Shown piece by piece: positions 1-64,000 of a DNA stretch of 64,000 nt. This stretch comes from an uncultured Clostridia bacterium. Its GTDB lineage: Bacteria > Bacillota > Clostridia > UBA1381. The notes under the pieces are model-generated. The model saw only the letters and a program-made list of their open reading frames with translations. It searched no databases and was not told the DNA's origin. The DNA is taken from positions 62,001 through 126,000 of the forward strand of contig CANQDD010000001.1 of assembly GCA_947591315.1 (NCBI GenBank), in the 5' to 3' direction. The position numbers were made by a program, and so were the translations under genes. The number at the start of each line of letters is the position of its first letter. Position 1 is the first letter of the stretch.

Positions 1-2
1 AG

Positions 3-1268
3 GTGGACGCTTCCGTGGATAACGGCGATACAAAGGTATTGAATACGGATGAGCTTGCTTCCGCTGCCGCGGCTTCGGCAGGTGCGGAGACCGTAGAGAA
101 CAGCGAGGATATTTTTGACGACAATGCAAAGAAACGCCGCGAGCAAATGGAAAAAATGATGGAGGACAAGAAAAAGCAGTTGTCCGAAATCGAAAAAAGA
201 CGTAACGAAAAACGTAAAAAACAGAAGAGAAAAAAGATAGCGATAATCGCGCTTATATGCGCGGCTGTCGCGGGTGCGTCGTGTATAGGCGCGCATTATA
301 TAATCAAAAATATAAACGGCGATTCGGTGACAACGGAGCAAACGCTGCCGTTGGCTTCTCCGACTCCGTCAGCAAGCGTTTCACCGTCTGTTAGTCCGTC
401 GGCTTTGCCTTCGGTAAATCCGTCGGCGGCACCGACCGCTTTACCGACCGCAAGCACTGTACCTTCGGGTGCACCCGCAGCCGGTACGCAGAACGGTAAC
501 GGCTCTGGAGCGCAGCCATGGGCAAGCACATCGTCGGGCGCGTCGTCGCCGCGTTCGGGCTCATCTTCGTCAGGCGGCACATCAAGCGGCGGTTCAACGG
601 GAAGCAGCTCGTCAGGCAGCCGTTCATCATCATCGGGAGGAACAACCTCGTCGGGCGGCAGCTCGGGAGGAAGCTCATCATCATCGTCCGCTTCATCGGG
701 CGGCGGTTCATCGTCGCAAAGCTCGTCGTCATCAGCAGCATACGAGAACGCTTCCGACAGCGGTATTGTGTCGGATAAAATTTCGGCAAAGCTCGTAACG
801 GGCGGCGAGGTTGTGCGCAACAGCGCGACGGGCAAGCCTTTAATGACGTTCGTAATGGGCGGCGTACGGTATTATGCGAACGTCTCAGAGGGCAGCACGA
901 CCGACCAGGTTAAGGGCAAGACCTTTACGATAGACGCGGACGCTACGGGCGAAAGCTACAACGGCAACACCATTTACGAAATTTCGAGCATGACCAAGTA
1001 CGAGGGAGACTTCATTCTGCCGGATTCCGGCACAAGGCTCTTGACGCAGAGCGATATAAGCGGACTGTCAAAATACGACCTCGCGCTTGCGCGTAACGAA
1101 ATCTACGCGCGTCACGGGCGTAAGTTCCAGACAGCGGAGTACAGCAAATATTTTTCGGCTAAGTCGTGGTACCACATAAATCCGAATTACAATTACAGCG
1201 ACGACGACGGAAATCTCAACGACATAGAGCGGAAGAATGTTATGCTTATACTTAACGCTGAAAAATAA
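3..1268 (+). CDS. YARHG-domain membrane protein, 5' end cut by window
   Basis: Function unknown. The left edge of the window cuts the gene: the GTG at 3 is only the first open codon, has no visible ribosome site, and the true start probably lies upstream. In order, the protein shows a charged Lys/Glu-rich stretch that may be coiled coil (about residues 38-78), one membrane helix (about 79-100), a Pro/Ser/Thr then Ser/Gly low-complexity linker (about 110-250), a small beta-rich region, and a C-terminal YARHG domain with the signature IYARHGRKF followed by a Trp-Tyr motif. This predicts a cytoplasmic N-terminus and a domain held outside the membrane on a flexible stalk. YARHG domains are extracellular modules of unknown function in Firmicutes. 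The Ser/Gly linker makes long false open frames on the other strand. Confidence 0.75.
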   Translation: MDASVDNGDTKVLNTDELASAAAASAGAETVENSEDIFDDNAKKRREQMEKMMEDKKKQLSEIEKRRNEKRKKQKRKKIAIIALICAAVAGASCIGAHYIIKNINGDSVTTEQTLPLASPTPSASVSPSVSPSALPSVNPSAAPTALPTASTVPSGAPAAGTQNGNGSGAQPWASTSSGASSPRSGSSSSGGTSSGGSTGSSSSGSRSSSSGGTTSSGGSSGGSSSSSSASSGGGSSSQSSSSSAAYENASDSGIVSDKISAKLVTGGEVVRNSATGKPLMTFVMGGVRYYANVSEGSTTDQVKGKTFTIDADATGESYNGNTIYEISSMTKYEGDFILPDSGTRLLTQSDISGLSKYDLALARNEIYARHGRKFQTAEYSKYFSAKSWYHINPNYNYSDDDGNLNDIERKNVMLILNAEK

Positions 1269-1303
1269 AATTGCATACGTAGGATAAAGGGTATATATAC
1301 GAG

Positions 1304-1338
1304 AACGGGGACACTAAAGTAATTTTAGTGTCCCCGTT
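1304..1338. repeat. perfect 15-bp inverted repeat between convergent genes
   Basis: Arms of 15 bp (1304-1318 and 1324-1338) pair perfectly around a 5-nt loop; the core is GGGGACACTAAA. It lies between the converging YARHG gene and metA. The same core recurs, partly tandem, at 62789-62835, also between convergent genes. It could serve as a two-way terminator, although T-runs are poor. Recurrence suggests a dispersed palindromic (REP-like) element. Confidence 0.7.
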
Positions 1339-1343
1339 ACGTT

Positions 1344-2261
1344 TTAGTTGATACTGTCAATGTCATACGGCGTGATCTGGTATACGAAGTAATTGAGCCA
1401 GTTTGAAAACAGGAGATACGCGTGCGAGCGCCACCTTGCGACCGGACGTCTTGTCGGATCGTCGGCGGGGAAGTAGTGCTTCGGTATCTGCGGATTTAAG
1501 CCTTTTTCGAGGTCGCGGAAGTACTCGTCGCGCAAGGTGTTTGCATCGTACTCGCTGTGACCGGTCACAAAAATACGTCTGCCGCCCTTTGTGAACACGA
1601 TATACACGCCCGCCTCTTTGGACTCGGCAAGCACCTCAAGCTCTTTAACCTTGTCTATATCCTCGCGCAAAACGCACGAGTGGCGAGAATGAGGCGCGTA
1701 AAACTCACTGTCAAACCCGCGCACGAGCTTAGCCGTTCTGCGCGTCACGCGATGTCGGAACACGCCGGAGCATTTTTCCTTAAGCGCGTGCTTCGGCACG
1801 CCGTAATGGTAGTACATACCCGCGAACGCCGCCCAGCATATATGGAGCGTGGAGGTGACGTTCGTCTTTGACCACTCCATTATTTCAATAAGCTCGTCCC
1901 AGTAATCGACTTCTTCAAACTCCAAATTCTCGACCGGCGCGCCGGTTATGATCATGCCGTCGTATTTCGATTTCTTTATCTCGTCAAACGTCTTGTAGAA
2001 CGCCGCCAGATGCTCGGCGGACGTGTTTTTCGATTCGTGCGAGTCCATTTGCAGAAAATCTATCTCCACCTGAAGCGGCGAGTTGGACAAAAGCCTTAAA
2101 AGCTGCGTTTCGGTCGTTATTTTGGTAGGCATCAGATTTACTATTACTATTTTAAGAGGACGTATATCCTGGTGCATAGCCTTTTTTTCGCTCATTACAA
2201 ATATATTCTCCCTGCGAAGCTGGCTTGTCGCCGGCAGCTTATCCGGAATTTTGATAGGCAT
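1344..2261 (-). CDS. metA: homoserine O-acetyltransferase (MetA family)
   Basis: Acylates homoserine, the committed step of methionine synthesis. The 305-aa protein has the usual family length. It carries the catalytic Cys142 (in HICWAAF) and His235/Glu237 (in VTGHSEYD). Residue 111 is Glu (in [10 protein letters not shown]). Published structure-function work on this family links Glu111 to acetyl-CoA use and Gly111 to succinyl-CoA, so O-acetylhomoserine is the predicted product despite the usual succinyltransferase annotation. The ATG at 2261 is preferred because an AAGGGAGAG ribosome site precedes it and [10 protein letters not shown] matches the family N-terminus; an upstream in-frame start would add 20 residues. 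It is a single gene with its own promoter, divergent from the tRNA gene. Confidence 0.95.
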
Positions 2262-2299
2262 ATACACACTCTCCCTTCGTGATTTGATCCGTCTATATG

Positions 2300-2328
2300 A
2301 GTATAACACAAAAATCCGCATTTGACAA
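2300..2328 (-). promoter_or_regulatory. sigma-A promoter of metA
   Basis: Reading the minus strand: TTGTCA, 17-bp spacer, TATACT, about 40 nt before the metA start. Its -35 box overlaps the -35 box of the tRNA promoter on the opposite strand. Confidence 0.65.
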
Positions 2329-2350
2329 TATTAAAATGATATGGTAAAAT
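2322..2350 (+). promoter_or_regulatory. sigma-A promoter of tRNA-Arg
   Basis: TTGACA, 17-bp spacer, TAAAAT, ending 10 bp before the tRNA. It shares its -35 bases with the divergent metA promoter. Confidence 0.7.
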
Positions 2351-2360
2351 AATCGGGTAC

Positions 2361-2437
2361 GCACCCGTAGCTCAGTTGGATAGAGCGCAAGACTCCGACT
2401 CTTGAGGCCGCAGGTTCAAATCCCGTCGGGTGCGCCA
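2361..2437 (+). tRNA. tRNA-Arg (anticodon CCG)
   Basis: A full cloverleaf can be drawn: acceptor GCACCCG/CGGGTGC, D arm GCTC/GAGC, anticodon stem CAAGA/TCTTG around loop CTCCGAC (anticodon CCG, reads CGG), T arm with GGTTCAAATCC, and an encoded CCA end. It has its own promoter and terminator. Confidence 0.95.
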
Positions 2438-2445
2438 GAACGGAA

Positions 2446-2475
2446 ACAGACCGCATATTTGCGCGGTCTGTTTTT
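2446..2475 (+). terminator. intrinsic terminator of tRNA-Arg
   Basis: Perfect 9-bp stem ACAGACCGC/GCGGTCTGT followed by a T5 run. Confidence 0.9.
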
Positions 2476-2493
2476 GTGTATGTGAAAAATAGA

Positions 2494-2522
2494 TTGACAA
2501 ATGAACATAGTATAATTATAAT
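2494..2522 (+). promoter_or_regulatory. consensus promoter of brnTA
   Basis: Perfect TTGACA and TATAAT boxes 17 bp apart. The -10 box ends 6 bp before the brnT ATG at 2529, so transcription should begin at or next to the start codon. BrnA is known in other bacteria to repress its own promoter; the AT-rich TATAAT repeats here may be the operator (inference). Confidence 0.8.
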
Positions 2523-2528
2523 ATAATT

Positions 2529-2813
2529 ATGGACAGAATAAAATTTGAATGGGATGAGAATAAAAACAGGATCAATAAGTCAAAGCATAAAATATCGTTC
2601 GAGGAAGCCAAAACGGTATTTTATGATGATGAAGCGCTGGTAATTGATGACCCTAAGCACTCAAGTGAGGAGGAGAGATTTATAATTCTTGGGTTCAGCA
2701 AGAGAGCCAATCTGCTTGTGGTATGTCATTGCTATCGCGAATCGGAATCGGTAATACGGATTATATCGGCTCGAAAGGCGACAAAATCCGAGGAAAGACA
2801 ATATTATAATTGA
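2529..2813 (+). CDS. brnT: BrnT-family toxin
   Basis: Toxin of a type II toxin-antitoxin pair. BrnT proteins are small RelE-like ribonucleases that cut mRNA and stop growth until bound by BrnA. The 94-aa length fits. Family marks include FEWDENK at the N-terminus, a SKHKISFEEA motif, and the C-terminal IISARKATKSEE with Arg/Lys residues expected at the active site. No ribosome site precedes the ATG, and the promoter puts the transcript start on it, suggesting a leaderless message. The antitoxin gene follows, 10 nt after the stop, in the toxin-first order usual for this family. Confidence 0.9.
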   Translation: MDRIKFEWDENKNRINKSKHKISFEEAKTVFYDDEALVIDDPKHSSEEERFIILGFSKRANLLVVCHCYRESESVIRIISARKATKSEERQYYN

Positions 2814-2823
2814 GGTGATAAAA

Positions 2824-3033
2824 ATGGAGAAAGAGTATGATTTTACAAACGCACGGAAAAATCCGTATGCAAAGAAACTGAAGAAGCAGATAACCATAAA
2901 CATTGACGAAGATACGATTGAATATTTTAAGAAACAGTCCGACACATCGGGCATACCTTATCAAACGCTTATCAATCTGTATCTTGCCGATTGCTGCGAG
3001 AATAAAAAGCAACTCAAACTATCATGGGCATAA
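2824..3033 (+). CDS. brnA: BrnA-family antitoxin
   Basis: Antitoxin partner of BrnT. The 69-aa protein has an N-terminal toxin-wrapping segment and a ribbon-helix-helix-like C-terminal half (KKQITINIDEDTIEYFKK followed by helices), which in this family dimerises, binds DNA and represses the operon. The ATG at 2824 is chosen over the in-frame GTG at 2815 because the GAGGTG ribosome site would be consumed by the earlier start. A strong ribosome site here against none on brnT would favour antitoxin over toxin. Confidence 0.87.
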   Translation: MEKEYDFTNARKNPYAKKLKKQITINIDEDTIEYFKKQSDTSGIPYQTLINLYLADCCENKKQLKLSWA

Positions 3034-3064
3034 GAAAATGATTTTATAAAAAGGAGATAAAAGC

Positions 3065-6000
3065 ATGAAAAAGACAGCGGCAATTATACTTTCGGCGTTT
3101 CTCTGCATGTTGGCGGCGGGCATTGGTGCGGCAGCGGCAAACGGCGTTACGTACACGTTCAGCGGCAACAATGTAATAACCGACGGTTCGCCGAACGACA
3201 TAACGGACGTTGCGCTCACAAAGGACATAACGGTGACGACCTCCGGCGACATGAACCGCAAATATGCGGCGATAACGGATATTGCTCACAACAAGGACGC
3301 GGGCACATTCCCCGTAAACAACACGTTTACGGCTTCCGGCTCGTACATATATCTCGGCTGCGCGAACGTGAACGACAACGCGATTATAATGCTCAATATG
3401 CCCGAGATCGCGACGGGCAGCAAGGTTACGCTGACGTTCGCTAAACCGGTTGTCACAAACAACGGCTCAACGCTCAGAAACACAAACGATCCCTACGCGT
3501 ATCTTAAAATTGCCGACCGCTACATTTCGATAAACGGCGACAACTTCGACACATGGCGGACGGAAAGCGTCGTCACGGGCGAAAGCACAAAGGCGATCGA
3601 GTTCCACGCCGACAAGTGGGGCGCGGTGTGCATCAGTAAAATCGAGATAAGCGCAGGTGACGGCAAGCCGCTGCGCGACCTTAACATAAGCTCCACGCAG
3701 TACGCGAACCTCGTCGTAAACGGTATAAAATTCCAAGCTGACGAGACGGGACACATAACGCTCCCGTCGTACCCCGAAGGCGAGACGGTGACAATTAAAG
3801 CGTACAAGGACGGCTACAGCGAAGTCGAAACAACGGCAAAGATAACATCAAACGGCGCGGACGTGGATATACCGCTCACTTGCGAAACGGACGCGGAGTA
3901 TTACGAATCCGATTTCGGCACGGTTAACGGCACTCTTACGCTCGACGGCGAGTATAAAATAGGCGAGGGGATAGACGCTCACGAGGTGACGCGCGTATTC
4001 GGACGCGTCACGTTCGACAAGGACGGTTACGCTGACATTATATCCGACTGTAACATACCCGTGCGCATAAGCTATGACGGCGAAAGCATGAGCGTGAACG
4101 ACACCGCGATTGCCGAAAAGGACAACATGGACTTTGAGCTGTTTTACGACACGAAAAACGGTCAGGTATTCTTAAAGCAGAACGACTGTCTCTACTGTGT
4201 AAACGACGCTGCAAGCGGCGGAGAAAGCGTCACAGTGAGCAAAATTGACGCCGTATCGGGCAAGGGCGCGGCGCTCGACTATATCGGCGTATCGTACCCC
4301 GATCCGACAAAAATCACGATAGAAGGCCCGGATAAAATCGTGCCGCCCGTTAAAACCGATGCATCGTTCGCAAACGAAAGCGACTGCACATATACGTACA
4401 CAGCCGTACCCGAATACACGCCTTACGGAACGCACGTTGAATTTACGACCGATTCGGATATTGCGGAGGTTTTGATGCCGCCGCACAACAGAACGCCCTA
4501 TCCGCCTTTTGAGGGCGTATGCACGGTAAGTCCCGCGGCGGGCGCGTCGGGCAAAATGACGTTAACCGCGTCATACAACGGCACGACGGTACAGAAGGAA
4601 ATCGAGATTGCCGGCAGCGCGAAAATAACCGACTGGGACAAGAACACGGTCTATCTCAATCTGCACGGCACGGATCTTGCGTTCGATGTTTACGGCGTCA
4701 AGACGGACGGCGCGGATATGCAGATGGGCTCGTATATGCTCAAAGACTTTAAATCGTCCGACGAAAGCGTGTTAAAGGTGACCTCTACCGGTCGTCTTGC
4801 ACCCGTCGGCGTTGGCAAAGCCACGATTACGGCGAACGCTTACACCGGCGTTGACAACGAGGTTTCGGTAGATTACGTGATTGAAGGCTACTACATGGAC
4901 AGAGTTGCCGAGGCTGATGTTTCATACGCGGAGAACGAAATAACGCCCGACGAGCATATAACCGGCTACAAGATAAGCTGGTGGAACGGCTCGGAGGACA
5001 TTAAGCTCAGCGACATACCCGCGTACACGGTAAAAGAGGACGGCATGGTCGTCACGGCGTATTATCTTGCGAGCGGCGAGTTAAGGAATGTGAGCAGCAA
5101 AAAGGTAAAGGCGGGCGACAAGGTAGCCGCAGCGAACGGCACTAAGAAGGTCTATTTCTGCAAGGACGGCTCGATAGAAGAAATAAATGACAGCGACACG
5201 ACGATTGAGGGCTTTAAGGTTACATGCGTGCCGAGCGGAATATGGTACCAGATTTCACCCGTTTACACGTATGAAAATATCGGAAACTGCGCCGACGGCG
5301 TAACGCTTGACGGCACGTTCCTCGCAGACCGCTACAACATCACGTTTAAGAAGGGTGAGGCGAAGCGAGGCGATATATTTGTGAACGGCTTTATGGCGGG
5401 CAACAACGTTGACCAGTGCGACGCGGACAGAAATCTCACCGAAGGCTCGCAGTACACCGTAAAGGATTTCTATATCGGCGACAGCGGCAAAGTAACCGTT
5501 TCAATGACCGACGGCTCGACGCTTATGGACAGCGTAAGCCTGACACGTTCGGGACTTGACACAAAACCGCTTATATACATAATAGGCGACTCGCTCGCGT
5601 GCAATTACTACGGCAGCTACGAAAAGGAAGTCGGCGGCGGCAGAACGGGCTGGGGACAGGTTTTGGATAACTACATTAACGCCGACGTCGTGAACCTCGC
5701 GAACAGCGGACAGTACGCCAAGGGACTGTACGACACGGCGTTCCCGTCGATTGTAAACAACCGTCCCGTGTACTGCCTTATCGAGTGCGGCTACAACGAC
5801 CGCAGCTACTCAACGCGCGAGGAAATGACAGCGTGTGTCAAGGCTATGATAAAGGAGTGCCGCGAAAACGACGTAGTTCCCATACTCGTAACGCCAAACG
5901 CGTCCGAGCATGACTATAAGCCGTCCGTTTCGTGGAGCAGCTATCTTATAGACGCGGCAGTTGACGAGGACTGCCTGTACATAGACCTGTCAAAGATGAG

Positions 6001-6262
6001 TTATGACTTCCTCAACTCGCTTTACGGCGACAATGCCGACGGCGTTATAACGAAGAACTACAACCTCACTGAAGTCGGCGGCGACACGCTCCACTCCTCG
6101 TACGCCGCAGCGCAGAAATGGGCGTCGATGGTGGCGCAGGGTCTCAAGGACATGAATCTCGGTTGGAATAACGATGATATGTTTAACACCGATTACGAGT
6201 ACAAATTTACCGACACACTCGGCAACGAAATAACCGCGTCGGTAAAAAAAACATATTATTAA
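3065..6262 (+). CDS. large secreted SGNH-hydrolase (carbohydrate esterase-like) protein
   Basis: Secreted 1065-aa protein, probably a polysaccharide deacetylase or esterase. A signal peptide covers about residues 1-25. Next come a beta-rich N-terminal region, a PEGA/carboxypeptidase-regulatory-like stretch (about 200-280), a bacterial Ig-like region with a Big_2 flavour (about 520-620), and a C-terminal SGNH domain (about 830-1050). The SGNH blocks are visible: nucleophile Ser in IIGDSLA, Gly in ANSGQ, Asn in GYND, and Asp/His in GGDTLHSSY. The arrangement resembles rhamnogalacturonan acetylesterases (CE12), but the substrate cannot be read from sequence. It stands alone with its own terminator. 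A ribosome site AAGGAG precedes the ATG. Confidence 0.8.
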   Translation: MKKTAAIILSAFLCMLAAGIGAAAANGVTYTFSGNNVITDGSPNDITDVALTKDITVTTSGDMNRKYAAITDIAHNKDAGTFPVNNTFTASGSYIYLGCANVNDNAIIMLNMPEIATGSKVTLTFAKPVVTNNGSTLRNTNDPYAYLKIADRYISINGDNFDTWRTESVVTGESTKAIEFHADKWGAVCISKIEISAGDGKPLRDLNISSTQYANLVVNGIKFQADETGHITLPSYPEGETVTIKAYKDGYSEVETTAKITSNGADVDIPLTCETDAEYYESDFGTVNGTLTLDGEYKIGEGIDAHEVTRVFGRVTFDKDGYADIISDCNIPVRISYDGESMSVNDTAIAEKDNMDFELFYDTKNGQVFLKQNDCLYCVNDAASGGESVTVSKIDAVSGKGAALDYIGVSYPDPTKITIEGPDKIVPPVKTDASFANESDCTYTYTAVPEYTPYGTHVEFTTDSDIAEVLMPPHNRTPYPPFEGVCTVSPAAGASGKMTLTASYNGTTVQKEIEIAGSAKITDWDKNTVYLNLHGTDLAFDVYGVKTDGADMQMGSYMLKDFKSSDESVLKVTSTGRLAPVGVGKATITANAYTGVDNEVSVDYVIEGYYMDRVAEADVSYAENEITPDEHITGYKISWWNGSEDIKLSDIPAYTVKEDGMVVTAYYLASGELRNVSSKKVKAGDKVAAANGTKKVYFCKDGSIEEINDSDTTIEGFKVTCVPSGIWYQISPVYTYENIGNCADGVTLDGTFLADRYNITFKKGEAKRGDIFVNGFMAGNNVDQCDADRNLTEGSQYTVKDFYIGDSGKVTVSMTDGSTLMDSVSLTRSGLDTKPLIYIIGDSLACNYYGSYEKEVGGGRTGWGQVLDNYINADVVNLANSGQYAKGLYDTAFPSIVNNRPVYCLIECGYNDRSYSTREEMTACVKAMIKECRENDVVPILVTPNASEHDYKPSVSWSSYLIDAAVDEDCLYIDLSKMSYDFLNSLYGDNADGVITKNYNLTEVGGDTLHSSYAAAQKWASMVAQGLKDMNLGWNNDDMFNTDYEYKFTDTLGNEITASVKKTYY

Positions 6263-6290
6263 AAAAGAGCCTATGGGCTCTTTTTTTTTG
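6261..6290 (+). terminator. intrinsic terminator after SGNH gene
   Basis: AAAAAGAGCC/GGCTCTTTTT hairpin with a T9 run directly after the stop codon. Confidence 0.9.
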
Positions 6291-6471
6291 CTATCACAAA
6301 TACACAAAAACAAAGTCATTTTTTTATGCAAAACGGAAAAAAACAGATAAACGGCTTTATTTATTATGCCGTGTATGATATAATATCAGCCGTAGTTTTT
6401 TGCAGTACGGGGGAGACATCAAATTTTTAAAATCAAAAAAATCCAAAGAAGTAAGGAAGGACAGGTAGGAA

Positions 6472-8025
6472 ATGGAAAATTTACAACTCATTCAAACCGT
6501 CACGATCGTGGCGCTCGTTATTTTTGCGCTCGCGATGGTGGCAATCGGAATCATCAGCACAAGAAAAGCAAAAACAGTTGACGGCTTTCTTTTGGGAAAC
6601 CGTAAGATAGGCGCATGGGTCAGCGCGTTCGCGTACGGCACAGCGTATTTTTCGGCTGTCGTTTTTGTCGGCTACGCCGGTCAGCACGGCTGGAACATAG
6701 GTCTGGGCAGCTTGTGGATAGGCATAGGCAACGCGGTGCTCGGCTGTCTCGTGGCGTGGCTTTTGCTCGCGAAACGCTCGCGCACAATGACGCACACGCT
6801 GAACGTTAAGACTATGCCGGGCTTTTTCGAGTCGCGTTACGACTGCAAGGCTCTTAAAATATTCTCGGCAATAATCATATTCGTATTCCTCGTACCGTAC
6901 AGCGCGGCTGTTTACAAGGGTCTCGGAACGATGTTCCAGACGGTATTCCCGAGCGTGCCTATAAACGTGTGGCTGCTTATAATAGCGGTGCTTACGGCGG
7001 CATATCTCGTACTCGGCGGCTACGTCGCGACGGCATACACCGACTTCGTACAGGGAATTATAATGATTGTCGGCGTTATAGCAATGGTTATAGCCGTTGT
7101 TAATTCGCCGAACGTCGGCGGATTTTCTAATATCATATCGGGACTTTCGCAGGTCACGGAAAACGGCATCAGCAAGGGCGCGCAGCTTACGAGCTGGTTC
7201 GGCGGCGCAAGCTGGCAGTTCCTCTGCGTAAACATACTTCTCACAAGCTTCGGTACGTGGGGACTTCCGCAGATGGTAAGCAAATACTACGCGATTAAGG
7301 ACGTAAAGTCAATCCCGCGTGCAACGATCATTTCAACGGCGTTTTCGCTCATAATCGGCTGCGGCGCGTACTTTATCGGCTCACTTTCGAGACTTATACT
7401 GCCGGCGCTTCCCGAGGGCGGCGTTGACTCGGTTATCCCGAATGTGCTTGTAACGGCTCTCGGCGGCGGTGCAAGCATTGTGCCAGTAATCATATTCGCT
7501 GTAATACTCGTACTGCTTCTGTCGGCTTCGATGTCAACACTGTCGTCTATAGTGCTTTCATCATCGTCATCGATTTCGGTTGACCTCATACCCGCTATCA
7601 AAAAGGATTACGCAGAGAAAAATCAGATGCTTCTTACGAGAATACTCTGCCTCGTGTTTGTCGGACTGTCGTATTTGTTTGCGACGGCAAACATCAGTAT
7701 CATAGTAAACATCATGTCGTTTAGCTGGGGCATCGTGTCCGGCTGCTTCATAGGCCCGTACATATGGGGTATATACTCAAAGAAGATTACAAAAGCGGGC
7801 GCGTGGGCAGGTATGATATGCGGCTTCCTGACTGTTGCGATACCGACAATCGTACTTGCAATATCCGGCGGCTCAATCAACGCCGCAGCGGCAAAAGCAC
7901 CGGAAATGGGCGTATGCGCTATGGCTGTGTCGCTCATTGTCGTACCGATTGTGTCGGCGTTTACAAAGAAGTTTGACGACAAATTCCTTGACGGCGTATT
8001 CGCGATAAAGGAAGAGGATAAATAA
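6472..8025 (+). CDS. sodium:solute symporter (SSS family)
   Basis: Integral membrane importer of 517 aa, the normal length for the SSS family (PutP/PanF type), which couples Na+ entry to uptake of a small solute. About 13 membrane segments are visible, with an outward N-terminal helix, the RKIGAWVSAFAYGTAYFSAV region of helix 1-2, and LGGYVATAYTDFVQG typical of the family. The substrate is not determined. The acyl-CoA-synthetase-like gene follows after 24 nt, so the transported solute may be a carboxylic acid that this enzyme activates (inference). A weak candidate promoter (TTTATT, 17 bp, TATAAT) lies at 6356-6384. Confidence 0.85.
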   Translation: MENLQLIQTVTIVALVIFALAMVAIGIISTRKAKTVDGFLLGNRKIGAWVSAFAYGTAYFSAVVFVGYAGQHGWNIGLGSLWIGIGNAVLGCLVAWLLLAKRSRTMTHTLNVKTMPGFFESRYDCKALKIFSAIIIFVFLVPYSAAVYKGLGTMFQTVFPSVPINVWLLIIAVLTAAYLVLGGYVATAYTDFVQGIIMIVGVIAMVIAVVNSPNVGGFSNIISGLSQVTENGISKGAQLTSWFGGASWQFLCVNILLTSFGTWGLPQMVSKYYAIKDVKSIPRATIISTAFSLIIGCGAYFIGSLSRLILPALPEGGVDSVIPNVLVTALGGGASIVPVIIFAVILVLLLSASMSTLSSIVLSSSSSISVDLIPAIKKDYAEKNQMLLTRILCLVFVGLSYLFATANISIIVNIMSFSWGIVSGCFIGPYIWGIYSKKITKAGAWAGMICGFLTVAIPTIVLAISGGSINAAAAKAPEMGVCAMAVSLIVVPIVSAFTKKFDDKFLDGVFAIKEEDK

Positions 8026-8049
8026 GCCGCGCGAAAAGGGGAGAGAACA

Positions 8050-9684
8050 ATGCCAATTACAGAACTGCTTGAAAGGAACGCGGAGCAGTACGCGGATGAA
8101 GTCGCGCTCGTTGAAATAAACCCGAAGGTTATGGAACATTCAAAGGTTACGTGGAGAGAGTACGCGCTTATCGAAACAAACCCCATGGAAGCGGGACGCA
8201 CCGAAATTACATGGAAGGAATTTGATAAACGCGCAAACCGTTTTGCGAACCTTTTACTTAGCCGCGGCATAAAGAAGGGCGACAAGGTGGCTATACTTCT
8301 TATGAACTGCCTTGAATGGCTGCCGATATATTTCGGCACGCTCAAAGCCGGCGCAATAGCCGTACCCTTAAACTACCGCTACACAGCCGACGAAATAAAG
8401 TACTGCATAGAGCTTGCCGAGGCGGACGCACTGATTTTCGGGTCTGAGTTTATCGGAAGAGTAGAGGAAATATGCGACAAAATACCGAATGTGAAGCAGA
8501 CGTTCTTTGTGGGCGCATCATGCCCGACGTTCGCGGAAAGCTACGACTATCTTGTGAAATTTATGCGCTCGATAAAGCCCGACGTGGAGATTACTGATAA
8601 CGACCATGCGGCGATTTACTTCTCGTCGGGTACGACGGGTTTCCCGAAGGCGATACTGCACGACCACACGAGCCTTATGCACAGCGCGAAGGTGGAGCAG
8701 AAGCACCACGGTCAGACGCATGACGATGTGTTCCTTTGCATACCGCCGCTTTACCACACCGGCGCAAAAATGCACTGGTTCGGCTCGCTTATTTCGGGCG
8801 GCAAGGCGGTGCTTTTAAAGGGTATAAAGCCGGAGTGGATACTGCGCGCCGTATCGGAGGAGGAGTGTACGATAGTATGGCTGCTCGTGCCGTGGGCGCA
8901 GGATATTCTTGACGCGATAGACAGCGGCGAGATAAAGCCGGAGAAATACAACCTTTCACAGTGGCGGCTCATGCACATAGGCGCGCAGCCTGTGCCGCCT
9001 AGCCTTATTAAACGCTGGAAGGAGCATTTCCCCAACCACGATTACGACACAAACTACGGCTTGTCCGAGTCGATAGGCCCCGGCTGCGTACACCTCGGCA
9101 TTGAAAATATACACAAGGTCGGAGCGATAGGCAAGGCGGGCTACGGTTGGGAGACGAAAATCATAAATCCCGACGGCAGCGAAGTTAAGCGCGGCGAGGT
9201 TGGCGAGCTTTGTGTAAAGGGCCCCGGCGTAATGCTTTGCTACTACAACGACAAAAAATCGACCGACGAGGTGTTAAAGGACGGCTGGCTCCTTACCGGC
9301 GACGTCGCGCAGGAGGACGAGGACGGATTTATATACCTTGTTGACCGCGCGAAGGACGTAATCATCTCCGGCGGCGAGAATATCTATCCCGTGCAGATCG
9401 AGGACTTTTTAAGAAAGAACGACGCGATTAAGGACGTAGCCGTAATCGGTCTGCCCGACCACCGTCTCGGCGAAATTACGGCTGCCATAATAGAGCTTAA
9501 ACCGAACGTAAAATGCACCGAGGACGATATAAATGAGTTTTGTCTCGAATTGCCGCGCTACAAGCGTCCGCGCAAAATCATATTCGCTGACGTTCCGCGC
9601 AACCCGACGGGCAAGATAGAAAAGCCGAAGCTGCGCGAAATTTACTGCGGCGAAAGCCTTGTAAAATCACAGATTGAGAACTAA
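8050..9684 (+). CDS. class I adenylate-forming enzyme (acyl-CoA synthetase-like)
   Basis: ATP-dependent carboxylate-activating enzyme of the ANL superfamily, 544 aa. It shows the phosphate-binding loop [10 protein letters not shown] (about residue 191), the A5 motif [10 protein letters not shown], the hinge region [16 protein letters not shown] with the family Asp, the [16 protein letters not shown] motif, and the catalytic C-terminal Lys in PTGKIEKPK. The N-terminus carries a tandem copy of a LVEINP...TWREY / LIETNP...TWKEF unit (8106-8223), which I recall in related clostridial enzymes. It probably makes an acyl-CoA from an acid imported by the symporter upstream; the acid is unknown. Confidence 0.85.
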
Positions 9685-9692
9685 AGCACATG

Positions 9693-9727
9693 AAAAGAAC
9701 CAAATTCCAAGTTTTGGTTCTTTTTTT
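9693..9727 (+). terminator. intrinsic terminator before efp
   Basis: AGAACCAAA/TTTGGTTCT stem followed by T7; it separates the synthetase gene from efp. Confidence 0.88.
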
Positions 9728-9728
9728 G

Positions 9729-9757
9729 TTGACTTTTCGGGCAAAATATATTAGAAT
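9729..9757 (+). promoter_or_regulatory. sigma-A promoter of efp
   Basis: TTGACT, 17-bp spacer, TAGAAT, about 44 nt before the efp start; a clear AGGAGG ribosome site follows at 9788. Confidence 0.75.
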
Positions 9758-9800
9758 ATATACAATAAGAATAGAAACAAATGACACAGGAGGATTTTTT

Positions 9801-10361
9801 ATGATTACAGCAGGAGATTTTAGAAACGGCAGAACGTTTGAATCTGAGGGTAATGTATACCAGATAGTCGAGTTTCAGCACGTTAAGCCTGGCAAGGGCG
9901 CAGCGTTTGTAAGAACGAAGCTCAAGAACGTAATAAACGGCGGCGTGGTTGAAAAGACCTTCAGACCGACCGAAAAATTCGAGGAAGCGCACATTGACAG
10001 AAAGGATATGTCGTATTCCTACGGCGACGACGATTTCTACCACTTCATGGATAATGAAACATACGATATGATCGATATTGCGAAGAGCGAGATTGAGAAT
10101 GAGATGAAGTTCGTCAAGGAAAACGATGTGTGCAAGATTATGTCCTACAAGGGCAACATCTTCGGCGTAGAGCCTCCGACGTTCGTTGAGCTTCAGGTAA
10201 CGGAAACCGAGCCGGGTTTTGCGGGCAACACCTCGACAAACGCAATGAAGCCGGCTACGCTTGAAACGGGCGCGGTTATCAACGTTCCTCTGTTCATTGA
10301 CGTGAACGAGATGATAAGAGTAGACACGAGAACGGGCGAGTACATGGAACGCGTAAAGTAA
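9801..10361 (+). CDS. efp: elongation factor P
   Basis: Rescues ribosomes stalled at polyproline by binding between the P and E sites. The 186-aa protein has the three beta-barrel domains. The domain I tip loop [12 protein letters not shown] carries Lys32, the position that is modified in many bacteria. The C-terminal [14 protein letters not shown] is typical. The ATG at 9801 is chosen for its AGGAGG site and family N-terminus; the longer open frame upstream runs through the terminator and promoter. The zinc-ribbon gene follows after 18 nt and is probably cotranscribed. Confidence 0.97.
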
Positions 10362-10379
10362 TTCTGTAGGAGGTATACT

Positions 10380-10835
10380 ATGGAAGATTTAATCAAACAG
10401 GCGGCATACCTTAAGGGTTACGCCGAGGGACTTGACATAAGTCCCAAGAGCGACGAGGGTAAGCTTATTATGAAGCTTATCGACGTTATCGGAGCTATGG
10501 CTGATAAGATAAGCGAGCTTGAGGACAGAGTGATGGACGTTGAGGACGTAACGGACGAGCTTGACGAGGCGCTTTTCTCTATGGCTGACGACCTCTACGG
10601 CGACGACTACGACGACGGTGACTACGTCGATGACGATTACGATGACGGCGAGTATGACGACGAGCTTGACGAGGACGGCGGCGATTACTTTGAAATCGAG
10701 TGCCCTAACTGCGGCGAGGACGTTATGATCGACTTTGACATGATTGACGACGATAGCGCGATCGTATGTCCGAACTGCCACGAGGAAATAGAGCTTGAGT
10801 TTAACATCGGCGCTGATGAGGACGAGGACGAATAA
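10380..10835 (+). CDS. acidic zinc-ribbon protein (CD1247 N-terminal-domain-like)
   Basis: Small 151-aa protein of unknown role. The N-terminal helical part (about 1-65, starting LIKQAAYLKGYAEGL) resembles the CD1247 N-terminal domain of clostridia. Next is a run of Asp/Glu/Tyr/Gly (about 70-103), then a C-terminal zinc ribbon with CPNCGED and CPNCHEE. In clostridia related proteins are often encoded beside efp, as here. A role near the ribosome or RNA polymerase is possible but unproven. Confidence 0.6.
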   Translation: MEDLIKQAAYLKGYAEGLDISPKSDEGKLIMKLIDVIGAMADKISELEDRVMDVEDVTDELDEALFSMADDLYGDDYDDGDYVDDDYDDGEYDDELDEDGGDYFEIECPNCGEDVMIDFDMIDDDSAIVCPNCHEEIELEFNIGADEDEDE

Positions 10836-10846
10836 TTAAAAAACGT

Positions 10847-10876
10847 AAAAAGCGTATCACTTCGATACGCTTTTTC
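10847..10876. terminator. bidirectional terminator
   Basis: AAAAAGCGTATC/GATACGCTTTTT hairpin with A-run on one side and T-run on the other; it serves both the zinc-ribbon gene and the convergent mtaB. Confidence 0.85.
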
Positions 10877-12172
10877 TTATGCGACAATGTGACCGTACAT
10901 TACGCCGTTTTCATGTCTTTCAAGTGCGACATCGCGGAACTCGTCATTTAAATCCGTGTCTGACGGCGCGTGAACGGTGATATAATTGTCTGTCTTGCCC
11001 TCGAACATACTGTCAGCGGCGCGCTGCTCAAACAGCACGCGCATCGTTTTGCCGACAAACCGCGAAAGAAACGCGTCACGGCTCTTTTCGGTAATTTCCG
11101 CTATAACCTTCGCGCGCTTTTCCTTTACCTCCGGCGCAATCTGATCGGCGCGCTTTGCCGCGGGAGTGCCCCTGCGTCGCGAATATTGGAATATATGCGC
11201 GTCGGCAAACGCCGTTTTACTCACAAATTCCACCGTTTGCGCAAATTCCTCGTCTGTTTCACTGGGAAAGCCTACCATTATATCGGTCGTGACCGCCGCG
11301 TCGGGGAACGCGTCTCTTATGCCGTCCACAATACCCGCGAACTGCTCTGACGTATACTTGCGGTTCATGCGTTTAAGCGTTTCGTCGCAGCCCGACTGGA
11401 GTGATATATGGAAGTGGTGACACAGCTTTTTTGACGCATTTATGCTGTCGATGAATTTTTGGTCGAGCGTCATAGGCTCGATCGACGAAAGCCGTATACG
11501 CTCTATCCCGTCTATGCCGTCAAGCTCCGTGATTAGCTTTTCAAGGCTCATGCCGTTCAAATCCTTACCGTACGACGCAACGTGTATTCCGACAAGGATA
11601 ATCTCCTTATAGCCGTTTTGCGCGAGCCGTTTCACCTCGCATATAACCTCATCGGCATCTCTGCTTCTCACAGGACCGCGCGCGTAGGGGATAATGCAGT
11701 ACGAGCAGAACTGGCTGCACCCCTCCTGAATTTTTATAAACGCCCTCGTCCTGTTCATATAGCGCTTTATATTAAGCTCCTCAAACTCATGATTTGTCAT
11801 TATATCCGACACACAATTTACCGACGCGCCCGTTGCCGCGTCCTCGACGAGCCGCACAATATCGCCTCTGCCCTTTGTGCCTATAACGATATTCACACCT
11901 TCTATACCGAGTATCTCGTCGGGCGCGGTTTGAGCATAGCAGCCGGTTACCGCCACAATCGCGTCGGGGTTAGTCTTTTTAGCCCTGCGTATAATCTGCC
12001 GCGACTTTCTGTCGCCCATATTCGTTACAGAGCATGTATTTATAACGTACACGTCCGCTTTTTCGGAAAAATCGCACACTTCGTACCCCGCGTCCGCGAA
12101 AAGCTCCGCCATCGCCTCCGTTTCATACTGATTTACCTTACAGCCGAGCGTGTAAAATGCCGCTTTTTTCAT
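10877..12172 (-). CDS. mtaB: tRNA t6A37 methylthiotransferase
   Basis: Radical-SAM enzyme that converts t6A to ms2t6A at position 37 of ANN-decoding tRNAs. The 431-aa protein has the N-terminal methylthiotransferase domain with three cluster Cys (starting TLGCKVNQYE, the MtaB-type signature), the radical-SAM motif CSYCIIPYARG with CxxxCxxC, and a C-terminal TRAM-like region. LGCKVNQ rather than MiaB-type LGCQMN supports MtaB. A monocistronic gene that converges on the efp pair. Confidence 0.93.
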   Translation of the reverse strand: MKKAAFYTLGCKVNQYETEAMAELFADAGYEVCDFSEKADVYVINTCSVTNMGDRKSRQIIRRAKKTNPDAIVAVTGCYAQTAPDEILGIEGVNIVIGTKGRGDIVRLVEDAATGASVNCVSDIMTNHEFEELNIKRYMNRTRAFIKIQEGCSQFCSYCIIPYARGPVRSRDADEVICEVKRLAQNGYKEIILVGIHVASYGKDLNGMSLEKLITELDGIDGIERIRLSSIEPMTLDQKFIDSINASKKLCHHFHISLQSGCDETLKRMNRKYTSEQFAGIVDGIRDAFPDAAVTTDIMVGFPSETDEEFAQTVEFVSKTAFADAHIFQYSRRRGTPAAKRADQIAPEVKEKRAKVIAEITEKSRDAFLSRFVGKTMRVLFEQRAADSMFEGKTDNYITVHAPSDTDLNDEFRDVALERHENGVMYGHIVA

Positions 12173-12273
12173 TCCATTACCTCTTTATGTAAACAGATTT
12201 ACCAAAATATTGACCATTTCAATATCCGCATTAGCATTATTATATAAAATTTAACAAAAAAAAGCAATACCTA

Positions 12274-12302
12274 TTGACTATTTGAAAAAAAAGATGTATT
12301 AT
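12274..12302 (+). promoter_or_regulatory. sigma-A promoter of HPr-like gene
   Basis: TTGACT, 17-bp spacer, TATTAT, about 58 nt upstream of the ATG; a GAGGAGG ribosome site follows. Confidence 0.7.
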
Positions 12303-12359
12303 TAGAATGTGTAACAAAGACACAAACAGGAAAGATATGAAAATGAGGAGGAAATAATT

Positions 12360-12590
12360 ATGAAAACATTTAATCTTCTGTTAGGTTCAATCAATGACGT
12401 AAAAGATTTCGTGAACACCGTAAGCAAGTATGATTTCGACGTTGATTTAACGTCCGGCAGATATGTTGTAGACGCTAAGTCAATCATGGGTATATTCAGC
12501 CTTGACCTCTCAAAGCCGATAAAGGTAGAGGTTCACAGCGACGACTGCGATGCTTTTGTAGCTGAGCTTGACAAGTTCATCATTAAGTAA
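12360..12590 (+). CDS. HPr-like domain protein lacking the phospho-histidine
   Basis: A 76-aa protein with the shape of the PTS phosphocarrier HPr: beta-alpha-beta order, a VDAKSIMGIFSLDLSKP segment matching the HPr Ser46 region, and a C-terminal helix. The N-terminal region where HPr has the active-site His15 reads LLGSINDVKDF and contains no His, so phosphotransfer from EI is not expected. Ser in AKSIMGI could still be an HPrK-type site. Similar short HPr-fold proteins are common in Clostridia and have no firm role. A monocistron with its own promoter and terminator. Confidence 0.7.
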   Translation: MKTFNLLLGSINDVKDFVNTVSKYDFDVDLTSGRYVVDAKSIMGIFSLDLSKPIKVEVHSDDCDAFVAELDKFIIK

Positions 12591-12617
12591 TTTAAGCTAC
12601 ATAAAATTGATTTTGAG

Positions 12618-12685
12618 ATACGAAACGGTATAAAGCCGTTTCGTATTTTTTTCTAAAAAACATATCGCTTCTGCGATATGTTTTT
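12618..12685. terminator. back-to-back terminators
   Basis: Two hairpins: ATACGAAACGG/CCGTTTCGTAT with T-run (12618-12653) for the HPr-like gene, and ACATATCGC/GCGATATGT flanked by A- and T-runs (12655-12685) for the convergent rbgA operon. Confidence 0.88.
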
Positions 12686-12694
12686 CACGTGTTA

Positions 12695-13552
12695 TTATTC
12701 AATATCGTCGGGCGTTTCAAGCGTTACCGCGCCGATTTTCGCGCCGCGAAGCTCGTCTAAAACAGTGTTTGCGGCGCGCTCCATATCAACCTCGCCGCCG
12801 GATATTACAAATCCGCGCTTTCTGCCTATCTTTTCAAGCACCTCATAGCCCTTAAGCTCCGAAACCGTATCGAGCTTATATCTCGCGCAAAGCTCGTCGG
12901 GGTAGTTGTCGCGCAGATATTCGCACAGGGAGTAGGCGAGGAGCTCTGTATTCATAATCTCGTCCTTGATCGCACCCGTGTACGCGAGCCGCACCGCCAC
13001 AGCCTGATCCTCAAACTTCGGCGGCAATATTCCCGGCGTGTCGAGAAGCTCCGCACCGCCCTTTATTTTCAGCCATTGCTTACCGCGCGTAACGCCGGGG
13101 CGGTCGCCCGTTTTCGCGCTTGCTTTGCCGAGCAGACGGTTTATAAGACTGGATTTGCCGACATTCGGTATACCTACGGTCATAATGCGCAGCGTCCTGT
13201 TTCTGCCTTTTTCCTTCTCGCGCTCTATCTTGTCGCCGACGAGCGTATTAGCTTCGTTAAGAACCTTATTAAGTCCCGCACCCGTGGCGCAGCTTATCGG
13301 TATTACCCTTACGCCTCTGTCAGCGTACCACTTGATCCACATATCCGTTCTGCTCCTGTCGGCAAGGTCGGACTTGTTCAGCACGAGCAGTCGAGGCTTG
13401 TTTCTTATTATGTCGTTAAAATTCGGATTGCGTCCCGAATAAGGGATACGCGCGTCGAGAATTTCAATAACGACGTCAATCATCTTCAGATTATCCTCAA
13501 TCAAACGGCGCGTTTTCGCCATATGACCGGGATACCACTGTAAATTCTGCAT
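12695..13552 (-). CDS. rbgA: ribosome biogenesis GTPase YlqF/RbgA
   Basis: Circularly permuted GTPase needed for late 50S assembly. The 285-aa protein begins with the family signature WYPGHMAK, then shows G4 (LNKSDLAD), G1 (GIPNVGKSSLIN), G2/G3 (RPGVTRG and LDTPGI) in permuted order, and a C-terminal RNA-binding helical domain. It is the last gene of an rplS-lepB-rbgA run, 8 nt after lepB, so ribosomal protein L19 and its assembly factor are coexpressed. The rnhB and yraN genes that often follow are not here; yraN lies at 63596. Confidence 0.95.
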   Translation of the reverse strand: MQNLQWYPGHMAKTRRLIEDNLKMIDVVIEILDARIPYSGRNPNFNDIIRNKPRLLVLNKSDLADRSRTDMWIKWYADRGVRVIPISCATGAGLNKVLNEANTLVGDKIEREKEKGRNRTLRIMTVGIPNVGKSSLINRLLGKASAKTGDRPGVTRGKQWLKIKGGAELLDTPGILPPKFEDQAVAVRLAYTGAIKDEIMNTELLAYSLCEYLRDNYPDELCARYKLDTVSELKGYEVLEKIGRKRGFVISGGEVDMERAANTVLDELRGAKIGAVTLETPDDIE

Positions 13553-13560
13553 TGTTACAC

Positions 13561-14316
13561 CTATTTTGTCGTACCAATGGCATTAAGAGGCCATATACGC
13601 AGCTGCGACTTTCCGAGTACGGCTTCATACGGCACAAGACCGAGATCCGATGAGCGGCTGTCCTTACTGTTGTTGCGGTTGTCACCCATTACGAACACGG
13701 TATTTTCCTCAACCGTGAGCGGATATGTCATTGACGACGAGGACAGCGGGCTTGTTTTGCCGTCATAGTACGGCTCGTCAAGAATTTCACCGTCCACATA
13801 AACGTGTCCGTTCGATATGTCCACAGTTTGACCGGGCAGCGCAATAACGCGCTTTACATAGTATTTCTTTTTAAGCTGCGCAGGCATACCCACTCTTTCG
13901 GCAAAAAACTTCTCGACAAATGAAAGCTCATCCTTGCCCTTATCCTCGGCTAAGTTGTCGAAGTATTCCATACGCTTTTTATACGTGCTGTCCAGAATTA
14001 TAATATCGCCCTGCTTGGGCTTGTAGCCGAGCTTTGTTACAATAAGTCTGTCGCCGTCGTGGAGCGTAGGCACCATGCTCGAACCGTCCACCTTGACAAT
14101 ATCGAACACAAACAGTTTGATCGCGAATGCAACGGCAAACGCTACCGCAAGCGTTACCACCCATTCGAGAACCTCATGCCAGAACGCGGCGGTGGGAACC
14201 ATCATGTTACTTTTTTCGGATTTTTGGAACCATATTTTCTTTTCTTCTTCGCTGCTGCCGCCAGCCGCTTTTGCCGCAGTGCTTTCATTTCTAATTTCTT
14301 CGTTATTTTCGTTCAT
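13561..14316 (-). CDS. lepB: signal peptidase I
   Basis: Membrane serine protease that removes signal peptides from exported proteins. The 251-aa protein has a charged cytoplasmic N-terminus, a single membrane helix (about 52-72), the catalytic Ser in GSSMVPTL and the catalytic Lys in YYVKRVIALPGQ, then the GDNRNNSKDSR box. One membrane segment and about 250 residues fit the Gram-positive type. The ATG has a GGAGGG ribosome site. It sits between rplS and rbgA, a common Firmicutes arrangement. Confidence 0.95.
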   Translation of the reverse strand: MNENNEEIRNESTAAKAAGGSSEEEKKIWFQKSEKSNMMVPTAAFWHEVLEWVVTLAVAFAVAFAIKLFVFDIVKVDGSSMVPTLHDGDRLIVTKLGYKPKQGDIIILDSTYKKRMEYFDNLAEDKGKDELSFVEKFFAERVGMPAQLKKKYYVKRVIALPGQTVDISNGHVYVDGEILDEPYYDGKTSPLSSSSMTYPLTVEENTVFVMGDNRNNSKDSRSSDLGLVPYEAVLGKSQLRIWPLNAIGTTK

Positions 14317-14350
14317 TTATATATCCCTCCGTTATTGCGTGGTCAGTGTG

Positions 14351-14381
14351 AAAAAAAGGGACATAACAATGTCCCTTTTGT
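14351..14381 (-). terminator. hairpin between rplS and lepB
   Basis: On the minus strand AAAAGGGACAT/ATGTCCCTTTT plus a T-run, just downstream of rplS. It should stop part of the transcription so that rplS exceeds lepB-rbgA. Confidence 0.8.
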
Positions 14382-14398
14382 ATCCGCTAAGGATAGCA

Positions 14399-14749
14399 TT
14401 ATATTCTTTCCTTAACCTTTGCCGCCTTGCCGACTCTGTCACGCAGATAGTAAAGCTTCGCGCGTCTTACCTTGCCCTTTCTCGATACTTCAATCTTCTC
14501 GATGTTGGGCGAGTTAACGGGCCAAGTCTTTTCAACGCCTACGCCGTAGGACACACGTCTTACCGTAAACGTCTTGGCAATGCCGCCTCCCTGAACCTTA
14601 ATGATTGTACCCTCGAACATCTGGGTTCTTGTTCTCGAACCCTCGACGATTCTTTGGTAAACCTTTACGTTGTTGCCCACAACGAGTTCCGGAAGGTCTG
14701 TTCTGATTTGGTCTTTTGTCAGGTTATTGATGATTTCCTGTGTATTCAT
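14399..14749 (-). CDS. rplS: 50S ribosomal protein L19
   Basis: Ribosomal protein at the 30S-50S interface; 116 aa, normal length. The N-terminus [21 protein letters not shown] and the conserved [22 protein letters not shown] are diagnostic. Two adjacent ATGs exist (14752 and 14749); the second is better spaced from GGAGGAATA. A 60-nt leader with a small TGCC/GGCA hairpin lies between promoter and start; an L19-type autoregulatory leader is possible but I cannot confirm it. Confidence 0.97.
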
Positions 14750-14819
14750 CATTATTCCTCCTTAAATTTCAAGACTTTCGTGCCGACCGAGGCAGAGGAC
14801 TGTCCGTAATAACTTCAAT

Positions 14820-14848
14820 ATTGTACCACAACCGATAAAAAAATGCAA
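14820..14848 (-). promoter_or_regulatory. sigma-A promoter of rplS operon
   Basis: On the minus strand TTGCAT, 17-bp spacer, TACAAT. Confidence 0.72.
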
Positions 14849-14939
14849 GACTTTTTTTCAAAAAAATAACAACATATTTATGTAAACGCGGCGTATGAAT
14901 AGAAATAAGAGTTTATACAAGCAATCGTGAGGTTACATA

Positions 14940-16079
14940 ATGAAATTCAAGACTATCGTTTTAACAAAAAATAAGACGCGTATAGCGGCTGCCGTCATAT
15001 TGTGCGCCGTTGCGGTCGGTATAGCCGCGCCGATAATCGTAAAAGGCGGCGGAGCGGCTGCGGTGCGTGTTGAAGAGGCGTTTTCGCCGGCTGACGACTA
15101 CGAGAGTATACTTGAAGAGGGTATTCCCGTTGCCGGCGACGGAAATATTTTGAAAAAGCTCACGGGAATAGATTTGTCGGATCCCGGTTCCGTGATAGGC
15201 GAGTACAGCGCCGCGATAAAAGGGACAACCCCGCAGGGTGAACAGCCTCCGGAAAACAGCTACGAGGGCGAGCCGATCGAACCCGAGGAGCCGGAGGAAA
15301 CGCCCGTGTCAGAAGAAAATACGCAGCCTGCCGCACTTCCCGACCATAACGCCGTATGCGCGTCTGTGGGACTTAAAATTAACAACGCCACTGACTATGA
15401 TGTTGATATTGACGCAATGTGCGCCGACAAGCTTGCCATAACGCCCGAGGACGGCAAGCCGCTCGTGCTTATTATGCACACGCACACCACCGAATGCTAC
15501 AGCGGCGACGAGATGAGCGGCGAAACGGAGCGAAATACCGATGAAAATGTGAATGTCATAGCTGTCGGCAACGAAATAGAGAACGTGCTTACAAGCTATG
15601 GTATAGGCGTTATACATGACAGGACGTACCACGATTATCCGTCGTACCAAAGCTCGTACACCCGCGCACTGTCAACCATAGAGAGCGTGCTTAAAGAAAA
15701 TCCGTCAATACAGGTCGTGCTTGACGTTCACCGTGACGCGTTTGTGTACAGCGACGGCTCTCGTCTGCGTGTCGCGTGCGAGCAGAACGGGGTGCCGACG
15801 GCGCAGGTAATGCTCGTTGTCGGAACAAACAGCATGGGACTGTGGCACGACAACTGGCGCGATAATCTGACATTCGCCGCAAAGATACAAAACAGCGCCG
15901 AAATAATGTACCCGGGACTTATGCGCCCCGTAAATTTACGCACGGAGCGTTTTAACGGTCACACAACGCGCGGCAGTCTTATTCTTGAAGTCGGCAGCAA
16001 CGGCAACACTCTTGACGAAGCCAAAGAGGGAGGACGCGACGTTGCCCGCGCGATAGCAGCCGCGCTTATAAACGGATAG
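14940..16079 (+). CDS. spoIIP: stage II sporulation protein P
   Basis: Peptidoglycan amidase/endopeptidase of the SpoIIDMP engulfment machine, made in the mother cell; it marks the organism as an endospore former. The 379-aa protein has an N-terminal membrane helix (about 16-36), a Pro/Glu-rich spacer (about 100-130), and a C-terminal SpoIIP domain with zinc-site motifs MHTHTTE and LDVHRDA. No gpr or other sporulation gene flanks it here. I looked for a sigma-E promoter and found no convincing match. Confidence 0.95.
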   Translation: MKFKTIVLTKNKTRIAAAVILCAVAVGIAAPIIVKGGGAAAVRVEEAFSPADDYESILEEGIPVAGDGNILKKLTGIDLSDPGSVIGEYSAAIKGTTPQGEQPPENSYEGEPIEPEEPEETPVSEENTQPAALPDHNAVCASVGLKINNATDYDVDIDAMCADKLAITPEDGKPLVLIMHTHTTECYSGDEMSGETERNTDENVNVIAVGNEIENVLTSYGIGVIHDRTYHDYPSYQSSYTRALSTIESVLKENPSIQVVLDVHRDAFVYSDGSRLRVACEQNGVPTAQVMLVVGTNSMGLWHDNWRDNLTFAAKIQNSAEIMYPGLMRPVNLRTERFNGHTTRGSLILEVGSNGNTLDEAKEGGRDVARAIAAALING

Positions 16080-16302
16080 CCTGCGCGCGCGAAATAACCT
16101 CTATTTCATGACTTATTCTGCTCTCAAGCTCATAAAACCGCTTATACAAGGAATAGCTCCTGTCGGACATCTTAGCGAGCCTTGGGGAAGATATATCGCC
16201 GTCTTTCGCCGCCTTTTGTACCGCGCGGTTAAATCGTATTCTGTACGCGTCCGCGATAACGCCGAGTAAGTATAAATAAAAACTCTGAAAAACTACTTTC
16301 AT
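16066..16302 (-). CDS. hypothetical 78-aa protein
   Basis: Not recognised. A basic, mostly helical 78-aa protein with a hydrophobic N-terminus (VVFQSFYLYLLGVIADAY) and a coiled-coil-like C-terminal half. A GGAGGT ribosome site 7 nt before the ATG supports translation. Its end overlaps the end of spoIIP by 14 nt on the opposite strand. Confidence 0.5.
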   Translation of the reverse strand: MKVVFQSFYLYLLGVIADAYRIRFNRAVQKAAKDGDISSPRLAKMSDRSYSLYKRFYELESRISHEIEVISRAQAIRL

Positions 16303-16464
16303 TTTTTACCTCCGTGTGGTATACTATAATTTACCGATATAATTGGTTGATATTCAAACAACCAACCTTATTATCCGCGTTAAACGTGCGTATAGTCATG
16401 TAATATTTAGAGCGGCGCGTAAAAAATGTCTTGGAAATTTTAACGGATATTGTTAATAAAACCA

Positions 16465-16493
16465 TTGTAAAATCTATATATTGGTGTTATAAT
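16465..16493 (+). promoter_or_regulatory. sigma-A promoter of nrdD
   Basis: TTGTAA, 17-bp spacer, TATAAT. One NrdR box fills the spacer and the second lies just past the -10, an arrangement that would let NrdR block RNA polymerase. Confidence 0.72.
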
Positions 16494-16518
16494 AATATAT
16501 AGACACAATATATTGTAT
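16471..16518 (+). promoter_or_regulatory. tandem NrdR boxes
   Basis: Two 16-bp boxes. 16503-16518 is ACACAATATATTGTAT, nearly the full consensus acaCwAtATaTwGtgt. 16471-16486 has the perfect 10-bp core CTATATATTG. Their starts are 32 bp apart, three helical turns, the standard spacing for NrdR pairs. NrdR is the ATP/dATP-sensing repressor of ribonucleotide reductase genes. Confidence 0.85.
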
Positions 16519-16552
16519 GTAATGGCTCGTGTAAAATACAGAGGTGATAAAA

Positions 16553-18670
16553 ATGAGAGTCGTGAAAAAAGACAATACGAAGGAAGAATTTAATGTGCAG
16601 AAGGTTGTCGCGGCGGTCAACAAGTCCGCATACCGCGCTCTTGTAAAATTTACGGACGAGGATATTGACTTCATCTGCAAATTCGTGACGGAGCAGGCGG
16701 AGGCTATGGGCAAGGAGGATATTCAGATTGCCGAAATGCACAACATAGTTGAGGGCGCGCTTGAAAGGGTTAATCCGAAGGTCGCGAAAAGCTACCGCGA
16801 TTACCGCAACTACAAGCAGGACTTTGTACAGATGCTCGACGAGGTTTACAAAAAGAGCCAGTCAATCATGTACATCGGCGACAAGGAGAACTCGAATACC
16901 GACTCGGCGCTCGTGTCCACGAAGCGCAGCCTGATTTTTAACCAGCTTAACAAGGAGCTTTATAAAAAGTTTTTCCTGACCACGGAGGAACTGCAGGCAT
17001 GTCGTGACGGTTACATTTATATTCATGACATGTCGGCTCGCCGCGACACAATGAACTGCTGTCTGTTCGATATTAAAAACGTGCTGTCGGGCGGCTTTGA
17101 AATGGGTAATTTGTGGTACAACGAGCCCAAGACGCTCGACGTTGCGTTCGACGTAATAGGCGACATTATTCTGTCTGCCGCGTCGCAGCAGTACGGCGGC
17201 TTTACCGTGCCGAGCGCGGACAAAATTCTTGAGCCGTACGCTGAAAAGTCGTATAAGCTGTACATGGAGAAATACACGTCATTGGGACTTAGCGAGGAAC
17301 AAGCCGACAAGGTGACAATGGCGGACATTCAACGCGACTTTGAACAGGGCTTCCAGGGCTGGGAGTACAAGTTTAACTCCGTATCGTCGAGCCGCGGCGA
17401 TTATCCGTTCATAACCGTTACAATCGGCACGGGTACGGGACGTTTCGCGAAAATGGCGTCAATTACAATGCTGAATGTAAGAAAGGGCGGACAGGGCAAA
17501 AAAGGTCACAAAAAGCCTGTTCTGTTCCCGAAGGTGGTATTTTTGTACGATGAAAATCTCCACGGCAAGGGCAAGCCCTTGGAGGACGTGTTTGAAGCGG
17601 GTATAGACTGCTCGATGAGGAGTATGTACCCCGACTGGCTGTCGCTTACCGGAGAGGGTTACGTGCCGTCGATGTATAAGAAGTACGGCGAGATTATTTC
17701 ACCGATGGGCTGCCGTGCATTCCTGTCGCCGTGGTACGAGAGAGGCGGCATGCAGCCCGCCGACGAAAACGACAAGCCTGTGTTCGTCGGACGTTTTAAC
17801 ATAGGCGTGGTGTCGCTGCACCTGCCGATGATTTACTCAAAGGCGAAGCAGGAAAACAGGGACTTTTTTGAGGTTCTTGACTATTACCTTGAGCTTATCA
17901 GAAATCTGCACCTCCGCACATATGACTATCTCGGTGAAATGCGCGCGTCAACGAATCCGCTCGCGTACTGCGAGGGCGGCTTCTACGGCGGACACCTCGG
18001 CATACACGACAAGATCAAGCCGCTTCTTAAGTCTGCTACCGCATCGTTCGGAATAACGGCTCTCAACGAGCTTCAGCAGCTTCACAACAAGAAGTCGCTC
18101 GTTGAGGACGGCGAATTTGCGCTTGAAACCTTGCGGCATATAAACGATATGGTTGACAAATTTAAGAAAGAGGACGGCAGACTTTACGCTATTTACGGCA
18201 CGCCTGCGGAGTCGCTGTGCGGCTTGCAGGTGACGCAGTACAGGAAGAAGTACGGCATAGTCGAGAACGTGTCCGACAGGGAATACGTGTCCAACAGCTT
18301 CCACTGCCACGTTACCGAGGATATTACGCCGATTGAAAAGCAGGATCTCGAAAAACGCTTCTGGAACCTGTGCAACGGCGGTAAAATTCAGTATGTGAAA
18401 TATCCCGTAAACTACAACAGGGAAGCCGTCAAGACACTTGTGCGCCGCGCTATGGATATGGGCTTTTACGAGGGTGTCAACATGTCACTCGCATACTGCG
18501 ACGACTGCGGCTACGAGGAGCTTGAAATGGACGTATGCCCGAAATGCGGCAGCAGAAATCTCACCAAAATAGAAAGAATGAACGGCTATCTGTCATACTC
18601 GCGTGTAAAGGGCGACACGCGCCTCAACAGCGCGAAAATGGCGGAAATAGCGGAAAGGAAAAGTATGTAA
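16553..18670 (+). CDS. nrdD: anaerobic ribonucleoside-triphosphate reductase
   Basis: Class III glycyl-radical enzyme that makes dNTPs without oxygen. The 705-aa protein has an N-terminal ATP-cone (about 1-95), the barrel with active-site Cys in CRAFLSPWYERGG, the zinc site CDDC...CPKC near the C-terminus, and the glycyl-radical loop RMNGYLSYSR with the radical Gly near residue 678. The ATG at 16553 is preferred over an in-frame GTG at 16544 that would sit on the GAGGTG ribosome site. nrdG follows immediately, and dut 14 nt after that. The operon is under apparent NrdR control. Confidence 0.96.
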   Translation: MRVVKKDNTKEEFNVQKVVAAVNKSAYRALVKFTDEDIDFICKFVTEQAEAMGKEDIQIAEMHNIVEGALERVNPKVAKSYRDYRNYKQDFVQMLDEVYKKSQSIMYIGDKENSNTDSALVSTKRSLIFNQLNKELYKKFFLTTEELQACRDGYIYIHDMSARRDTMNCCLFDIKNVLSGGFEMGNLWYNEPKTLDVAFDVIGDIILSAASQQYGGFTVPSADKILEPYAEKSYKLYMEKYTSLGLSEEQADKVTMADIQRDFEQGFQGWEYKFNSVSSSRGDYPFITVTIGTGTGRFAKMASITMLNVRKGGQGKKGHKKPVLFPKVVFLYDENLHGKGKPLEDVFEAGIDCSMRSMYPDWLSLTGEGYVPSMYKKYGEIISPMGCRAFLSPWYERGGMQPADENDKPVFVGRFNIGVVSLHLPMIYSKAKQENRDFFEVLDYYLELIRNLHLRTYDYLGEMRASTNPLAYCEGGFYGGHLGIHDKIKPLLKSATASFGITALNELQQLHNKKSLVEDGEFALETLRHINDMVDKFKKEDGRLYAIYGTPAESLCGLQVTQYRKKYGIVENVSDREYVSNSFHCHVTEDITPIEKQDLEKRFWNLCNGGKIQYVKYPVNYNREAVKTLVRRAMDMGFYEGVNMSLAYCDDCGYEELEMDVCPKCGSRNLTKIERMNGYLSYSRVKGDTRLNSAKMAEIAERKSM

Positions 18671-19162
18671 ATGCGCTATCACAATATAACAAAGGACGAT
18701 ATGCTTAACGGCGACGGTCTGAGAGTTGTTTTGTGGGTAGCCGGCTGTGACCATCGGTGCGAAAAATGTCAAAATCCGGTGACGTGGGATATTAACGGCG
18801 GACTGGAATTTGACGAAGCAGCAGAGAAGGAGCTTTTCACGGAAGCGGACAAGCCGTATATATCGGGACTTACCGTAAGCGGCGGCGATCCGCTGCACCC
18901 GAGCAACCGACGAGACGTGGGTGAAGTTATAAAACGGTTCAAGAAAAAATTTCCCGATAAAACCGTGTGGCTCTACACAGGCTACGAATGGCACGAGGTC
19001 AGGGATTTACCGTTTATGAGCATGGTGGACGTGCTTGTGGACGGCAGGTACATAGACGCGCTGCGCGATGTAAATCTTCCGTGGCGCGGCAGCTCGAATC
19101 AGAAGGTCATAGACGTTAAGAAAAGTCTCGAAACCGGCAAGACGGTGCTTGTCATGAAATAA
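18671..19162 (+). CDS. nrdG: anaerobic ribonucleotide reductase activating protein
   Basis: Radical-SAM activase that installs the glycyl radical on NrdD. The 163-aa protein has the cluster motif CDHRCEKC (CxxxCxxC) and the SAM-binding SGGDP motif. Its ATG abuts the nrdD stop, as expected for a fixed-ratio pair. Confidence 0.95.
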   Translation: MRYHNITKDDMLNGDGLRVVLWVAGCDHRCEKCQNPVTWDINGGLEFDEAAEKELFTEADKPYISGLTVSGGDPLHPSNRRDVGEVIKRFKKKFPDKTVWLYTGYEWHEVRDLPFMSMVDVLVDGRYIDALRDVNLPWRGSSNQKVIDVKKSLETGKTVLVMK

Positions 19163-19176
19163 AGGAGAATAAACAA

Positions 19177-19683
19177 ATGCGGAGAGTAGCAAAATTTGAG
19201 AAGGTGAGTATGGAGCAGTTTAAGGCTGACTGGACAGACACGTTCGGAGAGACGGGGGATATAGAGGAGATATACAACTCTGTAAAGCTGCCGTCGCGCG
19301 CGACTGCAGGCAGCGCCGGATATGATTTTTACACGCCCTGCGCCGTCAGTATCGCGCCGGGCGAGAGCATGAAGATACCGACCGGCATACGCGTAAAAAT
19401 CGACGACGGCTGGGTGCTCAAAATTTATCCAAGGAGCGGTCTCGGCTTTAAGTTCCGTCTGCAGATGAACAACACCGTCGGCATAATCGACAGCGACTAT
19501 TATATGAGCGACAACGAGGGGCATATTTTCTGCAAGATAATGAACGACTCAAATGAGGGCAAAACCGTGTCGCTTGACGCGGGCACGGGATTTTGTCAGG
19601 GAATATTCGTCGAGTACGGCATAACTGTTGACGACGACGCTGACGCCGCCCGCAACGGTGGTTTCGGCAGCACAGGAAATTAA
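19177..19683 (+). CDS. dut: dUTP diphosphatase-like protein
   Basis: Predicted to hydrolyse dUTP to dUMP, keeping uracil out of DNA. The 168-aa protein shows the trimeric dUTPase motifs: SAGYD (motif 1), YPRSGLGFK (motif 2), NNTVGIIDSDY (motif 3) and the C-terminal RNGGFGSTG (motif 5). A roughly 35-residue N-terminal extension precedes the fold. Its place behind nrdDG links it to dNTP supply. A dCTP deaminase-like activity in the same fold is less likely. Confidence 0.88.
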   Translation: MRRVAKFEKVSMEQFKADWTDTFGETGDIEEIYNSVKLPSRATAGSAGYDFYTPCAVSIAPGESMKIPTGIRVKIDDGWVLKIYPRSGLGFKFRLQMNNTVGIIDSDYYMSDNEGHIFCKIMNDSNEGKTVSLDAGTGFCQGIFVEYGITVDDDADAARNGGFGSTGN

Positions 19684-19690
19684 ATCATAC

Positions 19691-19720
19691 AAAAAGACTT
19701 CCCGTCGGGAAGTCTTTTTT
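19691..19720. terminator. terminator between dut and walK
   Basis: AAAAAGACTTCCCG/CGGGAAGTCTTTTT hairpin with A- and T-runs on both sides; works for both convergent operons. Confidence 0.9.
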
Positions 19721-19723
19721 ACG

Positions 19724-21541
19724 TTATTCATTCACGGGAATGGAAATAGTAACCTCCGTACCCTTATGCAGCTCGCTCGAAATCTTAATCTTGCCGCCAA
19801 AGCTCGATTCGATCGACTGCTTTGCGATTGCGAGACCGAGACCCGTGCCGCCGGTGTCACGCGAGCGTGCCTTATCGACGCGGTAGAAACGGTCAAATAT
19901 GTGCGGCAGCTTATCCTCGGCAATACCGATACCGTTGTCCTGGACTTTGATATTTATATCGGTGTAAACCTTGCTCGAATACACCTCGATTGTGCCGCCC
20001 TCGCTCGTGTATTTCAGAGCGTTTGAGATTACGTTTATAATCGCTCTTTCGAGCACGTCGCGGTCACCCGTTATTATGGGTACGTCGTTAATCGGCGTAT
20101 ACGTGAGCGTCTGCCGCTTCTTCTTTGCCTGTAAATCCATTCTGTCAACAATCGTTTCAAGCATTTTCCTAACGTCTATCTGCTCGGGCGGCTTTAAGAA
20201 TGTCTGATTTTCGTCAAGCTCGCTGAGTGTCAGAAGGTCGCTTATAATTCTTGCCATTCTGTCCGACTCGGACGCTATAACATCAAGAAAACGCACCTGA
20301 AGCTCTCTGTCAACATCGGGCGAGTCGGCAAGCGTTTCCGAATATGATTTAATCGTCGTAAGCGGCGTTCTTAGCTCGTGCGACACATTCGCCACAAAGT
20401 CGCGGCGTGATTGCTCCAGCTTTTCCTGCTTTGTAATATCGTGTATTACAACTATAATACCGCCTGCCTTATTTTCCGCCTTAAATGTCGCGAAATTGAG
20501 GTGTAGATAGTGGTTAGCCACCTTAATCTCACGCTCCACGCTGCCGTCGGTCTGCATATACAAAAGGTCTCCGAGCTTGATATCTGCGTTTATCTCCTTG
20601 AAAAATCTGTCAAAATTTATGTCGTCAAGATAGCGGCGCTTTAACAGTTTTTTCGCTTCAGGATTGCAGTGCAGAAGTCTGCCCTTCATATCAAAAGCGA
20701 GAATACCGTCGTTCATATTTTGAAGTATCGTCTCAACCTTGATTTTCTCACCCATAGCCTGGTCAGACGACTGCTTTCTTGTATGGGCGAGATACAGGAG
20801 CGAGTTTGTAAGATTGCCGAGCTCGTCGTTGGTGTCGGAGTGTTCAAGCGCGTTAATGTCGCCGTCCGCGAGCTTACGCGCTTTAATCGAAAGTTGCTGT
20901 ATCGGTATCGTAATTGAACGCGCTATAAGTATTCCGACAACAGCCGAGATAACAAGTGACAGAAGCAGCGAAATAAGCAATATGCGTATAAGGTTTTGCG
21001 TAACGGCTCTCTGAGTTGAACAGTCGTCACGTACGTATACTATAAAGCTCATATCGTCGCCGTTTATCAGCGGAAGCGCGTAGTCCATATATGGTTTTGT
21101 TATGCTCGTTTCCTTCTGCTCGCTGCCCTCAGCCGCCTGCTCTATGGTGGGCGTTGAATTTACCGACGACGAGCCGTCCGACGCTTTAAGCACGTCGCCG
21201 GACGCGGTTTCGATTATATAATACACCCTTGACGACGTTATTCCGAGTTTGCCCGAATGTGACGACAGAACATCGTTTATCATATTCACGCTGTTAAAGG
21301 TTTTGTTTGATATTGTAAGCGAACGGTCGTCGGCTTCGTCCGACGGGACAGGCAGCTCGTTTGCCGCGGCAAGCAAATCATTTTTAACGTCCGCGTCAAA
21401 CACTTCGTTTATATCGTCGGAAAAAGCTCTGTGATAGTAATTCGCAACTCCGAATATATTGAAGCTGCCTATCAAAAGCTCCGTTGCAAGCACGAGAAGC
21501 ACAAACAGCAGCGTTATTTTCCATCGTATGCTTTTAAACAT
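19724..21541 (-). CDS. walK: WalK-like sensor histidine kinase
   Basis: Membrane sensor kinase, probably the cell-wall homeostasis kinase WalK/VicK. The 605-aa protein has two membrane helices (about 6-28 and 180-202) around an extracellular sensor, a HAMP domain, a PAS domain, HisKA with the phospho-His in NVSHELRTP, and HATPase boxes NVISNALKYT, DNGIGI and GTGLGLAI. The ATG at 21541 is taken; a TTG three codons earlier lies too close to the AAAGGA site. walHIJ, which often follow in Firmicutes, are absent. Confidence 0.85.
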   Translation of the reverse strand: MFKSIRWKITLLFVLLVLATELLIGSFNIFGVANYYHRAFSDDINEVFDADVKNDLLAAANELPVPSDEADDRSLTISNKTFNSVNMINDVLSSHSGKLGITSSRVYYIIETASGDVLKASDGSSSVNSTPTIEQAAEGSEQKETSITKPYMDYALPLINGDDMSFIVYVRDDCSTQRAVTQNLIRILLISLLLSLVISAVVGILIARSITIPIQQLSIKARKLADGDINALEHSDTNDELGNLTNSLLYLAHTRKQSSDQAMGEKIKVETILQNMNDGILAFDMKGRLLHCNPEAKKLLKRRYLDDINFDRFFKEINADIKLGDLLYMQTDGSVEREIKVANHYLHLNFATFKAENKAGGIIVVIHDITKQEKLEQSRRDFVANVSHELRTPLTTIKSYSETLADSPDVDRELQVRFLDVIASESDRMARIISDLLTLSELDENQTFLKPPEQIDVRKMLETIVDRMDLQAKKKRQTLTYTPINDVPIITGDRDVLERAIINVISNALKYTSEGGTIEVYSSKVYTDINIKVQDNGIGIAEDKLPHIFDRFYRVDKARSRDTGGTGLGLAIAKQSIESSFGGKIKISSELHKGTEVTISIPVNE

Positions 21542-21622
21542 AATATGCAATAATCCTTTCGGTAAAAATACGGTAAAGCACCCAAAACATATCGTTTCGG
21601 GTGCCTTATTTTTAGGTTTGTT

Positions 21623-22327
21623 TTATTTGTTGAAGTAGTAACCCACTCCGCGCTTTGTAATTATATACTTCGGCATACTGGGGTCGTCCTCAATTTTTTC
21701 GCGCAGACGTCTTACGGTTACGTCAACGGTTCTCACGTCTCCGTAATACTCATAACCCCATACGTTTTCGAGCAGCTTTTCTCTCGAAAAGATTTTTCCG
21801 GGCTGCTGAGCGAGGAAGCGTAAAAGCTCAAATTCTCTGAGAGTTATGTCTATAACCGTGCCGTTCTTCGATACCTCGTAGCGGTCTATGTTAATCGTTA
21901 AATCACCCGATACGATCGTATCCTGATTATCCGTATCCGATTCCTGCGCCGGCGCTGCCGCTGCCGCGCTTCTGCGGAGATTTGCCTTAACTCTTGCGGC
22001 AAGCTCGCGCATGGAGTAGGGCTTTGTAATATAATCGTCAGCTCCAAGCTCAAGACCGAGCACCTTGTCAACCTCGTCCTCTCTTGCCGTAAGCATTATA
22101 ATGGGAACCTGCGACTGCTCGCGTACCTTTTTGCAGACCTCCCAGCCGTCAAGTCCGGGCAGCATTACGTCAAGCAAAATAAGATCGGGATGTTCCGTCA
22201 GAGCCATTTCAAGACCTTTAACGCCGTCAAGCGCGGAAAGCGTCTTATAGCCTTCCTTACCAAGCGAAAATGTGAGTATGTCATTGATATTCTGCTCGTC
22301 CTCAATTACAAGTATCGTACGTTCCAT
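21623..22327 (-). CDS. walR: WalR-like response regulator
   Basis: OmpR-family regulator of 234 aa. The receiver domain has the phosphoacceptor Asp in LILLDVMLPG and the Lys in DDYITKPYS. An Ala-rich linker (AAAAAPAQ) leads to a winged-helix DNA-binding domain ending in TKRGVGYYF. Its pairing with a WalK-like kinase 81 nt downstream and the close WalR-type C-terminus support the name. A hairpin (21575-21605) with only weak T-tracts lies between the two genes and may tune the kinase level. Confidence 0.88.
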   Translation of the reverse strand: MERTILVIEDEQNINDILTFSLGKEGYKTLSALDGVKGLEMALTEHPDLILLDVMLPGLDGWEVCKKVREQSQVPIIMLTAREDEVDKVLGLELGADDYITKPYSMRELAARVKANLRRSAAAAAPAQESDTDNQDTIVSGDLTINIDRYEVSKNGTVIDITLREFELLRFLAQQPGKIFSREKLLENVWGYEYYGDVRTVDVTVRRLREKIEDDPSMPKYIITKRGVGYYFNK

Positions 22328-22388
22328 TTACCTCAATTCCTTTCAAATTCCGTATTTTCAGATATATGTTCTCAAAATAGTTACATAC

Positions 22389-22417
22389 ATTTTATCACTA
22401 AATGACATTTTTTTCAA
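22389..22417 (-). promoter_or_regulatory. sigma-A promoter of walRK
   Basis: On the minus strand TTGAAA, 17-bp spacer, TAAAAT. Confidence 0.65.
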
Positions 22418-22476
22418 GAGAATTTTACAAAAAAATCATAATTACCTTTATTTTTTTGAATATTTTTACTATGATA

Positions 22477-22505
22477 TAGACAATTCGGTAAAAATGGTGT
22501 ATAAT
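22477..22505 (+). promoter_or_regulatory. sigma-A promoter of pyr operon
   Basis: TAGACA, 17-bp spacer, TATAAT. The expected start near 22512 leaves only about 34 nt before pyrR, too short for a classic PyrR attenuator. Confidence 0.72.
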
Positions 22506-22545
22506 GTTAAGGATAAAATACTTTTGAAACAGGGGAGGAAAGCGT

Positions 22546-23100
22546 ATGGCAGAGTACATCGAGAAAACGGTGCTGATGGACGCCGCGACGGTAAAGCGCG
22601 CCGTAAGCCGTATGGCGTATGAGATAGTCGAGCGCAACAGAGGCACGGACAACCTTGTCATTATCGGAATACAGACAAAGGGCGTGACGCTGGCGAAGCT
22701 TCTTTTGGAGAGAATAAAGGAAATCGAGGATATACGTCTGCCGCTTGGCAGTCTCGACATCACCTTTTACCGCGACGATCTGACGCGTCTGGGCAAGCAC
22801 CCCGTTGTTGCGGGCAGCGATATTGCGTTTACGATAGAGGATAAGAAAATTATACTTGTGGACGACGTGCTTTTTTCGGGCAGAACGGTACGCTGCGCCA
22901 TGGATGAGCTTTTCGACATGGGCAGACCGGAGAGGATAGAGCTTGCGGTGCTTGTGGACAGGGGCAGACGCGAGCTCCCGATAAGCGCCGGATATATCGG
23001 CAAAAGCATACAGACCTCCGCGGACGAATATATAAACGTCGAGGTGACGGACGGGGAGATAAGCAAGGTATCTCTGTGTGAAAGAGAGGGAAGAAGATGA
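22546..23100 (+). CDS. pyrR: PyrR regulator / uracil phosphoribosyltransferase
   Basis: UMP-sensing RNA-binding regulator of pyrimidine synthesis with side uracil phosphoribosyltransferase activity. The 184-aa protein has the PRPP motif [13 protein letters not shown] and the basic surface typical of the family. First gene of pyrRBCFKD; its stop overlaps the pyrB start (ATGA). No PyrR-type attenuator is visible before pyrR or in the overlaps, so control may be translational, may act elsewhere, or PyrR may be mainly enzymatic here. Confidence 0.95.
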
Positions 23101-24035
23101 AGAGAAAAGACCTTTTGGGGCTTAAGGATTTGAGCGCCGAGGAAATAAAAAACATACTGCGCGCGGCTGAAACGATGAAGCTTATAATAAAACAGCCAAG
23201 TAAAAAAACGCCGCACCTTCAGGGCAGAACGGTAGTAAATCTCTTTTACGAGAACAGTACGCGCACGCGTCTTTCGTTTGAGCTTGCGGCGAAGTACATG
23301 AGCGCGAACGCGGCGAACATAACAGCGAGCGGTTCGTCGGTGCAGAAGGGCGAAACGCTCATCGACACCGCAAACACTATTAACGCCATGGGTACGGATA
23401 TACTCGTAATGCGCCACAGCATGTCGGGCGCGCCGCACCTTTTAGCGCCGCTTGTAAGCGCGTCGGTCGTAAACGCAGGCGACGGCATGAACGAACACCC
23501 GACGCAGGCGCTTTTGGATATGCTCACAATAAAGGAAAAGAAAGGTCATATCGGCGGTCTTAAGGTCGCTATAATAGGCGACATAAAGCACAGCAGAGTT
23601 GTAAGGAGCAATATATACGGCTTGACAAAGCTCGGCGCGGAGGTAAGCGTCGGAGGCCCCGCTACGCTTATACCGCAGGGCATGGAGAAAATGGGCTGCA
23701 AGGTGTTCAAGAGCATACAGGAAGCCATTATCGATGCCGATGTTGTAATGGGACTTCGTATACAGCTCGAACGCCAAAAGAGCGGACTGTTCCCGAGCCT
23801 TCGGGAATACTACAGATTTTTCGGAGTGGACGACGCGCGGCTTAAATACGCCAAACCGGACGCGCTTGTAATGCACCCGGGACCCGTAAACCGTGGCGTT
23901 GAATTTTCCACAAGCGTCATAGACGGCGAGGCAAGCGTTATAAACGAGCAGGTGACGAGCGGCGTTGCGGTCAGAATGGCTGTAATGTATCTTCTTTCGA
24001 GAGGCGGATTTGACACAGAGGAGGATGACGGATAA
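23097..24035 (+). CDS. pyrB: aspartate carbamoyltransferase catalytic subunit
   Basis: Makes N-carbamoyl-aspartate from carbamoyl phosphate and aspartate. The 312-aa protein has the carbamoyl-phosphate motif [19 protein letters not shown], and the [14 protein letters not shown] loop. No pyrI regulatory subunit is nearby. Translationally coupled to pyrR and pyrC by 4-nt and 1-nt overlaps. Confidence 0.97.
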
Positions 24036-25327
24036 TGAGAATACTTATAAAGGGCGGCAGAGTGATAGATCCCGAAAACAATATTGACAAGGTTACGGAC
24101 GTGTTCATTGACAAGGGTGTAATTTCCGAAATAGGCGACGATCTCGGACTTGAGGGCATTGACATGGAGGTTATCGACGCCGCTGGCAAAATCGTATCGC
24201 CCGGTCTTGTGGATATGCACTGTCACCTCCGCGATCCGGGTCAGGAGTATAAGGAGGACATCGAGACAGGCACGAGAAGCGCCGTAATGGGCGGTATAAC
24301 GTCGATTGCGTGTATGCCGAATACAAAGCCTGTCGCGGATAACGAGACGGTTATTTCGTACATTATAAACAAGGCAAAGGAAGTCGGATATGTAAACGTG
24401 TACCCGATAGGCGCGGTGTCAAAGGGACTTAAGGGCGAGGAGCTTGCCGAGATAGGTGAGATGAAGTTTGCCGGTGCGGTCGCAATCTCCGACGACGGAC
24501 GCCCAGTTACCGAATCGGGACTGATGCGCCGCGCGATGGAGTATGCCGACATGTTCGATATGAAGGTAATCTCCCATTGTGAGGACTTGGGACTTGCCGA
24601 CGGCGGTTACATGAACGAGGGCGCGGTCGCCACGGCTATGGGACTGCGCGGCATAACGCGCGCGGCGGAGGAAGTAATGGTGTCGCGCGACATTATAATC
24701 GCCGAGGCGATAGGCACGCCTGTGCACATCGCGCATGTAAGCACGCGGCTTTCCGTAGACCTTGTACGTCAGGCGAAAAAGCGCGGTGTGCGTGTCACTT
24801 GCGAAACGTGTCCGCACTACTTCACGCTTACGGAAAAGGCGGTCGAGGGCTTTAACACCTTCGCGAAGATGAACCCGCCGCTTCGTACCGACGACGATGT
24901 TGCGGCAATTAAAGAGGGACTTAAAGACGGCACGATTGACTGTATCGTAACCGACCACGCGCCGCACCACATAGACGAGAAAAACTGCGAGTTCGCGCTT
25001 GCGTTAAACGGCATTGTTGGCTTTGAAACATCACTCGGACTGGGACTTAAATACCTCGTGGAGCCCGGTGTGCTTACGATAAACGAGCTTATTGAAAAAA
25101 TGGCGGTCAATCCGTCGCGTATTCTGGGACTTAATAAGGGAAATCTTAAAATCGGCAACGCCGCCGACGTTACGATATTCGACCCTAATAAGGAATGGAC
25201 GGTGGATATTACAAAGCTGCACTCAAAGAGCAAAAATTCGCCTTACGACGGATTTAAGCTTTTAGGCAAGCCGGAATACGTTATTGTGGGCGGCAAAATA
25301 AAGGTTAATCAGGGCGTTTTGTTGTAA
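24035..25327 (+). CDS. pyrC: dihydroorotase
   Basis: Zinc amidohydrolase that closes carbamoyl-aspartate to dihydroorotate. The 430-aa length indicates the longer type I class. Metal motifs are [28 protein letters not shown] and TDHAPH. The start overlaps the pyrB stop (TAATG). Confidence 0.97.
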
Positions 25328-25329
25328 AC

Positions 25330-25394
25330 TGTAGGGGCGAACCGTGTTCGTCCGTTTACAACGCATCACGGCGGGCGGCTGATGACCGCCCCTA
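25330..25394. repeat. intergenic palindromic repeat (GTAGGGGCG type)
   Basis: Ends GTAGGGGCG (25330-25338) and CGCCCCTAC (25386-25394) are perfect inverted copies around a GC-rich middle. From memory, very similar GTAGGGGCG-N-CGCCCCTAC elements are scattered through many clostridial genomes; they resemble small non-autonomous elements. It sits inside the pyr operon, 3 nt after pyrC. Confidence 0.7.
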
Positions 25395-25427
25395 CGATAT
25401 GATGATTATGAAAAAAGGAGAAAAAAT

Positions 25428-26345
25428 ATGTCGGTAGATTTACTTGTAAAGAAGATAAAGGAAAAGGGCAATCCGTCGGTTGCGGGACTTGATCCGAAAA
25501 TCGACTACGTGCCCGAATATATACGTAAAAAAGCATACACCGAGTACGGTCAAAACCTAAAGGGCGCGTGTGCGGCGATATGGGAATTTAACAAAGGTCT
25601 TATCGACGCGCTTTATGACGTTGTGCCGGCGGTAAAGCCGCAGAGCGCGTTTTACGAGATGTACGGACTTCACGGCGAAACAGTGCTTCACAAAACGATT
25701 CAATACGCTAAGGAAAAGGGCTTGTATGTCATTCTCGACGTTAAGCGTAACGACATAGGCTCGACCGCCGAGGCGTACTCGAAGGCGTACCTCGGTAAAA
25801 CAGCCGTTGACGGCATTGAGGAAGAAGCGTTCGGCGTGGACTGCGTGACGGTCAATCCGTACCTCGGTACTGACGGTGTAATGCCGTTTGTAAATGACTG
25901 CAAGGCGTACGATAAGGCGATATTTGCGCTTGTAAAGACGTCAAACCCCTCGTCCGGCGAGCTTCAGGATTTAATCGCGGACGGCGCACATATCTATGGA
26001 AAGGTCGCGGAGTGCGTAAACAAGTGGAACGCGGACACCATAGGCGAAAGCGGTTACGGTGCGGTCGGCGCGGTAGTCGGAGCGACATATCCCGAGCAGG
26101 CGGCGGCGCTACGCAAAATAATGAAGCAGTCGTATTTTCTCGTGCCCGGCTACGGCGCGCAGGGCGGCGGCGCGCAGGACGTTGTGCCGTGCTTTAACAG
26201 CGACGGTCTCGGCGCGATAGTAAACTCGTCGCGCGGTATTATGTGTGCGTATAAAAAGGGCAACTGGAAAGAGGAACAGTTCGCCGAAGCCGCAAGAGCG
26301 GAAGCAATACGCATGAGAGACGAGCTTACGTCCGTAATAAAATAA
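25428..26345 (+). CDS. pyrF: orotidine-5'-phosphate decarboxylase
   Basis: Final step to UMP. The 305-aa protein is the longer PyrF type. The catalytic Asp-Lys-x-x-Asp array is in LDVKRNDIG, and the phosphate loop lies near LVPGYGAQGG. It has a strong AAGGAG site and is separated from pyrC by the repeat above. Confidence 0.96.
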   Translation: MSVDLLVKKIKEKGNPSVAGLDPKIDYVPEYIRKKAYTEYGQNLKGACAAIWEFNKGLIDALYDVVPAVKPQSAFYEMYGLHGETVLHKTIQYAKEKGLYVILDVKRNDIGSTAEAYSKAYLGKTAVDGIEEEAFGVDCVTVNPYLGTDGVMPFVNDCKAYDKAIFALVKTSNPSSGELQDLIADGAHIYGKVAECVNKWNADTIGESGYGAVGAVVGATYPEQAAALRKIMKQSYFLVPGYGAQGGGAQDVVPCFNSDGLGAIVNSSRGIMCAYKKGNWKEEQFAEAARAEAIRMRDELTSVIK

Positions 26346-26357
26346 GGAGACAGCATT

Positions 26358-27125
26358 ATGAAAAAACAAGAGGTGTGCAAGCTTATAAAGAAAAGCGAAA
26401 TCGCGGACGGCATATTTGATTTCATAATAGAGAGCGCGGACATAGCCGCCGAAGCGCAGTGCGGACAGTTCCTGCACATTGCGTGCGGCGGGAACATGTT
26501 TCTGCGCCGGCCGATAAGTATATGCGACGCGTCAAACGGCGAGATTCGCTTTATATTCGAGGTAAAGGGCGAGGGTACAAAGTTGCTCTCGAAAAAGGCA
26601 GTCGGCGACGTGATAGACGTTGTGGGCCCTTTGGGACATGGCTTTGAGATAAAGCGGAGCGTCAGAAAGCCTATCGTTATAGGCGGCGGTATCGGTGTAT
26701 TCCCGCTTTACAAGCTCACAAAACAGCTTACAAACGCAACGGTGTTTTTGGGATTCAGAAACAAGTCGCGCGTTGTAATGGAGGATGAGTTTGACGCGGT
26801 TTCGGCGCTTACCATTGTTGGTACGGACGACGGCAGCTACGGCTACAACGGTTACATCGCTTCGGCTATGGAAGGATATTTGAACCTAAACGACTGCGAT
26901 ATGATATACTCATGCGGTCCGATGCCGATGCTGCGAGCCGTTAAGAAAATAGCCGAGGAACGCGGCATACCTTGTCAGATTTCGCTCGAACAGCGCATGG
27001 GCTGCGGCATAGGCGCGTGTCTCGCGTGCGCGTGCGAAACGAAGAAGGACGGCACGGAGCGTTACGCGAAGGTGTGCGCCAACGGCCCCGTATTTTACAG
27101 CGAGGAGGTAACGCTCAATGACTGA
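26358..27125 (+). CDS. pyrK: dihydroorotate dehydrogenase B electron-transfer subunit
   Basis: FAD and [2Fe-2S] protein that passes electrons from PyrD to NAD+. The 255-aa protein has the FAD-binding barrel (RRPISICD), the NAD-binding domain (VIGGGIGVFPLY), and the cluster motif GCGIGACLACAC. It pairs with the pyrD gene, which it overlaps by 8 nt. Confidence 0.95.
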   Translation: MKKQEVCKLIKKSEIADGIFDFIIESADIAAEAQCGQFLHIACGGNMFLRRPISICDASNGEIRFIFEVKGEGTKLLSKKAVGDVIDVVGPLGHGFEIKRSVRKPIVIGGGIGVFPLYKLTKQLTNATVFLGFRNKSRVVMEDEFDAVSALTIVGTDDGSYGYNGYIASAMEGYLNLNDCDMIYSCGPMPMLRAVKKIAEERGIPCQISLEQRMGCGIGACLACACETKKDGTERYAKVCANGPVFYSEEVTLND

Positions 27126-28029
27126 TATGAAAATAAATTTCTGCGGCGTGGAGTTTAAAAACCCGATTGTTACCGCTTCGGGAACATTCGGCTTCGGTAT
27201 GGAATACAACGAGTTTGCGCCGCTCGCGGAATACGGCGGCATAGGCGCGAAGGGACTTACGAGAGTTCCGCGCGCGGGCAACCCTCCGCCGAGAATAGCC
27301 GAAACACCGTCGGGAATTTTGAACAGTATAGGACTTCAAAACCCCGGAGTGGAGTATTTTGCGGAGTATATTATGCCGATACTCGCGGAATATGACACGA
27401 ACGTTATAGTCAACATATCCGGCAACACCGTTGAGGAATACTGCGAAATGGCTGAAATAATTTCAGCGACCGACGCGGCGCTAGTCGAGCTCAACATTTC
27501 CTGCCCGAATGTAAAGCACGGCGGACTTGCCTTCGGCACGGACGCGAATGTGGTAAACTCGCTCACAAAAGAGGTCAGAAAACACTGCACCAAGCCGCTC
27601 GTCGTAAAACTGTCGCCGAACGTAACGTCGATTACTGAGATTGCGAAAGCTGCCGAGGACGGCGGCGCGGACGGACTGTCGCTTATAAACACGCTGCTCG
27701 GCATGAAGATTGATATTGAGACGAAAAGACCGATTTTGAAGAACAACACCGGCGGACTGTCGGGACCCGCCGTAAAGCCCGTGGCGGTGCGTATGATACA
27801 TGAGGTGCATAACGCCGTTAAGCTGCCACTTATCGGTATGGGCGGTGTTATGACCGGCAGCGACGTAATAGAGCTAATGCTCGCGGGCGCGTCGCTTGTC
27901 GCGCTCGGCACGTCGCTTTTCGCGAAACCCGACCTTATATATGACGTAAAAAGAGATATGCAAAGCTACATGGATCGCCACAACATCGAGGATATAAACA
28001 CAATAATCGGCGCGGCACAGATGTGGTAA
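27118..28029 (+). CDS. pyrD: dihydroorotate dehydrogenase B catalytic subunit
   Basis: FMN enzyme oxidising dihydroorotate to orotate, NAD-dependent class 1B because pyrK precedes it. The 303-aa protein shows ASGTFGFG, the substrate/FMN motif ELNISCPNVKHGG with catalytic Cys, and GMGGVMTGSD. It is the last gene of the operon. pyrE and carAB are not in the window. The accessory island begins 4 nt after its stop. Confidence 0.96.
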   Translation: MTDMKINFCGVEFKNPIVTASGTFGFGMEYNEFAPLAEYGGIGAKGLTRVPRAGNPPPRIAETPSGILNSIGLQNPGVEYFAEYIMPILAEYDTNVIVNISGNTVEEYCEMAEIISATDAALVELNISCPNVKHGGLAFGTDANVVNSLTKEVRKHCTKPLVVKLSPNVTSITEIAKAAEDGGADGLSLINTLLGMKIDIETKRPILKNNTGGLSGPAVKPVAVRMIHEVHNAVKLPLIGMGGVMTGSDVIELMLAGASLVALGTSLFAKPDLIYDVKRDMQSYMDRHNIEDINTIIGAAQMW

Positions 28030-28033
28030 GAAC

Positions 28034-28073
28034 ACAAAAAAGGATTGCAATGGATACCTCACATAAGACAGTA
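28034..28073. repeat. left terminal inverted repeat of accessory island
   Basis: ACAAAAAAGGATTGC (28034-28048), a 10-nt spacer, then TCACATAAGACAGTA (28059-28073). An inverted copy lies at 55857-55896: first block 15/15, second block 14/15, spacer the same length but 2/10 identical. The two copies bracket 27.9 kb and sit against the pyrD and glutamine synthetase genes. Confidence 0.75.
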
Positions 28074-28110
28074 TAATCAATAATTTTATGACAGGCTGCC
28101 GAACAGGGTG

Positions 28111-28153
28111 CAAGAAAAGGCATATCGCTTGAATTGCGATATGCCTTTTCTTG
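28111..28153. terminator. 18-bp perfect hairpin near island left end
   Basis: CAAGAAAAGGCATATCGC pairs perfectly with 28136-28153 around a 7-nt loop; A- and T-rich arms allow it to act as a terminator for the pyr operon or for transcription leaving the island. Confidence 0.65.
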
Positions 28154-28162
28154 TATACAGAA

Positions 28163-28402
28163 AACCACGCGATAGTCGCGTGGTTCAAAAGAGGCTAAAG
28201 CCGATGAGGTAGACAGAAGGACTCCAATTTTGTATAATAATATTGTGACCTGCCAGTTACAATAAAGGATACAAAATTGGAGGATATTAAGATAAATAAT
28301 CACAATAATACCACAAACAGTTTAGCACACACGAAATGGAATTGCAAGTACCATATAGTATTTGCGCCGAAGTACAGAATCGGAATTTGGAGAGGGGTTA
28401 TT
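28163..28402 (+). mobile_element. IS200-type 5' remnant (left end, leader and tnpA N-terminus)
   Basis: Three IS200 marks occur in order. First is a left-end hairpin (arms 28163-28172 and 28176-28185, 10 bp, loop TAG). Next is a leader with a perfect 14-bp inverted repeat (28222-28235 / 28269-28282) whose 3' arm runs into the GGAGG ribosome site, as in the translation-repressing leader of IS200. Then an open frame from about 28277 encodes NSLAHTKWNCKYHIVFAPKY, the canonical start of IS200 TnpA. The catalytic part of the transposase is missing: after APKYRI the frame runs straight into the deaminase-like gene. Confidence 0.8.
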
Positions 28403-28813
28403 ATGGAACGATATGAATTGAGCGATTGTGATAAGAGGTTGATAGAAATTGCTTTAAAAGTATTAAAAGAGAATTTCGACGATGGTATATACAATCATAC
28501 GGTTGGGTGTGCCGTTCTGTGCAAGAATGGCAACATCTATAAAGGTGTAAACTGCGACGGAATTCACGGCTCTTGCGCAGAGTATATAACAATAGGGACT
28601 GCTATATCGGCGGGTGAAAGAGATTTTGATACAATTGTTGCGGTTCACGATAAACACTTAAATTATGTCATACCGCCTTGCGGAAATTGTAGGCAGATGC
28701 TATATGAATACTGTCCCGATATAAAAGTGATTGTGAACGATGAAAATGGAAACCTGATTAAAGTTAAAGCAAAAGATTTGCTGCCATTTGCTTGGGAGCC
28801 AGTAATATGCTAA
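28403..28813 (+). CDS. cytidine-deaminase-like protein
   Basis: Zinc-dependent deaminase of the CDA superfamily, 136 aa. Zinc and proton-shuttle residues are visible: SCAEYIT (Cys-Ala-Glu) and PPCGNCRQM (PCxxC). It is closer in outline to short cytidine or blasticidin-S-type deaminases than to dCMP deaminases; the substrate is unknown. The ATG at 28403 has GAGAGGGG upstream, but the frame is also open back through the IS200 remnant, so a longer hybrid starting near 28277 could be made. Codons are AT-richer than in the pyr genes, suggesting transfer. Confidence 0.8.
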   Translation: MERYELSDCDKRLIEIALKVLKENFDDGIYNHTVGCAVLCKNGNIYKGVNCDGIHGSCAEYITIGTAISAGERDFDTIVAVHDKHLNYVIPPCGNCRQMLYEYCPDIKVIVNDENGNLIKVKAKDLLPFAWEPVIC

Positions 28814-28892
28814 ATTCCCGTTTATCGCACAAACTGAAACAACAAAAATTAAATATTTGATGATTATATAGTAAAACTAAATATCGCAATTC

Positions 28893-28921
28893 AGAGCAAT
28901 CGAAACGGTTGCTCTTTTTTT
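28893..28921 (+). terminator. intrinsic terminator after deaminase gene
   Basis: AGAGCAATCG/CGGTTGCTCT stem (one G-T) with AAA loop and a T7 run; it ends 23 nt before mobA. Confidence 0.85.
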
Positions 28922-28943
28922 GCGCCCGAAAGGAGTTGATTTT

Positions 28944-30293
28944 ATGGCAATTTATCATTGCAGTATCAAAATTATCAGCCGTGGAAAAGGGAAATCAACC
29001 GCTGCCTATCGGAGCGGCAAAAAGCTGACAAACGAATATGACGGAGTGACCCACGACTACACAAGAAAAAGCGGAATATCTCACACAGAAATCCTGCTGC
29101 CCGCTCACGCCCCGCCCGAATTTTCAGATCGCTCTACTCTTTGGAACGCTGTCGAGAAAATCGAAAAGGCAAAAAATTCACAGCTTGCGAGAGAGCTTGT
29201 TGTCGCTTTGCCCGTTGAACTAAAATCTGATGAGTGGATAGAAATGCTGCGGGATTTTATATCTGAAAATTGTGTAAGCAAAGGTATGTGCGCCGATTTC
29301 AGTATTCATGACACTGACGGTCACAATCCCCACGCGCATATTTTATTGACAATGCGTCCGCTTGATGAAAATGGTAAATGGCAGGCTAAGACGCAGAAAG
29401 AATATCTTTGCAAGCGCGGCGATGAAGAACGCGGATTTACCGCAGCCGAGTTTAATGCGGCGCAGACGGACGGGTGGGAGAAGCAGTATCAATACAAGGT
29501 CGGCAAGAAGAAAATTTATATGACGCCCTCCGAAGCCGAGGCTCAGGATTTAGAACGAGTTTCCAAAAATCCGAAAAGTACGCGCTTCGGAAGACAAAAT
29601 CCGATATGCGCCAAATGGAACAGCAAAGAACAGATTTTGACATTCCGTAAAGCGTGGGAGGAAGAAGTCAACAAATCTTTAGAGCAGAAACATATTGACG
29701 CTCGTATTGACTGCCGCAGTTTTGCAGACAGAGGAATTGACGAACAACCGACAATCCACGAGGGAGTGACCGCCCGCGTTATGGAAAAGTGCGGTTTCGT
29801 TTCCGACCGTTGCGAATTAAATCGACAAATCCGAAAGGATAATATATTGCTGCGGCAACTAAAAGCGTTAGTCAAATCGCTTACTGATGTAGTTGAAAAT
29901 GCAGTTTCTATAATTGCTGAAAAAATAGAAAAGTACCGCGAGAGGGCAATTTTCTCACTGCGCAACTCCCAGCCTGCCGAGAAGATGAAAGCGAATATTG
30001 ATGATTTCAAAGCGACTGTTGCCGACATTTCGCCCGAAGATATGCCTGCCGTTCAAGAGGAACGAAGCAATTTCCGCGATACGATGAAATCGCTATGGAC
30101 GAAAATCCAACAACAGTACGGCTATCGCAGTAACTATGATTTGTTGAAAGCCGCTAAAGATGAAATTGATATGGAACTCGGCGAATACCAGCCGCATATA
30201 CGAAAATCCATCCGCAAGGATTTGGAACAGAAGCGTCAGCAAGCCGACGAACAGCAGAGCCGCCGCAATCGGCGTGATGAATGGGAACGGTGA
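28944..30293 (+). CDS. MobA/MobL-family relaxase (MobQ type)
   Basis: Plasmid or transposon mobilisation nickase that cuts oriT and leads strand transfer. The 449-aa protein begins AIYHCSIKIISRGKGKSTAAYRSG, with the family Tyr in AAYRSG, and has the metal-binding His motif DGHNPHAHILLTMR. The C-terminal half is helical and charged. The ATG at 28944 has an AAAGGAG site. No primase or helicase domain follows. The matching MobC gene is not adjacent; MobC-like sequences lie at 39248 (broken) and 54769, so the mobilisation unit has been rearranged. Confidence 0.9.
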   Translation: MAIYHCSIKIISRGKGKSTAAYRSGKKLTNEYDGVTHDYTRKSGISHTEILLPAHAPPEFSDRSTLWNAVEKIEKAKNSQLARELVVALPVELKSDEWIEMLRDFISENCVSKGMCADFSIHDTDGHNPHAHILLTMRPLDENGKWQAKTQKEYLCKRGDEERGFTAAEFNAAQTDGWEKQYQYKVGKKKIYMTPSEAEAQDLERVSKNPKSTRFGRQNPICAKWNSKEQILTFRKAWEEEVNKSLEQKHIDARIDCRSFADRGIDEQPTIHEGVTARVMEKCGFVSDRCELNRQIRKDNILLRQLKALVKSLTDVVENAVSIIAEKIEKYRERAIFSLRNSQPAEKMKANIDDFKATVADISPEDMPAVQEERSNFRDTMKSLWTKIQQQYGYRSNYDLLKAAKDEIDMELGEYQPHIRKSIRKDLEQKRQQADEQQSRRNRRDEWER

Positions 30294-30359
30294 ATTTAGT
30301 AGAATTCGGTAGCGGTCGGCGTAAAGAGGAAACCGGCAGAATAATATATGTATTAACTA

Positions 30360-30388
30360 TTGAATTAACCATGCAAAAGTGATAAAAT
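30360..30388 (+). promoter_or_regulatory. sigma-A promoter of small Cys-rich gene
   Basis: TTGAAT, 17-bp spacer, TAAAAT, 45 nt before the ATG. Confidence 0.6.
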
Positions 30389-30432
30389 GGCAGCAGGGAT
30401 TAACTATAGATATTACGGAGGTTAGACATATT

Positions 30433-30648
30433 ATGAAATCAATTCTTGTAAAAGACACAACAAGAGAAGAACGCGAAAAAATCGTCAGCCGCGCATTGTC
30501 GTTTTGCGGCGGTGAATGCGAGTTTTGCAACGGATGCGACAATTTGGGCGGCGGCAGAACAGACGAAATTTATCGACCGTATATTGAGGGAGAGAAGGAA
30601 ATAGCGGAGATCAACGCGGAATACAGCGGCGGCTTTGTGAGAGGATAA
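30433..30648 (+). CDS. small Cys-rich protein
   Basis: A 71-aa protein, not named in any family I can recall with certainty. The centre reads FCGGECEFCNGCDNLGGG, four Cys in Cx3Cx2Cx2C spacing fit for a metal or Fe-S cluster, after a helical start MKSILVKDTTREEREKIV. A GGAGG site lies 14 nt upstream. It converges on the glutamine amidotransferase gene. Earlier in-frame starts overlap the promoter and are not used. Confidence 0.55.
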   Translation: MKSILVKDTTREEREKIVSRALSFCGGECEFCNGCDNLGGGRTDEIYRPYIEGEKEIAEINAEYSGGFVRG

Positions 30649-30668
30649 CGATTGACATTATTGATTAC

Positions 30669-30717
30669 AAAAAACAGCCCTTTGACTGCCTATATGTTCA
30701 TAGCGTCAAGGGCTGTT
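30669..30717 (-). terminator. terminator of amidotransferase gene
   Basis: On the minus strand ACAGCCCTTGAC...GTCAAAGGGCTGT then T6; the stop codon of the gene lies in the loop. Confidence 0.78.
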
Positions 30718-31457
30718 ATATATTCGAGCGTCGGTATAAATTTATGCTTGTGGTTTGTTCCCGCAAATACGCGCTTGCCGTCCTTAAATGCGTGCAGCTG
30801 CGTCATGGGGAACGGCTGCCAGCCCTCATTGCCAAGCGGCGTTGTCGCAAAAATCAAACCGTTTTCCGATTTTTTATATGACAGCGTGTCGCTCATATTT
30901 TTATGAACATACAATAATTCACCGTCGGAAATCATAAAATTCAGCTTATTTCTCGGTGAAAGCGTAACCGCCAGCTTATCCGCGATTTCGCATCTTTGAG
31001 CGATGGACAGCGGCGCGCCATTTTGGATAATCGCGCTGTTTACTTCGTCAAGCAAATACAAAAATATGCGCTCCGAATCAGTATCGCCGGACTGCACCGA
31101 TAAATACTTCATAAGCTCCGTACCCGAATAGATCGTTCCGTTATGAATAAGCGTCCAGCGCCTTCCCGAAACGTCAAAGCCTGTGTACGGGTGGCAGTTG
31201 TCGTATTTTACCGCGCCGACAGTCGCAAGTCTGATATGAGCGAGCATCAGCGTCTGCGGCTCGGTCTCACGCACGATTTCGTCTATAACCGAGCTTTGCA
31301 GCGCGCATACCGGCTCTTTTATTATTTCGGTCCGTCCGTTGTTCTCACGCATAAGTCCCCAGCCGTTAGGATGGCGGACGCTGTGACTGTAAAACACATT
31401 AAGATATTCCCGAACATCTGTGGGAGTTTCGGAGCTAAGCCCCAATAATTCACACAT
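30690..31457 (-). CDS. class II glutamine amidotransferase (YafJ/EgtC-like)
   Basis: N-terminal-nucleophile amidotransferase of 255 aa. Cys2 directly follows the initiator Met (MCELLGLSS), which fixes the start at 31457 with its GGAGGTGAG site. Other family marks are HPNGWGLM, AHIRLATVG and the HNGTI loop. It is a stand-alone glutaminase-type domain whose acceptor is unknown. It could supply ammonia to a neighbouring reaction or act as a gamma-glutamyl hydrolase. A near-palindrome at 31514-31534 may be its operator. Confidence 0.85.
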   Translation of the reverse strand: MCELLGLSSETPTDVREYLNVFYSHSVRHPNGWGLMRENNGRTEIIKEPVCALQSSVIDEIVRETEPQTLMLAHIRLATVGAVKYDNCHPYTGFDVSGRRWTLIHNGTIYSGTELMKYLSVQSGDTDSERIFLYLLDEVNSAIIQNGAPLSIAQRCEIADKLAVTLSPRNKLNFMISDGELLYVHKNMSDTLSYKKSENGLIFATTPLGNEGWQPFPMTQLHAFKDGKRVFAGTNHKHKFIPTLEYITALDAMNI

Positions 31458-31513
31458 TGCTCTCACCTCCGTACCGTTTTGTAATTCCAAGCATCTCGCT
31501 TTGAAAATCCCCG

Positions 31514-31534
31514 CAGAGCATATCATATACTCTG
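31514..31534. promoter_or_regulatory. candidate operator palindrome
   Basis: A 21-bp near-perfect palindrome, CAGAGCATAT-C-ATATACTCTG with one mismatch per arm, 57 bp before the amidotransferase start. No regulator family can be assigned. Confidence 0.35.
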
Positions 31535-31640
31535 ACACTGTAGCGGTCATTTTTAACTATTTTACTCTTCTGAAAATCTATTATTTTCAAAGCCCTTTTA
31601 AAATCCTTAAAGTAACAGCTCATTCAGTGTGTTGATGATA

Positions 31641-32978
31641 TTATCTATAAGTGTAAAGAACCGTATCGTAGATGTCCTCGATTACTCTCAAACCGCCGGT
31701 ATAACCGACATAATTTGTTGTGAGCACCAATCTGTACGGAGTCGGAAGTGATGCGGAAAGAAAATCGTAATCCTTTTCCTTTGCGAGCTCCTTATCCCAG
31801 CCGCTGCCGATTATAAGACCGCGTCCGCTGTGACTGACCTTTCTGATTATATCCTGCGCCGCGCCCGCGTCGGGATTGAAATATACCAGTATATCACGCT
31901 TATCCGACGTACCCTTTAAATCCGCCGTGATCCGGTCGATATACTCTTTCGGAGTATTGTCAACTATAAATTGCTCCTTCGGCACAATTCCGGTTTCGTG
32001 AAGCAGAAATCTCGACAATCCTACGACATAGCCGGCATCATGCAGGATATGAACGTGATTGGGCAGCCCGTAACGGAATTCCAGAAGGAATGTTGCCAGA
32101 TTGTCTATTTCCTCGTAGTAGGCATGTTCCTCCCGGTCGATGAATTTAAGCGCCTTTTCCTTATCAATTTCCGCGCCGTTTTCTATGGCGTAATCCAAAA
32201 CCTCTTTTAAGAAACGCGTTGTTTCGTTCGCCCCGATCGGCACATAGCGGAAGTGATAATACGGCTGTCCGTATTTTTTCTCTAAGTGCTTCGCGATAGG
32301 TTCTCCATACCACGGGGACACTAAAATGTTGAAGTTTGCACGCGGTATTGTCTGCCATTCCTTCACACCGTCCGAATACGGACCGAACAGCACATTTACC
32401 TTTAAGCCTATGCCCTCCAAAAGACGCTTGTACTCTGTCAGATTGCCCTTCCAGAATGGATCCTGATACGGAATTGAAGCAAAAAGATTTACAAGGTTCC
32501 TCTCGCTCCGCACCGGATTTTCATCGATAAACCTGTCAACATACTGGTCGATAATAGCGTTCACGACATTACTGTGAGAAACGTAGTTGTTTGATTTAAA
32601 GCCTGCCGTCTCCACATGAACTATCGGCTTGCCCTCAGCTAAAAATTCATCGGTTACCGATGCCACGTCATCGCCTACAATATCGGCGGTACAGCCCGTT
32701 ACCACCACCTGTAAGTCCGTATCGAGCACCTTATATGTATTTTCGATGATCTGTCTTAAACGGTTCACGCCGCCGAAAACAACCTCCGTTTCACTGAAGT
32801 TGGTACATGGCGAAGTGCTGCCTCCGGCATAGCCGGTGGAACGCTCAAAAAAGCCTTGAACCATTGTTCCGCAGCCGGGACCGGAGTGGAGAATAGGCGT
32901 CGCTCTCGGGATTGCCACAACCGTCTGCAGCGCGCCTATGGCGCAGGCGTAACGCTCTTGTTCGATAAGTCCTGCCAT
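31641..32978 (-). CDS. nitrogenase-like component 1, NifK-like subunit
   Basis: Beta subunit of a nitrogenase-like reductase, 445 aa. The three P-cluster ligand positions are kept: Cys12 (ACAIGALQ), Cys36 (HSGPGCG) and Cys96 (VTGCTADIVGDD, also the family GDD motif). The start ATG overlaps the NifD-like stop (TGATG), so the subunits are translated together. The protein is shorter than true NifK, and no NifE or NifN genes are present. The best-known relatives with sulfur-gene neighbours are methylthio-alkane reductases (MarK); assignment to that clade needs a tree. Confidence 0.85.
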   Translation of the reverse strand: MAGLIEQERYACAIGALQTVVAIPRATPILHSGPGCGTMVQGFFERSTGYAGGSTSPCTNFSETEVVFGGVNRLRQIIENTYKVLDTDLQVVVTGCTADIVGDDVASVTDEFLAEGKPIVHVETAGFKSNNYVSHSNVVNAIIDQYVDRFIDENPVRSERNLVNLFASIPYQDPFWKGNLTEYKRLLEGIGLKVNVLFGPYSDGVKEWQTIPRANFNILVSPWYGEPIAKHLEKKYGQPYYHFRYVPIGANETTRFLKEVLDYAIENGAEIDKEKALKFIDREEHAYYEEIDNLATFLLEFRYGLPNHVHILHDAGYVVGLSRFLLHETGIVPKEQFIVDNTPKEYIDRITADLKGTSDKRDILVYFNPDAGAAQDIIRKVSHSGRGLIIGSGWDKELAKEKDYDFLSASLPTPYRLVLTTNYVGYTGGLRVIEDIYDTVLYTYR

Positions 32979-34450
32979 CAATTTCTGCCTCCCTTCAGGA
33001 ATGTGTACGGCTCCTGTTCAAGCCACCATTTTGTATACGGATTTACCGCGTGCTTTTCAAGATTTTTTACAAACTCATTATTTTCAATGGTTTCAAGTAT
33101 CTGTTCACCATACTTAACAAGTCCTTCGTAACCCATGCCGAAATGCTCGTCGCCAATCAGCAGCGACGGAATACCGAATTTTGCGCCCCATAATGTCATG
33201 CCTCCGTGCCGAGCAAAAAGAATATCGGGGCGCAGGCGGTTCAGCACGTTTACAAGCTCGAATTCCTGCTTGTTGCAGACGTTATAATTGGGAATGTCGC
33301 CGTAATCCTCTATTGTATGCTTCAATGTATCCGCGTCAGAGCTTGCGCTGTCATATTGGGGGTCGTGATGGAATATCGCCGCGCCGACGGCTTTCATTCC
33401 AAGCTCTTGAAGCAGTGCCAGAAGCGAATGACCGTGAGACGCTCCCGCCGTAACATACGCGGTTTTACCGGCTAATTTTTTGCGAAGCTCCTCAATTTTG
33501 GGCATATACTTTTCTCTTTCCTCTTTCAGAAATTCCTCTATTTCATCTTCCTTGCCGATAAGCTGACATAACTCTCTGAACCATCTTTCGGTCTGCGCTA
33601 TACCGTAGGGCGGTGAGTTTTTAAGCTCGGGCACGCCGAATTCCTGATCGAGTGCGGTCGCGAGATACGAGCCTAATGTCGCGCACGCCTGAACGGTACA
33701 TACCGCTTCGGAGGAATGCCGGATAGTCTCATATGTCGAATACGGCGTGAGATAATTTGCCTCATAGCCGAATCGGTTGAACCATTTGTTAAATACATCG
33801 CTGCCCCAGAAATTTATTACATTGATTATATTACGCTTTTTTTCGGCAGGCTTTATCAGTTTTCTTGCGATACCGTGATAACCCGCGTCAAACCCGGACG
33901 TCCACATTTTGGAACGAAATCCCTCACAGAAAATCGCCACGATCGGGATGCCCAGCTCCTCCTCCAACGAGTTTGTAACGCTCTCCACATCATCGCCTAT
34001 AATGCCGGCGGCGCAGGTGGTCAGCACAAAAATTACGCTCGGCTTTGAACGCTTATATGCTTCGCGAATTGTGTTTTCAAGCTTTAAAGCTCCGCCGTAA
34101 ATCGTGTCCTTTTCCGTAAGATTGGTTGAATAAACCCTGCGCTGCGATGGTCTGTCCACACCGCGCAGCGGCGCGTTGACGCGATATGTAAAAGCATACT
34201 CATGCAGACACGTCGAGCAGCCGACAGGACCGTGACTGATTGTCACCGCGTCCTGTATGAGGATCGTGGTGCAGGCAGCGTTCGATGTCGAGCAGCCGAG
34301 ACACTGTGAAAAGGACCGTTTCTTATCCTTTAAGTTTCCGCATCCAACCAAGTCCACAAGCTCGGACGCGTTTCCCTGAAATCCCGTAATCGAGCCGAGA
34401 CGGATTTCGCGTACCGACACCTCGGGTGTTTTCAAATTAACTGTACTCAT
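32978..34450 (-). CDS. nitrogenase-like component 1, NifD-like subunit
   Basis: Alpha subunit partner, 490 aa. P-cluster ligand positions are present: Cys50 or Cys53, Cys78 (HGPVGCST) and Cys146 (LTTCAAGIIGDD). Cys256 (VQACATLGSY) aligns with the cofactor-binding Cys275 of nitrogenase. The cofactor His442 position is occupied by Met439 in GMGYEGL, with His436 three residues earlier, so the active-site metal cluster probably differs from FeMo-co. First gene of a two-gene operon with its own promoter and leader hairpin. Likely reaction: reduction of a small substrate with electrons from the NifH-like protein encoded at 36272. Confidence 0.85.
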   Translation of the reverse strand: MSTVNLKTPEVSVREIRLGSITGFQGNASELVDLVGCGNLKDKKRSFSQCLGCSTSNAACTTILIQDAVTISHGPVGCSTCLHEYAFTYRVNAPLRGVDRPSQRRVYSTNLTEKDTIYGGALKLENTIREAYKRSKPSVIFVLTTCAAGIIGDDVESVTNSLEEELGIPIVAIFCEGFRSKMWTSGFDAGYHGIARKLIKPAEKKRNIINVINFWGSDVFNKWFNRFGYEANYLTPYSTYETIRHSSEAVCTVQACATLGSYLATALDQEFGVPELKNSPPYGIAQTERWFRELCQLIGKEDEIEEFLKEEREKYMPKIEELRKKLAGKTAYVTAGASHGHSLLALLQELGMKAVGAAIFHHDPQYDSASSDADTLKHTIEDYGDIPNYNVCNKQEFELVNVLNRLRPDILFARHGGMTLWGAKFGIPSLLIGDEHFGMGYEGLVKYGEQILETIENNEFVKNLEKHAVNPYTKWWLEQEPYTFLKGGRN

Positions 34451-34476
34451 AGCTTAATCCCTTCCTTTTTAATAAA

Positions 34477-34533
34477 GAAAAGAGACCTGTCCGGCAAAAT
34501 ACGCGGACAAGTCTCTAATATGTTTAGTCAACT
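34477..34533 (-). promoter_or_regulatory. leader element and attenuator hairpin of NifDK-like operon
   Basis: Transcript order on the minus strand: a 24-nt element (34533-34510) starting AGTTGA and ending AGACT, with an internal CTAA-N5-TTAG stem. It overlaps the 5' arm of a terminator-like hairpin AGAGAC..GTCCG / CGGAC..GTCTCT (34516-34481) followed by TTTTCTTT. The two structures cannot form together. The same 24-nt element and layout occur on the other arm of the locus (34908-34981). Confidence 0.65.
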
Positions 34534-34542
34534 TTAACGCAT

Positions 34543-34571
34543 ATAATACACTATGCAAAAAAAATTGTCAA
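34543..34571 (-). promoter_or_regulatory. sigma-A promoter of NifDK-like operon
   Basis: On the minus strand TTGACA, 17-bp spacer, TATTAT; the transcript should start about 2 nt before the leader element. Confidence 0.85.
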
Positions 34572-34643
34572 CACCGGCAAGAGGAAAATTTTTTAAAAAT
34601 TTTACTATATAAAAACTTTAAAATTTATTCCATATCCGCCCCG

Positions 34644-34672
34644 TTGACAAAAGCGTGAGAAAATTCTATAAT
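34644..34672 (+). promoter_or_regulatory. consensus promoter of YezD/NifXBH-like operon
   Basis: TTGACA, 17-bp spacer, TATAAT: perfect in both boxes. It diverges from the NifDK-like promoter across a 72-bp AT-rich gap (34572-34643) in which I recognise no operator. Confidence 0.88.
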
Positions 34673-34698
34673 TCAATACAATTCTATCGGAAACGGGG

Positions 34699-34752
34699 AT
34701 GAGCAAGATGAAACGAATGTGTGTTATGCTGAACAATAAAATAAGACGGTGA
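34699..34752 (+). CDS. candidate Met/Cys-rich leader peptide
   Basis: A 17-codon frame, MSKMKRMCVMLNNKIRR, with a start at 34708 (14 codons) better spaced from the GGGG site. It has four Met and one Cys in the first ten residues. It ends 10 nt before the YezD-like start. The content suggests a leader whose translation could sense methionine or cysteine supply, but no attenuator directly after it is evident. The evidence is composition and position only. Confidence 0.35.
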   Translation: MSKMKRMCVMLNNKIRR

Positions 34753-34762
34753 GGGTTTTAAA

Positions 34763-34909
34763 ATGGAAAAAAGAAAAAACAGCTTAGATGATGTTTTTGA
34801 GAAAACAAAAAAGATAATCGATGAAATAGGTTACGGCTCCGTAACATTGGTGATACAGGACGGAGTAGTCGTTCAGATAGAACGGCAGGAAAAAATACGA
34901 ATAAAATAG
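34763..34909 (+). CDS. YezD-like small protein (DUF2292)
   Basis: A 48-aa protein: an N-terminal helix then IGYGSVTLVIQDGVVVQIER, a two-strand unit that matches my memory of the DUF2292/YezD family, which in Firmicutes is found near cysteine, methionine and sulfate genes. The molecular role is unknown. First protein-coding gene of the plus-strand arm of the Nif-like locus; a leader element with terminator follows its stop. Confidence 0.7.
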   Translation: MEKRKNSLDDVFEKTKKIIDEIGYGSVTLVIQDGVVVQIERQEKIRIK

Positions 34910-34981
34910 TTGACTGAAAAAATCAGAGACTGTTTTGCGGCTTTAAAATGAAGCGGTACGCAAGACGGTTTTTTGTTTTTT
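34908..34981 (+). promoter_or_regulatory. second leader element plus intrinsic terminator
   Basis: The 24-nt element (34908-34931) again starts AGTTGA and ends AGACT; its internal stem is CTGA-N5-TCAG, so the pair at positions 9/17 has changed from A-T to G-C with pairing kept. It overlaps a strong terminator (34929-34981): 11-bp stem ACTGTTTTGCG/CGCAAGACGGT, inner GCTT/AAGC stem, then T6GT6. It lies between the YezD-like gene and the NifX-like gene and should gate NifX/B/H-like expression. Confidence 0.68.
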
Positions 34982-35009
34982 CGGAATAAATGATTGCGGG
35001 GAAAGGTAT

Positions 35010-35351
35010 ATGGCAATAAGAGCTGCCGTTGCAAGCAGCGACGGCAAGATAGTCAACAGACACTTTGGGAAAGCGGATTGTTTTCTGATATTCGAGCTTC
35101 ATGACGGAGAATTTCGATACATCGAAAAGCGAAATACAGTGCCTTGCTGTAATATGTGGACGCACGAGGAAAGCAGCTTTGAAAATACGGCAAAGGCACT
35201 TTCCGACTGCTCCGTGATAATAGCAGGTCATATAGGGCGGGACGCGGCGGACTTTATGGAAAACCGCGGCTTCGCGGTTTACGAAGCGCCCTTTCCCATA
35301 AGTGCGGTATTGGATAAATTGGTTAAGGAGAGTGGTGACGAATGGCAATAA
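35010..35351 (+). CDS. NifX/NafY-like cofactor-binding domain protein
   Basis: A 113-aa protein of the dinitrogenase cofactor-binding (NifX/NifB C-terminal) fold. Such proteins carry Fe-S cofactor precursors from NifB to the apo-enzyme. It shows VASSDGKIVNRHFGKADCFLIFE at the start, with HFGKA the usual ligand-loop motif, and a Cys pair in VPCCNMW. Its 3' end overlaps the NifB-like gene by 10 nt, so the two probably act as a split version of the NifB-NifX fusion. Confidence 0.85.
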   Translation: MAIRAAVASSDGKIVNRHFGKADCFLIFELHDGEFRYIEKRNTVPCCNMWTHEESSFENTAKALSDCSVIIAGHIGRDAADFMENRGFAVYEAPFPISAVLDKLVKESGDEWQ

Positions 35352-36217
35352 GCTATGAGGAGCTTACGACAAAGCATCCCTGCTACGCTTTGGGGAAAAA
35401 GGGGCAGACGGGCAGAATACATCTCCCGATAAGCCCGACCTGTAATATAGAATGTAAATTCTGCGACAGAAAAATAAACGATTACGAAAAGCGTCCCGGC
35501 GTGGCGTCAACGGTGATAAAACCGGAGGAGGCAATAGGCGTAATTGCAAGATCACTGGAGTTGTGTCCCGATATTACCGTTGCGGGAATAGCGGACCCCG
35601 GCGACACTCTTGCTACGGACTACGCGCTTGAGACCTTCAGATTGATTAAATCGGAGTTTCCGAAAATTATCAAATGTATGAGCACAAACGGACTGCTTCT
35701 GCCGGAAAAGGCGAAGGAAATAATCGAAACGGGAATAGACTCGCTGACGGTTACGGTGAACGCGGTAGACCCGGAAATCGAAGCGAAATTAAACGGCGGT
35801 ATCCTTTATCACGGCGTACATTATACAGGCGTCGAGGCCGCGGAAATACTTATTAAAAATCAGCTCGAGGGCATACGGCTTGTAAACGCGGCAGGCATTA
35901 CCGTCAAAGTAAACACAGTGCTTGTTCCAGGAATAAACGACAGTCACATAGAGAAGATAGCGAAAACGGTAAGCGAGGCGGGAGCGTCGATATATAACAT
36001 AATTCCGCTTATTCCGCAGCACGAGTTGTCGGATTGCCGCGCGCCGTCGTGCGTTGAGATAGACGGCGCGAGACAAAAGGCGGAAAAGTATATAGACGTG
36101 TTCCGTCACTGTCAGCGCTGCCGTGCCGACGCTATAGGCGTGCCGGGTGAAAAGGATTACGGCGATCAAATATATTTAAAGAGAATTGCACATAAGGATA
36201 CATTCTCACACGGATAA
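35342..36217 (+). CDS. NifB-like radical-SAM cofactor maturase
   Basis: Predicted to build the carbide-containing NifB-co-type cluster for the NifDK-like enzyme. The 291-aa protein has the radical-SAM motif CNIECKFC (Cys34, 38, 41) and the NifB-specific Cys in HPCYALGKKG (Cys14) and CQRCRADAIG near the C-terminus, which hold the two substrate clusters in NifB. It lacks the fused NifX domain, supplied here by the gene before. Presence of NifB without NifE/N fits nitrogenase-like enzymes that use NifB-co or a close form directly (inference). Confidence 0.88.
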   Translation: MAISYEELTTKHPCYALGKKGQTGRIHLPISPTCNIECKFCDRKINDYEKRPGVASTVIKPEEAIGVIARSLELCPDITVAGIADPGDTLATDYALETFRLIKSEFPKIIKCMSTNGLLLPEKAKEIIETGIDSLTVTVNAVDPEIEAKLNGGILYHGVHYTGVEAAEILIKNQLEGIRLVNAAGITVKVNTVLVPGINDSHIEKIAKTVSEAGASIYNIIPLIPQHELSDCRAPSCVEIDGARQKAEKYIDVFRHCQRCRADAIGVPGEKDYGDQIYLKRIAHKDTFSHG

Positions 36218-37126
<909 letters not shown>

Positions 37127-37137
37127 AGGGATGTAAA

Positions 37138-38298
37138 ATGAAACATTACAGTTATATTGAATCGGCGCTTATACACGGTGGCTTTGACAGTGAACCGCTT
37201 ACGGGTGCCGTAAACGTACCCATATATCAAACCTCCACATACGAGCAGGAGGAATTGGGTAAGCACAAGGGTTGGGAATATTCGAGGACGGGTAATCCCA
37301 CACGCGCCGTGCTTGAAAAGCTTATAGCCGAATTGGAGGGCGGCAGCGCGGGCTTTGCCTTCGCCTCCGGCATGGCGGCGATTACGGCTGTTTTAAGCTT
37401 GTTTGAAAGCGGAGATAAACTCATAATTTCGTCGAATGTTTACGGCGGAACATTCCGCGTGCTTGATAAGGTGTTTAATCATTTCGGCATAGGCTATTCG
37501 ATAGAGGACACTACCGATTTGCCGTCGCTTGACAAAAAAATTACGCCCGATGTTAAGGCGATATACATAGAAACGCCGGCGAATCCGCTTATGACAATTA
37601 CGGATTTAAAAGCGGTATCGGATCTTGCGCATAAACACGGTATACTTTCAATTGTGGACAATACGTTTATGACGCCGTATTTGCAGCGTCCCATTGAATT
37701 TGGCGCGGATATTGTAATTCACAGCGCGACAAAATATCTGGGCGGACACGGCGATCTTGTAGCGGGACTTGCCGTAGTGAACGACACCTCACTTGCAGAG
37801 CGGCTTGCGTTTATACAGAATTCCACAGGCGGAGTTTTGCAGCCGTTTGATTCGTTCCTGCTCATACGGGGAATAAAGACACTTGGTGTACGCATGGACA
37901 GACATGTTGAAAACGCGGAAAAGATCGCGCGGTATCTTACGGAAAGCGATGCGGTGAAAAGGGTATATTATCCCGGACTTCCGTCCGATGACGGCTACGA
38001 AACAAACAAAAAGCAGGCGAAAAACGGAGGCGCGATGATTTCGTTCGAGCTTCATGAAAATTATGATATTAAGAAATTTTTTAAATCCCTGAAGCTGATT
38101 GCCCTCGCCGAAAGTCTGGGCGGCGCGGAGTCGCTTATATGCCATCCGTCGAGCATGACACACGCGTCTATTCCGTATGAAATACGCCGGAAGGTGGGTA
38201 TTACCGAAGGACTCATAAGAATATCACCCGGTATCGAGCATTGGGAGGATATTATTGTTGATTTGGACGGTGCAATACAGGAAAGCAGGGTGGAGTGA
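37138..38298 (+). CDS. cystathionine gamma-synthase/lyase-family PLP enzyme
   Basis: PLP enzyme of the Cys/Met metabolism family, 386 aa. It shows YSRTGNPTR, ASGMAAI, VDNTFMTPYLQRP and the PLP Lys in SATKYLGGHGD. The family covers gamma-synthase (MetB), gamma-lyase (MccB) and methionine gamma-lyase; length fits these rather than the longer O-acetylhomoserine sulfhydrylase. Cotranscription with the Nif-like genes ties the locus to sulfur amino acids. With O-acetylhomoserine from MetA it could combine a thiol released by the Nif-like enzyme into methionine or a homologue (inference). Confidence 0.88.
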   Translation: MKHYSYIESALIHGGFDSEPLTGAVNVPIYQTSTYEQEELGKHKGWEYSRTGNPTRAVLEKLIAELEGGSAGFAFASGMAAITAVLSLFESGDKLIISSNVYGGTFRVLDKVFNHFGIGYSIEDTTDLPSLDKKITPDVKAIYIETPANPLMTITDLKAVSDLAHKHGILSIVDNTFMTPYLQRPIEFGADIVIHSATKYLGGHGDLVAGLAVVNDTSLAERLAFIQNSTGGVLQPFDSFLLIRGIKTLGVRMDRHVENAEKIARYLTESDAVKRVYYPGLPSDDGYETNKKQAKNGGAMISFELHENYDIKKFFKSLKLIALAESLGGAESLICHPSSMTHASIPYEIRRKVGITEGLIRISPGIEHWEDIIVDLDGAIQESRVE

Positions 38299-38346
38299 TA
38301 TGCATTACTATGATTCAATGCATGATTTGATAGGCAATGGGAGCTT

Positions 38347-38886
38347 TTGAAAAAATATAATAAGGACGCGTTTCATCTGCGTCACGCGCTCACCGTCGAG
38401 GGTGTTATGAAATATTACGCGCGAACTCTCGGCTATGACGAGGAGTATTGGGGCATTGTCGGACTTCTGCACGATATAGATTTTGAGCAGTATCCTGACG
38501 AGCATTGTATAAAAGCCCCAGAGCTGCTGCGTGAGGGCGGCTTCGGCGATGATATAATTCACGCGGTATGCTCGCACGGCTATAACCTGACAGTGGATGT
38601 AAAGCCGGAGCATATAATGGAAAAGGTTTTGTACGCGACAGACGAGCTGACAGGCCTTATTTGGGCGGCGGCTGAGATGCGGCCGTCAAAGAGTACACAG
38701 GATATGGAATTAAAAAGTCTGAAAAAGAAATACAAAAGTAAAAATTTCGCCGCGGGATGTTCAAGAGAGGTGATTGAATACGGCGCGAAGCTGCTCGGCT
38801 GGGAATTGGACGATTTGCTTTGGAATACAATTCTCGCCATGCGAAGCTGTGAGAACGAGGTCTCACAGCAGCTTGAATATATTTAA
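38347..38886 (+). CDS. HD-domain hydrolase with probable 5' frameshift
   Basis: Predicted metal-dependent phosphohydrolase. Seen: LRHALTVEGVM and the HD pair in GLLHDIDFEQYP, then HAVCSHGY. The open frame begins at a TTG (38347) too close to a GGGAG site. An ATG at 38300 with a good GGAGTGAT site, right after the gamma-synthase stop, opens a frame (MHYYDSMHD) that ends at 38350. The continuation in the main frame reads RQWELLKKYNK, as expected for the family. One missing T in the run at 38326-38328 would explain this. Either a true mutation or a sequencing error. Confidence 0.7.
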   Translation: MKKYNKDAFHLRHALTVEGVMKYYARTLGYDEEYWGIVGLLHDIDFEQYPDEHCIKAPELLREGGFGDDIIHAVCSHGYNLTVDVKPEHIMEKVLYATDELTGLIWAAAEMRPSKSTQDMELKSLKKKYKSKNFAAGCSREVIEYGAKLLGWELDDLLWNTILAMRSCENEVSQQLEYI

Positions 38887-38909
38887 GCTTGCGGATTAAC
38901 GTATATTGT

Positions 38910-38950
38910 AAAGCCGAGCTTGCCCTGATGTGGTAAACTCGGCTTTGTCT
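38910..38950 (+). terminator. terminator of Nif-like operon
   Basis: AAAGCCGAG/CTCGGCTTT stem with a T-rich tail, 24 nt after the HD gene. Confidence 0.8.
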
Positions 38951-39186
38951 TTATATCCGCTATTGAATTACAGCGGCAAAAATGACAAAATAATGGCAGT
39001 GATTTATGCGTGCGAGGTTGCGGTTGACGAGATTTTGAATTTGCAATACTCCATTTCTGTGATATAAACTTTTTTCGTTGTTTCACTTTTTCGTGTTTGA
39101 TTAAGTAATATTATGAATATAAATTTTCAAAAATATTTCATTTACCCTTGACAACACGACGAGTACTCAAAGTACCGAAAGTGTTC

Positions 39187-39208
39187 CAAAATCCCTTGCG
39201 GGATTTTG
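39187..39208. other. candidate oriT hairpin
   Basis: Perfect 9-bp inverted repeat CAAAATCCC/GGGATTTTG with TTGC loop, about 40 bp before the MobC fragment. Inverted repeats in this position mark transfer origins of MobQ-type elements. The rest of 38951-39247 holds no gene I can support. Confidence 0.4.
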
Positions 39209-39247
39209 CAAAAAAGTTTCCTTCTTCCATGAAGGGAGGTGAAATTC

Positions 39248-39412
39248 TTGAATAAGCGCAGGCGGGATATTCAAGTGAAATTCTATGTAGATGAAAAAGA
39301 ATTGGAACGGATAAACAGGCGCGTTATAAAAGAGCTTGACGCCTTGATAATACAATTACTTACAAGTTGTAATATGGTTGACATAAATATAAACCTCCTT
39401 CATGGTGTTTGA
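39248..39412 (+). pseudogene. truncated MobC-like gene
   Basis: A 54-codon frame from TTG (GGGAGG site 7 nt before) whose first part, NKRRRDIQVKFYVDEKELERINRR, matches the start of relaxosome accessory proteins (MobC). The remainder does not, and the usual SAYLRKMAIDG region is missing, so the gene was cut after about 27 residues. It is a scar of a second mobilisable element. Confidence 0.7.
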
Positions 39413-39835
39413 CGATAATTTTGACGCTGAATAACTTGGATTATAGCTTTATCATATGTTCTTTTTTCAAAATGCAGAAAAACTTTGATTATTTTCTACA
39501 AATTCTACGATAGAATTTTGTACAAATGTGTTGCAAATTTCCTGCTATTGTGATATAATATCATAGATTGGTATTTCGCAAAGGAATCAATTTTTGCGAA
39601 ATTGAGATTATCAACAATCCGTTTAATCTCACTTTCAATCTCATCAATCTCTGAGGTAAGTTCACAAATCAGCTTGATGGTATGCTTTAATTCAAGGGAT
39701 GCTGAAAAAATATTGCGGCTGCGCAGCAAGTATAGGGGCTGTTTGCGCCGGGAACAGTATGTTTTACGCCAATTATATTGACCGTAAAATAACTAAGCAT
39801 GAATTATGCTGTTGCACATATTTGGAGGGGATAAA
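39413..39835. other. 423-bp stretch without a supported gene
   Basis: AT-rich sequence before the ABC exporter genes. A minus-strand open frame (39505-39729) with a Glu/Ile-rich coiled-coil look could be a transposase scrap, but no motif supports it. No confident promoter was found; TTGACC at 39778 lacks a well-placed -10 box. Confidence 0.5.
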
Positions 39836-41581
39836 ATGCTTAATTTTCTGAGAAAGCAGATGCAGCCTTATACTAAGCTCATTTTATGCGTTCTGGTGTT
39901 TCAAATAGGGCAAACGCTGCTTTCTGTTTATCTTCCCAGGATCAACGCGGGAATTATCGACTACGGAGTTGCAAACGGCGACACCGGATACATAATAAAT
40001 AAAGGTGTAATTATGCTCGTTCTGTCGGTCATTCAATTAGCGTGCGCTGTCGGCGCGGGTATTTTGGGGGCGAAGGCGGCTTTGTCGGTAGGGCGTGATT
40101 TGCGCAAAAAAATATATACAAATATATTGTCCTACTCGCAAAAGGAGATCGCCGTTTTCGGCGCACCGACGCTTATCACGCGCGCGACAAACGACGTGGA
40201 GCAGGTCGTTCAGTTTCTCACGGTTACGCTGACCGTAATAGTCAGTGCCCCGGTAATGTTTATTATCGGAATTGTTATGGCGCTGGCACAAAGCGTTTCT
40301 CTTTCCGTTGTGGTACTTATAACCGTGCCTGCTCTTGTTGTTATCGCAGTTATATTATTGTTATATATTATACCGTATTATACCAGACAGCAGGCGCGTA
40401 TCGACGATACGAACGGAATTTTGAGAGATCAGATCACAGGCGTGCGTGTGGTGCGGGCTTTTGTTCAGGAAAATTTCGAGAAAAAGAGATTTGGCGAGGT
40501 CAATAATGACCTGTATAAAATCGGTCTGGTAACGGCTAAATTACACACGCTGATGGTTCCGCTGTTTATGTTTGTCGTAAATGCTGCGACTGTCGCGGTT
40601 TTGTGGCACGGCGGTCATCTCGCGCAAAGCGGCAGCGTTCAGGTCGGCGAGATCATAGCCTTTATCACATATTTATCGTTTATATTAACAGCCACACTCT
40701 CGGCGTCGGTAGTGTTCATCATGCTGCCCCGAGCGCAGGTTTCCGCAAAACGCATCAGCGAGCTGATGGACGCCGAAAGCTCGGTCAGAGAAGCCGAAAA
40801 TCCCGTTTCGCTTGACAGTCCGCGCGGAGAGATAACATTTGAAAACGTCAGCTATTCATACGCGCCCGATAATCCGGACGTAGAACCCGTGCTAAAAAAT
40901 ATTTCGTTTACGGCGAAGCCGGGAACCAAGACCGCCATTATCGGCTCGACGGGCAGCGGCAAAACCACCTTGCTCAATATTATCCCTCGTTTGACCGATG
41001 CCACGAGCGGTAAAGTTTTGTTTGACGGCGTTGATATTAAAGATTTGAAAAAAAGCGAGCTTGACGCGGTTATCGGCATGGTTCCGCAGAAGGCATTTCT
41101 TTTCGGGGGCAGTCTTAAACAGAACATGCTTTACTCCAAAAGCGACGCTTCTGACGATGAAATATGGGACGCGCTCCGAGTGGCGCAAGCCGAGGATTTT
41201 ATACGCGAAAATGAGGACGGCATAAATATGCGCGTGTCGGAGGGCGGCGCGAATTATTCGGGTGGTCAGCGTCAGAGACTGGCGATTGCAAGAGCGATCA
41301 TCCGCCGCCCGAAGGTTTATCTTTTTGACGACTCATTTTCGGCTCTTGATTACGCGACCGATAAAAAATTGCGCGCCGCACTGAAAAAGATCACCTCCGA
41401 CGCGACCATGATCATCGTCGCGCAGCGCGTCGCGTCTATTAAGGATGCGGACAATATCATAGTTTTAAACAACGGAGAAATTGAGGATATGGGAACGCAC
41501 AGCGATCTTATCAAACGCTGCGCCACTTATATTGAGATCGCCTCGACCCAACCGGAGGCTGAAACGGAGGCGATCGCATGA
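39836..41581 (+). CDS. ABC exporter half-transporter A (degenerate ATP site)
   Basis: Membrane-spanning ATP-driven exporter subunit, 581 aa: six membrane helices then an ATPase domain with Walker A GSTGSGKTT and signature YSGGQRQRLA. Walker B ends in LFDDSFSALD, with Asp where the catalytic Glu belongs, typical of the impaired half of heterodimeric exporters (TM287/288, BmrCD type). The ATG at 39836 has a GGAGGGG site. It overlaps the partner gene by 4 nt and opens a run of five biosynthesis and export genes. Confidence 0.92.
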   Translation: MLNFLRKQMQPYTKLILCVLVFQIGQTLLSVYLPRINAGIIDYGVANGDTGYIINKGVIMLVLSVIQLACAVGAGILGAKAALSVGRDLRKKIYTNILSYSQKEIAVFGAPTLITRATNDVEQVVQFLTVTLTVIVSAPVMFIIGIVMALAQSVSLSVVVLITVPALVVIAVILLLYIIPYYTRQQARIDDTNGILRDQITGVRVVRAFVQENFEKKRFGEVNNDLYKIGLVTAKLHTLMVPLFMFVVNAATVAVLWHGGHLAQSGSVQVGEIIAFITYLSFILTATLSASVVFIMLPRAQVSAKRISELMDAESSVREAENPVSLDSPRGEITFENVSYSYAPDNPDVEPVLKNISFTAKPGTKTAIIGSTGSGKTTLLNIIPRLTDATSGKVLFDGVDIKDLKKSELDAVIGMVPQKAFLFGGSLKQNMLYSKSDASDDEIWDALRVAQAEDFIRENEDGINMRVSEGGANYSGGQRQRLAIARAIIRRPKVYLFDDSFSALDYATDKKLRAALKKITSDATMIIVAQRVASIKDADNIIVLNNGEIEDMGTHSDLIKRCATYIEIASTQPEAETEAIA

Positions 41582-43371
41582 GTAAATCAAAAACGCAGAA
41601 AAATCAGAAAAAAAAGATAAACAAAGGTGCTGTAAAAAGGCTTATCTGTCTTTTCACCGTTTATAAATCCAAATGCGCGCTGATGATTATCATGCTTATA
41701 ATCTCGGGCGTGTTCACCGCGATAGGACCGCGTGTGCTGGGAGGCGCGACCGACTCGATCGTGATAGGACTCGGCACCGGCGGCATAGAATGGAGAACAT
41801 TCTTTTTCTGGGCGGGTCTTGCTATGCTCATATATTTCATGCAGTTTATCACCAAATGGGCTGCCGGCCGCGCGTCGGCGTTTATAACGGCGCATATAGC
41901 GGCGGATCTGCGTGAAAAGGTCGAAAACAAGCTGTGGACCCTGCCGCTTAACTCCTATGACAAAAGCCGGCGCGGAGATATAATGAGCCGCGCGTCCAAT
42001 GACGTTGACAATGTTGTCATGACGCTTAATCAAACCGGCGGAGACCTTATATATTGGCTGCTTATGCTTGTCGGCATGGTCGCCATGATGCTTACGCTTT
42101 CATGGCACCTGGCTCTTGTGACGATAGTTTTAATCCCTCTTGCGGGTTTCGGCGTAAAGAAGCTGACCGCCCTTTCCGCTCCCGGCTTTATGAAACAGTG
42201 GCAATACATGGGAAAAATCAACTCAAATGTTGAGGAAAGCGTCGGGGGTCACAATATAATAAAAGCGTATAACCGCGAAAATGAATTTGTCGAAGCCTTT
42301 GACGCTCAAAACGCGGAGCTGTACAAAGCGTCAATGCGCGCGTCCGTTGTCACTAATCTTATCCAGCCACTGTCGCGCTTTGTTACCAACATCAATTATA
42401 TTGTTGTCGCGCTTGTCGGGGCGTTCAACATAATAAACGGAAGCATGAGCGTCGGAGAGGTGCAGGCGTTTATTCAGTACTCCAGACAGTTCCAGCAGCC
42501 CTTCACATCGCTGTCGCAGATGATCAGTACCCTGCAGTCTGGGCTTGTATCGCTGGACAGAATTTACGAGCTGCTTGAAAGTCCCGACGAGCCGGCGGAC
42601 GCTGACGGTGCCTATGACGAATATGAGCTTAAGGGTCAAATAGAATTCAAGGATGTGTCGTTCAGCTACACGCCCGATAAAAAGCTTATCGAGCATATGA
42701 ACCTCAAGGTTATGCCCGGTCAGACCGTTGCTATAGTGGGTACGACGGGCGCGGGAAAAACGACGCTTGTCAATCTTATCGAGCGGTTTTACGAAATTGA
42801 CAGCGGAGAGATTATTCTCGACGGCAGTATTGATATTCACAAGCTGAGCCGCGCGGCTTTAAGGCGCAATATCGGCATGGTGCTCCAGGACACGTGGCTG
42901 TATAACGCAACTATCGCCGAGAATATCATATACGGCGTTCCAAAGGGCAGACATATATCCCGCGAGGAATTTCTTGACGCATGCAAAGCCACGTTTGTTG
43001 ACAATTTTGTAAAAACACTTCCCAAGGGCTACGCAACGATTGTAAATAATGAGGAAACAGCGGTTTCAGCGGGCGAGAAGCAGCTGATAACAATAGCCAG
43101 GGCGTTCCTGACAAAGCCGAATATTCTGATCCTCGACGAAGCCACAAGCTCTGTTGACACCAAAACCGAGGCTCAGATCCAGGAGGCTGTCAACAGGCTG
43201 CGCGAAGGCAGAACGAGCTTTATCATCGCTCACCGCCTGTCCACGATACGCGGCGCGGACATTATTTTGGTTATGAAAAACGGACATATTGTGGAACAGG
43301 GCAATCACGAGGAGCTTATGAAGCTCGGCGGCGAGTATGCGGAGCTTTACAAAGCACAGTTTGCAGGTTAA
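41578..43371 (+). CDS. ABC exporter half-transporter B (active ATP site)
   Basis: Partner half-transporter, 597 aa, with a basic N-terminal tail, six membrane helices, Walker A GTTGAGKTT and a normal Walker B LILDEATSSVD with catalytic Glu. The signature reads VSAGEKQL instead of LSGGQ, so of the two composite sites one is complete, as expected for a heterodimer. It probably exports the product of the ATP-grasp/GH3 genes downstream. Confidence 0.92.
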   Translation: MSKSKTQKNQKKKINKGAVKRLICLFTVYKSKCALMIIMLIISGVFTAIGPRVLGGATDSIVIGLGTGGIEWRTFFFWAGLAMLIYFMQFITKWAAGRASAFITAHIAADLREKVENKLWTLPLNSYDKSRRGDIMSRASNDVDNVVMTLNQTGGDLIYWLLMLVGMVAMMLTLSWHLALVTIVLIPLAGFGVKKLTALSAPGFMKQWQYMGKINSNVEESVGGHNIIKAYNRENEFVEAFDAQNAELYKASMRASVVTNLIQPLSRFVTNINYIVVALVGAFNIINGSMSVGEVQAFIQYSRQFQQPFTSLSQMISTLQSGLVSLDRIYELLESPDEPADADGAYDEYELKGQIEFKDVSFSYTPDKKLIEHMNLKVMPGQTVAIVGTTGAGKTTLVNLIERFYEIDSGEIILDGSIDIHKLSRAALRRNIGMVLQDTWLYNATIAENIIYGVPKGRHISREEFLDACKATFVDNFVKTLPKGYATIVNNEETAVSAGEKQLITIARAFLTKPNILILDEATSSVDTKTEAQIQEAVNRLREGRTSFIIAHRLSTIRGADIILVMKNGHIVEQGNHEELMKLGGEYAELYKAQFAG

Positions 43372-43409
43372 AAATCAAATATTAAATAAAAAAACAGGAG
43401 GTCAAAAAT

Positions 43410-44750
43410 ATGAAAATAGTATTTTACAACACATCGTCAAAGGACGTTACGTCGCGTTCATCCGCGATGTTTTATCCCAAAAGAGCCGACATATGGGACG
43501 ATCTCGCGGACCATTATCCGGAGCATGAGTTTTATTTTGTGACGTCAAACGGCGGCGGCATTCTCTTGGATATTACAAACGGAGAAATTTCGGTTTATCC
43601 GAAAAAGGTTAAGTATGTCATTACCAACTCCCGGGACAGCGCGGATGAGATTGCCGATATCATTATCAGTCTGAACCCCGACGCGGCGATAGAAATTTCG
43701 ACGGCAAACACGCCTATCGACTGGAACTTTATCAAGGATTCCCTTGTAGCCGAAAAGCTCCGCGAAAAGGGCATACGCACCATATCGCACACGCTGTTTT
43801 CGTCGCTGGCGTTTTATGACAAGTGGCGCTCGTCCATGGCGCTGCGCAATTACGGCTTTAACGTCGCCGAAAGCGTTTTCGTCCACAACGACCAGTATTG
43901 GGCGGAAAGAGAAATCAAAAATATGACGAACAACGTATATAAGGAGTATATTTTATACAAAATCAGCCGTCTTAATTATCCCGTTATCATAAAGGGAACC
44001 ATCGGCGCAGGCTCCACGGGAATCGAAATCGCCCAAAGTTTCGAGGAGGCGAAGGCGGTTCTTAATTCCGAAAACAACAATGCCGACCTCATAGTCGAGG
44101 AAATGATACAGGGCGAGAATATCGGCACCGATATTTTCGGAGCGGACGGACAATACCATGTTCCCTCAGCGTATTTTAACTCCACTACCGATAAAAATAT
44201 CTCCGATCCGTACCATCAGATTAAATTCGGTCCGATAACGGCGGAAAGATATAATCTTAAGGAAATGCAGGAGTCGCTTATTAAGCTTGCCAACGATTTT
44301 AAGTTCGGCGCCGGAGCTAATGTCGATTTGATTTTTAAGGACGGTAAGTGGTACATAATCGAGGTCAACCCAAGATGGTCGGGAATGACTACTACGGCTG
44401 CAGCGGCGGAGGGCAGAAACCCGCTTGTCATATACGCAGAGTCGGTATTCGGCAGCTCTTCTAAGTATTCGGATGTTGAAAACCTCAAATATACGCTCAA
44501 CTTCAAAATACCCGAAATTGACGAGGAAACCTTCAACAGGCTCAGCGAGTGCGACTGTGTTAAATCAATGCTTCACAGCATGACGCGCCTGCCGGACAGA
44601 ATCATTCAATACTGCGAAATTATTATCGGCGGATTTGAAACGCCGGATGATTTGATTGCCGGACTCAAAAAAATCAATGACGATTTCCCCGGCGTCGTAT
44701 CCGAGGACGTAATGAAAACCGCCGTAAGCATGGCGGAAAACAATAAATAA
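43410..44750 (+). CDS. ATP-grasp ligase 1
   Basis: Predicted carboxylate-amine (amide- or peptide-forming) ligase, 446 aa. The central ATP-grasp fold shows the Lys-containing strand PVIIKGTIGAGSTGIE, ADLIVEEMIQGENIG, and the metal-binding IIEVNPRWSGM (Glu and Asn). N-terminal (about 1-120) and C-terminal regions are unfamiliar. In this superfamily the acid is activated as acyl phosphate and joined to an amine. It lies 38 nt after the exporter genes with an AGGAGG site, in a run of similarly spaced genes. Substrates are unknown. Confidence 0.8.
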   Translation: MKIVFYNTSSKDVTSRSSAMFYPKRADIWDDLADHYPEHEFYFVTSNGGGILLDITNGEISVYPKKVKYVITNSRDSADEIADIIISLNPDAAIEISTANTPIDWNFIKDSLVAEKLREKGIRTISHTLFSSLAFYDKWRSSMALRNYGFNVAESVFVHNDQYWAEREIKNMTNNVYKEYILYKISRLNYPVIIKGTIGAGSTGIEIAQSFEEAKAVLNSENNNADLIVEEMIQGENIGTDIFGADGQYHVPSAYFNSTTDKNISDPYHQIKFGPITAERYNLKEMQESLIKLANDFKFGAGANVDLIFKDGKWYIIEVNPRWSGMTTTAAAAEGRNPLVIYAESVFGSSSKYSDVENLKYTLNFKIPEIDEETFNRLSECDCVKSMLHSMTRLPDRIIQYCEIIIGGFETPDDLIAGLKKINDDFPGVVSEDVMKTAVSMAENNK

Positions 44751-44771
44751 TATATTTTCGGAGGGAGAAAG

Positions 44772-45644
44772 ATGAATAAAAAGCCTTATACTTTATTTTC
44801 AAACGTGGACGATTTGCTGGAAAAATACGGCGATCACATTTTCGATAACGGCGATAAAATGTTTGACCCTATGGTTATTGATTTTCTTCACGTGTCAATC
44901 GAGTCGGGTCAAAAGCTCAAACTGCGCTACAGGGGAAAAGAGATTGACATTCCTGAATCGTTCTGGCCGTCGGTTTCAAACACTGACGGACTTATAGTAG
45001 AGAGACTTTTGATCGCGGCGGGTTCAAAATGCCTGATAAATATCGATGAGGTCGCGGCGACAAGAAGCAAGATCATAACTTACGGAAGACTGGCGGCGGC
45101 GGGAATAAGGATCCCCAAAACCCTGGTTTTCTTCCACCACACCGACAGGGAATATATTTTGGAAAATATGCAGCCCCCGTTTATCGTAAAGCCCGACAAC
45201 GGCTTCGGCGGCAACGGTGTGGAGCTTATCCATGACGAGAAGGAATTTGACGAATTTCTGTCAAACGTAAAGCCGGGCATTGCTTATATAGCGCAGGAAT
45301 ATATTTCCACCTCATTCGGCAGAGACGTCCGCGTTGTTATGCTGAACGGAAAATATTTCTATTCGGCAATGCGCAACTCAAATAATCCAGACGAGTTCCG
45401 CTCCAATGTTCATCAGGGTGGAGAAATGACGGATTATCCGATTGATAAAGAAACCGAAGCGTTATGCGAAAAGGTCGCGTCGCTGTTCAATTTACCGATT
45501 TTGGGCATTGATTTGCTGATAGGAGACAACGAGTATGTGGTTGTCGAGGTTAACGCAACCCCCGGCGGTTTGCCCGATGACAAGAATAAAGAGGCGTATT
45601 ATTCGATTATAAAGAGCAACGGCATAGACTTGGGACTGGATTAA
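44772..45644 (+). CDS. ATP-grasp ligase 2 (RimK-like)
   Basis: Second, shorter ATP-grasp enzyme, 290 aa, closer to the RimK/LysX amino-acid-adding group. Marks are ATRSKIITYGRLAAAGIRIPKTL before the fold, FIVKPDNGFGGNGVELI, IAQEYISTSFGRDVRV and VVVEVNATPGGLPD. RimK-type enzymes add an amino acid to a carboxyl end. Paired with ligase 1 and the GH3-like enzyme it suggests stepwise amide building without a ribosome or NRPS. Its GGAGGGAG site and 21-nt gap fit one operon. Confidence 0.82.
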   Translation: MNKKPYTLFSNVDDLLEKYGDHIFDNGDKMFDPMVIDFLHVSIESGQKLKLRYRGKEIDIPESFWPSVSNTDGLIVERLLIAAGSKCLINIDEVAATRSKIITYGRLAAAGIRIPKTLVFFHHTDREYILENMQPPFIVKPDNGFGGNGVELIHDEKEFDEFLSNVKPGIAYIAQEYISTSFGRDVRVVMLNGKYFYSAMRNSNNPDEFRSNVHQGGEMTDYPIDKETEALCEKVASLFNLPILGIDLLIGDNEYVVVEVNATPGGLPDDKNKEAYYSIIKSNGIDLGLD

Positions 45645-45673
45645 TTTTCAAAACCGAAAATCAGGAGGAAAAA

Positions 45674-47380
45674 ATGATACATAGATTAGAAATTCCCGAA
45701 GATATAACACCGGAAAATCCGGTGTACGAGTCGTACAACATTTATAACGAGGTTGTCAACATGTGCATGAATGCCGGGGAGTACAGCCGTGATTTGCTGA
45801 TGCGCATAGTGCGCGATAACGAGAATACGGAGTACGGCAAAAGGTACGGGTTCAGCGATATTCATTCTGTCGAGGACTATAAACGTAAGGTTCCGTTTTC
45901 ATCATACGATACTTACGCCGAAGCAATCGAGCATATGGAAAGGGGCGAAACAAACCTGATAACCGCCTACCCGATTGTCCATTACGCCGTGACTTCGGGA
46001 AGCGTGGACAATCCCAAAAACATTCCGGTATCGGACCGCACCATGGACGCGTACATGAAATATGCTTCAAGTATCGCCCAATGCGTATACGACTACGGTA
46101 TACGCCAAATAAAGGGACGTCCGCCTAAATTCGGAAAACAGTTTATGACCGCTGTCGTAAAAACCGATTACGTGAAAGACGGAACGCTTAGGGGACCGAT
46201 ATCGTCGGCGGTATTCATTAAGAAAAAACCGTTTATGCACTATATTCTTCCGCTGCCCACAGAGGTTATGTACCCCGAGGGCAAAAATTTCAATCAAAAG
46301 TATCTACGCGCGTTTTACGCGCTCAAGGAGCGCAATATCGTTTGCATGATCGCGCCGTTCATGACAGCGCTTGTGGATACCATGTACTATATCGAGTCAA
46401 ACTGGCGTTCACTTGTTGACGATATAGAAGCCGGTAGGCTCGACCCCGCCGTGGAGATGGACGAGGATTTTCGCGCGGAGGCGAATGAGCAGCTCAAGCC
46501 CGACCCCGAAAGAGCTGCGGAGCTTAGAGCAATTTTTGAAAAAGGCTTTGACGAGCCGGTTATCCCGCAAATCTGGCAAAACTGTGATTACCTTTCTGCG
46601 ATTGGAGGAGGCGGATTTGCTTCGTACACTCAAAAGATGAGGCGCTACTCAGGCGACATACCGATATATTTTAACTCCTACGGCGCGTCGGAGGGACCGA
46701 TCTCGACCAGTTTGGAGATGGAAACCACGCAGAGCACGATAATACCGGCAAACGGCTTTTTCGAGTTTATTCCGGTGGACGACGACAGCAGCGACCCGAC
46801 TAAAACGCTCAACCTTGACGAGCTTGAAGTCGGATGTGAATACGAGATTATAGTCACAAATCTCGCTGGCTTTTACCGTTACCGCCTTGGCGATGTTGTC
46901 GAGGTTGCGGGTTACGACGGCGAATCCCCGAGACTGCTGTTCAAGTACCGCAAGAACCAGATGGTCAACATTGCGGGCGAAAAGACAAACGAGGCTTGCG
47001 TCGCATGGGTAGTGCGCGAGTTTGAGAAGACGATTGGCGAGCAGATTACCGATTTCAGCATATATGCCGACACCGACGACCTTCCCGGACGCTATGTTAT
47101 GTTTTTGGAACCTGAGAAGCACCTTTCCAAAGAGAAACATGATTATTACCGCGATATATGCGATGAAAAGATGGGAATGGCCAACCCGTCATACGGCGCG
47201 AAGATAAAGGATAAGCTGCTGCTGCCGCTCAAGCTCTGTTTTTTGCAGCAGGAGACGTATTACCTTTACCGCGACCTGATGATGATGAAGGGCATCTCCG
47301 AAAACCAGATAAAGCCCGTGCGCGTGATCGATACGCCAAGAAAGGAAAAATTCTTTTTCGGGTTGATTGATAAAGAATAA
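45674..47380 (+). CDS. GH3-family acyl-adenylating amide synthetase
   Basis: ANL-superfamily enzyme of the GH3 type, which in plants joins amino acids to auxin or jasmonate. The 568-aa protein shows the ATP motifs TSGSVDNPK (about 109), SYGASEGPIS (about 336) and YRYRLGDVVEV (about 407), then a C-terminal domain. Bacterial GH3 proteins are little characterised. Beside two ATP-grasp ligases and an exporter it probably performs one amide-forming step in making a small conjugate or peptide. It ends with its own terminator. Confidence 0.85.
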   Translation: MIHRLEIPEDITPENPVYESYNIYNEVVNMCMNAGEYSRDLLMRIVRDNENTEYGKRYGFSDIHSVEDYKRKVPFSSYDTYAEAIEHMERGETNLITAYPIVHYAVTSGSVDNPKNIPVSDRTMDAYMKYASSIAQCVYDYGIRQIKGRPPKFGKQFMTAVVKTDYVKDGTLRGPISSAVFIKKKPFMHYILPLPTEVMYPEGKNFNQKYLRAFYALKERNIVCMIAPFMTALVDTMYYIESNWRSLVDDIEAGRLDPAVEMDEDFRAEANEQLKPDPERAAELRAIFEKGFDEPVIPQIWQNCDYLSAIGGGGFASYTQKMRRYSGDIPIYFNSYGASEGPISTSLEMETTQSTIIPANGFFEFIPVDDDSSDPTKTLNLDELEVGCEYEIIVTNLAGFYRYRLGDVVEVAGYDGESPRLLFKYRKNQMVNIAGEKTNEACVAWVVREFEKTIGEQITDFSIYADTDDLPGRYVMFLEPEKHLSKEKHDYYRDICDEKMGMANPSYGAKIKDKLLLPLKLCFLQQETYYLYRDLMMMKGISENQIKPVRVIDTPRKEKFFFGLIDKE

Positions 47381-47388
47381 AAAGGATT

Positions 47389-47421
47389 AAAAAAGCGTTT
47401 GCTTTGGCAACCGCTTTTTTT
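47389..47421 (+). terminator. terminator after GH3 gene
   Basis: AAAAAGCG...TTGC / GCAA...CGCTTTTTTT imperfect hairpin with T7; closes the exporter-ligase operon. Confidence 0.8.
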
Positions 47422-47738
47422 GTATTTCAAGCAAAATCGAGTATTTATCAAAATTTTGACCAAATATATCTCTCATATTCTTGGCATAACTGTTTCCTCC
47501 CTTGACACCACAATTTTAACGGTAAATATGTCAATTATATCAACAAAACCGAGAGTTTCTCTGCAAATTGCATAAAGCACCCCGTCTAAATTTTATATTT
47601 TCAACAGACAAAACTGCCAAAAGGTAATTGCATTTTTTGTATAAATGTGATAAAAAATTACATAGTTGTGTGATTTTTTAGCTTACGCAAAACATTGTTT
47701 TTTGCGAGAATGCAGTTAAAATTTCTTAATGCAAAGGA
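47422..47738. other. 317-bp AT-rich gap
   Basis: No gene supported. Contains a small hairpin CGCAAAA/TTTTGCG (about 47685-47706). Confidence 0.5.
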
Positions 47739-47891
47739 ATGATGATAGTGAAAGAAGAAACAGGTAGATATATTATTTTTAATAGAGAAAAGGGAAACGG
47801 GAAAGAGAATTATCGGTATTTTTGCATTGTGCATAATTGCGGCGCAACTGTATATTTTGCGGAAAGAATAAGAATAGGTGGGATTAATTAA
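47739..47891 (+). CDS. hypothetical 50-aa protein coupled to MATE gene
   Basis: Short frame starting at ATGATG behind AAAGGA, with sequence features RYIIFNREKG, a central FCIVHNCGATVYF and two Cys. Its stop overlaps the MATE start (TAATG), so translation coupling is likely. It could be a small protein or simply a coupling leader. Confidence 0.4.
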   Translation: MMIVKEETGRYIIFNREKGNGKENYRYFCIVHNCGATVYFAERIRIGGIN

Positions 47892-49231
47892 TGAAGGATG
47901 ACACACTGAAAAAGACCTTTAAGCTGGCGTGGCCGACGGTTTTTGAATGCGTATTTACGGTTCTCGCGCAGATGATAGATACATATATGCTGTCTGCGCT
48001 CGGCACTTCGGCTGTGGCGGCGGTGGGGCTGACCAGTCAGCCGATGTATTTTCTGATGGCGCCGATTTTCGCGCTGAACTCAACTGTCGGAGCGCTGATT
48101 GCCAGAAGGCGCGGAGAGAACAATAAAACGGAGGCGCACGGAATAGCACGCTTTGCGATTTTGATTGCGGCGGTATATTCGCTGCTGGTGGGAGCCGGCT
48201 GCGTGCTGTTCGGCAAACAGATCATCATGTTCTGCGGCGGAAACGCGGAAACGAAGGACGCGGCGGCTATCTATTTCAGCGTTGTGCTGGGCGGTCTTGT
48301 TTTCAATTCGCTGACGATGATGCTGAACGCGATACAAAGAGGCTGCGAAAATACGCGTATCGCCATGATCTCCAACGCTACCGGCACTGCGGTTAACGTG
48401 ATTTTGAATTACTGCCTTATCTACGGACATTTCGGTATGCCGAGGCTTGAAGTGGCGGGAGCCGCGATAGCCACGGTGACGGGATACGCCGTATCCTTCG
48501 GTATCGCCCTGTGCTCGCTGATTTCTAAGAAAAATTACATAACGCTCGGAAAATTATTATTTGCGCGCGGCCGTCGAATTTCCAAAGACGCGGCTGCGGC
48601 AACGATGAATATGGGCTTTAACACCATGTCCGAGGATATATTAAAGCGCTTTGCTTTCCTCTATATCGGCGTTCTCGCTGCAAAGACAGGAACGGACGCG
48701 TTTGCGGCGCATCAGGTGGGAATGTCGCTTTTAAATCTTGCCTTTGCCTTTGGCTTGGGTATGCAGACAGCCGCCGTGACGCTGGCTGGAAACGCGATGG
48801 GAAGCAAGGATATTCCCTTGGCGAGGCGGTATACTATCCGCTGCCAGATCGTAGGACTTGCGCTGGGTATCACTGTTTCAGGGCTTATTCTGCTGTTTGG
48901 CGATGATTTCTTCGGCTTTTATTTTACCGATGCGTCCGTGCTTACTATCGGCGCGAAAATATGCCGCATTATCGCTGTCATTGTGCCGATACAAATCGTG
49001 CAGATCATATTCAGCGGCACACTGCGCGGCTGCGGAGACATTCGCTATACGCTGATTTCTTCGACGGCAGTGTTCGGCGTATTCAATATTGCCATAGATT
49101 CATTATTTGTACTGGTATTCCATATCGGCATATACGGAATTTGGACCGGAACGCTTTTGGCTCAGTCGCTGCTCGCCGCGTCTCATTTGATCCGCTACTG
49201 TTCCGGTCGCTGGGAGACCAAAAAAATCTGA
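47891..49231 (+). CDS. MATE-family efflux transporter
   Basis: Cation-coupled multidrug/toxin exporter, 446 aa, twelve membrane helices in two six-helix halves; LAWPTVFECVFTVLAQMIDTYMLSALG in helix 1-2 is typical. It lies between the ATP-grasp/GH3 genes and the CRISPR-like module, 22 nt before the latter, and could export the small molecule or share a transcript with the module. Confidence 0.9.
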   Translation: MKDDTLKKTFKLAWPTVFECVFTVLAQMIDTYMLSALGTSAVAAVGLTSQPMYFLMAPIFALNSTVGALIARRRGENNKTEAHGIARFAILIAAVYSLLVGAGCVLFGKQIIMFCGGNAETKDAAAIYFSVVLGGLVFNSLTMMLNAIQRGCENTRIAMISNATGTAVNVILNYCLIYGHFGMPRLEVAGAAIATVTGYAVSFGIALCSLISKKNYITLGKLLFARGRRISKDAAAATMNMGFNTMSEDILKRFAFLYIGVLAAKTGTDAFAAHQVGMSLLNLAFAFGLGMQTAAVTLAGNAMGSKDIPLARRYTIRCQIVGLALGITVSGLILLFGDDFFGFYFTDASVLTIGAKICRIIAVIVPIQIVQIIFSGTLRGCGDIRYTLISSTAVFGVFNIAIDSLFVLVFHIGIYGIWTGTLLAQSLLAASHLIRYCSGRWETKKI

Positions 49232-49252
49232 CGGACGGGAGATGAAGGCACT

Positions 49253-50029
49253 GTGCTTATCAATTTCAGCAATCACCCAAGCGCAAGCTGGCCGCAAAAG
49301 CAGAAGGATGCGGCGAATATCTGGGGAGAGGTCAGGGATATTGTGTTCCCTAGCATTGCTCCGGAGATGTCGGAGGATGAAATCCTCGCGCTTGTGGAGA
49401 GCTATCGAAAAAAATTTCCGTGGGACACGGCAAACCCTGTGTTTTTGGCGGGTGAATACTGCTTTGCCTTTGCCATGACGGATCTGCTTTTAGGCGAGGG
49501 AGTGCGCGTGCTAAGCACGGAATCCAACCTGAAGCTTGTGACGGAACCGATGGAAAACGGAACGACGCGGCGAACAGCCACGCTGGACTTCCTGCGTTTT
49601 CTGGATTACGCGGTCCTTCCGGATGAGCTTACTGTTATCGACGGAAAAAACCGCGTGTTCCTGAACTGCAGCGCGAATTATCCGAGCAGTATGTGGGATG
49701 AGACCGCCATGCGGGAAGCGGAGGCGTACGGAAAGGTTATGGATCTTTCCGTCAAGATGATTGACGGGGCGACCTTTGAGGAACGCTTCGCGAAGGCGAG
49801 GGAATATCTCGCGCGGATCGATGAGATCCGTCTGTCTGCAATACTTTTGGACGGCTCTTTTTGGACGTTCTACCTGATGGCGGATGCCCTTCTCAGAAAG
49901 GGCTACACGGTTCTGGTAAAATGCAGCAGCCGCATTGCGAAGGAAAGAACGGGAGAGGACGGTACGATTATAAAAAATTACGAGTATCGTTTCGTCCGCT
50001 ACCGTCAAATAAAAAGATATAAAATATAA
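49253..50029 (+). CDS. tandem Rossmann-like protein of CRISPR type III-like module
   Basis: A 258-aa protein made of two related halves. Half 1 (about 1-128): LINFSNHPSASW, GEVRDIVFPSI, AGEYCFAFAMTDLLLGEGVRVLST, RFLDYAVL. Half 2 (about 134-258): FLNCSANYPSSMW, GKVMDLSVKMI, DGSFWTFYLMADALLRKGYTVLVK, YRFVRYRQI. The order and spacing repeat, so it is a duplicated alpha/beta domain. The NFSNHPS start resembles in outline the small Csx15/Csx20-type proteins near type III CRISPR loci (from memory). A cyclic-oligonucleotide sensor or ring nuclease is a hypothesis only. GTG start. Confidence 0.55.
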   Translation: MLINFSNHPSASWPQKQKDAANIWGEVRDIVFPSIAPEMSEDEILALVESYRKKFPWDTANPVFLAGEYCFAFAMTDLLLGEGVRVLSTESNLKLVTEPMENGTTRRTATLDFLRFLDYAVLPDELTVIDGKNRVFLNCSANYPSSMWDETAMREAEAYGKVMDLSVKMIDGATFEERFAKAREYLARIDEIRLSAILLDGSFWTFYLMADALLRKGYTVLVKCSSRIAKERTGEDGTIIKNYEYRFVRYRQIKRYKI

Positions 50030-50041
50030 GGAGAAGGAGTT

Positions 50042-50566
50042 ATGGAAGCAAGGCTTAAAGATAAAGAGGTGTTCTGTCTGATCGACACACGCCAAATTCA
50101 GAAATTTATTTTTCATGCGAATGATTTTGAGGCGGTAATCGGGGCAAGCGTATTCCTGAAGGAAGTGATGATGGACGCTTTGCGTTACGCTGTAGGTCAC
50201 ATCGACGAACCGCTGACGGAGGAGGAATATGACCTCAGCTATTCCGATACGGAAGGGCGTATTCCGTGGTTTATTGATCCGAAGATAAAGATACAGCTGA
50301 TAATGTATGCGGCGGGCAACGCTATGATTTTGTTCCGCACGGGCGAGTTATGCGAGAAGATCATCCACAAGGTGTCACGCTATCACTTAGATCACTGCTA
50401 CTGCATCGATTTGGCTGTAAGTGTGTTTGAGAAAACGGACGTATTCGCGGACGACCTGAACGCGCTGTATCGCAGAATGGATCGCATAAAGACGGATTTT
50501 CCGACGGCGCATCCACGGGGCGAAGGGACCGGACGGACGAACGTACCGCGCGGCAATGCATATTGA
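50042..50566 (+). CDS. Cas10-like protein, N-terminal part (frame broken)
   Basis: First part of a Cas10/Cmr2-like protein. LIDTRQIQKFIFHANDFEAVIGASVFLKE matches the start of the Cas10 palm domain (a strand, then I-Q-x-F-I-F and I-x-G-A-S). There is no HD nuclease domain before it. The reading frame changes at about 50516-50520 (ACGGGG): in the +1 frame the sequence continues GAKGPDGRTYRAAMHIDGNNMG into the next entry, so one base seems gained or lost and the intact protein would be about 473 aa. AAGGAG sites precede the ATG. Confidence 0.72.
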   Translation: MEARLKDKEVFCLIDTRQIQKFIFHANDFEAVIGASVFLKEVMMDALRYAVGHIDEPLTEEEYDLSYSDTEGRIPWFIDPKIKIQLIMYAAGNAMILFRTGELCEKIIHKVSRYHLDHCYCIDLAVSVFEKTDVFADDLNALYRRMDRIKTDFPTAHPRGEGTGRTNVPRGNAY

Positions 50567-51464
50567 CGGAAACAATATGGGCATGGTCATCGGGCAGATC
50601 CTCCGCAGGTTCAGCGATTACGAGGACGCGATACGCGCGCGCCGGCGCATTGCCGTTAATATTGACACCGCTTTTGCCGGACTGGTCAGCGAAAGCCTGT
50701 CATGGCTGCACTCGAAATATTTTGACGAATCGGTCTCCGACACGGAGTTTGCGGAATATATTTCAATTACACACTTTGGCGGCGACGACATCAACATAAT
50801 TTCGGAGCCGCATTATGCCGTGCCGTTCATGAGGCATTTGATGGAACAGCTTGACTCATACAGGATATGGGATGAGCCGGATATGCAGGTTGGAATTTCC
50901 GTATGCGGCGGAATTGCCTTTGTCATGCCGGAGCTTTCATATGTGAACGCGCACGGAGCCGCGGACGACTGCTGCTCTATCGCAAAGAAGGAAGCGAAAC
51001 GGGAGCAAAATCAGATAAACGGATTGGCAGGCAACTGGTTTGATTTCGACTTTTTGGACTCCGACTGCCCGCAGTCCGTGGAGAGACGGCGCGAAACGGA
51101 AAATATCACGGCGGAGGGCGTGCATCTGTCGCTGGAGCCGTACAGCTTCGACGAGAAGCAAAAGGATTCGCCGCGCTATTATAAAAAGCTGTTTGAACGT
51201 GTGGAGGCGCTGGAGCGGCTGCAGCTGCCGGAGCGTTATTATCGGCTGCTCTCGGAGTCGTACTCGCTGGGAAAGGTCGAATTCGAGCTGCTGATAGAGC
51301 GCATCGAGGCGGAGGGCTACCCCCTGCGGGAGATGCTGGGAGAGCCAATGGTGACGATAGATTCAGAGAGGTACGCGGTATGGTACGACGCGTTTAGATT
51401 GAGTAACTCCTATCAGCCGCGCAGGATAATTTCCGGAAAGGAGGCAGGAAAATGGGACAAATAA
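50556..51464 (+). CDS. Cas10-like protein, GGDD palm part
   Basis: Second part, 302 aa from an ATG inside the continuing frame. It carries MHIDGNNMGMVIG and the catalytic signature THFGGDDINII (GGDD at residues 75-78), the site where type III Cas10 makes cyclic oligoadenylate, then GISVCGGIAFV and a helical tail. The ATG at 50556 has no ribosome site, so separate expression would need coupling to the upstream frame, which ends 11 nt inside. Overlaps the RAMP gene by 13 nt. Confidence 0.78.
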   Translation: MHIDGNNMGMVIGQILRRFSDYEDAIRARRRIAVNIDTAFAGLVSESLSWLHSKYFDESVSDTEFAEYISITHFGGDDINIISEPHYAVPFMRHLMEQLDSYRIWDEPDMQVGISVCGGIAFVMPELSYVNAHGAADDCCSIAKKEAKREQNQINGLAGNWFDFDFLDSDCPQSVERRRETENITAEGVHLSLEPYSFDEKQKDSPRYYKKLFERVEALERLQLPERYYRLLSESYSLGKVEFELLIERIEAEGYPLREMLGEPMVTIDSERYAVWYDAFRLSNSYQPRRIISGKEAGKWDK

Positions 51465-53206
51465 AAATCCAAACATTGAGTAGGGTTTGCCTTGACGAGG
51501 TCTGGAAGGGCAGAGAGGACGGCGGTCTTCCGGCATATGTGGACCCGCTCGGACTGTTATATATCCCGATGTATTCGCTGTTTTGGGAGGAGCTGCGGGA
51601 ATTTCATGGAGTCCGGCTCGGACTGGGACGGCTTGAGGACTATGCCGGTATTGCCTCCGGCGTACATACGCTGCTGCGCTATGAGCAGATCTCCGTTAAT
51701 ATGGTAACGAGCGCATATATTGAGCCTTATCGGATCGAAGGACCGCAGGGAGAACGAGTGCTTTCGCTTTTGCCCGAGGGACTTGTCTTTGTGGGCAGCA
51801 TCGAGGCGGAAAAAGAGGATAGGGCGAAAATCGAGGAGATCCTCGGCGGCGTCCGCACGCTCGGCTATACGGACGATTATGTAAAGGGCGAGGTGAAGAT
51901 CTCGGTTACGTGGAACGACAGACATGCCGCGTCGAAGAAAACGAAGCGGGATCTGCCCGAGGGCGTACGTTTCCGCCGGCTGGAATATTGCGTCGAAACC
52001 TGCTCCCCCACCTGCATATTCTCTCCGTATGAACGCCGCGTAAAGACAAAAAAATATATCCCGGGAGAGATCCTGGCGGAGTATTTGAGAAATAATATGG
52101 AAGGCTTTGCCACTGAGGACTACAGGATAGCAAACGCGTATCCGAGCGTCGATGAAAGACGCGGTGTCCCCGCGCCGGTTTCCATGTCTTTGGAAAAGCT
52201 GAACAAGTCGGCATTACATTCCCGCCTTGCGCCGGAGCCGGAAGGCTACATTTCCGTGCAGACAGTCCGCATGGACGGACAGTTCATCACAGATCCGATG
52301 GCGCAGACGATACGGCGTTTCTCGGTACAGGATGTGAAGATCTATCCCGCGAGACCGGAATCGGAGCTTTCGGGAGACGAACGCTCCATGAGCGCTATCT
52401 CCGAGGGCTACTGCTTCAGGGGCTATATCGAGGCGGAGGACGAAAAGATACGCCCGCTCTGCCAATTCCTGCGTGAGCATCCCACGTTTTCGATAGGGAG
52501 CTGTACCGATGAGGGCTACGGCGAGGTACGCCTTCAGATCCGTGACGCGCTGGAGGAACGCAGGGAGCCGGAGCAGCTGTGCCGCAAATTCGATATTTTC
52601 CTCGCGTCGCCGTTTATCAGCATTGACGAGAAGGGAATGTACGAGTATGACGCGGACGCGCTAAAACGAGCCATAGAGAAACAGCTCGGCGCGGAGGGCG
52701 AGCTTGTTATCGTACGGAAGTACATCGAGAGCGCCGTCTGCCAGCGTATGGATTCGGGAATGTTCCGCGACGCGACGCAAATGAACTGTATGCAGATGGG
52801 AAGCTCCGTCCGGTTCCGCACGAAAAGCGGTGAGCCGATAGACGTGTCCGCTCTTTCCGGCGCGTTCATCGGGGAATTTACCGAGATAGGCTACGGCGAG
52901 ATACACGTCTATCCGGTGTGCGATTCCTATTATCGCAGCTGCGAAGAGATAGAGGCGGATACGTACCGGCTGTCAGTGCCGGGCAGTCTGCGGGAGCTGT
53001 TGAAAAACGGCGAAGTCATTACGCGCGTGCTGGAGAAGATGCTGCGGACAAGGATCTCCATACTGGCGTTAAACGACAGGCAGGACAGCGGCGGAGAGCT
53101 GCAGATACCGATGGAGCTCCTTCGGGTAATGCGCGATAAATATTGCTATACCTTGGACGACGAGGAGCTTGAACAGATATATCGAGAAGTATTGAGCACT
53201 AAGTAA
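51452..53206 (+). CDS. triple-RAMP protein (Csx10-like)
   Basis: A 584-aa protein that reads as three RAMP (Cas5/Cas7-like RRM) units. Unit 1 has the usual D-x-x-G-x-x-Y-I-P-x-x-S-L-x-x-x-L-R-E pattern (about 31-50) and ends at ILGGVRTLGY...GEVKI. Unit 2 ends with the glycine-rich loop IGSCTDEGYGEVRL (about 347-360). Unit 3 ends with GEFTEIGYGEIHVYP (about 473-487). Csx10 of type III-D is the nearest match by outline. It lies next to a Cas10-like GGDD gene and a Csx19-like gene. No separate Cas7, Cas11 or Cas6 is present, so it may replace several subunits. Confidence 0.7.
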   Translation: MGQIKIQTLSRVCLDEVWKGREDGGLPAYVDPLGLLYIPMYSLFWEELREFHGVRLGLGRLEDYAGIASGVHTLLRYEQISVNMVTSAYIEPYRIEGPQGERVLSLLPEGLVFVGSIEAEKEDRAKIEEILGGVRTLGYTDDYVKGEVKISVTWNDRHAASKKTKRDLPEGVRFRRLEYCVETCSPTCIFSPYERRVKTKKYIPGEILAEYLRNNMEGFATEDYRIANAYPSVDERRGVPAPVSMSLEKLNKSALHSRLAPEPEGYISVQTVRMDGQFITDPMAQTIRRFSVQDVKIYPARPESELSGDERSMSAISEGYCFRGYIEAEDEKIRPLCQFLREHPTFSIGSCTDEGYGEVRLQIRDALEERREPEQLCRKFDIFLASPFISIDEKGMYEYDADALKRAIEKQLGAEGELVIVRKYIESAVCQRMDSGMFRDATQMNCMQMGSSVRFRTKSGEPIDVSALSGAFIGEFTEIGYGEIHVYPVCDSYYRSCEEIEADTYRLSVPGSLRELLKNGEVITRVLEKMLRTRISILALNDRQDSGGELQIPMELLRVMRDKYCYTLDDEELEQIYREVLSTK

Positions 53207-53217
53207 GGAGTTATACT

Positions 53218-53636
53218 ATGATAATTACGGATTTGAAAAACACGAATAAGTTTCATTTGGCGCCGGAGCGCGGGTATATTCTGGCGGTTTTCGACGACAG
53301 CGTGATTTTTGAGCGCTATCAAAAGACGGGTGACGGAATCGCCTTCCGCGGCTGTGAGGAGAAAAAACATCTCCGCTCACAAGGCTGCATTTGTTCGATG
53401 AAACGACGGAATACCGTCTTATGACAACAAGCGGCAGGGGCGTTATCGAGCACGCCGTGACCGAAAGCGAGGAACGGGATATCGAGCCGGATCTCATATA
53501 CGAGGATAAGATGCTGATTGCGGACCGTTTCACAAAGGAACATGACATTGACTCCCTGCGGATAATAAACCGGTATCGCTACACATGGTTCGACACCCTT
53601 ACTCTGGACGACTACCGCATCGCGCCGGGCGAATAG
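53218..53636 (+). pseudogene. Csx19-like gene, frameshifted at an A6 run
   Basis: Two overlapping frames form one protein of about 139 aa if a -1 shift occurs at the A6 run 53362-53367: MIITDLKNTNKF...GYILAVFDDSVIFERY in the first, LFDETTEYRLMTTSGRG...RYRYTWFDTLTLDDYRI in the second. The pattern of a hydrophobic strand with F-D-D, an L-F-x-x-x-x-E-x-R-L unit and a final R-Y strand pair resembles Csx19, a small partner of Csx10 in type III-D loci (from memory). The shift could be a mutation, an assembly error, or slippage. Confidence 0.55.
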
Positions 53637-53674
53637 TCCGCTTATGGCACGAAACGGTGGATTTACGGCACGAA

Positions 53675-53902
53675 ATGTTTGATTTTGTGTCGGTCACGGC
53701 GAAGGAGATTTCATCTGAACAAATAAAAGATGTATTTCCTGTACAAATTACGCTTAATGCCTCTTTGCCATATACTTTGGGGAAAGATTATTCCGTCTAT
53801 TTTTGTGATGGAAATGCTGCCAAAAAGCAGAACGTTATATATTCAGATAAATCCAAGGTGACTTTTCAAACCTCAAAATATGGTAGATTTACCCTGTATG
53901 CT
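53675..53902 (+). pseudogene. fragment of a secreted/surface protein
   Basis: About 76 codons reading VSVTAKEISSEQIK...LGKDYSVYFCDG...KSKVTFQTSKYGRFTLYA, the style of C-terminal repeats in clostridial adhesion or SLH proteins. There is no start or signal peptide. It ends abruptly at the point where the truncated RhuM gene on the other strand begins to diverge, marking a recombination joint near 53905. Confidence 0.5.
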
Positions 53903-54721
53903 CATAGGAATATGCCGCTCGGCTTGAAGCTCTGCGTAATCAAGGTAAAGCGACACAATTCTTTCCAAAAATGACAGCTCCTTTTCGGTCAGATAATTCT
54001 TCGCAACAGTAACATCGCTTTTGATAATTTTACCGTCGGGCGCATTTTCCCATGACGTAAGCCCCATGTGCTCCTTTTCCGCGTCGGCGCGCTCCGCTAT
54101 AAGCTCCGCCGCCGTGTGTCTGTGGGTGGCTGTTCTGTACGGTCTGAAAAACAGCTTCGTGGCTTTCGCATCCTTGTCATAATCAAATGCGGTCGCGTAT
54201 AAATCTGTTACCTTTTGATAGAATTTTCTCTCGGAAAGACGGATCTCACGGATATTCTCTAACTGACGCTCAAAATATTCGTCCGTAAACATCGTACCCT
54301 TTTTCAAGCGTTCAACATCCATCGTCCAGCCTTGAATAGTGTAATCCTTAACTATCTGTCCCGCCCATTTTCTGAACTGCACGGCGCGTTCATTGTTCAC
54401 CTTGAAACCAACGGCAATAATAGCCTGCAAATTATAATGATTTGTTTTATAATTCTTTCCGTCTGCGGCAGTTATTAAGTATTTCTTAATAACTGAACCT
54501 TCAATCAATTCTCCATCGTCAAAAATTCTTTTCAGATGCTGATTTATAGCTGATACAGACACATCATACAAAGCCGCCATCATCTTTTGTGTCAGCCATA
54601 TATTTTCATCTTCATACCGCATTTCGACGCTGCTTTCCTCTCCGCCCACCGAAGCGACGTATGTAAGGTATTCGGCGGCACTTGAGCGGATTGTTATCTC
54701 GTTCTTTCCCTTTTTAGCCAT
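53873..54721 (-). CDS. RhuM-family protein, C-terminus truncated
   Basis: Member of the RhuM/virulence-protein family often found in mobile islands; the biochemical role is unclear. The 282-aa protein shows the helix-turn-helix-like IWLTQKMMAALYDVSVSAINQHLKRIF, the KNYKTNHYNLQAIIAVGFKVNN block and AVQFRKWA. The family normally continues well past AERHIPM, roughly another 50-70 residues by memory; here 12 foreign residues follow and the frame stops, so the end is lost at the joint near 53905. Probably non-functional or altered. Confidence 0.82.
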   Translation of the reverse strand: MAKKGKNEITIRSSAAEYLTYVASVGGEESSVEMRYEDENIWLTQKMMAALYDVSVSAINQHLKRIFDDGELIEGSVIKKYLITAADGKNYKTNHYNLQAIIAVGFKVNNERAVQFRKWAGQIVKDYTIQGWTMDVERLKKGTMFTDEYFERQLENIREIRLSERKFYQKVTDLYATAFDYDKDAKATKLFFRPYRTATHRHTAAELIAERADAEKEHMGLTSWENAPDGKIIKSDVTVAKNYLTEKELSFLERIVSLYLDYAELQAERHIPMSIQGKSTIF

Positions 54722-54768
54722 AATAACGTCCTTTCACCACACTTTAATATTCTTAAAGAAGTCACTGT

Positions 54769-55113
54769 CTATCCGTTATGTGACGCTATTCTTATTTTTG
54801 TTGGGTGTATATTTCTTGTTTTATTCTTTTGTAAATATTCCGCCTGCTTGTTCTTGATGTCCGCTATATCCAAGGCGTAAATGCTCTTACCCTCATTCAG
54901 CCGCTTCGCAATTTGATTTATATTGTTGCCGTTATACTGAAGCAAGCGCAATATTTCTTTCATCTCCGACATATCAAGCTTTACGATTAAGCCGTCTATT
55001 GCCATTTTGCGCAGATATGCGCTCATATTGACGCAGCCGCTCTGTGCCATCTTTTGTCGGATAAGGTCGTATTCGTCCTGTGAAACTCTAAGATGTATTC
55101 GTTGTTCTCTCAT
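54769..55113 (-). CDS. MobC-like relaxosome accessory protein
   Basis: A 114-aa DNA-binding helper for a MobA-type relaxase. Marks: RIHLRVSQDEYDLIRQKM, VNMSAYLRKMAIDGLIVKLD and the C-terminal NNINQIAKRLNEG. The ATG at 55113 is taken; an alternative three codons upstream is too close to GGAAGG. It lies at the far end of the island from mobA, next to the recombinase fragment. Confidence 0.87.
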   Translation of the reverse strand: MREQRIHLRVSQDEYDLIRQKMAQSGCVNMSAYLRKMAIDGLIVKLDMSEMKEILRLLQYNGNNINQIAKRLNEGKSIYALDIADIKNKQAEYLQKNKTRNIHPTKIRIASHNG

Positions 55114-55141
55114 AATTAACATCACCTTCCCTTAATAAAAT

Positions 55142-55828
55142 ACATATTTTATCAAACAATGTACCCGTGAGCTGTACTACTGCACGAGCAAATATTTTGA
55201 GAGCCGCCAAGACCACTTTGTATGCTTGACCTCACGAAAGCAAGGTACAGACGTATGCGATACACATTTCATCAGAGCAGTCGTTCTTGAACAGGGCGTG
55301 TTACAACATCTGCGGTATGTAATCAATTTTGTATCAAGCTTTGAGGACAAATTGCGTGAAATAATGGGCGCAAAGCATAAGGCGGAAGTCAAAAAAGAGC
55401 TTGCAGCAAAACGCAGAGCTATAACCAAAGCCGAGAAGCGAATTGCCGAGTTAGACCGATTATTCAAATCGATCTACGAGGATAAGGCTAACGGTACGCT
55501 CAATGAAATCCGTTTCAAAATGCTTGCGGATGATTATGAGCGGGAGCAGGAGGATTTGAGAAAATCCATTGACAATCTGACCGCCGAAGTTGAACAACAA
55601 AAGGAGCAGTCCGACAACATAGAGCGGTTCATCGGAAAGGTTCACAAATATTTCGACTTGCAGGAATTAACGCCGACAATATTAAATGATATGGTACAAA
55701 GGGTTTACGTCCACTCGCCGGAGAAGAAAAACGGCAAACGGACGCAGCAAATTGACATTTACTACGACTTGGTAGGCTTTCTGCCAATGTCATTGTTTCA
55801 AAATGAAAAGCAGGATAGAGTCGCATAA
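55142..55828 (+). pseudogene. C-terminal part of a large serine recombinase (TnpX/TndX type)
   Basis: An open frame reading CTRELYYCTSKYFESRQDHF, CDTHFIRAVVLEQGVLQHL, a long coiled coil (KRRAITKAEKRIAELDRLFK) and a RTQQIDIYYDLVGF end: the zinc-ribbon tail, coiled coil and DUF4368-like end of large serine recombinases that move clostridial transposons. The catalytic and core DNA-binding domains are missing, cut at about 55160. It reads outward and ends 29 bp before the right inverted repeat, the usual place for the recombinase of such an element. The island is therefore probably no longer able to move by itself. Confidence 0.85.
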
Positions 55829-55841
55829 CGCGACTCTATCC
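55813..55841. repeat. 12-bp perfect hairpin at recombinase stop
   Basis: GGATAGAGTCGC/GCGACTCTATCC around a 5-nt loop that contains part of the stop codon. There is no T-run, so it is a weak terminator or a structural end-of-element signal. Confidence 0.6.
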
Positions 55842-55856
55842 CGCAAAAACAAATCT

Positions 55857-55896
55857 TACTGTTTTATGTGAACGGCTCAAAGCAATCCTTTTTTGT
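55857..55896. repeat. right terminal inverted repeat of accessory island
   Basis: Inverted partner of 28034-28073: reading the minus strand, ACAAAAAAGGATTGC, 10-nt spacer, TCACATAAAACAGTA. It ends 11 bp before the glutamine synthetase stop codon. Confidence 0.75.
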
Positions 55897-55907
55897 ATTG
55901 TCTGCTA

Positions 55908-57983
55908 TTATACGTGATACAGAAGCTCCGTATAAGTGGGGAAGGGCCAGTATTCCTTTGAAACGATCGTTTCAAGCTCATCGGCAACCTTACGCAGCTC
56001 GTCCATAGCGGGGATAACGGTGTTCTTGTAATACATACCGATGGCGTAAGCGTCCTCATCGGGAACAGCCGTCGCCGCGTCAAGCGCGTCGATCTTTTCC
56101 ATGAGCGCCTCTGTAAGCTCCGTGAGCTTCTTCGCTCTTGCCGCTTCATTGGGAGCATCGATACCGAGCGCCTTCTTCGACGCAAGATCGTCTGTTACGA
56201 ATTTTGTATACTTCAGGCAAGCGGGGAGAATTTCCTGCTTGGCCATTTCAAGCATGGTAAGCATCTCGAAGTGGAGCGTGTTGTCGTATTCCTCCATCAT
56301 GATCTCGCCGCGTGTCTTAACTTCAACCTCGGTAAATACCTCCTGCTTCGTGAACAGGTCGATAGACTTCTGCGATACGAAATGGGGGAGTGCGTCCGGT
56401 GTTGTCTTGAGGTTGTCAAGACCGCGCTTTTCAGCCTCTTTAACCCACTCGTCACTGTAGCCGTTGCCGTTAAAGATAATTCTGTTGTGGTCGGAGAAAA
56501 TCTTAACGGCAAGATCGAATGCGTCCTTCTTGATATCCTTGCTGCCTTCGAGAGCGTCCGCGATTTCCGTAAGCGTCTGCGCAACGATGGTGTTAATTAC
56601 AATGTTGATACCCGCGATCGACTGTCTTGAACCGGGTGCGCGGAACTCGAAACGGTTGCCCGTAAACGCGAACGGCGAAGTTCTGTTTCTGTCGGTCGTG
56701 TCTCTCTCGATGTCGGGAAGCGAGTCAACGCCCGTGGCGATAACCGAGCCCTCGTCGGACTTAATACCCTTATGCTTAACGAGCTTATCAACAACAGCCG
56801 CAAGCTGGTCGCCGAGATAAATCGAGATAATAGCCGGAGGCGCTTCGTTCGCACCGAGTCTGTGGTCGTTACCAGCCGTTGCGACGGAGGCTCTCAAAAT
56901 ATCAGCGTAATCGTCAACAGCCTTTATAACAGCCGCGAGGAACAGAAGGAACTGCGCGTTGTCCTGCGGATTCTTGCCCGGCTTAAACAGAAGCTCGCCG
57001 TCTGACGTACCTATTGACCAGTTGTTGTGCTTACCCGAACCGTTGATACCCTCGTAGGGCTTTTCGTGGAGCAGGCAGTACAGACCGTGATGATCCGCGA
57101 CCGTCTTTAATATTTCCATTGTAAGCTGGTTATGGTCGTTTGAAATATTTGTTGTCGCGAATACAGGCGCGATCTCGTGCTGCGCCGGAGCAACCTCGTT
57201 ATGCTTTGTCTTTGCAAGCACGCCGAGCTTCCACAGCTCCTCGTCAACCTCGCGCATGAAGTTTGCGACGCGCTCCTTGATCTGACCGAAATAGTGGTCG
57301 TCCATTTCCTGACCTTTCGCAGGCTTTGCGCCAAACAGCGTTCTGCCGGTAAGAAGAAGGTCTTTACGCTGATTTCTGAGCTTTTTGTCAACAAGGAAAT
57401 ACTCCTGTTCGGGGCCTACGTAAGCCACAACACGCTTCGGGTGCTTGCCGAACAGCGCGAGAACTCTCTTTGCTGCTCTGTCGATAGCCGCCTCGGAACG
57501 AAGCAGCGGAGTTTTCTTGTCGAGAACCTCGCCCGTGTACGAAACAAATGAGGTCGGTATGTACAGCGAATGACCTTTTATAAACGCGAACGATGTCGGA
57601 TCCCACGCGGTATAGCCTCTCGCCTCGAATGTGGCTCTAAGACCGCCGGAGGGGAAGGACGAAGCGTCGGGTTCGCCCATAACAAGCTCCTTACCCGAAA
57701 ACTCCATAAATACCGTTCTGTCCTCTGTCGGCTGAATGAACGCGTCATGCTTTTCGGCTGTAAGACCTGTCATAGGCTGGAACCAGTGCGTATAGTGCGT
57801 GCAGCCGTTTTCGATAGCCCACTCCTTCATGGCGTGCGCCACGGCGTTAGCCACGTTTATATCGAGCCTCGTGCCGTCGTTAATCGTCTTTACGAGCGAC
57901 TTGTAAATATCCTTCGGCAGACGCTCCTTCATCGTGGGCAGGTTAAACACCTTGCTTCCGAACATTTCATCAACTTTACTCAT
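55908..57983 (-). CDS. glnN: glutamine synthetase type III
   Basis: ATP-dependent ammonia assimilation into glutamine. The 691-aa length and the sequence [43 protein letters not shown] and [16 protein letters not shown] identify the large GSIII form found in Clostridia, Bacteroides and cyanobacteria, not the 440-aa GSI. The ATG at 57983 is preferred because the one at 57992 touches the AGGAGG site. It has a consensus promoter and a leader hairpin. Confidence 0.95.
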
Positions 57984-58037
57984 TTTTACCATACCTCCTG
58001 ATTTTTAATTCACAACAGCGGATTTTCGTATGTTTAA

Positions 58038-58081
58038 GAAAAAAAGGTGAATTATATCTATTTCAATATAAAACACCTTTG
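58038..58081 (-). promoter_or_regulatory. leader hairpin before glutamine synthetase (candidate attenuator)
   Basis: On the minus strand AAAGGTG...CACCTTTTTTT with a long AT loop, inside the roughly 140-nt untranslated leader. Terminators in glutamine synthetase leaders are controlled by ANTAR-type antiterminators in some Firmicutes; I could not define the matching hexaloop stems here. Confidence 0.5.
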
Positions 58082-58130
58082 TTCTATCAAAAATCTGCTA
58101 TTGAGTTTTTCTAATCCGAATTATGCTATA

Positions 58131-58159
58131 ATTATAATCTCTAAAAAATCGTTTGTCAA
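58131..58159 (-). promoter_or_regulatory. consensus promoter of glutamine synthetase
   Basis: On the minus strand TTGACA, 17-bp spacer, TATAAT. Confidence 0.85.
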
Positions 58160-58212
58160 TATGCAAGTTGCAAGATTTAGAGTTTTTTTATCTCAAATAA
58201 TTATGCAAATTG

Positions 58213-58833
58213 TCAGCCCGTCACATTCTCCTCATGCTTCCTTTTGTTCTTGTTTTTGGTGAATTTACGGTGAGAATCGGGCGTCAGATGTCCTATTCCG
58301 ATGTCAAAGCACTCCTCGACCTCCGCGAGGTTTAACAGGCTGTAGTCCTCCAAAATCCTAAGCATAACACACGCGCAGGCGTAAGCGTCGTCATACGCCC
58401 TGTGGTGGTGGAATTTTATGCCGAGCGCGTCACAAAGCTTGTTCAGCTTATGGCTCTCAAGTTCAGGGTACGCCTTCTGCGACAGCTTAACGGTACACAG
58501 GTACGCGAATGTGGGGCGTGGTATGTTGAAATATTCAAGCGTCGCGCACAGCACACCGACGTCGAAATCCGCGTTATGCGCTATGACCGTCTTGCCGTCG
58601 AGATACGGCTTGATCTCGTCCCAGTACATATCGAACGTAGGCTTGTCCGCGACCATATCGGGCGTAATACCGTGTATTTTTATATTGTACTCGTTAAACT
58701 CAAACGGCTCCGGTCTTACGAGTATTTCCTTCCTGTCCGTTATAATATTATTTTCAACAACGCATAAGCCGAGACTGCACACGCTCGTGAAGTTCGACAT
58801 AGCGGTTTCAAAGTCTATTGCCACAAAATCCAT
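58213..58833 (-). CDS. DEDDh 3'-5' exonuclease
   Basis: A 206-aa DnaQ-like exonuclease. Catalytic positions are seen: Asp/Glu in VAIDFETA, Asp in AHNADFDVGVL, and His/Asp in HHRAYDDAYAC. Stand-alone proteins of this type (DNA polymerase III epsilon-like) trim 3' ends of DNA or RNA; the substrate is uncertain. The last 30 residues are Lys-rich. Consensus promoter at 58856-58884. Confidence 0.9.
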   Translation of the reverse strand: MDFVAIDFETAMSNFTSVCSLGLCVVENNIITDRKEILVRPEPFEFNEYNIKIHGITPDMVADKPTFDMYWDEIKPYLDGKTVIAHNADFDVGVLCATLEYFNIPRPTFAYLCTVKLSQKAYPELESHKLNKLCDALGIKFHHHRAYDDAYACACVMLRILEDYSLLNLAEVEECFDIGIGHLTPDSHRKFTKNKNKRKHEENVTG

Positions 58834-58855
58834 CTTACACTCTCCTAACTTAAAT

Positions 58856-58884
58856 ATTATACACCATTATAATCATATTGTCAA
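58856..58884 (-). promoter_or_regulatory. consensus promoter of exonuclease gene
   Basis: On the minus strand TTGACA, 17-bp spacer, TATAAT. Confidence 0.8.
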
Positions 58885-58913
58885 AGGTCGGCGAATTTTT
58901 GGCAAACCGACCG

Positions 58914-58943
58914 TTGACAGGCGGCGAAACGTCATAGTATAAT
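58914..58943 (+). promoter_or_regulatory. consensus promoter of mtnN-luxS
   Basis: TTGACA, 18-bp spacer, TATAAT. Confidence 0.8.
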
Positions 58944-58964
58944 TAAGGGAAAGGAGCTGATATA

Positions 58965-59657
58965 ATGAAGATAGGAATAATAGGCGCGATGGATATTGAG
59001 GTCAGGGCGCTTAAGGACATGATGGATAACGCCGCTGCCGACAAGGTGAGCGGCATGGAATTTTACAGAGGACGCATTAACGGCGCGGACACCGTTGTAG
59101 CCGTTGCGGGCGTGGGCAAGGTAAACGCTGCCGTATGCGCGCAGACAATGATACTGCGATATTCGCCCGACTGCATTATAAACGTCGGCGTTGCGGGCGG
59201 GCTGTCGGATAAGCTCGGCATAGGCGACATAGCCGTCGCGGACGCGGTGTGTGAGCATGACATGGACACCACTCCTATAGGCGATCCGAAAGGCTTTATA
59301 TCGGGTCTTGATACGGTTTACATTAAAACCGACCCGCGCGTAACGGACATGATATGCGCCGCGGCGAAGAAACTCGGACTAAATTACGAGCGAGGTATTA
59401 TAGCGTCCGGCGACCAGTTTATAAGCACGCATGAGCAGCGCACCGCGATAAAATCGGAATTTAACGCCATAGCCGCCGAAATGGAAGGCGCGGCAATCGG
59501 GCACGCCGCCGCGATGAACGGCGTACCGTTTGCGGTAATACGCGCGCTGTCGGACGGCGCGAACGAGGAAAGCGTTGACGACTACCCGACATTCGCGAAA
59601 AAAGCTGCGGCGAACAGCGTCGCGATTATCACTAAATTTCTGGAGGGAGTAAAATAA
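58965..59657 (+). CDS. mtnN: 5'-methylthioadenosine/S-adenosylhomocysteine nucleosidase
   Basis: Removes adenine from SAH and MTA, the step before LuxS. The 230-aa protein shows IGAMDIEVRALKD, INVGVAGGL, EMEGAAIGH (catalytic Glu) and the Asp in RALSDGANEES. luxS follows after 1 nt. Confidence 0.96.
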   Translation: MKIGIIGAMDIEVRALKDMMDNAAADKVSGMEFYRGRINGADTVVAVAGVGKVNAAVCAQTMILRYSPDCIINVGVAGGLSDKLGIGDIAVADAVCEHDMDTTPIGDPKGFISGLDTVYIKTDPRVTDMICAAAKKLGLNYERGIIASGDQFISTHEQRTAIKSEFNAIAAEMEGAAIGHAAAMNGVPFAVIRALSDGANEESVDDYPTFAKKAAANSVAIITKFLEGVK

Positions 59658-59658
59658 A

Positions 59659-60120
59659 ATGGAAAAAATTAAGAGCTTCCGGGTTGACCACAGAAAACTC
59701 GGCAAAGGGATATACATTTCGCGCACCGACGGCGATGTTGTGACATATGACTTACGCTTTGTAAAGCCAAATCAAGGCGGTTACCTCGACAACGAAACGA
59801 TGCACACGATAGAGCACATGCTCGCCACATTCGCGCGCAACAGCGATATTAAGGACGAGGTGGTGTACTTCGGGCCTATGGGTTGTCAGACCGGCTTTTA
59901 TCTGCTTGTGCGCGACACGGTAACGCCCGAAAAGACGCTTGAAACGGTCAAGGACATACTGAAAAAAACCATTGACCATAGGGGAGAGGTGTTCGGCGCG
60001 AGCGAGATCGAATGCGGAAATTACAAATCGCTTAACCTTGAAAAAGCGCAAAACGCGTGCCGCGAATACCTTGACGTAATAGAACCGCTCACAACCGTAC
60101 TCGATTATGAACAGGCATAA
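59659..60120 (+). CDS. luxS: S-ribosylhomocysteine lyase (AI-2 synthase)
   Basis: Iron enzyme that cleaves S-ribosylhomocysteine to homocysteine and DPD, the precursor of autoinducer 2. The 153-aa protein has metal ligands His49 and His53 (MHTIEHMLA) and Cys119 (IECGNY), and the catalytic Cys76 (GPMGCQTG). With mtnN it recycles SAH to homocysteine for methionine synthesis. Confidence 0.97.
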   Translation: MEKIKSFRVDHRKLGKGIYISRTDGDVVTYDLRFVKPNQGGYLDNETMHTIEHMLATFARNSDIKDEVVYFGPMGCQTGFYLLVRDTVTPEKTLETVKDILKKTIDHRGEVFGASEIECGNYKSLNLEKAQNACREYLDVIEPLTTVLDYEQA

Positions 60121-60194
60121 GATTGCAATTTGATACTCATTTTTTCTGAGAATTACCAAACCTGACAAAAACCCTGCCGAATTTAACAAAGGTA

Positions 60195-60225
60195 TTGACA
60201 AATTTCGGGGGGGGGGTGCTAAAAT
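60195..60225 (+). promoter_or_regulatory. promoter with G10 tract in spacer
   Basis: TTGACA (60195-60200) and TAAAAT (60220-60225) are 19 bp apart; the spacer holds ten G in a row (60207-60216). The related promoter at 62026-62055 has an 18-bp spacer with GAGAGGGAG in that place. Gain or loss of G would shift spacing through the 17-18 bp optimum, a classic phase-variation design. Confidence 0.8.
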
Positions 60226-60279
60226 AGTATATTATAAGTATGTCAAGTGATGATGGCTTTTGGGAAAGGATGAGGAAGT

Positions 60280-61986
60280 ATGAAAAAGTTTATTTCGTTA
60301 ATTGTCACGCTTACTGTAATACTCGGCACAATAAATACGGTCGTGTTTTCTGCGGGCGGGGCTGATACGGAAGTCAAGGACGGTTTGGTTTACTTAAATG
60401 GTACGAACAGAATTTTGTATTATGCCGGTGACGACGGGATATGCACTGTTCCCGAAGGCTCCGTTGTGGAAGGCTTATACCGCTCGCGTGAATCAAAGAG
60501 TATTAAAAAGCTCGTCGTTGGCGGTGATGTGACCTTTGACTGCGTGCTTAGCGGTGAAGTACAAAGGCTCACGGATTTAAAGGAAGCCGTATTCGGTGAG
60601 GGAATTACTGAAATTCCGTACCAATGCCTGATGGGTTGTCCTGAGCTTGAAAGCGTCACACTGCCCTCCACGCTGAAAACAATCGGAGACGATGCGTTCC
60701 GGGGCTGCCCAAAGCTGAAATCAATCTCACTTCCCGACGGACTTGAGTCGATAGGCGAATACGCGTTTTACGGCACAAAGAGCTTGTCGGGTGATGTAAT
60801 AATTCCAGATACGGTTACATATTTGGGAGGCGGAGCGTTTTCGTACAGCGGAAATCTCGGCAAGGTACATCTGCCCGACAGTTTGTCGGAAATGCCCGAT
60901 AAAGCATGGTTCTCCGGTACGAAGAAGCGGGAGATAAATATTCCCGACGCCATGCTTGACAATCCGCCGTGGCTGACTGCGGACGAAATCGCATTTAACT
61001 CCGACATGACCGTTAAAATCTATAATGCCGTCAGAGATTCGGAATGGTGTAAGGAGAAGTATCTCAAAGGCAAAACGGATAAAAGCTTGGGCAGCTATAA
61101 GGATTTTGCGGTTGCGGAGGACACTGTGTTAAAATATCTCGGTGATGATAAAAATCCCGTCGTGCCGGAAGGCATAAAGTCAATTACCGAATACGCCTTT
61201 GCGTACCGCGATATGGATACGGTCACGCTTCCGAAATCGCTTGAAAGTATAGATACGAGCGCGTTCGCTTATACGACGCTAAAAGAGGTCGTTATACCCA
61301 AAAATGTAAAAACGGTAAGCGACGGCGCGTTCAGAGAATGTGAATTGATTGAAAAAGTAACCTTTGAAGGTGCGCCAACAGTGGGAACGGCATTTCCGGA
61401 GAGCGGTTTACTGACAAAGGATAATGTTATAATCAAGGATAACGCTATTAAGCTATCAAAGGATTTTTACGCGTTTGAGGGCGTAGAGAACAACTTGGAC
61501 TATTTTTATGAGAGACTGGCGGATAATGGGGTAAGCGTAGACAAAGCGCCCGTCGCCAAACCGACCGCCGCTCCCGAAGCGACGCCCGTGCCTACAGCAA
61601 AACCGCAGGTAACGTCGTCACCGACACCCGTATCCGAACCAAAAACGCTCGAAGTAAACGGCGCGGACATGTCAATAAACGTTGACGGCAAGGCGGTTGA
61701 CTTTCCTGACGCAAAGCCGTATGTGGACGATTACGGCCGCACACAGGTACCCGTGCGCGCCGTGGCTGAAATGCTTGACTGCGACGTTGACTGGAACGGA
61801 GACACTAAAACAGCGACTGTCACACGCGACGGTGGCGTTATAACCCTGAAATACGGCAGCGATATTATGACTGTCAACGATAAACCTGTCCAAATGGACA
61901 CCTCGGTAATAATTAAGAATGACAGAACATATATCCCCATTCGCTTCGTCGCGGAGGCGCTCGGTCTTGCAGTCGAATGGAAGTGA
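60280..61986 (+). CDS. secreted LRR_5 protein with copper-amine-oxidase-N-like domain
   Basis: Signal peptide (about 1-25), a BspA-type leucine-rich region of LRR_5 repeats (about 90-380; e.g. LESVTLPSTLKTIGDDAFRG), a Pro/Thr linker (about 425-455), and a C-terminal Cu_amine_oxidN1-like domain (about 465-568; VPVRAVAEMLDCDVDW and IPIRFVAEALGLAVEW). The C-terminal domain is common in clostridial secreted proteins and is thought to hold them at the envelope. BspA-type repeats bind host or cell-surface partners in other species. The target is unknown. Expression is probably phase-variable. Confidence 0.85.
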   Translation: MKKFISLIVTLTVILGTINTVVFSAGGADTEVKDGLVYLNGTNRILYYAGDDGICTVPEGSVVEGLYRSRESKSIKKLVVGGDVTFDCVLSGEVQRLTDLKEAVFGEGITEIPYQCLMGCPELESVTLPSTLKTIGDDAFRGCPKLKSISLPDGLESIGEYAFYGTKSLSGDVIIPDTVTYLGGGAFSYSGNLGKVHLPDSLSEMPDKAWFSGTKKREINIPDAMLDNPPWLTADEIAFNSDMTVKIYNAVRDSEWCKEKYLKGKTDKSLGSYKDFAVAEDTVLKYLGDDKNPVVPEGIKSITEYAFAYRDMDTVTLPKSLESIDTSAFAYTTLKEVVIPKNVKTVSDGAFRECELIEKVTFEGAPTVGTAFPESGLLTKDNVIIKDNAIKLSKDFYAFEGVENNLDYFYERLADNGVSVDKAPVAKPTAAPEATPVPTAKPQVTSSPTPVSEPKTLEVNGADMSINVDGKAVDFPDAKPYVDDYGRTQVPVRAVAEMLDCDVDWNGDTKTATVTRDGGVITLKYGSDIMTVNDKPVQMDTSVIIKNDRTYIPIRFVAEALGLAVEWK

Positions 61987-62025
61987 CAAAGCTTTACAAA
62001 ATCCCCTCTGAATATGACAAAGGTA

Positions 62026-62055
62026 TTGACAAATTTCGAGAGGGAGTGCTAAAAT
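62026..62055 (+). promoter_or_regulatory. promoter of SLH gene, paralogue of 60195 promoter
   Basis: TTGACA, 18-bp spacer, TAAAAT. ACAAAGGTATTGACAAATTT before and GTGCTAAAATAG after are identical to the upstream copy; only the G-tract part differs. Confidence 0.8.
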
Positions 62056-62104
62056 AGAGATGTAAACATGACGGAAGCCGATTAAAAGAAAGGAATGATT
62101 GACT

Positions 62105-62776
62105 ATGAAAAAACACATAGCTATAGTGCTTTCGGTGATAATGCTGGTATGCGGAATTACAGCCGCAGCCGAACCGTATATTGACGATTTGCAGAAGTTT
62201 GGAATAATCGAAGCAGCCGATGACGTGAGACCGGACGACAATCTTACGAGAGCCGAGGCGCTGAAGATGATTTGCGCCGCGTGCGGCGCCGGTGATGTTG
62301 ATCACGTGCTTGCGTATCAAATTTTCCCCGATGTTCCCGTCGATCATTGGGCGGCAAAGTACATAGTAGTCGCTCATGACGCGGACATTATAAGCGGCGA
62401 CGAAAACGGAAGCTTCAATCCGGAAGGTCTTGTTACATATCAGCAGTTTATAAAAATGCTTGTGAGTACGCTCGGCTACAATGAAGAGGCTGCCGCTTAC
62501 GGCGGTTACCCGACTGGTTACATGGTATACGCGCATGCGCTCAACCTTATCGACAATCCGTCCGTATGGCTGGGCAAGGACACAAAAAAGCCGATCACAC
62601 GCAACGCGGCAATGCAGCTTTTATACAAGGCTCTTGATGTGCCGATAAAGATTACGAGACAGGAAAACATGGAGCCTGACGGTACCCTTACGCCCATTGT
62701 GGAAATACACGACGGCGCGTCATATCCGCTGTATACATTAAGAATATGCCTTGAAACAAACGAAGTTTACTTATAA
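62105..62776 (+). CDS. SLH-domain surface protein
   Basis: Short exported protein, 223 aa: signal peptide (about 1-22) and three S-layer-homology-like units (YIDDLQKFGII...NLTRAEALKM; FPDVPVDHWAAKYI...VTYQQFIKML; ITRNAAMQLLYKALDV), which anchor proteins to cell-wall pyruvylated polymers. Little else is present, so it may act as an anchor or wall-organising subunit. The ATG at 62105 has AAAGGAATG upstream. It shares promoter sequence with the LRR gene. Confidence 0.85.
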   Translation: MKKHIAIVLSVIMLVCGITAAAEPYIDDLQKFGIIEAADDVRPDDNLTRAEALKMICAACGAGDVDHVLAYQIFPDVPVDHWAAKYIVVAHDADIISGDENGSFNPEGLVTYQQFIKMLVSTLGYNEEAAAYGGYPTGYMVYAHALNLIDNPSVWLGKDTKKPITRNAAMQLLYKALDVPIKITRQENMEPDGTLTPIVEIHDGASYPLYTLRICLETNEVYL

Positions 62777-62788
62777 TCGACGGAAATA

Positions 62789-62835
62789 ACGGGGACACTA
62801 AAGCGATGGGGACACTAAAGTTTTAGTGTCCCCGC
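62789..62835. repeat. second copy of GGGGACACTAAAG palindromic repeat
   Basis: Two direct copies of GGGGACACTAAAG (62791-62803 and 62808-62820) followed at once by the inverted copy TTTTAGTGTCCCC. It matches the repeat at 1304-1338 and also lies between convergent genes. A T5 run follows, so it probably also terminates. Confidence 0.72.
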
Positions 62836-62839
62836 ATTT

Positions 62840-63583
62840 TTAATTTATATCTCCCAATTCATACATAATCATGGTGAGTACCGCTTCACCCGCCGTTTCC
62901 GTTCGCAGAATACGTTTGCCGAGCGTGACGGTGGGGAGGAGCGCCTTTTTTATTTTCTCCGCTTCTGTGATGTCGAAACCGCCCTCCGGTCCTATTAAAA
63001 ATCCTATCGACTTGACGTCCGTCTTTGACAGCAGCACCTCGCGCAGCGTTTGTTTCTCCTCGCACTCGTAAGGGGCGAAAAACAGGTCAAAACCGCTTGA
63101 CGCGTTAACAACTTCATCGAGCGTCATAAACGGCTTGATTTCGGGTATTATGCCCCTGCCTGACTGCTTTGCCGCAGCCTCGGCAATTTTTTGCCAGCGG
63201 TCGAGCTTTTTTATTTCGTCTTTTTTGCTCTCCACACGCGACACGCACCGCGCCAGCTTTACCGGCACAATCTCGTGTATACCGAGCTCCGTTGTCTTTT
63301 GGATAATATACTCCATCTTTGAGCCCTTCGGCACGCCTTGGAACAGCGTCACCTTTATTTCCGGCTCTGACGCGCACTTTTGCTTTGAGATAATATCGCA
63401 CGTCAGTCTGTTCTGCTCGACAGTCGCAATACGCGCCTCATAATCACTGCCGCTGCTGTCGCAGACGGTAACGGTGTCACCGACACTGAGACGCAGCACG
63501 CGCGTGATATGCGCGACGTCGCCGCCTTCTATTATAATATGCTCGTCCTGTACATTGCCGCTCGGCACAAAAAACTTAGGCAT
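62840..63583 (-). CDS. rsmE: 16S rRNA m3U1498 methyltransferase
   Basis: SPOUT-class methyltransferase acting on U1498 of 16S rRNA in the 30S subunit. The 247-aa protein has an N-terminal PUA-like domain and the knot with FLIGPEGGFDITE and LGKRILRTETA. yraN lies 12 nt upstream on the same strand, so the two are probably cotranscribed. Confidence 0.95.
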   Translation of the reverse strand: MPKFFVPSGNVQDEHIIIEGGDVAHITRVLRLSVGDTVTVCDSSGSDYEARIATVEQNRLTCDIISKQKCASEPEIKVTLFQGVPKGSKMEYIIQKTTELGIHEIVPVKLARCVSRVESKKDEIKKLDRWQKIAEAAAKQSGRGIIPEIKPFMTLDEVVNASSGFDLFFAPYECEEKQTLREVLLSKTDVKSIGFLIGPEGGFDITEAEKIKKALLPTVTLGKRILRTETAGEAVLTMIMYELGDIN

Positions 63584-63595
63584 TTTAAATCCTCC

Positions 63596-63952
63596 TCAAA
63601 ACGCGTTTTCAATGTGGTTTATTTTTGTAACCCTCATGCGCTCACCGTCGCCCTCGTACAGCACTTCTATAACGTCGAACCGCACATCGCTGTTTACAAC
63701 GTCTGTGTAGCACGCGGCCGCGCGGCGTATGCGTTCCTGCTTGCGGCTGTCAACGTACTCGGCAGGCTCGCCGAATGCGGTAGATTTGCGCGTTTTAACC
63801 TCTACAAATACGGTGCAGCCGTCCTTTTCGGCTATTATATCGACCTCACCCATCTTAAGTCGGAAGTTGCGCTTTAAAATTTCGTAATCGGCGTCCTCGA
63901 GGAACTCGGCTGCCGCGTCCTCGCCGAAACCGCCTATTGTCTGTGTTTTCAT
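63596..63952 (-). CDS. yraN: YraN family protein (UPF0102)
   Basis: Restriction-endonuclease-like fold protein of unknown function, 118 aa, with the nuclease-type motif GEVDIIAE...VFVEVKTRK (Asp, Glu-x-Lys). It often follows rnhB near rplS in Firmicutes; here it precedes rsmE. Confidence 0.93.
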   Translation of the reverse strand: MKTQTIGGFGEDAAAEFLEDADYEILKRNFRLKMGEVDIIAEKDGCTVFVEVKTRKSTAFGEPAEYVDSRKQERIRRAAACYTDVVNSDVRFDVIEVLYEGDGERMRVTKINHIENAF

Positions 63953-63970
63953 ACGTTTTCACCCAATATC

Positions 63971-64000
63971 TTAGTCAAAAAGCTCCTGCGGTGTATCTCG
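63971..64000 (-). CDS. C-terminal end of an unidentified gene
   Basis: The window's last 30 bases read on the minus strand as RDTPQELFD followed by a TAA stop at 63973-63971, 18 nt before the yraN start. Too short to name. Confidence 0.4.
   Translation of the reverse strand, partial: RDTPQELFD

Follow-up and report, generated by a model that had tools for sequence, protein, structure and literature searches.

The window analysed here, 64,000 nucleotides of a contig from an uncultured Clostridia bacterium, contains an operon of five genes in the order MATE transporter, tandem Csx20, Cas10, Cas7-Cas5-short-tail fusion (the RAMP protein) and Csx19. Their positions, and the widest extent of the DNA that the window shares with related copies, are as follows.

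47771..53644, no strand: DNA common to the window and the related copies, widest extent in pairwise blastn
47891..49231, + strand: MATE-family transporter that opens the operon, 446 aa (PF01554, 5.9e-50; TIGR00797, 5.1e-63)
49253..50029, + strand: tandem Csx20, 258 aa, a single chain made of two CARF-like Csx20 halves (PADLOC profiles)
50042..51464, + strand: cas10 without HD domain, with GGDD; broken in the window into frames 50042-50566 and 50556-51464
51452..53206, + strand: fusion of an eroded Cas7, a Cas5 (Csx10) and a short tail, 584 aa, frame open in the window (PDLC02089, 4.7e-20)
53218..53636, + strand: csx19, broken in the window by a 1-nt frame shift into pieces 53218-53424 and 53391-53636

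The same five-gene order was found in four close relatives (L002-L005), whose immediate flanks differ, and pairwise blastn shows that the DNA shared among the copies begins just before the MATE gene. The RAMP proteins of the related copies are 77-92% identical to that of the window; the five copies are close kin and therefore amount to few independent witnesses. From csx20 to csx19, neighboring genes either overlap or are separated by 11-12 nt, the tight packing that an earlier note on this DNA had described, and the MATE gene ends 21 nt upstream of csx20. That note, made from the sequence alone, had proposed a stripped type III-D system, and the module is genuine and of type III-D (III-Dv-like) lineage: the profiles for Cas10 (PDLC02057) and Csx10-type Cas5 (PDLC02089) were both matched, as was that for Csx19, and the Cas10 tree agrees. 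The array-less set of MATE, Csx20, Cas10, RAMP and Csx19 genes is conserved in all five known copies, and none of them sits beside a full type III operon. No relative of the module was found in the viral contigs searched, among plasmids searched with the RAMP protein or among phages searched with Cas10, and a weak match in another genome (G146, 7.9e-4) was rejected as a relative, being an ordinary III-D locus.

The description of the third gene as Cas10-like, with a GGDD site and no HD nuclease, was confirmed, as were its coordinates, but the gene is not intact in the window, where 143 nt present in the relatives are deleted. Searched separately, the two window pieces matched PDLC02057 (PADLOC) at 8.7e-19 and 3.2e-37, while the Cas10 of an intact relative matched the same profile at 8e-65, nearly end to end and starting at residue 10, which leaves no N-terminal HD extension. 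We do not regard the missing HD domain as a special feature, since its absence is usual in III-D Cas10 according to PMC11026444. A profile built from the Cas10s of four relatives matched the III-Dv Cas10 of PDB 8s9t_C (2.1e-6). In a tree with 15 other Cas10s, drawn from PDLC02089-hit loci only, the module Cas10 clusters with those of L038, L040, L041 and L044 (support 99/99, branch 3.02), all of them loci of the fused Cas7-Cas5 type; judged by its sequence, this Cas10 with its cyclase motif belongs to the III-D clade. Fourteen III-D Cas10s share 65 conserved columns, and L002-L004 retain 38 of them. Among those retained are GDD within GGDD (14/14), D-G-N and M within IDGNNM and the IGAS serine. 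The cyclase motif is thus intact, but the other 27 columns are changed, among them two glycines conserved in 14/14 that are Ala in the module, so that cyclase activity is not assured.

The 584-aa protein had been read as three RAMP-like units. Its Csx10-type (Cas5_IIId) identity stands; three like units it does not have. The Cas5-plus-tail part aligned well with III-D (hhalign 99.1%, E 5.2e-19) and the Cas7 domain weakly (hhalign 63%), the fusion scored 17.5 bits against TIGR02674, under the curated cut-off of 177.3, and a profile search of solved structures with the RAMP protein gave nothing credible. Conserved columns are kept unevenly in L002-L004, with 10/36 in the Cas7 domain versus 20/31 in Cas5 plus tail. 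The catalytic Asp column of the Cas7 domain, placed by alignment as D26 of PDB 8s9t_A, holds Gly in L002-L004 and likewise in the window; it is D in 10 of 12 comparison III-D Cas7 domains and not Asp in the other two. After the last Cas5 glycine loop 102 residues follow in the module, versus 140-221 in 11 III-D proteins. From these alignments the protein is the counterpart of the usual III-Dv Cas7-Cas5-Cas11 subunit, but shorter and with an eroded Cas7 domain. The earlier idea that one multi-RAMP protein replaces the backbone is therefore not upheld: the remaining backbone subunits are simply missing. We also rejected a Cas7-11-like single effector (III-E, III-I), because the module retains a cyclase-type Cas10 and no more than one Cas7 domain, itself eroded. 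The small protein downstream is a Csx19, a component common in III-D1 and III-Dv, as had been suggested, although the 1-nt shift means that its frame is not intact in the window; it is open in L002-L005. The window pieces matched at 2.4e-4 each (PADLOC) and two intact relatives at 2e-14, and the match to III-D Csx19 by hhalign was weak (59%).

A separate Cas7-2x-type protein was found in none of the five module loci versus 18/18 comparison III-D loci, and a separate Cas7-insertion-type protein in none of the five versus 17/18; these counts leave aside the RAMP protein of the module itself, which Cas7-2x matched weakly (3.9e-7 to 6.3e-5). The Cas7 model searched genome-wide (PDLC02111) was unmatched in all five host genomes, as was the Cas6 model (PF10040). 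Arrays were searched for in the window, its contig, the four other module loci and four Cas1 regions that were fetched, together with one repeat motif in the five genomes, and CARF effectors were looked for with two queries. The window, the rest of the 168-kb contig and L002-L005 yielded no array, and no adaptation gene was seen in the module locus. Absence of an array was rejected as a special feature, since 10 of the 18 comparison III-D loci also have none in the fetched stretch. The claim that array, adaptation genes and separate Cas7 are all wanting thus holds for the locus; in another part of its genome the host does carry CRISPR, as a type I-C system with an array.

Cas1 was found in four of the five host genomes, in type I-C loci with arrays, while the fifth (G043, 84% complete) gave no Cas1 match and a single fragment of a repeat at the end of a contig. 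This raises the reading in which the base of the complex is a crRNA-guided sensor that would use crRNAs of the host I-C array and signal without cutting. Among 100 other relatives searched, 16 carry cas8c, which gives the association of I-C with the module a Fisher p of 0.0046 (versus 16/99, G043 taken as in the sample) that is uncorrected for kinship and compares different marker genes. Kinship may explain this association, as 8 of the 16 genomes of the window's genus, its own included, have cas8c. The I-C repeats end in GTTGAAAC or GTTGAAAT, and the repeats of several III-D arrays have a similar end, ATTGAAAC; many CRISPR repeats end alike, however, which counts against borrowed guides. A precedent is documented in PMC5576922, where type III-B uses type I-F crRNAs; that case also combines array-less type III genes with a type I array in the genome, but has a whole III-B effector. 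The module has no separate Cas7 backbone to hold a spacer, and its last Cas7 domain is without most of the conserved columns. With these points and the lack of a Cas1 match in G043, we consider borrowed guides unlikely.

Across the copies dN/dS ranged from 0.055 to 0.165 in 34 gene pairs, indicating purifying selection on all five genes. Between the window and L002, dS was 0.296 for the MATE gene, 0.395 for csx20 and 0.356 for the RAMP gene, far under the 1.79 of I-C cas1 in the same two genomes; the five genes, MATE included, have therefore moved horizontally as one unit. All five frames are open in three of the five copies, and the broken ones are the window (cas10 and csx19) and L005 (RAMP frame). 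The worry in the earlier note that this might be just a decayed copy applies to these two, in two genes and one gene respectively; for the family as a whole we reject it on dN/dS. Although the broken frames and the absent backbone subunits would suit a decaying III-D remnant without function, three copies open in every gene, purifying selection and transfer as a unit make that reading highly improbable.

The duplicated alpha/beta protein of the earlier note is the tandem Csx20. Its N half was matched by PDLC01397 over the full length (2.1e-38) and its C half by PDLC01038 (2.0e-17), both in PADLOC; NCBIfam NF040559 fell below its cut-off (30.5 versus 70 bits), solved structures searched by profile held no credible match, and an AlphaFold2 model (pLDDT 68.7) had weak structure matches. 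In 391 class genomes the full tandem was matched three times, always in module copies, and five other matches covered the N half only, with one weak C-half match in G245. Csx20 acts as a ring nuclease on cA4, and PMC12409355 reports that a tested single-domain Csx20 degrades cA4 and that 31 loci on record encode a ring nuclease without any known effector. Both module halves are Csx20-like, but they differ from that enzyme in being paired in one chain and in what they have lost relative to five single-domain proteins. The N half retains the conserved His, Gln and Gly-Glu with both conserved Arg changed, the C half retains the conserved Cys, Arg, Glu and Thr with the conserved His, Gln and Glu changed, and the retained residues are complementary, neither half having the full set.

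That the MATE gene could be part of the unit was borne out, as it is present in all five copies at a spacing of about 21 nt, versus none of the fetched stretches of the 18 comparison III-D loci. Its dN/dS was 0.065-0.116 (6 pairs), and the nearest homologue outside the module was 39% identical among 150 relatives (E up to 1e-60) and 41% identical among the 391 class genomes (E up to 1e-95). In the literature searched we found no report of a MATE protein paired with Cas10 or type III CRISPR. The transporter might instead be an ordinary exporter riding along, with the unit proper consisting of the four cas-like genes and with effectors encoded elsewhere. Its length and family matches are normal, the MATE domain spans the whole chain (TIGR00797 profile positions 1-396 of 396) and profile searches found no sensor or extra domain, all of which would fit a passenger. 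Its dS to L004 (0.58-0.76) is also lower than that of csx20, cas10, RAMP and csx19 (0.73-1.25), so that its history may differ in part from theirs. Against this, besides its constant presence and spacing, dS is similar among the three nearest copies, the stretch common to the copies begins immediately upstream of the MATE gene, and no other MATE above 41% identity occurs in the two genome samples; we consider a passenger somewhat unlikely.

The reading we favor, tentatively and with a little less than even confidence, is that of a mobile III-D (III-Dv-like)-derived operon, pared down to the base of its complex and most likely acting as a nucleotide alarm. The reduced effector retains Csx19, the Cas5 domain and a Cas10 whose cyclase motif is intact, and has lost Cas7-2x, Cas7-insertion and the catalytic Asp of the last Cas7 domain, with a shortened tail that may be Cas11-like. 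Gene content, homology, the motifs kept and lost, purifying selection and movement as one five-gene unit are established here; for the trigger, the nucleotide synthesis, the role of Csx20 and the output, we infer the following as most likely. The base of the complex would bind an RNA end and Cas10 would produce a cyclic oligoadenylate, with cA4 as the best guess because the single-domain Csx20 tested degrades cA4 (PMC12409355); the fused Csx20 pair would bind and/or clear this signal, and the MATE protein would be the output at the level of the membrane. On its own, the module probably does not cleave RNA as a CRISPR effector. The closest known system is the III-Dv/III-D effector (Synechocystis, PDB 8s9t; PMC11026444), which likewise has an HD-less GGDD Cas10, a Cas7-Cas5-Cas11-type fusion and Csx19, and beside whose fused-type loci the module Cas10 lies in the tree. 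The module differs from it in the losses listed above, in the array and adaptation genes not seen in its locus, and in adding MATE and the tandem Csx20.

Two further arrangements would work without a guide. In one, a CRISPR effector would have evolved into a signalling operon: Cas10-Cas5-Csx19 would sense an RNA end or cell state, the two Csx20 halves would share a single composite site as a receptor of the SAVED kind, and a MATE devoted to the system would respond by changing the membrane or by exporting the signal or a metabolite; this we regard as distinctly unlikely. In the other, a constant Cas10 nucleotide would quiet the output, which phage sponges or nucleases would release by removing the nucleotide. 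Panoptes (mCpol plus 2TM-beta) shows (PMC12657230) that a Cas10-type palm can work by such inhibitory signalling; like the module, it combines a palm of Cas10 type that is not part of a complete CRISPR system with a membrane protein in its operon. The module's cyclase motif is kept while the backbone is lost, and a membrane protein and a protein of a nucleotide-binding family share one operon, which speaks for this reading. Unlike Panoptes, however, the module has a full-length Cas10, Csx20 and MATE, no 2TM-beta protein, and Cas5 and Csx19 under selection that a bare cyclase would not need, while a ring-nuclease family protein encoded in the operon, unless confined to binding, would counteract a signal that has to be present all the time. 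Inhibitory signalling of this kind is accordingly quite improbable here.

The module resembles a stage midway from a complete type III effector to a cyclase alone (mCpol), in which the guide-holding parts are lost and the alarm is kept, and it makes testable the question of what a Cas10 complex senses without the usual holding of a guide. Type III-type signalling gains the MATE transporters as a candidate output, and the travelling transporter hints that the putative stripped-down cell alarm may act at the membrane.

Profile searches recovered all five co-directional genes of the module in the window:

47891-49231, co-directional with the other four genes, MATE transporter (MatE, E value 5.9e-50)
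49253-50029, co-directional, tandem Csx20 of 258 aa (Csx20, 2.1e-38 for one half; Csx15/20, 2.0e-17 for the other)
50042-51464, co-directional, cas10 (Cas10, 8.7e-19 and 3.2e-37 in two pieces)
51452-53206, co-directional, RAMP fusion of 584 aa (Cas5_IIId, 4.7e-20)
53218-53636, co-directional, csx19 (Csx19, 2.4e-4 per piece)

Pfam and NCBIfam matched the cas-like genes of the window weakly or not at all; the Pfam Cas10 palm (1e-4) and NCBIfam Csx20 and Csx10 all fell below cut-off. The intact proteins of the relatives scored 8e-65 for Cas10 and 2e-14 for Csx19. The copy in the window is damaged: relative to the other copies, cas10 has a frame-shifting gap of 143 nt and csx19 is out of frame by one nt. 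The RAMP gene of one relative, L005, carries a frame break, and a tblastn match to its MATE gene spans 446 residues, the listed ORF beginning 17 codons later. Among the five known copies, three (L002, L003 and L004) have all five genes open. Judged by eye, the stretch upstream of the module in the window (43410-47380) holds a GH3-like gene and two ATP-grasp-like ones, which may form a small biosynthetic cluster.

The four relatives came from a scan of genome contigs and belong to MAGs of uncultured Clostridia or Monoglobus, whose isolate names start with 'Lapin' (French for rabbit), from which we infer a rabbit-gut source. No copies beyond these five were found in 150 relatives, in 391 genomes of the class or, from a second family, in 38 genomes; the matches in G043, G357, G283 and G467/G471 proved, by length and place, to be the four contigs already known. 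Across 34 gene pairs of module copies dN/dS was 0.055-0.165, and by its sequences the module is one unit under selection. Between the window and L002, dS was 0.296 for MATE, 0.395 for csx20 and 0.356 for the RAMP gene, whereas the type I-C cas1 genes of the same two genomes, which belong to different families, differ by a dS of 1.79; the module genes thus moved between lineages together. The dS of MATE to L004 (0.58-0.76, versus 0.73-1.25 for the remaining four genes) speaks against full congruence of the five. No other homologue of the module MATE was found above 39% in the 150 relatives (E values up to 1e-60) or above 41% in the 391 class genomes (E values up to 1e-95).

The DNA common to the window and its relatives starts 21-120 nt before the MATE start and ends no more than 8 nt from the csx19 stop, and the immediate flanks outside it are unlike among the copies. 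The surroundings of the copies are not wholly independent of one another: L004 and L005 have about 900 nt more in common downstream, L002 and L003 several kb downstream past a short gap, and L003 and L004, from different families, a 3-kb block of 88% identity (L003:166-3141, L004:6-2981), separated from the module by about 3 kb of differing DNA on its upstream side. The operon may therefore ride on larger islands, and the 3-kb block may be part of one common to L003 and L004. Signs of mobile elements adjoin the module in the window (53873-55828: a RhuM-family gene, a NikA/MobC-like mobilisation gene and a DUF4368 ORF). An AbiEi/AbiEii pair and a MobA/MobL relaxase lie about 5 kb downstream in L004 (17070-20992), and L003 has an HK97-gp10-like gene upstream (5674-6012) and a RelB/YoeB pair downstream (12264-12789).

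For comparison with ordinary III-D systems, the class genomes were searched with the Cas5_IIId/Csx10 profile PDLC02089; apart from three module genomes, it matched in 17, which together hold 18 loci, fetched as 8-19 kb stretches. Using proteins of one of these loci, L040, as queries, a Cas7-2x-type protein additional to the RAMP protein was detected in all 18. A Cas7-insertion-type protein turned up in 17 of them, L056 stopping at a contig edge; the same queries found neither in the five module loci, window included. L057 differs in layout: its Cas7-like ORFs are separate and shorter. With two CARF-effector queries, matches came from 9 of the 18 comparison loci and from none of the five module loci.

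Profile comparison of the module with III-D was strong for Cas10 (E value 1.3e-38) and for Cas5 plus tail (5.2e-19), and weak for the Cas7 part (63%, 6.8e-5) and Csx19 (59%, 9.3e-5). Conserved columns kept in L002-L004 numbered 10 of 36 in the Cas7 domain (aligned with 12 III-D proteins), 20 of 31 in Cas5 and tail (11 proteins) and, at a looser threshold, 10 of 40 in Csx19 (14 proteins). The tail after Cas5 has 102 residues, versus 140-221 in 11 III-D proteins. Close to the first helix a conserved Lys-Gly is changed, as is an Arg-Gly of the last glycine loop, both being sites with a role in RNA contact. The catalytic-Asp column of the Cas7 domain holds Gly in the module, and Asp is also missing there in 2 of 12 ordinary III-D proteins. 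This column was located by aligning the L040 protein to 8s9t_A, of the III-Dv effector structure; PMC11026444 reports a catalytic role for Asp 26 of that chain.

The module Cas10 retains GGDD, IDGNNM and IGAS. In an alignment with 14 III-D proteins, 38 of 65 conserved columns were kept in L002-L004 and 27 changed, and two glycines invariant in all 14 are Ala in the module. With the motifs retained but so many columns changed, cyclase activity is likely, not assured. In a Cas10 tree of 19 rows the module clusters with the loci whose Cas7 and Cas5 are fused (L038, L040, L041 and L044); support is 99/99, and the module sits on a branch of 3.02. The tool flagged the module and L044 as two long branches joining each other. 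A single Csx20 is also present in L041 and L044, and in L050 outside this group.

When the halves of the tandem Csx20 were compared with five single-domain proteins, the N half was seen to retain His, Gln and Glu positions that are changed in the C half, and the C half two Arg plus Cys, Glu and Thr positions that are changed in the N half. The site of Crn4, another ring nuclease, is described in PMC12830947 as formed across a dimer; if that of Csx20 is too, the fused pair would make one complete composite site. Full-length tandem matches in the 391 class genomes numbered three, all module copies; in five others the match was to the N half alone, and a further genome, G245, had a weak C-half match. 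One single-domain Csx20 (L076, 9185-9547) lies amid genes (L076:4426-17508) matching Cas3-like helicase, C3a214 and MkoA defence models, and no type III core gene was matched among the six neighbours scanned.

Four of the five host genomes had Cas1 matches. In the window's own genome, G357 and G283, ORF order and sizes fit cas3, cas5, cas8c, cas7, cas4, cas1 and cas2 (cas5 is not listed as a separate ORF in G357), with arrays of 15, 75 and 19 repeats, and in G467 the locus lies at a contig end, running from cas8c to cas2, and its array has 65 repeats; profiles confirmed Cas1, plus cas8c in the window's genome, and the remaining names follow gene order and size. The locus in the window's genome, a type I-C-like CRISPR-Cas locus, is at C3 (L062:2879-11563), its repeats reaching the contig end, and L063, L064 and L065 are similar. 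In G043 Cas1 was not matched, and one repeat fragment lies at a contig end. Cas8c occurred in 16 of 100 other relatives and was above cut-off in 15 of 101 genomes, the window's included. The association of type I-C with module hosts gave a Fisher p of 0.0046 (against 16 of 99, G043 assumed to be in the sample), a value that ignores kinship and compares different marker genes; kinship may account for the co-occurrence. With these loci in the hosts it is possible that the module borrows type I-C crRNAs, as type III-B has been shown to do with those of I-F (PMC5576922).

According to PMC12669027, loci without arrays are usual in III-B, III-C, III-E and III-F, a list from which III-D is absent. 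Our searches of open-licence PMC papers turned up no III-D derivative that lacks the Cas7 backbone or carries a MATE transporter. In III-Dv, Csx19 sits between Cas5 and Cas10 and contacts the crRNA (PMC11026444). We commit to the reading that the module is a nucleotide-signalling device, in which Cas10 has kept its cyclase motif, Cas5 and Csx19 are the retained base, Csx20 would act as signal receiver or off-switch, and MATE is the membrane protein.
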